A DNA stretch of 36,389 bases, from the IMG/VR virus record IMGVR_UViG_3300020222_000088, positions 1-36,389 of that record; one strand, given 5' to 3'. Source of the stretch: a virus. Below are positions 1-36,389 of the stretch, one piece after another. Positions within the stretch are counted from its first letter, which is position 1; the number at the start of each line of letters is the position of its first letter. Position numbers and translations under genes: made by a program. The notes below the pieces were generated by a model, which was given only the letters and a program-made list of their open reading frames with translations, was not told where the DNA came from and made no database searches.

Positions 1-361
1 TTCCCATCACTCTTGCTCTTTGTTCCATAGCAATTGCTGCTTGAATTTTGTGAGCATGAGATCTTCCAGAGTTTCTTATTTTTGAAACACTTTCTTTTGC
101 AGTTGCAACATCCTTAAATCCCAATCCGTGAATTGTTCCTTTTGGATCTTCGTCTGTGTAAAGATCAGAGTGTTTATCAGACTTATCTGGTTGTCCTGGT
201 TTTTTTGGAATGCGAGGATCGTTCATTTCACTGAAAGGTGACTTTGATTTTGTTTCTTCGCCCTTTGCTCTTTTTTTACGAGCAGCACAGTGAGCTTTCT
301 GAGAAAATCCACTAGGATTATCACAACTTATTGATCTTTTATATTTGTTAGACCAACTCAT
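1..361 (-). CDS. Conserved cyanophage protein, C-terminus cut by window edge
   Basis: The reading frame starts with ATG at 361-359 (MSWSNKYKRSISCDN...) and stays open to base 1, giving about 120 residues with no stop, so the gene is partial. The N-terminal part is a short Cys/His-containing segment (SCDNPSGFSQKAHCAARKKR) followed by a Lys/Asp-rich linker. The visible C-terminal part is a probable helical segment (GLGFKDVATAKESVSKI, then HAHKIQAAIAMEQRA). I recognise this as a small protein often found beside the terminase genes of T4-like cyanophages, usually annotated only as a domain of unknown function; I cannot name the family with certainty. It starts 12 bases after the gp16 stop, in the same late operon. 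By T4 synteny the large terminase gene 17 should lie just beyond the left edge. Function unknown; a packaging or virion role is only suggested by position. Confidence 0.75.
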   Translation of the reverse strand, partial: MSWSNKYKRSISCDNPSGFSQKAHCAARKKRAKGEETKSKSPFSEMNDPRIPKKPGQPDKSDKHSDLYTDEDPKGTIHGLGFKDVATAKESVSKIRNSGRSHAHKIQAAIAMEQRARVMG

Positions 362-373
362 TGAAAAAAGATA

Positions 374-799
374 TTACTCTTTACTATTTAGAAATCCTTG
401 TTTCAGTAGTTTTGATAATTCTGCTGTTGATCCAACGAATAAAGAATTATTAGTGACATTTGTAGTTGATTTTGTGGACTCTTCTTCTACGTCTTTCAGT
501 TTCTTTTGCAGATCCATTAATTTGTCAGTCGTATCTGCAACACTTTTAATTAATTGCCCAGCAACTTCATATGCTCTTGGACTTCCACCTTCTCCAGCAA
601 GTTCTAAAATACCATTAATCGCTTCTTGACCTTTCTCAATCAGTGAATAAAGATTTGCTCTTGTATAATCATAATCTTTTTTTATATCACCTTTATCATC
701 ACTTACAATTTCTATTGCAGTACTATCAGAATCAACATCAATGATGTCACTACTTTCTGTGGAAAGAATTTTATCTAATTTATCGAAAGAATTTGACAT
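374..799 (-). CDS. 16: Terminase small subunit, T4 gp16-like
   Basis: This 141-residue protein matches the gp16 family, the small terminase that recognises viral DNA and regulates the gp17 packaging motor at the portal. The diagnostic part is a central helical hairpin at about residues 43-103, containing DYDYTRANLYSLIEKG, SPRAYEVAGQLIKSVADTT and a charged helix, the pattern seen across T4-like gp16 proteins. The N-terminal 40 residues are acidic and low in complexity, and the C-terminus is a short tail rich in Thr, Asn and Ser. T4 gp16 is slightly longer (164 residues). It follows gp15 by 6 bases, which keeps the T4 order 13-14-15-16. The identification rests on motif and synteny together and is strong. 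Confidence 0.9.
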   Translation of the reverse strand: MSNSFDKLDKILSTESSDIIDVDSDSTAIEIVSDDKGDIKKDYDYTRANLYSLIEKGQEAINGILELAGEGGSPRAYEVAGQLIKSVADTTDKLMDLQKKLKDVEEESTKSTTNVTNNSLFVGSTAELSKLLKQGFLNSKE

Positions 800-805
800 A
801 ATTTA

Positions 806-1849
806 TCAGATATCAACTTGGCGAACTGGACTATAAGTTCTAGAATCTGTGAAGTAGTCGAAGTTTTCTGAGAATCCAAAATCATCATCTGGATCTATTC
901 TTGCATCATCTGCCGCAGTTAGAACATCAATAGTACTGTTATCTACGTGCTCAGCAGCAATTGTTCCATCATATGCTCTTTGTACTGTAAGTATATTTCC
1001 AGAGATATTGTTAATCAACATAATTTCATTATCAATAACAATTCTATTATTAACTAAGAGAGATGAAGCATCATTAACTTGTAAAGTTATAACTGCTTTA
1101 TTAATTGGTTCTGTTATGAATGTTGTAGCATCAGAATCATAATCTTTTAGTGCTTTTGCAGTCACTGTATATCTCATTTCTCTCTTAGCAGTTGTTCTAT
1201 CAAGAGAACTATACTGGTCAACCTGAACCTTCTTGATAAGGCCATCGGTTGTTTCAGCAATAGGACCAAAGAGGTAAGTTTTTGCTGTAAACTGAAGAGT
1301 GTAAATTAGCGATCTTCGAGTTGAGAAATCCCCCTCATAATCATCTTGGAAATTTATTGACTCTAAGACTACGGGAATATCTCTTTTTTCTCCAATTGAG
1401 TCAATGAGATCAATTGTGATTGTAAATGCTGGTTGGAAAAATGGTAATATTTGTTCTACTATTTGCAATGCATCATCATTTAGTTTGGTTAGAATATTAA
1501 GTTCGAATCCAATATTATATGGAACTGGCAAGTAAACTTTCTTAAGATTAGTTCCATCCGTTACTTTAAATGTTTGAGTTACTCCTGCCTTTCTTGTTAC
1601 ATCATATTGCAAAGAATTCATCTCAAATGACATTCTTGGCAAACTAATTTGAGTTGGTTTATTTAACTCTGGTTGCTGTTCGATTCTTGCTAAAAACTTT
1701 TGTCTTGGTCCATATGCCAGTGGAACTCGCATATCACTAACTGTTAATCCATCATCATCTTTATGTTTGATATGAATCTGATTAAAGATAGTACCAAAAG
1801 ATACAACAGTTTTTCTAATGATCTGATGATAAAAATAAGTTCCTAACAT
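806..1849 (-). CDS. 15: Proximal tail sheath stabilisation protein, gp15-like
   Basis: Gp15 caps the tail tube and sheath and joins the tail to the neck. The N-terminus (MLGTYFYHQIIRKTVVSFGT, then FNQIHI) is the typical opening of T4-like gp15, and the conserved region continues through PLAYGPRQKFLARIEQQP and LPRMSFEMNSLQYD to about residue 215. The protein has 347 residues against 272 in T4 gp15. The extra length lies in the C-terminal third, where residues of about 255-308 form a beta module (IVIDNEIMLI ... VQRAYDGTIAAEH) that also occurs in the DUF4815 and giant proteins of this window. The start codon overlaps the gp14 stop by one base (TAATG), implying coupled translation. Identity is confident; the role of the added module is unknown. 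Confidence 0.9.
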   Translation of the reverse strand: MLGTYFYHQIIRKTVVSFGTIFNQIHIKHKDDDGLTVSDMRVPLAYGPRQKFLARIEQQPELNKPTQISLPRMSFEMNSLQYDVTRKAGVTQTFKVTDGTNLKKVYLPVPYNIGFELNILTKLNDDALQIVEQILPFFQPAFTITIDLIDSIGEKRDIPVVLESINFQDDYEGDFSTRRSLIYTLQFTAKTYLFGPIAETTDGLIKKVQVDQYSSLDRTTAKREMRYTVTAKALKDYDSDATTFITEPINKAVITLQVNDASSLLVNNRIVIDNEIMLINNISGNILTVQRAYDGTIAAEHVDNSTIDVLTAADDARIDPDDDFGFSENFDYFTDSRTYSPVRQVDI

Positions 1850-3513
1850 TAGTAATTACCAAATGGATTCGATTCTGAGAAATCTATAAGTTGATCTGCT
1901 ATTGCTTCTATCTCATCATTTTGTGCATATGGATCGTAAATATCCATTTGATCATATGAGGACAGTGAGAAAATTGCTGAGGAAGCAGCACCAACTATGT
2001 CCTCACCTTCATAGAAGGTTCCACTATTTATTCCAACTTTAAGAGTATTGGTATCAGTATCCCAAGACTTAACTCTTGCTGTAGTTCTAGATTGTTCTCC
2101 AACAATTAATTCATTAAATTGATATGTACCTATTCCAGTAATTCTTGGTGGATTTGCAATAGTAACCGTTACATTGCCAGAAATATATCCATTGCCTGGA
2201 TCAATAATTCTTACACCTGTAACTTGATCTGCATTATTAACAACTGCCACAGCTCTTGCTGTCGATAAACCAATCTTATCAGCAAAACTACTTCCAATGC
2301 TTATTGTTGGTGCTTCCGTATATCCAAGACCAGCATTCGTAATTACAATCGAAGTGATTGTTCCTGCAGAACCAACAACAGCATATCCTGTTGCCGTTAT
2401 AAATCCAGAAGGTTGTGGATTGGGTGTTGAGAATGTAATAACTGGATTTTTATTTGGATCATAAAAAGTTCCACCATTAGCGATACTTATTGCATTAACG
2501 ACACCTAAAGTAGAAATACCTGCAGTTGCCACTCCAGAAATACCAGTTGGATTTGATATTGTGACTATAGGTGGTGTTGGATATCCAGATCCTTGTGCTC
2601 CTATAGTTAACTGTGTTACTCCAAAATATCCATTTTCTATACTACAAGTAGCAGCTGCTCCAGTACCATTACCACCACTGATTGATATGGTTGGAGCTAC
2701 CGTATATCCACTACCCGCGTTTGTTAATAAAATTTCAGAAATAGAATAAATTCCATTTCTACTTGTTGTGATTGCAACAGCTGTCGCTTGTGTTCCTCCG
2801 AGCGGAGATGAAAATGCAATAGTTGGTGTTGATGTATAATCATATCCATCATCATTTAAAAATATTTGTCTAACATATCCAGTGTTAACAGTAGGGTTAG
2901 CAGTTGCAGTTATACCTAATCCAGATAGAATTAGAGTTGTTATATAACCATCATCCTCAACCGTGCGATCAATTTCATCAATTGAAGTATCGAGGACTTC
3001 ATCTTCATACTCGAATAGTTCACATTTTAATTCATAAACGTAATTCTTACCTAACTGATAGAAAGGACTTTCATGCTCAACAAATTTAACTTCGAATAGT
3101 CTCCCACCCAATGGAAAATAAATTAAGTCTCCTTCTTTTGGACGAGCACTGAGCAAAATCTCATCTTCTGGGAGACCTGCCGTAAATGGTGCTATAAAGT
3201 CTTCAAATCTTTCTCTAGAAATGACTAATGTAACCTCGTCTCTTAGAGACATTCCGAACTTAGTTAAAATATCTCCAGAACCAGCATATCCCTCATAGTT
3301 TTGTACATATGCTTCCAATAAAAAATTATCATCAAAAGTTGATGAACTAATTTCCTTTAAATCCTCATACCCGTAAAGTTTTCCTCTACCAACTACTTTT
3401 CTTGGAATATAAGTAACTTCGACGCCATATATTTTGAGTTGCTCATTGATCAACTCTTGTACAAGTCTTTGCTCGCTGAAAGATCCCTGAAGAAAAAATG
3501 GATTAAGTGCCAT
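1849..3513 (-). CDS. 14: Neck protein gp14 with a large GxGY-repeat insertion
   Basis: The N-terminal 190 residues (MALNPFFLQGSFSEQRLVQE, VTYIPRKVVGRGKLYGYEDL, RPKEGDLIYFPLGGRLFEVK) are a standard cyanophage gp14, a neck protein that with gp13 closes the filled head and accepts the tail. The C-terminal tail (NDEIEAIADQLIDFSESNPF) also looks like the normal end of gp14. Between them, at about residues 195-460, lie roughly six repeats of a short beta motif such as NAGSGYTVAPTISIS, GAQGSGYPTPPIVTIS and NAGLGYTEAPTISIG. The protein is therefore 554 residues, about twice T4 gp14 (256). The repeats resemble those in the large tail proteins of this same window. The start overlaps the gp13 stop by one base. 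Gp14 identity is confident; the purpose of the insertion (an exposed neck appendage?) is inference. Confidence 0.9.
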   Translation of the reverse strand: MALNPFFLQGSFSEQRLVQELINEQLKIYGVEVTYIPRKVVGRGKLYGYEDLKEISSSTFDDNFLLEAYVQNYEGYAGSGDILTKFGMSLRDEVTLVISRERFEDFIAPFTAGLPEDEILLSARPKEGDLIYFPLGGRLFEVKFVEHESPFYQLGKNYVYELKCELFEYEDEVLDTSIDEIDRTVEDDGYITTLILSGLGITATANPTVNTGYVRQIFLNDDGYDYTSTPTIAFSSPLGGTQATAVAITTSRNGIYSISEILLTNAGSGYTVAPTISISGGNGTGAAATCSIENGYFGVTQLTIGAQGSGYPTPPIVTISNPTGISGVATAGISTLGVVNAISIANGGTFYDPNKNPVITFSTPNPQPSGFITATGYAVVGSAGTITSIVITNAGLGYTEAPTISIGSSFADKIGLSTARAVAVVNNADQVTGVRIIDPGNGYISGNVTVTIANPPRITGIGTYQFNELIVGEQSRTTARVKSWDTDTNTLKVGINSGTFYEGEDIVGAASSAIFSLSSYDQMDIYDPYAQNDEIEAIADQLIDFSESNPFGNY

Positions 3514-4355
3514 TATCCAATAAAATCGTAAGGAGGTAATTCGTACTCTAATGCCATTCTCGACTTGAGATCATCAAGTTCTTTTTCAGCATCATCATAC
3601 AGTTGTCTACCATTCAGTTCGATACCACCAGGTAGTTTCACACCATTAAACTTAATGAGATTTTGCCCCCACTGTCTTTTAATAAGTGCAGTTAAATATT
3701 TTTTTAAAAATGAATCATTGAAAATTTGAGAAAAAGATGTTGGATCTAATGCTCTGTAGCAATCTAAAATAATCCAACTATCTTTAGACTCTGAACTCCA
3801 ATCAATATCAAGATAAAGGCGATCTTGTCTCTTATTAAATCTAATTTGCTTATCTGTTGTAAGTAAAAAGTCAATATTTTCCAAATATGTCTTAGTCATT
3901 GCATATTGCAATAACTCAACTGAGTTAAGGTAATAAATATCGTTTAAAAATAATTGGTATTTAATACTGAACATTCCACCAGAAATAGAACTAGTATCGA
4001 ATTTAAATACTTTTTCTATTCCTATTACTGAATCAGGAACTTGAATATAATTAGAAGTTTCATAAAAATTAAATGATGTTGTTCCATATCCAGGAATAGT
4101 AGAACTCGCAGTTGTTGTTACAATACCAATACCATATGTATTTTTTGCTCTCCCTCTGTTAAGATCATCTTGAGTAATTTTATACTTTAAGTACATTCTT
4201 TCGACGCCATCAAAATGACGTTCTTGGAAGTACTGAATAGCATCATCAACTAAATCATCAATTTGATCGTCATCGACATTGATTTCTAAAACAGGCGCAC
4301 CAAGTTTTCTTAGGCAATAATCAATCAATTCCTGTCTTGTACTTGGTTTTGCCAT
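3513..4355 (-). CDS. 13: Neck protein gp13-like
   Basis: This 280-residue protein is a T4-like gp13, a neck protein forming the ring between portal and tail. Its opening (MAKPSTRQELIDYCLRKLGA, then VLEINVDDDQIDDLVDDAIQ) is highly characteristic of cyanophage gp13. Further conserved features are the FDGVERMYLKYKIT segment, a central domain with SVIGIEKVFKFD, and the C-terminal acidic helix ending in MALEYELPPYDF. T4 gp13 is 309 residues, so length agrees. A clear Shine-Dalgarno (AGGAG) lies at 4369-4365 just before the start. The gene leads the 13-14-15-16 group and overlaps gene 14 by one base. Confidence is high. Confidence 0.93.
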   Translation of the reverse strand: MAKPSTRQELIDYCLRKLGAPVLEINVDDDQIDDLVDDAIQYFQERHFDGVERMYLKYKITQDDLNRGRAKNTYGIGIVTTTASSTIPGYGTTSFNFYETSNYIQVPDSVIGIEKVFKFDTSSISGGMFSIKYQLFLNDIYYLNSVELLQYAMTKTYLENIDFLLTTDKQIRFNKRQDRLYLDIDWSSESKDSWIILDCYRALDPTSFSQIFNDSFLKKYLTALIKRQWGQNLIKFNGVKLPGGIELNGRQLYDDAEKELDDLKSRMALEYELPPYDFIG

Positions 4356-4364
4356 ATTTCACTC

Positions 4365-4604
4365 CTATTCGACGTAATCTTTTGTTTCTATTTTTGGTGT
4401 CTTTTTAGAGGGAGATGCTTCAGTGCTTATATCAAGTTGTCTTTGCAATTCTAAATTTGCCATTAATAATTTATTTTTTTCCTCAGTAAAATCTTTAATT
4501 AAAGATTTAAGTTTTGCCTCTAATAAAATATTTTGTGATGTTAAAGAAATTATTTTTTCATTGTAAACAGAAGCTAAAATGTTCACATCAATTTCACTAT
4601 TCAT
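4365..4604 (-). CDS. Small coiled-coil protein in the wac (fibritin) position
   Basis: This 79-residue protein is nearly all predicted helix. From about residue 5 to 58 it shows regular hydrophobic spacing (IISLTSQNILLEAKLKSLI, then NKLLMANLELQRQLD) consistent with a parallel coiled coil, and it ends in a Lys/Thr-rich tail. I do not recognise a named family. It lies 9 bases upstream of gene 13, where T4 carries wac, the trimeric coiled-coil whisker fibre at the neck, so a small neck or fibre-assembly coiled coil is a reasonable guess. It is far shorter than T4 fibritin (487 residues) and lacks a visible foldon-like C-terminal domain. Its Shine-Dalgarno (GGAGGT) lies in the last codons of the preceding gene. 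Confidence 0.7.
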   Translation of the reverse strand: MNSEIDVNILASVYNEKIISLTSQNILLEAKLKSLIKDFTEEKNKLLMANLELQRQLDISTEASPSKKTPKIETKDYVE

Positions 4605-4606
4605 TT

Positions 4607-6265
4607 TTAGAACGTACCTCCGTCAATAGCATCAGTCCAAACAGGAACATTACTTGCATTAGTCGTTAGCACGAAGTTAGAAGTGGATGCATATCCAGTT
4701 TCTGGTGAGTTAGTGCTAATGATTTTTCCAAGAGAATCAAAATATAATGATCCTCTAGTATGTATACCAGATACGGCCCAATCAAGATAGATTGCACCAA
4801 CATCTAAAGTACCTTTTACACCACTGATAACTTCATTAGTATTAACTGCATCTGGAACAAAAGTCCAATATCCAGTGCTATCATCATAACCAAAGAATCC
4901 TAGTTTATTATTGGCAGATCCAATTCCAGTATTCCAGTTAAATGAAATACCACGATCAGTATTGGTATCATAACCAGTTGTAATAACTAACTGAGTTGTT
5001 GTTGAGATTCCACCTGCTTGTACAGTATCATTAATTGTAATAATTTTGGCTCCAGTATCAATTGCGGTAATTGTTGTAATACCAGACGGCGAAAGTTTTA
5101 CAGATCCAGAAACAACATCATTGATATTGATACCAACAACAGAATCTAAACGAATTGTGCTAACACCTGCCAGAGCATTTGACATAACAACTCTTTCAGT
5201 TGTTACATCACCAAGTCTGAGAATCGCATCATTAACTGTTGTTGATGATGAGTTTACAGTTACGGTTGTACCATCAACTTGTAGATCACCCTTGATGATA
5301 ACAGTACCTTCATTACTCTTACCATCGGGATATGGGTCAATGAACAGTTGATTACCTGCACCTGGTTTTGTAGAAATAACATTAGAACTAATTCCAATAT
5401 TATCAATTACAGCTCCACCTTCATTAAAGAATAAACCAGTTTGATTAATTCTTCCCGTAAAAGACGTAATACCAATTAGATTCAGCGAACTTAAAACATT
5501 TAAGTTCTGAGTTGTAGTCGTTTGGGCACTTAAGAGGTTGTTAACAAAGAAATTACCAGGACCACCTGCTCCAGCAACTACTGTTCCAATACCAGTTGTA
5601 GTTGTAATTCCGTTTACACCAACTGAGAAAACATCTTCACTATTTGCTCTTAAAAGTAACAGACTCGATCCTGCAGCAGAATCAAGATTAATTGCATTAA
5701 ATGTGATGCCTGTAAATGCAACTCCAGGATTATTCCAAGTTGCTCCAGATTCTAACGTAGGTTCATTACCAGTTAATGTTCCCTGGTTAATTGTGGTTGA
5801 ACCATTAATTGTGTCAACAACAAAACGATCAATTACACCATCATTAATTCTATACTGTTGCGATGCACCGCCAGTAAAGATAAAGTCACCCGTTCCATTT
5901 GGAGAAACAATAATATCTCCATTTACATTTTCACTGGAAAATACGTTACCATCTAAACGAAGATTATCTACGTTCCATTGATCAACTTTTCTATTATTAT
6001 CCATGATGGCAACAATGCCACCATCTGAATTTCTTGTATTAGTCACTCCCTGGACAGTTCCAGGTTGGTGATCCATCATAGAGGTATAATAACGTCCACC
6101 AATTGATAGAACGTTGGATCCATCATCTCCGATGAAAACCCTGTCTTTGTACTGGTTTAATCCACCGTAACTACCAATACCAGTGACATAGGCCATTTCA
6201 CCCCATTGTAGGGATCCTGGTATATTAGTACCACTAGATCTTTTGACCCTTATGATACTTGCCAT
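4607..6265 (-). CDS. Tail-fibre-like / adhesin-like virion structural protein
   Basis: This 552-residue protein opens with a compact domain (IRVKRSSGTNIPGSLQWGEM, then KDRVFIGDDGSNVLSIGG) that resembles the N-terminal attachment domain of phage receptor-binding proteins of the major tropism determinant type (R-x-G ... LxxGExAyxt ... rlyiGd). The rest is a long beta-rich shaft with many short Thr/Gly/Asn/Val strands and no catalytic motif, as expected of a trimeric fibre. It sits where T4 has genes 11, 12 and wac, so a baseplate-attached short fibre or neck fibre is likely; which receptor it binds cannot be read from sequence. The start overlaps the previous stop by one base (TGATG) behind a perfect GGAGG. 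It ends in IDGGTF, like the gene before it (INGGNF), and in both cases those codons supply the next gene's Shine-Dalgarno. Confidence 0.75.
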   Translation of the reverse strand: MASIIRVKRSSGTNIPGSLQWGEMAYVTGIGSYGGLNQYKDRVFIGDDGSNVLSIGGRYYTSMMDHQPGTVQGVTNTRNSDGGIVAIMDNNRKVDQWNVDNLRLDGNVFSSENVNGDIIVSPNGTGDFIFTGGASQQYRINDGVIDRFVVDTINGSTTINQGTLTGNEPTLESGATWNNPGVAFTGITFNAINLDSAAGSSLLLLRANSEDVFSVGVNGITTTTGIGTVVAGAGGPGNFFVNNLLSAQTTTTQNLNVLSSLNLIGITSFTGRINQTGLFFNEGGAVIDNIGISSNVISTKPGAGNQLFIDPYPDGKSNEGTVIIKGDLQVDGTTVTVNSSSTTVNDAILRLGDVTTERVVMSNALAGVSTIRLDSVVGININDVVSGSVKLSPSGITTITAIDTGAKIITINDTVQAGGISTTTQLVITTGYDTNTDRGISFNWNTGIGSANNKLGFFGYDDSTGYWTFVPDAVNTNEVISGVKGTLDVGAIYLDWAVSGIHTRGSLYFDSLGKIISTNSPETGYASTSNFVLTTNASNVPVWTDAIDGGTF

Positions 6266-6492
6266 CAGAAATTACCTCCGTTGATTTCTAAATTCTGTGT
6301 GTTTCCTGGTGTTAATTCCAAGGTTCCTTCCCATTTACCTGTTATTTCGTTATAAACAAGGAGCATTCCATTTTGTGCGTTGGTAACATTAACATCACTC
6401 AAATTTCCTAAAGTACCACCAACTTCACCAGCAAGTGATGAAACAACTTTAATAGCAGATTGTTGTCCAACTCTAACTCTGATGTCTGCCAT
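6265..6492 (-). CDS. Small virion-associated protein, fibre-linker-like
   Basis: This 75-residue protein has an N-terminal segment (MADIRVRVGQQSAIKVVSS), then LSDVNVTNAQNGMLLVYNEI followed by TGKWEGTLEL. The pattern 'LsdV.v....nG.vLvYn..tgkWe' is common as a repeating unit in phage tail-fibre proteins, where it forms a small beta fold. It is sandwiched by one-base overlaps between a 115-residue tail protein and the fibre-like gene, so it is probably made in matched amounts and may join fibre to baseplate. The C-terminal INGGNF codons carry the GGAGG that serves the next gene. I recognise it as a recurrent cyanophage structural ORF but know no assigned function. Confidence 0.65.
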   Translation of the reverse strand: MADIRVRVGQQSAIKVVSSLAGEVGGTLGNLSDVNVTNAQNGMLLVYNEITGKWEGTLELTPGNTQNLEINGGNF

Positions 6493-6839
6493 TAGCGAGT
6501 AACTCCTTCTCTAACTAGAGCCATGCCTTCTATAACACGTGTTTTAGGTCCAGCACCATTACCATCAATAATAATGACGTCATAAACATATCTTCCTGGT
6601 TTTAAAGATGATGTAATCGTCGATCCCAAAGAAATTCTTATATTTCCTGCTATTGCATCAGTTACCTGAGCCGCAAATACAGTTGCAGAGCTGCTACCGT
6701 GATGTTTTCTCATAAGAGCACTCACAGTATAAGATGTCAGGTTCAAGTCAGAACTGGAAGTGTTATTTTCCAGTGAAAAGACTTGTGAAAAGTCTGTGCC
6801 AGCATTAATAACCAGATTACTAGTATATACTGCTGCCAT
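6492..6839 (-). CDS. Virion structural protein, Ig-like / baseplate-upper-protein-like fold
   Basis: This 115-residue protein opens with VYTSNLVINAGTDFSQVFSL and continues with LNLTSYTVSALMRKHHGSS, NIRISLGSTITSSLKPGRYV and YDVIIIDGNGAGPKTRVIEG. The order (tetherable N-terminus, 'Gtdfs..f', 'y.v.a.mR', 'L.pG.Y.YDv.i.d', 'rviEG...v..gvTR') matches the small beta-sandwich proteins placed at the base of adsorption structures in many tailed phages. It lies at the head of the fibre group, 25 bases downstream of a late promoter sequence. No enzymatic motif is visible. The ending EGVTR is encoded by codons containing an AGGAG that serves the next gene. Structural assignment is likely; exact place in the virion is inference. 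Confidence 0.7.
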   Translation of the reverse strand: MAAVYTSNLVINAGTDFSQVFSLENNTSSSDLNLTSYTVSALMRKHHGSSSATVFAAQVTDAIAGNIRISLGSTITSSLKPGRYVYDVIIIDGNGAGPKTRVIEGMALVREGVTR

Positions 6840-6863
6840 TTAACAAAATCAAAATTCTATAGT

Positions 6864-6871
6864 TATTTATA
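6864..6871 (-). promoter_or_regulatory. T4-type late promoter TATAAATA
   Basis: The minus-strand octamer TATAAATA lies 25 bases upstream of the start of the 115-residue tail gene, in the short gap after the 66-residue gene. It matches the T4 late promoter consensus exactly; recognition would need a gp55-like sigma factor and is inferred. Confidence 0.6.
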
Positions 6872-6876
6872 TCAAC

Positions 6877-7077
6877 CTACTTCCTATCATTTAATATTTG
6901 TTGTAGCATAGATTTTATTTCTTCAATTTCCGATTTTATACTTTGGACTTCATCACGTTCTTTTCTTTTTAAACTTCTTTTTTTAACATACTCTTGATAA
7001 CCAGAGCAATCTAAATTCATGATTGCTCCAGTTTCTTCATCTCTATACAAATTACTATGTCCCTCTACTTTAATCAT
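6877..7077 (-). CDS. Small conserved protein with C-terminal coiled coil
   Basis: This 66-residue protein has an N-terminal part (MIKVEGHSNLYRDEETGAIM) that I recognise from other T4-like phages, where it is annotated as hypothetical or virion-associated. It is followed by a basic patch (KKRSLKRKERDE) and a short coiled coil (IKSEIEEIKSMLQQIL). The gene lies 1 base downstream of the DUF4815 gene, in the late operon, and is followed by a 37-base gap containing a late promoter. Synteny suggests a virion or tail-assembly role; no function is known to me. Confidence 0.7.
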   Translation of the reverse strand: MIKVEGHSNLYRDEETGAIMNLDCSGYQEYVKKRSLKRKERDEVQSIKSEIEEIKSMLQQILNDRK

Positions 7078-7078
7078 A

Positions 7079-10000
7079 TTAAGCTAGTGCAATTGATCTA
7101 AGGTCTTTAAATTCTGGGGGATTTGCCTCATCAGTCCCACTCATAACCATTTTAATTTGATATCCAGTAAATGGATTTAAATTGTCAACTGAGAATTGAT
7201 ATTCTAAAAATTCACCTGTTCTACTTGCTCTAACTTCAGCATCTGGTTTACCAGTTCTAAGAGAATCATCTACAACTACATCTCCAAATCCATCTCCATC
7301 AGTATCAACTAGATTATCATATCCTGGGAATAACTCAAAAATTGGCTCAACACCACTGGAATCTGGTCTAAACAAACGATATAAAACCCTAAAATCAGAT
7401 GAAGAAGGTCTATTTGCGGCAATAATAACTTTTAAAGAAGTTGCTGGTTGAGCAATATTTATTTGTTTAGATAGATAGACTGCAGCATGTGGGTCATTGT
7501 TAACTTCATTAACCCTTCCATCTGTAACATAATCACTAATTGGGTTGTTTAATAGACTTCTACGAAGATTAACATTTGTTGTATTTAAATCTATAACAGG
7601 AGATAAGTTAGGATCTTCAGTTTGTAATCTGACTCCAATCGTTAATGATCTATTCTTTGGAAGATCTGTAAGATATGTGGATTCATTGATTCTAGAAGCA
7701 ACTAATCTTGTTGTTGATAGGAAATTAACTTGATTCAACTGAACGGACTCATACCCCTGATCAATGAAAGAAACTTCATTTCCACCAGCACTAGTTGCGC
7801 TTACAGTTCTTATTTGTGAAGATATTGATGTCCTTTCTCCTGGAGCAATCGCAGTAATTTGTGGTGTAATTCCAGAATACTGGAAGTTACGTGATGCTTC
7901 ACCAAAGTCTCCACCACCCTGGAACTCACTATTAAAGTTCAGTTGAGAATCTCCAGAAGCACGTGCTGTAGGTCTCTCAATTTGTATGTAGTATCTATTT
8001 AAATCGTTCCTGGCTTGTAAAGATGAATTTGTTGGGAAAGTATGCGTTTTATTAATTCTTGTCAGTGAAACTCCACCAAATTCATATTTGTATAATAAAT
8101 CTCCCGCTGCATGGGTAAGAACAGAACTTCCATCCACACCTCTAGAAGTAATTCCCAAAGTTCCAGAACCTATAGTTTCATAGAACATCACTTCAGAACC
8201 TACTTTTATATATCCTCTGCTGGTTGTAATTCCCTCAAAATTATTAAATCCAGACGTGCTTGCTATAGAAATAGTATTATCTGAAAGTCCAAAATCACTT
8301 GCCAGTATAGTTGGAATTGTATCTGGTTCGATATTATTCAGTTGGACCACATTATTTAAAGAGTGCATTGAGTGTCCATAAGAAGTAACCTCAACAACTG
8401 TCCCATCATAAATATCGCTTAATAATGAGGAACTCAATATAGTAGTAAGAGCCAAGGATACTGAAGAAGAACCAGAATAATAAACGAGTGGTTGAGCGGA
8501 AGTAAATGTTTCGCCCTGAACATTTGTTAAGTATAATGTATCAATTCCATTAATAGCAGTTACTGTAATACGAGCGTTTCTACCTTTTCCAACCGAACTT
8601 GTTGTAATTCCTAGAACATCACCAACTGCATATCCATTACCAGCTGCATTTACAGTAATTCCTGTAAGAACATTTCCAGTAAATGTTAAATTAGCTGTTG
8701 CTCCAGTTCCAGAACTTGCAATATTGTATAAAGGAACTGCAGTGTACGAAGCACTTGATGTATAACCTATTCCAGCATTTGTTATATTAACTGTACTAAT
8801 TTTACTTCCTATTTTTTCAATAAATCCAAAAGGACCAGGTTGAGTGCCTTCACTAACTTTAGTGCCAGGAATTAAAACTGTTCCTAATACCGTTGTGGTA
8901 TCAATACCAACTTTTAATTTTCTTGGGTTAATTTTTAATGGATTTGGTAGTAATGAAGGTGTGTTATTGTCATCAATTCCAAGACTTGGATTATAGAAAT
9001 AAGCAGTTCCATCTGTTGATGTGAAGTTTGCCTTGTAAAGTTTAAACTTCATATCCTCAAACTGACTTGCAGTCCAAATAGAACCATTCTGAGATTTAAA
9101 TAACGATCCGCCAGTGTATTGCTTAGTTACAATAACACTTTCAGCATCTGGTAAAAACTGAGAGTTTACAGTTTTTTCGCCCATTCTTGCCACCCAAAGT
9201 TCATAATTATTTGTTGATGGTGCAAGAACAACAACTGCATATTCTCTTCTTGGTTCTAAGAAAATTGGAGATGGGAACGTAACTCTTGTTGGTATAGATG
9301 CATTAGTTGATATTGCAATTTGACTTGGTTCCAAAGCTTGACCCGCAAAATCTGCCATTGGAACATTTCTTGGTGTTCCAAGTTCAACTTCACGAACTTC
9401 AACAAAACATCTCTCATCTTCATCTTTACTTGCAAAGAATAGATCTACAGAAGTTAAGAAAGCTCCAGTTTCATCAACTGTAAATGATTGAGCCAATGGA
9501 TCCTTTCCTTTTCCTCTTCGTGGAGGAGGTCTTCTTACAATAACTCTATCTTGACGATATGTATCAACAATACCAGTTGATGAATAAACTGTCGAAGCAT
9601 TGCTGATTAGCAAACTTCCAGGTAGTGGTTGAGCATTTGTTGAACTAGTAGTTACTTGGAAACTCTTAACACCCGTTCCAATACGAATATTTGGTGGTGG
9701 ACTAGTCAATGGATCTCTTAAGAAGAAGCATCCAAGTAAATCGCCAAAATTATCAGTTTTTAAACGAACTTTATTAACTGTAGCAATTGCATTTGATGTT
9801 CTTCCATATAGAACACATCCAACTTCAACTCTTCCAAAATATTGTCCAAGAGCCTCTCTTGACATTGCATTTGTATCAACTGTTATAGTAACGGAAGATG
9901 CCGAGTAATTTCTTGGCATTTTCTGTGCGAAATTATATGGATTAACTGCATATTCTCTTGAAGGATTATCATATGCACCATCTTTGTGTACGGGAGACGC

Positions 10001-13000
10001 TGCTCTAAATCTAATAATTCTCTCACTTCCGATGTATCCTTCTACAGTTTCACCAATCTGGAATACACCAGAATTCATTGTGATTTCTAAAACCTTAGGA
10101 ATAATATCAATTCCACTTACACCATCTAAGAAAGTATAATAAGTATCACCAGGTCTTAAACCACCAGCAACAAACTCTACATTTCTAGATCTCATCCACT
10201 CTTCTGGTCTAGAGTCGATCAGAATATTCTCAATATACTCATAGTCACTTCCACCAGTAATTTGCCTCGTTCCTCCAGGAACATATACATTTCTTACCCA
10301 AGTATCTGCATTTGGTCTAAGAATAACTGAACCAAAAAATGCAACCATATTAAATGGGTTTACATTTTCAACTCTTGATGCTAAAGGTTGCTCAATCCAT
10401 TCCTTTTCTTCATAATTGAGAGTTAGTAACTCTCCAGTTTTTCTAATATTTGGATCTAAAAGTGGTAAATCTGTACTAAAATCCGCAGTATTATCATTAA
10501 TCGATGGGTCTAGAGCTAAAAGTGGTTGGAATGAATAAAAATCAGTTTGTGTAATTAATTTACTTTCATTGACATTAATGTCAGCTCTGGTTCCCGCTCC
10601 AAGGAGTCTATTGTCTTTAAAATCATCAACAAAAAATCCACTCTTAAATCTTGTTAATCCATCAGCATCCTGAACCTGTAAAGTCTTGGTATCAAGTTCT
10701 AGTAAAGACAATGATGTGACTATTTCTAGATTTTCAATTCTATCTTCTAATTTACCAATATCTCTCATTGTATATCTTCTATTATCTACAAGAGTAATCT
10801 TTGCCTCTCTTCTTGGGTAATAAAGATATGCTGGTAAACTGATAGTTGCTATTTCCATAGCAAGTTCAGTATTTGCAGGTGGTTTTGGATTATCAGAAGG
10901 TGTTCCTATCAGATATGAAAATTTACCTTCTTTATTCAGTACAATCTTATCAATTCTAGGTAGATAATAAGAATATCCAATAAGTGAACTTTCGTTAGGT
11001 GTAGCAACTAATGTAGTGTTAGAAGGAACAGAACCAAAAGAACGTGTACTATAATCAAAAGGTGATGATGTATAGGCATCAAAATAAGACACTCTAGGTC
11101 TAATATCTAAAACATCTGATAATCTAGTGCCATTTGGTAATGTTGGTATATCTTCTGCATATCTCTCCTGATCATACGAATTAACAGTATAAAGATCTCC
11201 CCTATCATTACTTGGGACATCATATCTGTTGAAGATAATTAACAATCTTTTTGTTGGTGCTGGTTGCCCCAATTTTCTAACAATTCGAGAATAATCATAA
11301 TATTGCTCTTTTTGTCCCTTATCAAGATTATATCTATCAATAATGTTTAGATATTGCCCAGAAGTTATTCCCTGAATAGTTGATGTAATATTAGATTCTG
11401 CAAAAGTTACTTCTTCACCGAGAATAAACTTTGATTTATTTAAATAAACAAATTCTACATCAACTGAGGAAGATCTAGTAACTAATTGTGCAACGGCATT
11501 GCTAGTTTTTCCAATTATTTTTTCACCAACAACTGATGCTGTGTCTAGATTTAAACCAGAAACAAAAGTTAATTTGTCTAAGACTGGAACACTCTTGTCT
11601 AAAGACTCATATATTGCTATGACTCCTGCAACATCAGGATAATTTAGACTAATCTCTCTGTCTTCGACTCTAGATCCATAGTAAAAACTTGTTGATAATC
11701 CAGTGATGTCTGTGGAGGCTGCTGAAACAGTTCTTGTAACACCTAATTTTTCACTCCTTACAAAAAGTTTTTGCTTATTCTTAATACTTATCTTTCTTAT
11801 TGTTGTGTTTAGAGTTATATTATTGGATTGATTAACCTTTAAACCATCCAATCTTACAATAGTACTATTTGATAGTAGTTGGAATTGATCTGGGCTCAAA
11901 TCCTCAATTGTTCCATCTGCATAATGAAGAGAGTATCTATCAGCATCAAATGATTCAAAAAATGCACTTGTAATTCCTGAAGTCGCAACATTAACGATTA
12001 ATGTTCCTCCAGCGTCTGAACTTAATTGACGAAACTGATGTGTTACTAAAAGATTTGACTGTGCTAAATCAACTCTTGAAATATTTGTAGAATTGATTGG
12101 GGCAGTTAATGATATATCTTCTTTTTGTCTTAGAAGTGGAGTAACGATTGAGAACGGACCTGCATAACTAGTCGAAACTCCAAGTGGAGTTGATGGTAAA
12201 GATCCTATCGAGATCCCATTAACATCACTACTGATGCCAACTAATTTTAACGTTTTTCCATCAGATGAAACGAAATCAACTCTATTAAAAGTAGCTGTGG
12301 TAAATCCAATTTGTTGATATCTGATAAGAGTATCTGATCTTATTCCTAAGAAACTTCTACCAGCACAAGTTGCAACACCCGCTGGTGAAATAAAGAGATT
12401 ATCTACAATGCTAAATCCTGGAGCAATTTTTGGTTGAAGTACAACATCCGCATTAAAAATTGTTTTCAGTTCAGCAGTTATAGAACTACTTGCTTGAAAA
12501 ACAGACTTAATATCATCAACATTATAATTTTTAACTCTTTTGATTGATCGTGTAAATTCTAGAGTTTCATTTATATAAAGTTGCTCACCTGCGATAAAAT
12601 TACCAGAAACTTGTGATAGAGTTAAAGAAGTTCCAGAAGGACTCGTTACCACATATCCAGTGGCACCACTACTTTGACCTCTTATAAAGGATGATGCTGG
12701 ACACTGAGCAGCAACAAGAGTTGTGTTGATCTCTAAAGTAGTATAGGTTTGAATATCAAAAAGGTACAAATCCCACTGTGTTGCTGGATTTGCATATGTT
12801 GCTTCTGACAATCCAAATGAATATACTCGTGCCTTTCCAATTTCTGTTCCCGCCACAGATGTGAGGTTGGTAATCCTTCTATCTCTCAATGATACAGTAT
12901 TATCTGTCTGATTAATTCCTACAAAAGGAGTTCCAAAAACATTATTAACTCTTAATAGAGATCCAAGTTCAAATGGAACTAAAGAAGTATCAACAGTTTT

Positions 13001-14143
13001 TGTGTCTCTTGGTTTATCAACATCAATTATTGTTGTGGTTTGTGTTTCTACATCAAATCCACGAACATATGCTTTACCCGCAGAGACTTTAACCGCTAAA
13101 AGTTCTTCAGATGGTGTATTTCCTTCATCTGTTTTTTGAGTATCTAAAAATATACCATCACTGGAGATTAAATCATTAAGAGAATTTGCAACCTCTACGT
13201 TAAATTTATCTACAGCATAATCACCCGATTCTTCGTAAGTTCTTTTTGCAAAATAATCTCTTATTAAATTATATTGTGTTCTATCTGATAATTTTTTAAT
13301 TACACCATTATCTAATCTAATTAATTCTACAAAATTTTTATCATCATAATCTGTTAATGATTTTTTAGATAGAACTGTGCTTATTTTAAGTCTATCAGAT
13401 CCAGGAGCTGCATAGTTAGAAAATCCTTTTGCATTATCATATAACTCTTCATCATCACCTGCAGTGATTATTTCCTCTAATATTGTTAGACCAACTCTAT
13501 ATGATGGTGTATTATCATATGCATCTAAAATAATTTGAGATGCCTGAACATCTACAAAAGTTCCTCTAATAAAATAAACACCCTGAGATAAATTAACTCT
13601 TGTTCCAATAGCGGAAGAACCGATCGGAAAAACAGTCGCTACAGAAGATCCAGAGTTTATAACGTTTCCACCAAATTGTACGTTAGATAGTGCAATTAGA
13701 AGTTCACCATCTTCAAATGTGGAAAAGACTGCTGCTGATCCTACACTTCTATATTTTATAAAAAGTGTAGGAACTTCTACATCTAAAGTTGGAGGTAAAA
13801 CATAATTATCTACAATTGCGGTCATTCCTGAATTTTGACCTTGTAGAGTAACTCCAATTAAGGAATCCAAATATAATGAGACGTCTATTCCAAGATGATC
13901 TGGGTTTATTTTAATAGAGTAATATGCATCATCATAAGTGATTCCACCAGGAATCACCATTGATCCTTCTTTAAAGATATGACTACCAAAAGATTCTATC
14001 TGATTTTGGAGAATACTTTGAAGTGTTGTTAATTCTCTCGCTTGGACAGGAAATCCAGGCTTAAACAAAACCCTATAAAAGTTATTATTTTTATCAAAAT
14101 CATCATAATATGGATTGATATTGAGATTAGTCTTTTGTGGCAT
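7079..14143 (-). CDS. Large virion structural protein with DUF4815 (tail/baseplate)
   Basis: This 2354-residue protein starts with the hallmark DUF4815 opening (NINPYYDDFDKNNNFYRVLF, then FPVQARELTTLQSILQNQIE and FGSHIFKEGSMVIPGG), a region known from cyanophage and other large-phage structural proteins. Other conserved blocks are a helical motif near residues 1115-1145 (MRDIGKLEDRIENLEIVTSL), a 'DPLAQSFTVDETGAFLTSVD' block near 1545, and a region near 1620 resembling a carbohydrate-binding or beta-sandwich fold (FLEPRREYAVVV). Near 1788-1842 it carries GxGY-type repeats, and near 1944-2021 a VDxE...RGxxGT module, both shared with other genes here. It occupies the place of T4 genes 9/10, between gp8 and the fibre genes, so a baseplate-peripheral or fibre-attachment role is likely. 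No catalytic motif was seen. The start follows the gp8 stop by two bases. Confidence 0.85.
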   Translation of the reverse strand: MPQKTNLNINPYYDDFDKNNNFYRVLFKPGFPVQARELTTLQSILQNQIESFGSHIFKEGSMVIPGGITYDDAYYSIKINPDHLGIDVSLYLDSLIGVTLQGQNSGMTAIVDNYVLPPTLDVEVPTLFIKYRSVGSAAVFSTFEDGELLIALSNVQFGGNVINSGSSVATVFPIGSSAIGTRVNLSQGVYFIRGTFVDVQASQIILDAYDNTPSYRVGLTILEEIITAGDDEELYDNAKGFSNYAAPGSDRLKISTVLSKKSLTDYDDKNFVELIRLDNGVIKKLSDRTQYNLIRDYFAKRTYEESGDYAVDKFNVEVANSLNDLISSDGIFLDTQKTDEGNTPSEELLAVKVSAGKAYVRGFDVETQTTTIIDVDKPRDTKTVDTSLVPFELGSLLRVNNVFGTPFVGINQTDNTVSLRDRRITNLTSVAGTEIGKARVYSFGLSEATYANPATQWDLYLFDIQTYTTLEINTTLVAAQCPASSFIRGQSSGATGYVVTSPSGTSLTLSQVSGNFIAGEQLYINETLEFTRSIKRVKNYNVDDIKSVFQASSSITAELKTIFNADVVLQPKIAPGFSIVDNLFISPAGVATCAGRSFLGIRSDTLIRYQQIGFTTATFNRVDFVSSDGKTLKLVGISSDVNGISIGSLPSTPLGVSTSYAGPFSIVTPLLRQKEDISLTAPINSTNISRVDLAQSNLLVTHQFRQLSSDAGGTLIVNVATSGITSAFFESFDADRYSLHYADGTIEDLSPDQFQLLSNSTIVRLDGLKVNQSNNITLNTTIRKISIKNKQKLFVRSEKLGVTRTVSAASTDITGLSTSFYYGSRVEDREISLNYPDVAGVIAIYESLDKSVPVLDKLTFVSGLNLDTASVVGEKIIGKTSNAVAQLVTRSSSVDVEFVYLNKSKFILGEEVTFAESNITSTIQGITSGQYLNIIDRYNLDKGQKEQYYDYSRIVRKLGQPAPTKRLLIIFNRYDVPSNDRGDLYTVNSYDQERYAEDIPTLPNGTRLSDVLDIRPRVSYFDAYTSSPFDYSTRSFGSVPSNTTLVATPNESSLIGYSYYLPRIDKIVLNKEGKFSYLIGTPSDNPKPPANTELAMEIATISLPAYLYYPRREAKITLVDNRRYTMRDIGKLEDRIENLEIVTSLSLLELDTKTLQVQDADGLTRFKSGFFVDDFKDNRLLGAGTRADINVNESKLITQTDFYSFQPLLALDPSINDNTADFSTDLPLLDPNIRKTGELLTLNYEEKEWIEQPLASRVENVNPFNMVAFFGSVILRPNADTWVRNVYVPGGTRQITGGSDYEYIENILIDSRPEEWMRSRNVEFVAGGLRPGDTYYTFLDGVSGIDIIPKVLEITMNSGVFQIGETVEGYIGSERIIRFRAASPVHKDGAYDNPSREYAVNPYNFAQKMPRNYSASSVTITVDTNAMSREALGQYFGRVEVGCVLYGRTSNAIATVNKVRLKTDNFGDLLGCFFLRDPLTSPPPNIRIGTGVKSFQVTTSSTNAQPLPGSLLISNASTVYSSTGIVDTYRQDRVIVRRPPPRRGKGKDPLAQSFTVDETGAFLTSVDLFFASKDEDERCFVEVREVELGTPRNVPMADFAGQALEPSQIAISTNASIPTRVTFPSPIFLEPRREYAVVVLAPSTNNYELWVARMGEKTVNSQFLPDAESVIVTKQYTGGSLFKSQNGSIWTASQFEDMKFKLYKANFTSTDGTAYFYNPSLGIDDNNTPSLLPNPLKINPRKLKVGIDTTTVLGTVLIPGTKVSEGTQPGPFGFIEKIGSKISTVNITNAGIGYTSSASYTAVPLYNIASSGTGATANLTFTGNVLTGITVNAAGNGYAVGDVLGITTSSVGKGRNARITVTAINGIDTLYLTNVQGETFTSAQPLVYYSGSSSVSLALTTILSSSLLSDIYDGTVVEVTSYGHSMHSLNNVVQLNNIEPDTIPTILASDFGLSDNTISIASTSGFNNFEGITTSRGYIKVGSEVMFYETIGSGTLGITSRGVDGSSVLTHAAGDLLYKYEFGGVSLTRINKTHTFPTNSSLQARNDLNRYYIQIERPTARASGDSQLNFNSEFQGGGDFGEASRNFQYSGITPQITAIAPGERTSISSQIRTVSATSAGGNEVSFIDQGYESVQLNQVNFLSTTRLVASRINESTYLTDLPKNRSLTIGVRLQTEDPNLSPVIDLNTTNVNLRRSLLNNPISDYVTDGRVNEVNNDPHAAVYLSKQINIAQPATSLKVIIAANRPSSSDFRVLYRLFRPDSSGVEPIFELFPGYDNLVDTDGDGFGDVVVDDSLRTGKPDAEVRASRTGEFLEYQFSVDNLNPFTGYQIKMVMSGTDEANPPEFKDLRSIALA

Positions 14144-14145
14144 TT

Positions 14146-15699
14146 TTAAAATTCCAGAATAATTTTGACGTCTTCTTTTTGTCTAGGGTTTCTAGAAATC
14201 AGTGGGCGATTGTCTATATAAAGAATTTCACCAGATGCTTTATTTATTTCAGGTGAAGCAAGTCCATTTGTAAACTGCACACCCAAGTTTACAACTTTTG
14301 TTCCTGTTGGATTAGTAGTTATTCCACTAAATCCCAAATCTATTGATCCAGAAAATCCACCAGGGGTGGTGACTATTGTTGCTGAAGCTTCGAAATTTAA
14401 AACTTTACCAGAAGTCGAAACTCCAATATAATCAGTTTGATCTAATGATCCATCATTAAAATATAGTGTCCTGTCTCTAGTGTATTTTACAACTTTTGTT
14501 TCTAGATCATATGATGCAACATATCCTAGAGCAACTCCACCAGTAACAGGTTGTCTTAAAACATCTCCAATATTAAGAGATCCAGCTGTTGTAGAGAATT
14601 TAATTCCATAGGTCGAAGAAAACTGATTCTCTGCAAAAACATTTGTAGATCCTATTGATGTTGGATTTTTAACAATTCCTATCTGAGAAAACTTTGTATC
14701 AGTAGGAAAATCTTTTGTGGAATCATCAAATCTGGAATACACTAAGATTTTATCAGTTCCTAATTCTTTGTACAAATCATATCCATGTCCCTTTGATGGT
14801 GGGATAATAGGAATTAATTTTGCTGCTTTTGCTGGAATAACATTGGAGTTAACTGGACCCAAATCTACAATACCATAGGTATATCCTTTTCCACCAGATG
14901 AAACAACAGCATTTGTTATTTTTCCACCAACAATATCCAATATAACTTTGGCACCACTTCCATCACCCAATATATCAACTTGTTGTCCTAAACCACTAGA
15001 ATAATTTTCTCCCTGCCTTTCTATATAAACTTTTTTTATTTGATTTTCATTTATTGATGAATCTCCATTTTCTCGTATCGCTTGATTTTGAGAATCTGTC
15101 GAGTTATCCCAATTGCTTGGAACTGCAATATATTCAGTGGAATCAAACTTTACAATATCACTTGGAGAAACCGTAAACAAATATTTCCACAAGTATCCAT
15201 CACCACTTTCACCAGCTTTAGATGGTTCTAGATCTGTAAAAGTTGGCTCATCCTGAGATGCATTACCAACGGTATTAATACCCGAAGAACCATTATCAAT
15301 ACAGATGTAAACTCTGTAATCAGCATTCATCACATAATAATTTGTGTCATATAATCTTGAGGATTGTGTTATTGGTGATGGATTCTCAATAGTATAATCA
15401 TGTCTATAAATTTCATACCTACTTCCTTGAGTCCAATCAATTCTTCTTACTAATCGTCTAACATTTGATGGGGTAACTTTTTTACCAAAAATAACGTTAT
15501 CCAATACATGATTATAGTCATTAATAGAATCAACTGGATTAGGAACATTTACATTCCAATCTCCTGTTCTTCCAAATCCTACTTGGGTTGGATTTGGAAG
15601 ACCGACAAAGACATAATATGAATTATACGATTCTGAAACCGATTCAATAAAATTATTTGCGTTTAATATTCTTAATTGATCTGTGACAATAGATGCCAT
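14146..15699 (-). CDS. 8: Baseplate wedge subunit, gp8-like
   Basis: This 517-residue protein matches the gp8 family of baseplate wedge proteins. The visible signature is an N-terminal domain with SYNSYYVFVGLPNP, RRIDWTQGSRYEIYRHDY, NADYRVYICIDNG and especially SGDGYLWKYLFTVSPSDIVK, the conserved gp8 core. T4 gp8 is 334 residues; here the C-terminal half is longer and contains beta-rich segments with two GxGY-like motifs (RQGENYSSGL and SSGGKGYTYGI). It follows the giant gp7-position gene, keeping the T4 order 6-7-8. A late promoter lies 18 bases upstream. The predicted role is a dimer in the wedge that helps hold peripheral proteins. Identity is confident. Confidence 0.88.
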   Translation of the reverse strand: MASIVTDQLRILNANNFIESVSESYNSYYVFVGLPNPTQVGFGRTGDWNVNVPNPVDSINDYNHVLDNVIFGKKVTPSNVRRLVRRIDWTQGSRYEIYRHDYTIENPSPITQSSRLYDTNYYVMNADYRVYICIDNGSSGINTVGNASQDEPTFTDLEPSKAGESGDGYLWKYLFTVSPSDIVKFDSTEYIAVPSNWDNSTDSQNQAIRENGDSSINENQIKKVYIERQGENYSSGLGQQVDILGDGSGAKVILDIVGGKITNAVVSSGGKGYTYGIVDLGPVNSNVIPAKAAKLIPIIPPSKGHGYDLYKELGTDKILVYSRFDDSTKDFPTDTKFSQIGIVKNPTSIGSTNVFAENQFSSTYGIKFSTTAGSLNIGDVLRQPVTGGVALGYVASYDLETKVVKYTRDRTLYFNDGSLDQTDYIGVSTSGKVLNFEASATIVTTPGGFSGSIDLGFSGITTNPTGTKVVNLGVQFTNGLASPEINKASGEILYIDNRPLISRNPRQKEDVKIILEF

Positions 15700-15716
15700 T
15701 TTATTAGTTTTTTTTC

Positions 15717-15724
15717 TATTTATG
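15717..15724 (-). promoter_or_regulatory. Late promoter CATAAATA before gene 8
   Basis: The minus-strand octamer CATAAATA is in the 30-base gap between the giant gene and gene 8, 18 bases before the gene 8 start. It fits the NATAAATA late promoter form reported for T4-like cyanophages and would give gene 8 and downstream genes independent late transcription after the 14-kb giant gene. Confidence 0.55.
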
Positions 15725-15729
15725 TGATT

Positions 15730-18700
15730 TTACAGTAAGATTTTTCTCAATCCACCCATATCTCTTAGTCCAAATCCTCTTCTTTGAATAAGAGGGAATG
15801 TTGTCAAACCAGGATTAACTGTGAATCCAGTAACTCCTATAGCAAGAGGTTCTGAAGATCTAGTAAATCCAGTTAATCTACCCCAACTAAATCTACCAAC
15901 GTTAGTAGTAGCACTACCAACGGTATTAATACCAATAATGGAACTATTTGATTTTACATTTGTTAAAATCTCTGCATTTTGCCCAACAAAAGTTATACTA
16001 TGAATATAGTAAATATTGTCTAAGAAAGAAGTTCCAATTCCAACTATTGAATTATTATCAAGATCTACCGAGGTAACTCCAGATCCAACATTTGTATTAA
16101 AAATATTAATTGGATATCCAACTAGTAATGGAGCAAAGCTTACATTAGCATTTAAGTAGAATTTAAGTGCTAATGGATGACCACCAACTCCAGTGCTAGT
16201 AGTTATACCAGTTATAATTCCAGAGAATCCAAATACATCATTAATACTGGTAATAATTTCATATGGAATTGTGGCAACGGGTGCGAGAACTTGAGGTAGT
16301 TTCGATGCATTGTATCCAAATCCAGGATTATCAACTACAACTGATGTAATAGATCCATTTACGATTGTTGCGGTTGCGGTTGCAGTTGTTCCAATACCAA
16401 CTCCTATCTGTTTTGGAGCTGCTATAGAAATACCAATCGTTGATCCATTATACCCACTTCCTCCATTAACAACACTAACTGACTGAATTGTGCTACCAGC
16501 ACTAACAGAAGCTGTTAGTCTTGCCGCAACAGGGTCTTCATTGATAGTAGTAATAAATGCATCTATTTCTCCAATAGAAATAGAGGATTCATCTTCTTCA
16601 TATCTAAACAACTCTGGTTTATCAATAAACAACTCAGTATCTGTAGAAGAAACATTTTTAATAATTTGTGCTGTAGGATAAATTTGAGATTCTAAAATGT
16701 CTCTAGTCTTGTAAACAACTTCTCCAGAAATAAATTTGTCAACTTTTTGTTTTGTCCATGTTAGTGGTTTAAAATTAATGTCATCAATACCAATTTCATT
16801 ATATAAGTTAGTTTCGATCTTATCTGCAGCACTTACTTCATATACAACTCTAGAATTTTGTGCAACTGTTGATCTATTGGTATTATTAGACTCTATCTTT
16901 ACAGTATCACCCTTTTTAACGGTCTCATTTACATTAACAAAAACACTATCAATAGATCTACTTCCTCTATAGAAGAATATAGCAATATCTGATTCTGCAC
17001 TTGGTGGAGAAGTAAAGCTAAATGATGTTCCTCCACTAAACTGATAAGATGTTTTCGGTGTTTGTGGAACTCCATTGATGAATATTAATAGCACACTGTC
17101 AAGATCAATTAATGCAGAATCTGGATCACCAGGATTTTTCTCAAAACTGAGTAATTGTCCATTGTATAGAAGTGGGAATCTTGTTCTATTTCCATCTTGC
17201 ATTGGTTTAATAGAATCAATGAAATCAAGTTCTCCAAATTGCCAAGCAGCAAAACTATCAGTAAATATATCAAGTACAGTTAATTCAAAAGGCGCTATGG
17301 GTTGAGAAAGTCCTTTTGCAGTGACAAGTCCAACAGCAGTAAATACGTCACCTCTTTGGAAAGCGTATCCAGGTCTAACAATCTTAAAGGACCTAACTTC
17401 TCCAGTTTCAGTTCCAATACCAATTGGTTTGATATAACCACCATTAATATAATTATGAGTTATAGTTGATGTTCCAACATTCACAGCAAATGTATTAATA
17501 CCTACTACACTGTTGACAACATAGTCATATCCCCTAGTCCCATCAGGGAAAACACTTGTTGTAATTCCTACCTGAACATAACCACCATTAACGTAATAAT
17601 GTGAAATAGTTGATGTGCCAACATTTGTAGTAAACTCAGTAGCAAATCCAACACTATTAATTGGGAAGTAATATCCTTGAGATCCATCTGGGAATATAGT
17701 AGTAGTGCCATATCCAGAAGAATCGCAAGAGAACTTAAGATCAAATAGTTTAATGGTGTTTCCTACCAATTGGAGATGATTCCAAGCAGTGCTGACTGTC
17801 ATAATACCAGTTACATTATCGTAAGTAACTGAAGTGATTCCTATAGTTGCACCAGCACCTATTGGGCAATTAAAATTAAGATCATACATCTGTAGGTGAT
17901 TACCAACATTTAAATTATGAACTGAATCAGTTGTAACTGTCATTATTCCTGTTACTTTATCATATAAAGCCGATGTAATTCCTATAGTACCGCCATATTC
18001 ACCTTGTGATGCGTCAATGTCCAGTGTTAACAATAAACCAATGCCAGTTTCTGTGGTGCTTCCAATTCCAATTCTAGAAACTCCTTTTACATTTAAGTTT
18101 TCATAAGATGGTTCTGGAATAGAAATATAAGTATTAGTAAATGCATATCCAGATCCTCCACCAATTATGTTAAATCCAAGTGTTCCACCAATTCCAGTAA
18201 ACGCTTTAATTGTTGCTCCATATCCAGTTAGAGAAGTTACATAAACTCCAACTTCACCACCTCTATATCCAGATCCAGCATTAAAAGTGTAATACTTACT
18301 AACTTCTCCACCACTTACATAGGTATGTGCAAATCCAACGGTGTATAGATCTGTCTCAAATGTATTATCATTAATAATTGTTCTAACCCTATAAGGACCT
18401 ACTCTCTTTTTACCATAGGCATATCCATCACCAACATAATTGTGGGTTATAGTTGATGGTCCAACATTTACTACAATAGAATTTGCACTAGGAATACTTA
18501 CAATCTTGTAGTTATTATCAGAATCTGGGAATATACTTGTTGTGATACCAACCTGAACATAACCACCATTAACGTAATAATGAGATATTGTTGATGTTCC
18601 AACGTTAGTAGTGAATTCTGTGGCAAATCCAACATTATTAACTGGGAAATAATAACCTTGTGTGCCGTCTGGGAATATAGTTGTAGTCCCATAACCAGAA

Positions 18701-21700
18701 GAGTCACAAGAGAATTTGAGATCAAATAATCTAATCGTATTCCCACTAGTTAATAGATGATTCCAAGCAGTGCTGACTGTCATAATACCAGTTACATTAT
18801 CGTAAGTAACTGAAGTAATTCCTATAGTTGCACCAGCACCTATTGGGCAATCAAATTTTATATTTTGCAATTTGATCGTTTCATTTGATCTAAAATTATG
18901 ATTATAATTAAAAGTTATCGTAGATACGCCAGTAGTTTTATAATAATCAAAATTACTAATAGTGAAAGGTGTTCCCCTTTCATCTGGGAATATGTTAGTT
19001 GTAATGCCGACCTCTACAGTTCCACCACTAATATAATTGTGAGTAATTGTGGACGTTCCAACATTTGTCTCAAAATTAGTTGAGTTAATAATTTTTTTTG
19101 TCGTAAAGATATATCCACGTGATCCATCTGGGAACAAGTTGGTTGTAATTCCAACCCTAACAAACCCACCCTCTTGATAATTATGAGTAATAGTTGATGT
19201 ACCTACATTAGTTGTAAACTCGGTTGCAAATCCAACATTATTGACTGGGAAGAAATACCCCTGAGTGCCATCTGGGAATATAGTAGTTGTAACTCCCGAA
19301 GGTCCACTACATGAGAACTGAAGATCTCCTAATTGAACTGTGCCACCAATACCCAAACCATGTGCATAATTAGTTGTAACAGTAAGAATACCAGTTGTTT
19401 TACTGTAGTATGCTGTGACAATTCCTATTGTTCCACCAGCACCTATTGGACAATCAAATTTAAGATTTCTGAGTCTAAAGTTAACCCCTGATGCCAAATA
19501 ATGTGGAGTTGCCGTTGTAACAGTCATTATTCCTGTTGTTTTATTGTATACAACTGTACTAATAGCAACATTTGGAGTTACTCCAGCATAACCATCTGGA
19601 CATTCTAATTTTAGATTTCTTATAGAAATCTGATCCCCATATACAAAATCATGAGCATTTAATGTAGTGATAGTTGCAATACCAGTTACGTGAGAATAAG
19701 CAAAGTTTGTAAATGTATTATAAGATGCTGTAGTTGCGGAAGAAACAATTTTGGTAATAGCTCCATTAGGTCCCGTTACAATACCAACTGCTGCTCCGTC
19801 TGGGATTGCATATCCTAAACCATTTGTCGATCCTAGAGAAATAATAATACCACCTCTAGGCAATTGATTTTGATTTACATCTACTAAAGATTTAACAACA
19901 GATCCATCACTAGATGTAATACCAGTATAGGTAATATTCGTATTTGCACCAACTTCTTCCAATTCGTAATTATTTCCAGCATTGTTACCTGTGGTTGGAG
20001 TTTGGAATATTTGATTATTAAATAATATACTATTTCCAGCTTCAATTCCTATGGTTGGTTGTCCAGAAGAAGTTAATTTAAATGTTGCGCCAATTCCACT
20101 AAATTGATCGGAAATATCATCGTATATTTTATTTGTGCTATAATCTCTTCTTAAGTACACTCTTCCATCAAATTTGGCATAAGGTCTTAATAAGTTACTG
20201 CTATCAAGTCTACTAAATCCACTACCTAATGGAGCTTGAGTGAAGTATAGAGTACTATCTGCAATGTTATATCCTCCCCTATAAATTCTGGCCTCCGTGC
20301 CATCAAAGTGTTCTGTTGCAATAGTTCCAGAGAATCCTCTCTCAACATTCATTACTAAGTAAGTTCCGACACCACTAATTGGACCAGATGCTGTAGGTGC
20401 TTGTCCAAAGTTAACAACTTTCATAAATTCATTATCAACTTCAAGAACATCATTAATTCTTATCGAACTAATTCCACTAATACCAAATATAGTAGAAGCA
20501 AAACTAATTTGTCCACTATTATTAACTAAACTATAATTTATTGGTGTATAAGTTAGAGGATATTGAACAACGTTATCTATCATAATAAGAGATTTTTCTA
20601 ATCTCTTATTCATAGTAAGTTTATGAGCGTTTCCACTTCCATCATTTGTAAATGTTAATGCGATACCACTATTTCTGGTTCCAGTAACTTTAAATCTATC
20701 ATTATCAAGTTTAAGTACGTACAAGGTACTCGGACAAATATCGGTTGATATTCCAGAAGTGTAAGAATTTCTAAAACTTGATGCGGAAGATACTGTAGAT
20801 AAAGAAACTCCTACTCCCAATACATTTAGATAATATGTTACTCCTGTACCAACTGGTAAAGATGTGCTTGCTATAATAGATCCAATACCTACTGAATGAA
20901 CAGTACCTAGTGAAGTTCCATTTCCAGAGAATATTCCAGCTCCAACATAATTTAATGCTAAAGTATTAGCAACTCCAGTAATAATTGTAGATCCAGTAGA
21001 AACATTTCCTTGGAAATATCTAAAAGTATTAGCAATACTAACAATAGTTGTTCCACCTGCAATTCCTAGTCCAAGCACCGTTTGACCTGGTAATAATCCA
21101 AGTGAAGTAGAAACTCCAGTAATCGTAGAAAATCCAGCAAGAAAATCACCAGTAAAAACTGTTCCGCCTACAAGAGTTGCTCCAATTCCCATTGGAATTG
21201 CGGGAACACCAACAAATGTAGAACCCTCTGTATAGGTAATTTCTTCATTCGGTGAGAAGAAATGACTTATTAACCTAAAAGTACCAGTATCTAAAACTAA
21301 TTGGTCAATATTTTCAGGATTAAAAATTTTACTGAAAACTGGAATAGATTCATACGTTATTGAAAAATCTAACCTATTGATTCTATCTCCTTGAGATCCA
21401 TTATATTCTCCTAAGATAACTTTTTCATTAATTGGTCCATTTATTAAATCTGGTGGAATATTTGCAGCATCAATTTCGGTATAAAGTTGCTCACTAAATG
21501 AAATTATACTACAAATACCTGTCACTGAAGGATCTGGATGGAATATTAATTCCATACGATCATTAACATATTCGGAAGTAAATGATCCTATTCCAGACGT
21601 ACTTCCAATTGATAAAAATGGTCCTTGCATGATATAAGGATTTATTCCATCATGCATAGTCATCAATTGATGAACCGCACGTGTTTGTCCAATACTTACA

Positions 21701-24700
21701 TTAACATAACTCTTAACACTGGTTATTAATAGTGTGCTGACACCAACAATGGATGTAGATGCTCCACCAACACTTTGTACTACATTAGTAACATATCTTG
21801 CACTTCTCTCATTTGCTTGTCCCTCTAATGCAAATCTATAAGTTCCTAAACCGACACTTTCTGTACCAAATCCAATAATTCTATGTCTAATTTGCTGTTC
21901 TGAAGATCTTGGATTAGCAAAGTTTAATTTTAGCACTCCAGATTCTAAAGAAGAAGTAAATGTACCGATTGATATTGAACTTACAGAAGTCGAATACTTA
22001 TTATTATCTGCAATAAATTCTGATTGATAAGTATCAGTTCCATTATGAGTAACATAAATTTCTGCATAATTTTGCTCATTATTGCTTTTATCTAAAACAT
22101 GAACACACGCAATAAATGATTGGAGTTTATTTGCGTTATCTTCAAAAATAGTGATTGATGTTTTAATTCCACACTGATTATTTTGTGCATATAAAGTTGT
22201 TGCTCCAATTTGTAAAGCACTAGAAATTCCAGCAACAGTAGTATTAAATTGATTTACTAAAATTTTAACGTCATAATCTTCTGTAAAAATTGATTCTGGG
22301 AATATTCTGAGAGTTAAATTATCAAATTGGTCAACATTTCCTTGAACATCAGCAACAAATTTTTGGTCTCCATTTGACGATAGTGTCCCTTTTTCAATTG
22401 TAAAAACATTCGCATCTTTAATACCATCTATAAGGACATCACTATCGGTATAAAGAACTATTGCTTCTGTAAACTGAGTTTCATATGTTTTAGTATTTTT
22501 AATTTGTACCAAGAATCTTGCAAAAGGTTCAGCATAGGTATAAAGATCTGTAAATCCAGTTTCCGCAGTATTTGCGTTTGAAAATTGAGGTCCTATGTTA
22601 TCAAGAGTTAAAACCCTGTTAGATCTACATTCAATATAGTCTGATAGTTTTTTACTCTTAAATTTAATAAACTTAGAAAAAGTTTTACCATCTCTAGTAA
22701 TAATATCTTGATCAAGAACCAAATCATAGCTACTAACGGCATCGACTCTTTTTTCATCAACAAAATCGAAAACAGCAATATTGTCAAACCCAGATCCAGA
22801 AACTAGAGCGGAAGAAGCAGTTGAAACTTGAGTGTCTGCAAAGTTTTTAAGTCCAACTGGATGAACTAAGCGATTTACAAAATCAACTAGTTGATCATAT
22901 GATTTTGTACTTTTTACCGAGTAAGATAGATTCTGATAATAATCATTATCTTCTATAACTTGATAGTCTTCGTTTAATTTGCCAACATCATCTAACCACC
23001 CAAAATTTCTTCTTAATGAGTATGAAACATCAAATTTTCCTTGATTTTCCGAAGATTCATTAATTGTTGCCAGAGTTCCAGAAAGAAGACCACGAATAAT
23101 GTCACCTATTTTTAATTCATATTCTCCAAAAAGTTTAACATTATTAGATCTAAAATCAGTTACTACTAAATCAGTATCAATATAGATGCCAGAATTTGAT
23201 ATAACAGAAACTCTTTCACCAATTGTAAAATTAGATCTTTGTTGAACGGGTACTAAAATAGGATAATCTGTTTTTTTAGTTATTGATGCAAAAGATAACT
23301 GCTCAGTTTTTGCTAATCCTGGATTTCCAGTTGCAACATCTGCAATACTATATTCTAATTTTGCTGGGATCGTATTCTCAAAAGTGAGAACTTTAAAAAA
23401 TTTAAAGTCATAGTCTTGAGAATTAAATCCCAAACCAGGTCTTTCAAGAACAATATTTTCAACAAAAATATCATCACCTGCTGTAAATGGTGCGGTGCTA
23501 AATCCCAAAAATGGTGTTGATAGAAATATTGTTACAATTCCAACTCCAGCGGTAATAATACTATTAATTCCAACCCCATTGCTATTATTTACAGTATAAA
23601 TTTCATGAATTACAGAATTTAATCCTTTTGGAATCTCAACTACATCAACGTCTCTTACAGAAGAAGAATAAACATTAGCTCTTAGTGTCCCAGAATTTAT
23701 AATTTCTTTTGATAGTGGATTAAATAAAACCAACTCTGGAGATGATGTATATTTTTTACCTGCAAATTGAATATCAACACGAGAAACTTCATTATTATTA
23801 ATAAGATCAAGTCTTGGAGATATTAATGCGTCTGGGCGTAAAGTCTTATCAGAAGCATACTCAAATCCTGGATCTAAAATTTTAAATTCTCTAATATCAC
23901 CAATATTTGCCCCAGAAATACTTAAATTAGCATTTCTTCCATTTTGAGAATCGACTGATAAGAAAGATGGAGTTTTTTTGTATCCAAATCCACCAAAAAT
24001 AATATTAATCTTATCAACTCCTCCAGTATCGTTAACTGAGTTAGTTGTGTATTTTAATATTCCTTCATTAAAAGTATATGAGGTTTTTTCTGGTCTAGAT
24101 CTCAATGAAATATCAAATGTTGTATTTCCTACCCCAGTTACATTATATGGGCCAGAATATATGCTATCAATATATTTAATTTGTGAATAGTTTAATACTT
24201 CTGTATCCGAAGTGCTTATATATCCCGATTTTTCTAATTCATAAAATAGTTTTGATGGGAATTCATCGGAGTAGTTTAGGGTAACGAAAGATCCTGTTGA
24301 TCCAAAATTACCATTTTTTACAATATTAAATTGATCAGTTGTTCCAACTGAAACAAATTCATTTATTCTATTGTCATCGGTATAAAAATGTAAGTTATAA
24401 TTAGTTAGAGAAGAATCAGATACATTAAATTTTAAATTAATATTTTTATAAACATTTAATGGAGGATTTACTAAACTTAATTGTTGATTTTTTCCTCCAG
24501 TATTTGCAAATCCTACAACAATAATTGGATTTACTTTTAAGTCCTGTAAAGTTTCACTGAGTTGAATAATATTATCATCTATTCTATAGACATAATATGA
24601 TCCAGTTTCCAATCCACTAACTATTAAATCTGAAGAATCATAAAAAACTTTATCTCCAGTTTTATATCCGTGTAGAGGTAAATTAATTGTATTTTCGTAA

Positions 24701-27700
24701 GAGTCTACCGATTCCGATGAAAAACCAACAGGATTAACTAAAATTTTATCATATGAAGAATTATATTTTAAATATACAAAAGAGGAATTTCCAATACCTT
24801 GTGTAGATTCTGGTTTGACGGATAAGTTAATTAAGTCACCTTTACGCAATGAATGAGATGTAGAAAGTGCTACTGTGGTTTTGTTATTAATGATGTCTCC
24901 AATAACTTCAAATTTTGTAGGTGTTAAAGAATACTCATAACTATCAGCACCATTATCAAAGAAAAATACTCCACCAGTGGTTGTAAGACCAATTTGAGTT
25001 GCAAGACCGATATAATCTTTAGATTTATTAATGATATAAACAGTTTGAGATTTTGCGGATGGTAATGCAAAATATGGACTTATAGATGTAGTGCCTACAG
25101 ATAATGAAGTAGTGGCTAAAGATGGTCTACTTAAAATAACCGCTTGATTAGTTCTAAATGGATGATTTGGAATGTAAATACTCTGAGTTTGTACAGAAAT
25201 TGGATAAGAAATATCTCCCAATGGATAGTTTATTGGGTTGACATTTGATGCTGTAGATCCTACACCAACCGAAACTTTTGGATTAAAGTAAATCGGTTCA
25301 TTGTATTCAGAATCGAAATAATCAAGAGTTAAAGGGATATCCAATTTATTTGATTTTATATAAATTTTTGTGCCTATAGTGTGTGCAGCACCACTTATTC
25401 CTCTTTTCACACGAAGAATATTTCTCTCAGAAAAAATATTTAAAACTGATAAGAATTCTGATCCTACTCCTACAGTACACCCAATAGAAATCGAAGAAGG
25501 TATTCTAGAAATATAGATGTCAGTAACAACTCCCGATGTAACATTTACAGGTATCTCTTTTATAACATTAACATAATCTGAAGTTATACCAACAAGATGA
25601 GTATCAGTTAATTTTGGCACATAAGTTGATAAACCAGAAACTGTTATAATGTTGTTTGCTCCAAAAAATTCATGAAATACTGGTAAATGAGCTCTAACTG
25701 TTGCTTTATCTTTCCAAGTGAATATCACATTTTCATATTCTAAAGTAGTTGCTGCAATACTAACTATTTCTTTTCCTGTGATAGAAGAAACAACAGCATT
25801 TAATCCTGTCCCCCTAGTTCCTGTGTCATCAAATCTAACATTATCACCTATAGAATATCCATCTCCAGTCTCTATAATTGAATACTGATTAATAGATCCG
25901 CTTGTTACCGAGTCGACAACTAAGATCTGATTACTTATATTATTTGATTCATATAAAAATTCGCAAGAAGCAGTTTCATCATTAACTTTATATGGGAAAG
26001 TATTTCTAATTAAATTCGAATTATTAAAATCAAAATTTTGATCTAGATTTAAAAAGTTTTCTTCAATAACTTTTGATCTATAAGTATCACCTATAAAATA
26101 TGGAAATGTTGGTATTAAGTTATTAAATGTATCTGTTTTAATACCTGCAAAATATGCATATGTTCCATTTGGAAAATCTGGAGTTACACAATATCTACCA
26201 TTGTGAGTATCTAAATCTTGATTTCCAATAAATCTATAATCCTCAACAAAAAATCCAATATCAAAAGAAGACGGTCTATCAGATATAAAAGATCCACTTT
26301 CTGAATATCCAGTTCTTAACAATCTTACTGGAGATCCATTGTCTTCTGGATCAGAGTATCCATATGGACCATATATTGGGTTTCCATCATAAGCCCACCC
26401 AATAATTGGTGAATGAGTAACTCCATTATCCCCAAACTGACTATCACCATAACTTGTTGAGTATCCTACCCAACCATATCCTAGACCATTTCTTGATTGT
26501 GTTATAATTTCTTTGCCATATCTAAATTCTGTATTAAGAGTTAAAGGTCTAATAGAAATATCAAAAAGAGCATTAATGCCTGGAGAAGCGGCTCTAATTA
26601 CTGTATTTTCGTCATAATTGATTCCCCCATTAATAACAACAACACTTGTAACTTTTCCATTAGAGACATTTGCTCTCAAAATAGCACCTACACCACTTCC
26701 GCTTATAACCAAATCTGGGGGAGCGTTATATTCTAAACCATCAACTAAAACCTTAACACTCCTTATTGACCCATCATATATAAATGGTTTAAACTCCGCA
26801 CCTTTTCCATTCTTAACAATAATTTTTGGTTTTTTATGCAAGTTAATTGTCTCTGACCCATACTTGCTACCATTTTCATAAAGATAAGCATCAACTATAG
26901 GTCCTCTAACAATAGGTGTTGCAGTGATCACCCCAACAATACTACTACCATATGATACGTTTACCGATAGTTTAACATCTGGATATTTAAAAATATGGTA
27001 TCCTGCCCCCTGAGAAGAGAATTTAATATAATTTCTTCTATCATAATTAGACGTAATAGAGGCACCTATACCAGCATCTGCTAGTCTAAATTTATTAGTA
27101 TCAACTTTTAAAATGTAATAATTATGTGAAGTTGATAGTCCAGAAATAGAGGTACTTCCAACACCAACACATTGATATTCAACTAAATCTCCATCATTAA
27201 AATTGTGATTATCAAAAGTTATCCAATCCTGTGTTAAGATTACTCTTTCTGGTTTAATATATAATTTTCTATTTTGGTATCCAGATCCAGAATTTGTTAC
27301 TTTAATCTCTTTGAGAGTTAATTGTGAATCGAAAATTCTAAATTTGTGGATTCCGACTGCACTTATAGTTGTAAATCCAACTGTATTAATTCCAGATACA
27401 TAATCATCAAATCTTGAATATAATTGTACTGTTTTATTATTAATTACTTCTACATAATAACTCGCACCATTAACTAAGGATAAATTTTGATTAAAATTCC
27501 CACCCGAATATGTCCCTAATCCAAGAGGATCATTTCCATTTGGATTATATACAACTTGCTGCCCATTTTTAAAATTATGATTTGTTAAGAATGATATTGT
27601 TTCTAAATCAATATCAACTCCCCCAGAATCACTTGTGCTTCTAGCATCGAATTCAATTTCTCTATATCTTTTTTCTAAAACTGGTTCTAAAGTACACCCA

Positions 27701-30111
27701 CTTCCATTTCCGCCAGTGATAGTGACTGAAATTATTTTTTCAATATCAAAATCTTGAGGATCGACCAAAACTCCTTTAACATTTCCAGATACAACTGGCT
27801 GAACTAATGCGTTTATACCTCCAGAATTTGGTGATCCTAATTCAATGGTAGGCGGATTTATTACATCATAATTAATACCAGAATTTAATAAAGAAATTTT
27901 TTCTACAGGACCATAATAAATCTTATCATCAGTTTTATAGTTAATAATATCTACACCATTTGCAATTAATCCTATTTTACCAGGTTGAGTTTTTTCATTT
28001 AACCCGTTTGTATTATCTCCCGTTATTAAGAATTTAGCAAGATTTTTTTGTGGTCTTATAAAACGATCCTTCAAAGATCTCAAAACAAAAGTGTGTGAGC
28101 CACCAACCCCTGGCGATAATGCATAAAACTCCAAATAATCATCAGTTTCAATAAAAGATCTAGAACTGAAAAGAGTGATTTTATTTGTAAAAGTGGAATC
28201 TACCTTTACAAAATAAGATGCGCCAGATTGAAGACCTTCTAATGGTGTTGAGTCTGGATAATATATAACTTCATCTCCAGTAATAAATGGAACTGATGAA
28301 GGAAATGATATAATATGATAAAGTAAAGTCTGTAAATCCAATCCTTGTAAAGAAGATCCACCCTCACCATTTGGTATGGTAGATGAAGGAATTTCAACAT
28401 CAATTTGATAAGATGGTAATGAATTTGACGCAACATAAAAATATTCATCATCAAGATAAACATTCTGCACATCTGATGTTAGAATATTATTACCATATTG
28501 TATGGAAGTTGCGGAAGACGTTGCTCTTTTTAATTTTCTTCTTAAATCATAAGATAGCGAAGAATTTGGTGAGAATCCAATAAGATTATCTAATGTAATT
28601 TGGCTATTATTATAGTTAATATTAGCAATTTTAGCATTAGAAAAAGCCACATTATTTACAGACCCTCTAATAATAATATCTACTAAGTCACCTTCTCTTA
28701 AACTTGATTTATCAATAGTACTGAATAATGTAAATGATGATCCGTTGATAGTTTTTATTTGATATCTAACACTAGTGTTATAAACCCATGAATTTGCAAA
28801 TATTTCTTTAAAAGTTTTATTTTCATTTGGATTTTTAATCGCAAACCCAATATTTTTTACTGTTATTTTTTCTCCTTCATTTAATTCTTGATTTTTAGTT
28901 TTACTAATAAAATCTGAAAGAACTCCAGTAATTCTAATCTTACATATCTTAGATAAATTACCTTCTTCATATCCAAAATACAAATCTTCAGATATAATAG
29001 TATCTGTTGTTGATATTGGGTAAGTAATATTTGCACATCCTAAAAACTGATTAACAGTTTTTTCATCATATGAAATAACATTATCTCCAGAAACTATAGA
29101 TCCAGATTCTGGAAATCCAATAGTAGAATCTACAGTAATAATAGAAGATCCAACTGAAACATCTCCTATAACTTTAGTTTTTGGTGTAATTGTAAAAGTT
29201 CCCTGAATACTGTCACTATCAGCAAATCCTAAAAATAAGTCAATTCTATAGAATATTTCTCCCCCTCTAGATAAAATTTCTACGTTTGAAATAGATGCTT
29301 TAGTTTCTTCATCATTTTCTCTATAAAGAGTTTGTCCAATTAATTTAAGAGGGTTACCACTAACATTTTTAGCTACAACAATTTCTCTTCTTAAAAATTG
29401 TGCTGATGATGGTCTTAAAAGTAAATTATCTAAATTAATTATTTTTGGAGTTTCTCCAAAAAGAACATTGAATAAAATTCTGAATGATTCTTCTGTACCT
29501 TTCGATTGATAGAATGTTCTGGCTTCCTTTATAAAATTACTTACATCTAAACCATCAACAAATTCAACATTTTCTAGTCCAGGAGTCAGAGACGTTTTTA
29601 ATTTTTTATAAAACTCTTTAAGAAAACAAACACTTAAATTTTCAACCTTGGAAGAATTTGTATGAGTGCTTGCCGACGTAGTAGAAAAAACTAATTCTTC
29701 TTGGTCTAGAGCAGATCGACAACTGGTTACACCAGAGAATCCACGAACACATCCAGTAAAACTTGTTGCAGTGGAATCGGTATATGTAATAATCTCATCA
29801 TCAATTTTTAATAGACCATTTTTAGGTGGAAATCCCTTAGTGCTATTTACAAATATTTCACTATCATTTAATCCAACAGAAGAAGTCAATGTCGTATATC
29901 CAGACATTGCTTCTGGTGTAAGATTATCAAGTTTTAAATATAAATCTAAGTTTTCTGCAATATCCGCTGCCCCACCAGGAAAATCTTGTGAAAGATAATA
30001 CTGTTTTAAAAAATCAACCGTTTTTGGACTTTCGCTAAGTAAAAACTCTGGAAGTTGACTTTCGATTATTTGACCGACTTTAACTCTCGCATCAAATCCA
30101 GTTGTAATCAT
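15730..30111 (-). CDS. Giant virion structural protein (4793 aa) with YHYH domain, in gp7 position
   Basis: This is a single intact frame of 14.4 kb. The N-terminal 230 residues (VGQIIESQLPEFLLSESPKT, then FIKEARTFYQSKGTEESFRI and LLLRPSSAQFLRRE) are the conserved start of the large baseplate protein lying between gp6 and gp8 in cyanophages, i.e. the slot of T4 gene 7, which is much shorter (1032 residues). At about residues 1230-1325 there is a YHYH-type domain (HSPIIGWAYDGNPIYGPYGY ... NGRYCVTPDFPNGTYAYF). Dispersed GxGY motifs occur throughout. A dense in-frame repeat block covers about 3470-4240. The C-terminal region contains a conserved segment (LIFINGVPQTPKTSYQF ... IFFYRGSRS). Its Shine-Dalgarno AGGAGA is made by the last two Arg codons of gene 6 with one base between stop and start, so translation is probably coupled. 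Wedge or peripheral baseplate function is inferred from position and size. Confidence 0.85.
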   Translation of the reverse strand: MITTGFDARVKVGQIIESQLPEFLLSESPKTVDFLKQYYLSQDFPGGAADIAENLDLYLKLDNLTPEAMSGYTTLTSSVGLNDSEIFVNSTKGFPPKNGLLKIDDEIITYTDSTATSFTGCVRGFSGVTSCRSALDQEELVFSTTSASTHTNSSKVENLSVCFLKEFYKKLKTSLTPGLENVEFVDGLDVSNFIKEARTFYQSKGTEESFRILFNVLFGETPKIINLDNLLLRPSSAQFLRREIVVAKNVSGNPLKLIGQTLYRENDEETKASISNVEILSRGGEIFYRIDLFLGFADSDSIQGTFTITPKTKVIGDVSVGSSIITVDSTIGFPESGSIVSGDNVISYDEKTVNQFLGCANITYPISTTDTIISEDLYFGYEEGNLSKICKIRITGVLSDFISKTKNQELNEGEKITVKNIGFAIKNPNENKTFKEIFANSWVYNTSVRYQIKTINGSSFTLFSTIDKSSLREGDLVDIIIRGSVNNVAFSNAKIANINYNNSQITLDNLIGFSPNSSLSYDLRRKLKRATSSATSIQYGNNILTSDVQNVYLDDEYFYVASNSLPSYQIDVEIPSSTIPNGEGGSSLQGLDLQTLLYHIISFPSSVPFITGDEVIYYPDSTPLEGLQSGASYFVKVDSTFTNKITLFSSRSFIETDDYLEFYALSPGVGGSHTFVLRSLKDRFIRPQKNLAKFLITGDNTNGLNEKTQPGKIGLIANGVDIINYKTDDKIYYGPVEKISLLNSGINYDVINPPTIELGSPNSGGINALVQPVVSGNVKGVLVDPQDFDIEKIISVTITGGNGSGCTLEPVLEKRYREIEFDARSTSDSGGVDIDLETISFLTNHNFKNGQQVVYNPNGNDPLGLGTYSGGNFNQNLSLVNGASYYVEVINNKTVQLYSRFDDYVSGINTVGFTTISAVGIHKFRIFDSQLTLKEIKVTNSGSGYQNRKLYIKPERVILTQDWITFDNHNFNDGDLVEYQCVGVGSTSISGLSTSHNYYILKVDTNKFRLADAGIGASITSNYDRRNYIKFSSQGAGYHIFKYPDVKLSVNVSYGSSIVGVITATPIVRGPIVDAYLYENGSKYGSETINLHKKPKIIVKNGKGAEFKPFIYDGSIRSVKVLVDGLEYNAPPDLVISGSGVGAILRANVSNGKVTSVVVINGGINYDENTVIRAASPGINALFDISIRPLTLNTEFRYGKEIITQSRNGLGYGWVGYSTSYGDSQFGDNGVTHSPIIGWAYDGNPIYGPYGYSDPEDNGSPVRLLRTGYSESGSFISDRPSSFDIGFFVEDYRFIGNQDLDTHNGRYCVTPDFPNGTYAYFAGIKTDTFNNLIPTFPYFIGDTYRSKVIEENFLNLDQNFDFNNSNLIRNTFPYKVNDETASCEFLYESNNISNQILVVDSVTSGSINQYSIIETGDGYSIGDNVRFDDTGTRGTGLNAVVSSITGKEIVSIAATTLEYENVIFTWKDKATVRAHLPVFHEFFGANNIITVSGLSTYVPKLTDTHLVGITSDYVNVIKEIPVNVTSGVVTDIYISRIPSSISIGCTVGVGSEFLSVLNIFSERNILRVKRGISGAAHTIGTKIYIKSNKLDIPLTLDYFDSEYNEPIYFNPKVSVGVGSTASNVNPINYPLGDISYPISVQTQSIYIPNHPFRTNQAVILSRPSLATTSLSVGTTSISPYFALPSAKSQTVYIINKSKDYIGLATQIGLTTTGGVFFFDNGADSYEYSLTPTKFEVIGDIINNKTTVALSTSHSLRKGDLINLSVKPESTQGIGNSSFVYLKYNSSYDKILVNPVGFSSESVDSYENTINLPLHGYKTGDKVFYDSSDLIVSGLETGSYYVYRIDDNIIQLSETLQDLKVNPIIVVGFANTGGKNQQLSLVNPPLNVYKNINLKFNVSDSSLTNYNLHFYTDDNRINEFVSVGTTDQFNIVKNGNFGSTGSFVTLNYSDEFPSKLFYELEKSGYISTSDTEVLNYSQIKYIDSIYSGPYNVTGVGNTTFDISLRSRPEKTSYTFNEGILKYTTNSVNDTGGVDKINIIFGGFGYKKTPSFLSVDSQNGRNANLSISGANIGDIREFKILDPGFEYASDKTLRPDALISPRLDLINNNEVSRVDIQFAGKKYTSSPELVLFNPLSKEIINSGTLRANVYSSSVRDVDVVEIPKGLNSVIHEIYTVNNSNGVGINSIITAGVGIVTIFLSTPFLGFSTAPFTAGDDIFVENIVLERPGLGFNSQDYDFKFFKVLTFENTIPAKLEYSIADVATGNPGLAKTEQLSFASITKKTDYPILVPVQQRSNFTIGERVSVISNSGIYIDTDLVVTDFRSNNVKLFGEYELKIGDIIRGLLSGTLATINESSENQGKFDVSYSLRRNFGWLDDVGKLNEDYQVIEDNDYYQNLSYSVKSTKSYDQLVDFVNRLVHPVGLKNFADTQVSTASSALVSGSGFDNIAVFDFVDEKRVDAVSSYDLVLDQDIITRDGKTFSKFIKFKSKKLSDYIECRSNRVLTLDNIGPQFSNANTAETGFTDLYTYAEPFARFLVQIKNTKTYETQFTEAIVLYTDSDVLIDGIKDANVFTIEKGTLSSNGDQKFVADVQGNVDQFDNLTLRIFPESIFTEDYDVKILVNQFNTTVAGISSALQIGATTLYAQNNQCGIKTSITIFEDNANKLQSFIACVHVLDKSNNEQNYAEIYVTHNGTDTYQSEFIADNNKYSTSVSSISIGTFTSSLESGVLKLNFANPRSSEQQIRHRIIGFGTESVGLGTYRFALEGQANERSARYVTNVVQSVGGASTSIVGVSTLLITSVKSYVNVSIGQTRAVHQLMTMHDGINPYIMQGPFLSIGSTSGIGSFTSEYVNDRMELIFHPDPSVTGICSIISFSEQLYTEIDAANIPPDLINGPINEKVILGEYNGSQGDRINRLDFSITYESIPVFSKIFNPENIDQLVLDTGTFRLISHFFSPNEEITYTEGSTFVGVPAIPMGIGATLVGGTVFTGDFLAGFSTITGVSTSLGLLPGQTVLGLGIAGGTTIVSIANTFRYFQGNVSTGSTIITGVANTLALNYVGAGIFSGNGTSLGTVHSVGIGSIIASTSLPVGTGVTYYLNVLGVGVSLSTVSSASSFRNSYTSGISTDICPSTLYVLKLDNDRFKVTGTRNSGIALTFTNDGSGNAHKLTMNKRLEKSLIMIDNVVQYPLTYTPINYSLVNNSGQISFASTIFGISGISSIRINDVLEVDNEFMKVVNFGQAPTASGPISGVGTYLVMNVERGFSGTIATEHFDGTEARIYRGGYNIADSTLYFTQAPLGSGFSRLDSSNLLRPYAKFDGRVYLRRDYSTNKIYDDISDQFSGIGATFKLTSSGQPTIGIEAGNSILFNNQIFQTPTTGNNAGNNYELEEVGANTNITYTGITSSDGSVVKSLVDVNQNQLPRGGIIISLGSTNGLGYAIPDGAAVGIVTGPNGAITKIVSSATTASYNTFTNFAYSHVTGIATITTLNAHDFVYGDQISIRNLKLECPDGYAGVTPNVAISTVVYNKTTGIMTVTTATPHYLASGVNFRLRNLKFDCPIGAGGTIGIVTAYYSKTTGILTVTTNYAHGLGIGGTVQLGDLQFSCSGPSGVTTTIFPDGTQGYFFPVNNVGFATEFTTNVGTSTITHNYQEGGFVRVGITTNLFPDGSRGYIFTTKKIINSTNFETNVGTSTITHNYISGGTVEVGITTNIFPDERGTPFTISNFDYYKTTGVSTITFNYNHNFRSNETIKLQNIKFDCPIGAGATIGITSVTYDNVTGIMTVSTAWNHLLTSGNTIRLFDLKFSCDSSGYGTTTIFPDGTQGYYFPVNNVGFATEFTTNVGTSTISHYYVNGGYVQVGITTSIFPDSDNNYKIVSIPSANSIVVNVGPSTITHNYVGDGYAYGKKRVGPYRVRTIINDNTFETDLYTVGFAHTYVSGGEVSKYYTFNAGSGYRGGEVGVYVTSLTGYGATIKAFTGIGGTLGFNIIGGGSGYAFTNTYISIPEPSYENLNVKGVSRIGIGSTTETGIGLLLTLDIDASQGEYGGTIGITSALYDKVTGIMTVTTDSVHNLNVGNHLQMYDLNFNCPIGAGATIGITSVTYDNVTGIMTVSTAWNHLQLVGNTIKLFDLKFSCDSSGYGTTTIFPDGSQGYYFPINSVGFATEFTTNVGTSTISHYYVNGGYVQVGITTSVFPDGTRGYDYVVNSVVGINTFAVNVGTSTITHNYINGGYIKPIGIGTETGEVRSFKIVRPGYAFQRGDVFTAVGLVTAKGLSQPIAPFELTVLDIFTDSFAAWQFGELDFIDSIKPMQDGNRTRFPLLYNGQLLSFEKNPGDPDSALIDLDSVLLIFINGVPQTPKTSYQFSGGTSFSFTSPPSAESDIAIFFYRGSRSIDSVFVNVNETVKKGDTVKIESNNTNRSTVAQNSRVVYEVSAADKIETNLYNEIGIDDINFKPLTWTKQKVDKFISGEVVYKTRDILESQIYPTAQIIKNVSSTDTELFIDKPELFRYEEDESSISIGEIDAFITTINEDPVAARLTASVSAGSTIQSVSVVNGGSGYNGSTIGISIAAPKQIGVGIGTTATATATIVNGSITSVVVDNPGFGYNASKLPQVLAPVATIPYEIITSINDVFGFSGIITGITTSTGVGGHPLALKFYLNANVSFAPLLVGYPINIFNTNVGSGVTSVDLDNNSIVGIGTSFLDNIYYIHSITFVGQNAEILTNVKSNSSIIGINTVGSATTNVGRFSWGRLTGFTRSSEPLAIGVTGFTVNPGLTTFPLIQRRGFGLRDMGGLRKILL
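17774..17870 (-). repeat. 97-bp near-identical repeat, copy 1
   Basis: This stretch matches 18755-18851 base for base (offset 981) except for one difference that I could see, g versus a in the context gaagt(g/a)attc. Flanking repeat sequence on the low-coordinate side has clearly diverged at many silent positions, so the near identity is local. It encodes the end of a PIGAGATIGI / TAWNHL segment. Confidence 0.85.
18755..18851 (-). repeat. 97-bp near-identical repeat, copy 2
   Basis: Second copy of the element at 17774-17870, 981 bases away (327 codons, so in the same frame). Deletion or duplication between the copies would remove or add 327 residues without a frameshift. Confidence 0.85.
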
Positions 30112-30112
30112 A

Positions 30113-32008
30113 TTATCTCCTCGTTAATTCTCCGTTTGAATAACTTGATGTAACTTTAAATCCAACACCAGATATTTGCTCACCTGAAGATATAGTATCC
30201 TTAACCATATTTATCTTACTATTAGAAACGTCTAATGATAGATAAAGATCCTTTAATCCAACAACATCATTTGATTCTGGAAATGCCTGAACTTGCACTA
30301 TATTGTTTGGTAGTATTGTGGAAGTAATCTGAACTGGACCTAAAAGAATTTCTCCCGTGGTATAATTGACTGTCCCAACTCTGTTGTTAACAACTCTATA
30401 TTTTGTAGTTTCTTCATCAAGAGTTACAATTGATATAATCCCAGATCCATTCCCATTTGGAGTGTCAGTCAAGAAACAAGTATTATTCTCTCCAAAAATA
30501 GTAAATCCAGTACTCTTAATATTAAATCCCTTTGGATTAATATGAAACTGGTTCCCAAAACACAGTTCATATTGTGCAAATCTATTAATTGAAGCATTCA
30601 GATTTCTTCTCATAATAACTTTCGTAATATTTGAGGTAATAGCAGCATCTGCATTATCAATCAATTGAAGTATTTTACTATACTTAAATCTTCCACCAAA
30701 TTTGTTCATATCAAGAGATTTGGAATACGCATCAACTACATTAAATACTGTTGTTTTTAGATTGTCTATATTTGTAACTTGTGAAGAGTTATAATAAACA
30801 TAACTCTCAAGTTCAACATAAAGAACTTTAAGATCAATAATTTCTTGTTTAATACCAACAAGAGAATATCCTGACAACTTGTTTAATATAAACTGTTTAT
30901 CAAAATCAGAAACAAAATCTCCATTTTTTGGTTTAATACTAATTAAAACTTTTCCATATTGTGGTGGATTTAATTCATCTCCACCAACCACAGAAACTGA
31001 TTCTGTATTTGGATAAATTGTTTGAATAACAGACTCATAATCCCTACTAGTAACTGCTCTATATTGTGATGAATATAATCTAGGTGCAAAATATTTGACT
31101 GAATCAATACTTTCTATTTCTCCACCGTTCTGAGCATTTCTAACAGTATTAACCGAAATTGATCCTGTTGGAATAACAAGTTCACCTACTGATCCTCTAA
31201 CTGTTCCAGCATAATCAAATGAGCTTGGACCATTTCCGTCTTCTCCATCAGTTATAATATATGTGACTGTAATGATAGATCCATTTTCTATTTTTTTACC
31301 AAAAAATCCATCTCCAAATAACAATTCATATTTTTCATCTTTAATTTCTTGTATTAAATAAGTCTCAGATATAGATTTAATGTTTAAAATATTATCGATT
31401 TGTTTATATTCTTTACCCTCTCCACCGTCCGATAAACCTTTAACCTTAACAAGAATCGTAGAAGTATCAATAAATGAGTTATCTAAAATAAATCTTTGAT
31501 CTAGAGATCCATTTACAACAAATTGTTTTTTGAGAAGTGTTCCTTGATATACATTAAGTGGTTCACTTGTGGTGCCAAAGTTGGCAACGCCATTTACAAT
31601 TGTTGTTGTAATTGGTTCTGGAATTGAGAAAATATATGAACTATCATTTGTATTACCTACACACACCAGTCCCGCCTGTAGGGTGAGTGTTGCTGACGTA
31701 GAGGATGTTGGGATACTGAAGTAAACCTCTGCCCTTGCTGCCGTTCTAGAGCGGGGTACGTACCCAATGTTGCGAGCTAAAGAAACAACATTTTCACGAA
31801 TGGTTGCCGAATCGAGGAAAGCCTCATTGGCAACCATATTTGTGTTAAATGCAGTAATATATGTGTTATACGCTAGAGTGTCGATTAAGATTGAAAAGTT
31901 TGATCCCTCAAAGTCAAAATCCGTGAAATTCGAATTTGCACGAAGATAATCTTTGATGGACGTTTTTATTTGATCAAAATCTAGATTTGTAAATTTTGTA
32001 AAAGGCAT
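30113..32008 (-). CDS. 6: Baseplate wedge subunit, gp6-like
   Basis: This 631-residue protein is a T4-like gp6 (660 residues in T4), the wedge protein that forms the iris-like ring of the inner baseplate and belongs to the baseplate J family. The N-terminus (FDQIKTSIKDYLRANSNFTD, FEGSNFSILIDTLAYNTYI, FLDSATIRENVVSLARNIGY) is strongly conserved across gp6 proteins. The middle holds a J-like beta domain (VTSRDYESVIQTIYPNTES), and the C-terminus ends in GELTRR. Those last Arg codons double as the Shine-Dalgarno of the giant gene. It begins one base after the gp25 stop, and 25-6 pairing is typical of contractile phages. Identity is confident. Confidence 0.93.
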   Translation of the reverse strand: MPFTKFTNLDFDQIKTSIKDYLRANSNFTDFDFEGSNFSILIDTLAYNTYITAFNTNMVANEAFLDSATIRENVVSLARNIGYVPRSRTAARAEVYFSIPTSSTSATLTLQAGLVCVGNTNDSSYIFSIPEPITTTIVNGVANFGTTSEPLNVYQGTLLKKQFVVNGSLDQRFILDNSFIDTSTILVKVKGLSDGGEGKEYKQIDNILNIKSISETYLIQEIKDEKYELLFGDGFFGKKIENGSIITVTYIITDGEDGNGPSSFDYAGTVRGSVGELVIPTGSISVNTVRNAQNGGEIESIDSVKYFAPRLYSSQYRAVTSRDYESVIQTIYPNTESVSVVGGDELNPPQYGKVLISIKPKNGDFVSDFDKQFILNKLSGYSLVGIKQEIIDLKVLYVELESYVYYNSSQVTNIDNLKTTVFNVVDAYSKSLDMNKFGGRFKYSKILQLIDNADAAITSNITKVIMRRNLNASINRFAQYELCFGNQFHINPKGFNIKSTGFTIFGENNTCFLTDTPNGNGSGIISIVTLDEETTKYRVVNNRVGTVNYTTGEILLGPVQITSTILPNNIVQVQAFPESNDVVGLKDLYLSLDVSNSKINMVKDTISSGEQISGVGFKVTSSYSNGELTRR

Positions 32009-32009
32009 T

Positions 32010-32411
32010 TTACCTAGTTGCCTCTAATATGAACGTGAATTGTTGTGCTGGAGTTTCTTGACCAAGAATATCAAAAGCTATATCAACTGTAAAAGTATTT
32101 GAGTCTGGTTCTGGTTTCACTTCAACGATCAAACCAGTAACTCTAGGCTCATAACTTTTAATCGATGTAATAATTTGTTCACGAATAATTGCTGCTGTAC
32201 CAAAGTCAACAAATTCAAACAAACTTTGTGTTATTTCGGATCCAAGAGAGGAATTAAAAACTCTTTCTGTTGGAACTGTTTGAACTAAATTTCTAACCGA
32301 ACGGATAATTGCCGATTCATTTTTAATGATCGGCAAATCCTTAGTAACAGGATGAGGATCAAAAGATAAACTAATATCTTTAAATCCCCTTGATATCCTC
32401 TGTACAGGCAT
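32010..32411 (-). CDS. 25: Baseplate wedge subunit, gp25-like
   Basis: This 133-residue protein has the same length as T4 gp25 (132) and the gp25/Afp-type wedge fold signature: IIKNESAIIRSVRNLVQTVP, RVFNSSLGSEITQSLFEFVD and the C-terminal VDIAFDILGQETPAQQFTF strand pair. In contractile tails gp25 (with gp6 and gp53) forms the wedge core that triggers sheath contraction. It is the first gene of the tail operon in this window, 25 bases downstream of a CATAAATA late promoter, and its stop is one base from the gp6 start. Confidence is high. Confidence 0.93.
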   Translation of the reverse strand: MPVQRISRGFKDISLSFDPHPVTKDLPIIKNESAIIRSVRNLVQTVPTERVFNSSLGSEITQSLFEFVDFGTAAIIREQIITSIKSYEPRVTGLIVEVKPEPDSNTFTVDIAFDILGQETPAQQFTFILEATR

Positions 32412-32435
32412 TTATAGGATATAAATTTCTAAATT

Positions 32436-32443
32436 TATTTATG
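32436..32443 (-). promoter_or_regulatory. Late promoter CATAAATA before gene 25
   Basis: The minus-strand CATAAATA lies just after the stop of the 80-residue gene and 25 bases before the gp25 start. As the first late-type box upstream of the tail operon, it is the best candidate for its main promoter. Confidence 0.6.
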
Positions 32444-32444
32444 T

Positions 32445-32687
32445 CTACTTCCAGGATTCTCCGTAGTGTGGTTCTGTTCCATATTCCCAATCGTCATAAT
32501 CTTCATCATTTCTAATTTTTTCATGCAACTCATACTGTTTTTTAAGATCATGCTTGGGTGCAAGATCATGCATTACTTCTTGAATAACCCTTTTTGGTTT
32601 AACTTCATCATAATCGGTAATTAATTTTGTGGTTCCCCACACTTCTCTCATGTAGTTGGGGTCTCTATCGGTTGGTGAATTAGACAT
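32445..32687 (-). CDS. Small acidic conserved cyanophage protein
   Basis: This 80-residue protein is hydrophilic and rich in Asp, Glu, Lys and Tyr (DPNYMREVWGTTKLITDYDE, then KKQYELHEKIRNDEDYDDWE and a GESWK end). No signal, membrane segment or catalytic motif is visible, and I do not recognise a named family. It lies between speD and gp25. A good Shine-Dalgarno (AGGAG) sits 8-9 bases before ATG, directly at the foot of a perfect 8-bp hairpin in the leader, so translation may be tuned by structure. Function unknown. Confidence 0.7.
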   Translation of the reverse strand: MSNSPTDRDPNYMREVWGTTKLITDYDEVKPKRVIQEVMHDLAPKHDLKKQYELHEKIRNDEDYDDWEYGTEPHYGESWK

Positions 32688-32695
32688 TTTAGCTC

Positions 32696-32716
32696 CTGTT
32701 TTAATGAATAAAACAG
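32696..32716 (-). promoter_or_regulatory. Leader hairpin next to the Shine-Dalgarno of the 80-residue gene
   Basis: Perfect 8-bp inverted repeat CTGTTTTA / TAAAACAG (32696-32703 and 32709-32716) with a 5-base loop. On the minus-strand transcript the last stem bases form the start of AGGAG, the ribosome site of the 80-residue gene. It could also slow or end speD transcription, but no U-tract follows. Confidence 0.5.
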
Positions 32717-32754
32717 AACTTTTATAAAGGAGGTTGCTATCTCCCTATTTCTAT

Positions 32755-33096
32755 TTAACGATCTACTTCACGTATCGAATATGAGTCCGAATTGAGGTAT
32801 TTTAAGATTTCCAAGGCAATTAAGCGTGGGTTTCCTTCACCACAAGTATACACATCCACCGCTAAACACCCATTTTCAGGCCAAGTATGGCAAGAAACAT
32901 GACTTTCTGCAAGTGCAATCACGATTGTACATCCCTGTGGATCAAAATGATGCAAAAAAGTGTTCAAAATCTCCATTTTTGCACGTTGAATGCCTCTAAT
33001 CATGGCATTTTGAAGTGATTTTGAATCATTAATTGTCTCTGAGGCAATATTATACACTTCTAAGAGCAAATGTTTGCCCATTGAATGCTGTTTCAA
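32755..33096 (-). CDS. speD: S-adenosylmethionine decarboxylase proenzyme (pyruvoyl type)
   Basis: This enzyme removes CO2 from S-adenosylmethionine to supply the aminopropyl donor for spermidine synthesis. At 113 residues it is the short prokaryotic form. The self-cleavage and active-site motif AESHVSCHTWPE is intact: Glu64-Ser65 is the expected processing bond that makes the pyruvoyl group from Ser65, with His70 and, in DVYTCGEGNP, Cys85. The spacing of these three residues (5 and 15) equals that of the known bacterial enzyme (63, 68, 83). The N-terminus GKHLLLEVYNI is also typical; Met6 is an alternative start. It is an auxiliary metabolic gene known in cyanophages, probably changing host polyamine levels during infection. 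A late-type AATAAATA box lies upstream. Confidence is high. Confidence 0.95.
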   Translation of the reverse strand: MKQHSMGKHLLLEVYNIASETINDSKSLQNAMIRGIQRAKMEILNTFLHHFDPQGCTIVIALAESHVSCHTWPENGCLAVDVYTCGEGNPRLIALEILKYLNSDSYSIREVDR

Positions 33097-33115
33097 CTTA
33101 TTTTAACTAAAAATT

Positions 33116-33123
33116 TATTTATT
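33116..33123 (-). promoter_or_regulatory. Late-type promoter AATAAATA before speD
   Basis: The minus-strand AATAAATA is 20 bases upstream of the speD ATG and overlaps the end of the 211-residue gene. It fits NATAAATA but the first base and AT-rich setting make it weaker than the others. Confidence 0.4.
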
Positions 33124-33754
33124 TTTGATCCAAATTAGTAATTTTATACATGTAATGGTCAGAAGTCTCAAATTTTCTCTTATTTTCCACTGAATATGTT
33201 GTCATATCAATTTCATATCCTGGATTTTTATCAATTCTATTAAATGTCCATGCGTTATCGTACCAAATAATGCGATTATTTGGGTAAGCATAGTAATTTC
33301 CAGTTTCAACTTTGAATAAATGGGCACATTTATGTTCAGGAGTTTCTGAAAAATTAAGATCTGGCACTCCTTTATTTTCCCAGGACCAATCAAGAGTAAA
33401 CATGTAAGTTCCTATTACTTTTTTTCCGTCTGGACGAATTAAATCTGCTTGTAATCCAGCAAGACGGGCACGTTTTTGAACATCAATGTAAGGAGAAAAG
33501 CAGTCCCAATACATAATGTCTTCTAAAGGTTCAATTGGCGCATCAGATTTCCAACAAAAAGCATGAAGAGGGCGTCGAGTCCAATTTACACCATTCTCAA
33601 GAAATGCCTCAAATAAAGGAACTCTTTTCTCAATACTTGCAACTGAATGTACATCACATTTAGTTACTTCACCATGTCCTTTCTGATGATTAAATAGAAA
33701 CTCATTACGGATATAACAAGACCAATCTGGTAGACTATGGTTTAGGTATGCCAC
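33119..33754 (-). CDS. Conserved cyanophage protein of unknown function (211 aa), GTG start
   Basis: This 211-residue protein opens with MAYLNHSLPDWSCYIRNEFL and is rich in aromatic residues and His/Cys (CDVHSVASIEKRVPLFEAFL, MYWDCFSPYIDVQKRARLAG, YYAYPNNRIIWYDNAWTFN). I recognise it as a protein that recurs in T4-like cyanophages with no assigned function. There is no signal peptide or membrane segment. The start codon is GTG (33754-33752) and shares one base with the TAG stop of the upstream 50-residue gene, so expression is probably coupled. This start is preferred because it keeps that coupling and no nearby ATG keeps the conserved N-terminus. Confidence 0.75.
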   Translation of the reverse strand: MAYLNHSLPDWSCYIRNEFLFNHQKGHGEVTKCDVHSVASIEKRVPLFEAFLENGVNWTRRPLHAFCWKSDAPIEPLEDIMYWDCFSPYIDVQKRARLAGLQADLIRPDGKKVIGTYMFTLDWSWENKGVPDLNFSETPEHKCAHLFKVETGNYYAYPNNRIIWYDNAWTFNRIDKNPGYEIDMTTYSVENKRKFETSDHYMYKITNLDQK

Positions 33755-33906
33755 TATGTTTTACCCTGTCCTCTATATTTCTTTCGTGCTTTATTACGAG
33801 ACGAAGCGGCATATTTGGTTCCCATCCCATTTCCTTGACGAGACTTTTTAGGAGGACCAGGAATATAATTAGTTTTATTTAAACCAACTTTAGATTTTAC
33901 AGCCAT
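33754..33906 (-). CDS. Small basic conserved cyanophage protein (50 aa)
   Basis: The reading frame encodes MAVKSKVGLNKTNYIPGPPK, then KSRQGNGMGTKYAASSRNKA and RKKYRGQGKT. It is very basic and Gly/Pro-rich, with no folded-domain signature; the charge suggests binding to nucleic acid or to acidic partners. I recognise the 'PGPPKKsRQG...SRNkaRKkYRGQG' pattern from several cyanomyoviruses, where it is unassigned. Its start shares one base with the upstream stop (TAATG), and its stop shares one base with the next start (TAGTG), forming a chain of three coupled genes. It is shorter than usual gene-calling cutoffs but conserved. Confidence 0.75.
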   Translation of the reverse strand: MAVKSKVGLNKTNYIPGPPKKSRQGNGMGTKYAASSRNKARKKYRGQGKT

Positions 33907-34073
33907 TAATAATTCCTCAGAATTTCAGTACGAATGCTTTTGGGACTTGGAGAACCTGTCTCATAATACTGGATTGCCAGATCCTCCATAAGGTCAAAAT
34001 ATTCTTCCTCTGTGAGATGAGAGAACACTCGTTTATTTCCCACATAGATGTTATATCTTTCTTCTGTTTGCAT
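33906..34073 (-). CDS. Small conserved cyanophage protein (55 aa)
   Basis: The frame encodes MQTEERYNIYVGNKRVFSHL, then TEEEYFDLMEDLAIQYYETG and SPSPKSIRTEILRNY. It looks like a small alpha/beta protein: a strand-turn-strand (YNIYVGNKRVFSHL) followed by an acidic helix. Proteins of this pattern recur in T4-like cyanophages with no known function. It begins 5 bases after the glycosyltransferase stop and overlaps the next gene by one base. Below normal size cutoffs, but the coupling and the recognisable pattern support it as real. Confidence 0.72.
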   Translation of the reverse strand: MQTEERYNIYVGNKRVFSHLTEEEYFDLMEDLAIQYYETGSPSPKSIRTEILRNY

Positions 34074-34078
34074 GTGAA

Positions 34079-34843
34079 TCAGATTATGCGAGTTTTTTCG
34101 TGTCCAACGCGAACGCGAGGATCACACCAAATCTCAAATCCTGCTTCTTTTGCATCAAGACAGAATGAAACATCTTCACCACACATATCTTGGACATCAC
34201 CACTCTCAAAAACTTGCATCTTTGGAGCAAACCAAGGATACTTCATTTCAGAGTGTTCGAACACACCATTCTTAATCAGAAGCCAACCAAATCCAGTATA
34301 ATCAACAGTAAATGGTTTACGACGTTTTGAGATACTCTCAATAGTTTCGTGATTCATTACACCACCGTTATTACGAAAATCATCTTCTTCTAACCAGTGA
34401 GCAACGGATGTAGTACGACCATCTTCGGTACAGTACCAACCTGCTGCAATATCTTTATCCATTAATACGAGTTGCCAGAACTTCTCAGTATTAAAAACGA
34501 TGTCACTATCAATCCAGAGTTGATAATCATAAGGTAGTTTTCCATCCCAAGGAACTTGATCAGGACCACGAAGAACATTTGCACCTAAACACTTGCAACG
34601 TGCAAAGTTCACCATCGAACTGTAGTCTTGAGAAATCTGAATGCTTGCACCCGCTTGAACCAGATCAAAGCAGAGTTGTACAAAACTCTTCAGATATGTA
34701 TAAGAAACTCCTCTACCTGGGAGGCAAAAAACAACACTTTTGCCTCTGATCATTTCTTTGGCAAGATCGTAATCAAATTCTTCAGTTGGGTTGTTTCTGG
34801 CAACTACAGGTGTTTTTGCTTTAACAGTAAATCCTTTAGCCAT
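34079..34843 (-). CDS. Glycosyltransferase-like protein, GT-A fold
   Basis: This 254-residue protein has features of a GT-A glycosyltransferase. After a variable N-terminus it shows a nucleotide-binding-like strand (KSVVFCLPGRGVSYTYLKSF), then a region ending in a DXD-type motif (YQLWIDSDIVF; Asp112-Ser113-Asp114) expected to bind a metal and sugar nucleotide. Later it has FTVDYTGFGWLLIKNGVF and GEDVSFCLDAKEAGFEIWCD, the second acidic block of such enzymes (Glu223-Asp224), and VGHEK near the end (His248). Similar proteins are common in cyanophages. The substrate cannot be read from sequence; targets could be host surface polysaccharide, phage proteins or DNA. It leads a coupled run of small genes. 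Family-level confidence is good, activity inferred. Confidence 0.75.
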   Translation of the reverse strand: MAKGFTVKAKTPVVARNNPTEEFDYDLAKEMIRGKSVVFCLPGRGVSYTYLKSFVQLCFDLVQAGASIQISQDYSSMVNFARCKCLGANVLRGPDQVPWDGKLPYDYQLWIDSDIVFNTEKFWQLVLMDKDIAAGWYCTEDGRTTSVAHWLEEDDFRNNGGVMNHETIESISKRRKPFTVDYTGFGWLLIKNGVFEHSEMKYPWFAPKMQVFESGDVQDMCGEDVSFCLDAKEAGFEIWCDPRVRVGHEKTRII

Positions 34844-34875
34844 AATTGTTTGTAATTACATTTCAGATCATAACA

Positions 34876-34888
34876 TATTATATAGAGA
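34876..34888 (-). promoter_or_regulatory. -10-like box TATAAT before the glycosyltransferase gene
   Basis: On the minus strand a TATAAT (34882-34877) sits 33 bases upstream of the glycosyltransferase start in the 49-base gap. The surrounding 13-mer TCTCTATATAATA matches one upstream of the AbrB-like gene at 12 of 13 bases. I find no convincing -35 at 17 bases, so an early or middle promoter is only suggested. Confidence 0.4.
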
Positions 34889-34892
34889 AACG

Positions 34893-35066
34893 TCAAGAAG
34901 GGTCATATTCTGACAACACAACTTCATCGCCCTCAAGATCGAACTTAATTTCAGTATCTTCATACCAAGATAGTTCATTAGCGATCCACTCAGGAATTAT
35001 AACATAATACTCACCAGTAATTGGATCTACACTGATTGCCTTAATATTATGGGAATTTTTTTTCAT
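34893..35066 (-). CDS. AbrB-like small regulator (57 aa)
   Basis: The frame encodes MKKNSHNIKAISVDPITGEY, then YVIIPEWIANELSWYEDTEI and KFDLEGDEVVLSEYDPS. The pattern 'v.vDp.tGeyyv.iPewi...L.w..gd.i.f...gdevvl.' is that of AbrB / SpoVT-type swapped-hairpin DNA-binding or antitoxin-like domains, which T4-like cyanophages often carry. It is short and has no partner toxin beside it. Upstream lies a -10-like box embedded in a 10-bp inverted repeat with large spacer, plus a direct repeat, suggesting autoregulation. It is the last gene before the GC-rich block. Family assignment is moderate; DNA binding is inferred. Confidence 0.65.
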   Translation of the reverse strand: MKKNSHNIKAISVDPITGEYYVIIPEWIANELSWYEDTEIKFDLEGDEVVLSEYDPS

Positions 35067-35086
35067 CCGCAGTTAATATTGTTTTA

Positions 35087-35136
35087 TTTTTCGGTATTAT
35101 ATAGCGACCTTGTGAGTATTTTTAACTACCGAAAAA
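35087..35136 (-). promoter_or_regulatory. Candidate promoter/operator of the AbrB-like gene
   Basis: Arms TTTTTCGGTA (35087-35096) and TACCGAAAAA (35127-35136) form a perfect 10-bp inverted repeat 30 bases apart. A minus-strand TATAAT (35101-35096) overlaps the promoter-proximal arm by one base and lies 30 bases before the ATG. The symmetry fits a regulator site; a long-looped RNA stem is the alternative. Confidence 0.4.
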
Positions 35137-35166
35137 ATTTTTATCCCCCTTGTGTATTTTTAGCTA
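35108..35166. repeat. Imperfect direct repeat upstream of the AbrB-like gene
   Basis: Two copies: CCTTGTGAGTATTTTTAAC (35108-35126, continuing TA) and CCTTGTGTATTTTTAGCTA (35148-35166), differing by a 2-base insertion and one substitution. Their start points are 40 bases apart. Possible second binding site; no function shown. Confidence 0.5.
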
Positions 35167-35200
35167 GCTTTGGTAACACTTTATAGATTAGGGTAGTTAG

Positions 35201-35216
35201 GCGTTTTTATAAACGC
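35201..35216. other. Short perfect hairpin at the AT-rich / GC-rich boundary
   Basis: GCGTTT (35201-35206) and AAACGC (35211-35216) pair around a 4-base loop TTAT. Sequence to the left is strongly AT-rich; to the right GC-rich for the remaining 1.17 kb. It could be a terminator remnant, a recombination scar or an assembly join. Confidence 0.6.
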
Positions 35217-35250
35217 GGCCCCGCGCCGACCGCGCAACCCGCACGGGGCC
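35217..35250. terminator. GC-rich stem after the leftmost GC-block gene
   Basis: GGCCCCG (35217-35223) pairs with CGGGGCC (35244-35250) around a 20-base loop, 28 bases past the stop of the 73-residue gene. There is no U-tract right after it on the minus transcript, so termination is uncertain. The 35067-35278 stretch holds no gene that I can support. Confidence 0.3.
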
Positions 35251-35278
35251 ACTGCGGTCACGAACGCTCAGCACTGCC

Positions 35279-35500
35279 TCAGCGCACGTCTGCTAAGGCG
35301 CTGTTGGCGGTGCTCATACGGGTGGCACTGCTGCCAGCGGCGCCGCCATGAGTGCGGACGCGGGTGCTGCCGCCTTTGATCCGATCCACCCAGCGGTTGG
35401 ATGCAGCACCATGAGCAGTGGGCAGGCGGTGAAGGGTCAGAGCACCTGAAGCGATGGCGGCGTTCAGATCAGCGGCGGTCATCACGGTGAGGGTGGTCAT
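35279..35500 (-). CDS. Unknown small basic protein (73 aa), GC-rich block
   Basis: The protein begins MTTLTVMTAADLNAAIASGA and continues with LHRLPTAHGAASNRWVDRIK, then a Gly/Arg/Thr/Ser-rich tail. The frame is open upstream to 35533, but I choose the ATG at 35500. The longer form would start upstream of the TACAAT box (35529-35524), and the chosen start has the same leader as the 60-residue gene. No family recognised. Codon use (mostly G/C third positions) is quite unlike the phage genes to the left. It is basic and Ala-rich with no membrane segment. Function unknown. Confidence 0.5.
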   Translation of the reverse strand: MTTLTVMTAADLNAAIASGALTLHRLPTAHGAASNRWVDRIKGGSTRVRTHGGAAGSSATRMSTANSALADVR

Positions 35501-35523
35501 CGGTGTGGTTGTGAACTGAGAGA

Positions 35524-35529
35524 ATTGTA
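35524..35529 (-). promoter_or_regulatory. -10 box TACAAT before the 73-residue gene
   Basis: TACAAT on the minus strand lies 23 bases before ATG. The leader contains CTCAGTTCACAACCAC and then ACCG before ATG, nearly the same as the leader of the 60-residue gene at 35960-35982, and has no Shine-Dalgarno. No strong -35 was seen. Confidence 0.5.
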
Positions 35530-35551
35530 GCACGAAGTGGAGGGTGGTGGG

Positions 35552-35716
35552 TCAGTACCCGTTGAGGAAGTCGTGCAGTGCTTCCTGGTATTCTGCCTCA
35601 GTGTGGAAGGTCCGAGCACCGATCACGCAAGGGAAAGTCCGCTTAGGGGCGGGTGCCTTGCTGGGCTCCTTGCCCTGGGAGAGGATCTGTTGCACGTAGG
35701 GATTGGTTTTGTTCAT
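35552..35716 (-). CDS. Unknown small protein (54 aa), GC-rich block
   Basis: The frame encodes MNKTNPYVQQILSQGKEPSK, then APAPKRTFPCVIGARTFHTE and AEYQEALHDFLNGY. The second half (an aromatic strand followed by an acidic helix EYQEALHDFL) looks like a small folded unit; the first half is a Pro/Lys linker. No family recognised. Only 6 bases separate a TACAAT box from the ATG, so the transcript would start at or next to the start codon. Evidence for being real is the promoter fit, codon use matching its neighbours, and a start that suits the box. Confidence 0.5.
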   Translation of the reverse strand: MNKTNPYVQQILSQGKEPSKAPAPKRTFPCVIGARTFHTEAEYQEALHDFLNGY

Positions 35717-35722
35717 ACCCGT

Positions 35723-35728
35723 ATTGTA
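35723..35728 (-). promoter_or_regulatory. -10 box TACAAT giving a probably leaderless mRNA
   Basis: TACAAT at 35728-35723 on the minus strand, followed by six bases and then ATG at 35716. With the usual 6-7 base distance, transcription would begin at the start codon. A weak stem CACCT/AGGTG (35763-35767 and 35772-35776) lies between this box and the preceding gene. Confidence 0.45.
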
Positions 35729-35776
35729 GGGGTTCAGGGGGGGTTTGGGAGTGGTTGTGTGCCACCTCCTCAGGTG

Positions 35777-35959
35777 TCACTCTTCGTCGTCCTCATACCA
35801 GGCGGCGGATTCGAAGTCGTCCTGATCCTCAACGGGCAGGGCGTCGCGGCGCACCAGCTCCACATAGCAGGCGTCGTACTGAGCGTCGTCGTGGTTGACG
35901 TTGGCGTCGTCCATCAGGGAAACCAGTTCGGCGTCAGAGAGGGAAGCGAAGGCGGTCAT
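35777..35959 (-). CDS. Unknown small acidic protein (60 aa), GC-rich block
   Basis: The protein opens MTAFASLSDAELVSLMDDAN and ends in DFESAAWYEDDEE. It is strongly acidic (about a third Asp/Glu) with one likely helix pair (DAELVSLMDDANVNHDD ... YDACYVELVRRDAL). No family recognised. Very acidic small phage proteins sometimes mimic DNA, but nothing here shows that. The ATG follows a TATACT box by 23 bases with the shared CTCAGTTCA-type leader. Function unknown. Confidence 0.55.
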   Translation of the reverse strand: MTAFASLSDAELVSLMDDANVNHDDAQYDACYVELVRRDALPVEDQDDFESAAWYEDDEE

Positions 35960-35982
35960 CGGTGGTTGTCTGAACTGAGATC

Positions 35983-35988
35983 AGTATA
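35983..35988 (-). promoter_or_regulatory. -10 box TATACT before the 60-residue gene
   Basis: TATACT at 35988-35983 on the minus strand, then GATCTCAGTTCAGACAACCA and CCG before the ATG. The CTCAGTTCA...ACAACCAC leader is shared with the 73-residue gene and lacks a Shine-Dalgarno. Confidence 0.5.
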
Positions 35989-36002
35989 GAGGGTCGGCAG
36001 GG

Positions 36003-36200
36003 TCAGTCGCGGTCGCTGATGTGCCAGACCGTCGATTGGACCATAGGCGCCTTGCCTGAGCGGATTGCCTCCCGCTGTGCTTCCTCCTGCTGCATCCGCT
36101 GCAGGTAGGATGCCATGACCGCCTGGCAGATGGGGTCGGCCGCAGCGGCGTCGTTGATCAGGAAGGCGCCGCCGTGAGCGGGTTGGAGTGGTTTCTTCAT
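36003..36200 (-). CDS. Unknown small protein (65 aa), GC-rich block
   Basis: From the ATG at 36200 the frame encodes MKKPLQPAHGGAFLINDAAA, then ADPICQAVMASYLQRMQQEE and AQREAIRSGKAPMVQSTVWH. The frame is open further up to 36251, but that longer form would run through the terminator-like hairpin and the TATACT box, so the shorter start is preferred. A helix-rich centre (ICQAVMASYLQRMQQEEAQREAI) suggests a small alpha-helical protein. No family recognised. The promoter is 6-7 bases before ATG. Confidence 0.55.
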   Translation of the reverse strand: MKKPLQPAHGGAFLINDAAAADPICQAVMASYLQRMQQEEAQREAIRSGKAPMVQSTVWHISDRD

Positions 36201-36206
36201 GCTGTC

Positions 36207-36212
36207 AGTATA
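36207..36212 (-). promoter_or_regulatory. -10 box TATACT giving a probably leaderless mRNA
   Basis: TATACT at 36212-36207 on the minus strand is 6 bases from the ATG at 36200, so transcription would start at about the start codon. It follows directly after the terminator-like hairpin of the upstream gene. Confidence 0.45.
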
Positions 36213-36217
36213 GAAGC

Positions 36218-36241
36218 AAAAGGGAGGGGTCGTCCCCCTCC
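36218..36241 (-). terminator. Rho-independent-like terminator of the metallopeptidase-like gene
   Basis: On the minus strand GGAGGGG (36241-36235) pairs with CCCCTCC (36229-36223) around a 5-base loop, followed by CTTTT. It lies 13 bases past the stop of the HELIH gene. The stem is strong; the T-tract is short (four). Confidence 0.6.
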
Positions 36242-36253
36242 GTTGTGCCACTA

Positions 36254-36389
36254 TCAGAATTGGAAGCGGTCGGCGTAGATCTGCTCCAGGCGGTATGCCT
36301 CCTCCTCCCGTGCCTCCTCCTCCAGGTTGCCCTCCAGGGTTTGGCGGCAGTGGATCAACTCATGGATCAGGGTCACCACGTACTCAGAG
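36254..36389 (-). CDS. Probable zinc metallopeptidase-like protein, N-terminus cut by window edge
   Basis: Only the last 44 full codons are in the window. They encode SEYVVTLIHELIHCRQTLEG, then NLEEEAREEEAYRLEQIYAD and RFQF before TGA. HELIH is an HExxH zinc-binding site (the two His as ligands, Glu as general base), and the downstream EEEAYRLE helix offers the third Glu ligand, as in gluzincin-type small phage or bacterial peptidase-like proteins. Family cannot be set from the fragment. Codon use matches the GC-rich block. It is followed by a strong terminator-like hairpin. Catalytic activity is an inference from the motif. Confidence 0.6.
   Translation of the reverse strand, partial: SEYVVTLIHELIHCRQTLEGNLEEEAREEEAYRLEQIYADRFQF

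Follow-up and report, generated by a model that had tools for sequence, protein, structure and literature searches.

A natural compositional border upstream of gp25 in T4-like cyanophages, marked by a conserved noncoding element and an array of small-gene cassettes

The sharp change in base composition near one end of the cyanophage contig analysed here is a natural border, separating a hypervariable hot spot of small genes upstream of gp25 from the AT-rich baseplate module of a T4-like cyanophage (Kyanoviridae). The window, by which we mean the whole stretch of DNA analysed, is the entire IMG/VR contig IMGVR_UViG_3300020222_000088 (36,389 bases). The explanation that we favour, and hold to be fairly probable as a whole, is that two modules meet at this border, with a cassette array upstream of it and a noncoding element at the join that would be a regulatory site for the structural module.

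The GC step and the AT-rich module

The first-pass annotation of this contig had reported an abrupt switch from AT-rich to GC-rich DNA near 35205-35217, and the switch is plain in 50-base bins: GC content is 0.26-0.40 up to position 35200, and every bin from 35201 onwards has 0.50-0.72. At 35200 itself, GC rises from about 32% to 60-72% in the space of 50 bases. Codon use was also said to differ between the two sides, as is indeed the case (GC3 of 0.19-0.28 for the genes of the AT-rich side vs 0.69-0.80 for the complete genes of the GC-rich side), and the distinct promoter style attributed to the GC-rich side is found in the sequences upstream of its genes. The claim that all genes lie on the minus strand holds for all the real-looking ones, left and right of the switch. 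With two adjoining stretches of 500 bases, the step in the window (0.29) exceeds the 95% quantile of random positions in related contigs (0.12). Nor is the window alone in this respect: measured over 500 bases at the border element described below, the step averages 0.19 in 119 de-duplicated contigs and is larger than 0.05 in 97% of them.

The GC-rich island (35217..36389, minus strand, 50-72% GC per 50 bases) is an array of small early-type genes lying upstream of gp25, its far end in the window being the end of the contig. It is also present in two related loci, L005 and L006. In both of these, GC content declines gradually away from the border (from about 58-60% to 40-50%), giving an island with one sharp and one blurred edge. 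In the cultured phage S-PM2, the sole multi-kilobase GC-rich stretch of the genome (21-25 kb, GC 0.51-0.58) directly precedes the corresponding place at 25.15 kb. Beside S-PM2 and S-SRM01, other cultured cyanomyoviruses among the 15 genomes searched carry the element, often with a weak GC step and with other promoters.

The AT-rich side corresponds to the gp25-gp6-giant wedge module known from T4-like cyanophages, with 67-70% nucleotide identity to S-SRM01, S-SKS1, P-SSM2 and others, and it is this module that places the contig among the T4-like cyanomyoviruses (Kyanoviridae). Reading away from the border on the minus strand, its first gene encodes a protein of 57 amino acids that we call AbrB/MazE-like (34893..35066, phrog_661), followed by a glycosyltransferase-like (GT-like) protein (34079..34843; phrog_1574, E 4e-123, with weak glycosyltransferase matches), the baseplate wedge subunit gp25 (32010..32411, aligned with the annotated gp25/gp6 of S-SRM01 and S-SKS1), gp6 (30113-32008) and the giant wedge protein (15730-30111). 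A gene clearly encoding an S-adenosylmethionine decarboxylase (PF02675, E 3e-31) lies at 32755-33096 (minus strand), between the GT-like gene and gp25. In 157 of 173 loci the AbrB-like gene is followed by the GT-like gene, and the AbrB-like, GT-like, gp25, gp6 and gp7 genes together make up a stable AT-rich module downstream of the border.

The AbrB/MazE assignment is weak and made by sequence comparison: PF04014 (MazE/AbrB) matches 23 of 43 relatives, with a best E of 2e-4, and leaves the window protein itself unmatched, the model of the protein (pLDDT 74) has no fold match, and a sequence search of the PDB returned nothing significant. A consensus scan places a sigma-70-like promoter of the AbrB-like gene (TTAAAA-18-TATAAT) at 35096..35125 on the minus strand, with A/T tracts before it, and 26% of relatives vs 8% of shuffled sequences have a perfect TATAAT ahead of the AbrB-like start codon. 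The tracts (AAAAATTTTTT, then A5) are conserved at +61 to +84 from the start of the element, before the AbrB-like gene, and could be an UP element or bent DNA.

A conserved noncoding element at the border

The switch had been thought to fall on a hairpin. Both of the stems proposed are present, GCGTTT/AAACGC at 35216-35211/35206-35201 on the minus strand and, upstream of the border element, a GC stem-loop GGCCCCG...CGGGGCC (35217..35250, minus strand, arms 35250-35244/35223-35217), but the border region of the window folds no better than shuffled sequences (z -0.7) and the first stem is not conserved, retaining at least 5 pairs in 6% of relatives, a proportion equal to that obtained when arms are swapped between loci. 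The GCGTTT/AAACGC hairpin is incidental to the border, and we rejected it as the key feature since it is not kept in relatives. A scan for intrinsic terminators found none at the hairpin, the minus-strand RNA past the stem being A-rich and not U-rich. More generally, 46% of relatives vs 5% of shuffles have a stem of at least 6 GC pairs somewhere in the roughly 57 nucleotides upstream of the border.

The part of the border that is conserved, overlooked in the first reading, lies just inside the AT-rich side. It is a noncoding element of about 54 bases (TATAAAAACGCCTAACTACCCTAATCTATAAAGTGTTACCAAAGCTAGCTAAAAA...; 35157..35211, minus strand) with a core, TAATCTATAA, at 35190-35181, and it can be aligned without gaps in 127 non-redundant relatives, with a pairwise identity of 0.65-0.79 within the element vs about 0.27 (0.25-0.3) in the flanking sequence on either side, the fall being more gradual downstream. 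Its parts are, in order, an A-tract (TATAAAAAC), a left module, the core TAnnCTAYAA, a right module and a late-promoter-like TAAATA. In the unbiased set of copies, the A-tract and the core are constant while the modules swap, the left one being CTACCC, GGGTCCC, GGATCC or GGTACC and the right one GTGTTAC, GACCC or TCTTGC, in many combinations. Many of the IMG/VR copies were collected with the exact core pattern, so that conservation of the core is partly built in for those copies; the set fetched by protein and the whole-genome search are unaffected.

Applied to 15 complete cyanomyovirus genomes, a model built on sequence only finds a single copy of the element in 13 and two copies in S-B43; the same genome search found none in S-CRM01, T4, S-TIM5 and Pelagibacter phage HTVC008M. 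Syn9, S-RSM4 and P-SSM4 were outside the training of the model and yet are matched, at sites lying in unusually wide intergenic gaps upstream of baseplate genes, Syn9 (E 2e-4) and S-RSM4 (E 1e-3) giving the weakest matches. The second copy in S-B43 (MN018232), which is the weaker of the two (E 7e-4), is at 53273-53307 (minus strand) in a long unannotated gap. In 176 of 190 cases the AbrB-like gene stands immediately after the element, and several of the 14 exceptions have too little upstream sequence.

Small-gene cassettes of the GC-rich island

Upstream of the element, the island is made up of small genes, many of them behind a stereotyped promoter-leader. A typical cassette consists of a -10 box (TACAAT or TATACT), 2-4 bases, the motif CTCAGTTCA, an A/C-rich leader of about 12 nucleotides lacking a Shine-Dalgarno sequence, an ATG and an open reading frame of around 60 amino acids. 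In total 345 unique cassettes were counted, with TACAAT in 192 and TATACT in 93. At 151 element loci, searched up to 3 kb upstream, CTCAG[TA]TCA occurs 59 times on the same strand, vs once on the opposite strand, once downstream and one occurrence expected from shuffling. Contigs fetched by the motif provided 177 distinct copies, for which start-codon spacing, reading frame and strand were outside the search pattern. A start codon follows 18-27 nucleotides from the start of the motif in all 177, 99% of the copies open a reading frame of at least 35 amino acids (median 62), the strand bias on these contigs is 241:0, a Shine-Dalgarno-like sequence is seen in 8% and local GC is 0.58. On contigs that carry the element, 213 of 222 cassettes are upstream of it, and a contig can hold up to 5 exact copies. 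At least 6 GC pairs are found upstream of cassettes in 23% of cases vs 4% of shuffles, a stem that is clear in S-PM2 and not evident in most.

Five genes of the island, all on the minus strand, are found in the window. Cassette gene A (35279..35500, 73 amino acids) belongs to cassette family 13 (9 members), with its promoter-leader at 35512..35529 (TACAAT 35529-35524, CTCAGTTCA 35520-35512), and cassette gene C (35777..35959, 60 amino acids) to cassette family 12 (10 members), with its promoter-leader at 35971..35988 (TATACT 35988-35983, CTCAGTTCA 35979-35971); the protein match of the latter is 100% in L005 and 84% in L006. Gene B (35552..35716, 54 amino acids; phrog_649, E 7e-14) and gene D (36003..36200, 65 amino acids; phrog_14769, E 2e-21) are preceded by TACAAT at 35728-35723 and TATACT at 36212-36207, respectively. 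In both cases the box is exactly 6 bases before the ATG, unlike in the adjoining CTCAGTTCA cassettes, which suggests leaderless or near-leaderless transcripts. The fifth, gene E (36254..36389), is cut by the end of the contig; its C-terminal part resembles a fragment of an HExxH-like metallopeptidase (phrog_10499, E 2e-5, and weak putative-metallopeptidase Pfam matches).

Among the 15 complete cyanomyovirus genomes, the exact cassette motif is found only in S-PM2 and S-SRM01. The former has three copies, which all fall within its GC-rich island and have their -10 boxes at 22.07, 24.31 and 24.58 kb; the latter has two, upstream of its element. One S-PM2 cassette promoter (NC_006820) is followed by an unannotated reading frame of 55 amino acids at 22097 (plus strand), related to gene B through phrog_649. 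The other two S-PM2 cassettes precede genes resembling cassette families 10 and 0. The single match of the motif in T4 is presumably due to chance.

The genes carried by the 345 unique cassettes form 66 families, including 29 singletons. When neighbouring cassette genes are compared between loci, the family of the next gene agrees in only 22% of comparisons, vs an AbrB-like to GT-like order that is kept as reported above, and this shuffled order fits exchange by homologous recombination at the cassette. By analogy with the PeSL (promoter-early stem-loop) cassettes of other T4-like phages, we infer that the host polymerase would read the cassettes as early genes and that the repeated promoter/stem-loop sequence would supply the homology for single-gene swaps.

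A step as sharp as that of the window, found so close to the end of a contig and with no exact copy of the join in other IMG/VR contigs, could in principle have been created in assembly by the fusion of a cyanophage with unrelated GC-rich DNA, as the first-pass annotation had suggested. This seems to us exceedingly improbable, as independent contigs share the join, the genes and the element, and the cultured S-PM2 does too. Two independent IMG/VR contigs, L030 and L080, give a single alignment through the border, L006 and L007 match the window in layout, and the step recurs at the conserved element in the 119 contigs mentioned above; the 80 IMG/VR loci were gathered by the GT-like protein (34079-34843), making their selection independent of the join. 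In addition, core genes (AbrB-like, GT-like, gp25, gp6 or gp7) are found on 56 of 74 contig pieces bearing cassettes. These homologous joins in relatives led us to reject both a chimera and a unique insertion. The suggestion of a recent accessory insertion is partly correct: the GC-rich side does consist of accessory, shuffled DNA, but this region is long established, always occupies one place and is not a single recent insertion. The window contains no tRNA, according to a tRNA scan, that could be an attachment site.

Recent capture of the GC-rich genes from a GC-rich host, before any amelioration, would account for their composition, GC3 values of 0.69-0.80 being near those expected for GC-rich Synechococcus hosts. 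Such amelioration of host genes in cyanophage genomes has been discussed (Sullivan 2010, PMC3037559), which counts in favour of this reading. The cassette genes, however, have a phage-specific leader, and their matches are to phage families of unknown function or are lacking altogether, with the exception of one Pfam DUF, while the island is found at a constant place across many divergent phages. The earlier idea that the GC-rich side is a piece of host DNA fares no better, as a search of 257 Gb of cellular genomes gives one match to the motif with its -10 box, apparently a chance one, vs at least 119 viral stretches. We consider host capture very unlikely, if somewhat less so than a chimera. 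The lone cellular match lies in an AT-rich stretch of an alphaproteobacterial contig without phage core genes, and a host origin of the leader was rejected.

Possible role of the element and comparison with known systems

The element probably acts as DNA, as its sequence is conserved in contrast to that of its flanks and it has no predicted RNA pairing: a search for a structured RNA or riboswitch gave no Rfam match, no pairs with RNAalifold and no covariation. At its 3' end is a late-promoter-like box, TAAAAATA (35155..35162, minus strand), matching TATAAATA at 7 of 8 positions. Matches to TATAAATA at 6 or more positions are found in 53% of relatives vs 31% of shuffles, and at 7 positions in 15% vs 4%, a modest enrichment; the box has a preferred offset of 26 from the start of the core, although another stretch further downstream, at +60, scores higher. 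Given this box, the sigma-70-type promoter that follows and the lack of predicted RNA structure, the element is most likely a composite transcription-control site, that is, to judge from the sequence, a regulatory or late-promoter site restarting transcription for the structural module. Bound by a protein, it would end the influence of the early array and turn on the structural module late in infection. It could also be autoregulated by the AbrB-like protein. Nearest-neighbour agreement between element alleles and this protein is 0.67 for the right module, vs 0.60 with the GT-like protein as a control, and at chance for the left module, and co-variation of the two was set aside as not clear beyond phylogeny.

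Tentatively, and with less confidence than for the border as a whole, the element might be an undescribed cis-acting control site present family-wide, one per genome, with recombining specificity modules: a master switch, or a replication or packaging initiation site, beside a phage-specific cassette system for swapping early genes. That it is itself a replication origin or packaging-initiation (pac) site, with the GC island and a dip in skew as side effects, we find unlikely, despite its single copy per genome, its strong conservation next to GC stem-loops and A/T tracts, and a GC skew that changes locally at the element though gene direction is constant. Several origins, and packaging starts of low specificity, are generally assumed for T4-like phages, which speaks against this reading, and a regulatory role accords better with the late-promoter-like box and with the constant association with the AbrB-like gene. 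Moreover, five complete genomes have no genome-wide turn of GC skew at the element, the skew being positive on both sides and dipping only over a few kb upstream. This weakens the case for an origin, even if a T4-type replication scheme could still hide one. A packaging role keeps some plausibility from the 2-3x read density reported in S-PM2 just downstream of its ORFanage, where terminal redundancy has been proposed (Puxty 2015, PMC4503421).

Whether as the regulatory site that we favour or as a start for packaging or replication, a family-wide single-copy site provides a concrete target for understanding the split between early and late transcription in T4-like cyanophages, which lack MotA, or the initiation of those processes, and S-PM2 grown on Synechococcus WH7803 offers a laboratory system that is already available. 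Most of the flexible genes in cyanophages are tiny orphans whose timing and origin are unknown. With a stereotyped promoter-leader, such genes can be found by sequence alone even when unannotated, as with the reading frame at 22097 in S-PM2; the leader also leads to the prediction that they act early, in host takeover, and suggests a route for their exchange. We found no earlier description of the element or of the CTCAGTTCA cassettes; either may already appear in the original publications on PeSLs, the genome of S-PM2 or the Syn9 transcriptome.

Of the systems already known, the gp55 late promoter of T4 and cyanophages (NATAAATA; PMC2984593) resembles the element in having a TAAATA-like box, here at a preferred position, upstream of structural genes. 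The element differs in running about 45 bases further upstream and in its swappable modules. To our knowledge, ordinary late promoters do not have such modules.

The GC-rich island can be compared to the ORFanage of S-PM2 (ORF002-ORF078, PMC2984593; ORF017-050 deleted in S-PM2d, PMC4503421), which is also a region upstream of gp25/gp6 with small orphan genes mostly on one strand. In S-PM2, however, the cassettes and the high GC content are both restricted to the end of that region, its last few kb at about 21-25 kb, and GC in the deleted part is ordinary for a phage. The location and type of genes are also those of a published region, and the consulted sections of its descriptions make no mention of a border element, a GC step or a repeated leader.

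The closest likeness is to PeSLs, the mobile regulatory cassettes of T4-like phages (Arbiol 2010 and Comeau 2014, as cited in PMC4503421). As they are summarised there, PeSLs have an early-type promoter, sometimes beside a stem-loop, in near-identical copies between small genes of hyperplastic regions, with genes shuffled one at a time; the cassettes likewise place many near-identical early or sigma-70-type promoters before small genes. PeSLs were judged sparse and an unlikely explanation of the S-PM2 ORFanage (Puxty 2015, PMC4503421), and the stem-loops reported in that study, at 11.4 and 16.8 kb, are outside the 21-25 kb island, which holds three cassettes. The cassettes resemble PeSLs but, compared with PeSLs as summarised in that source, have a phage-specific, initially transcribed CTCAGTTCA, a leader without a Shine-Dalgarno sequence and a GC-rich composition, and they occur only in the few kb that precede one single-copy element.
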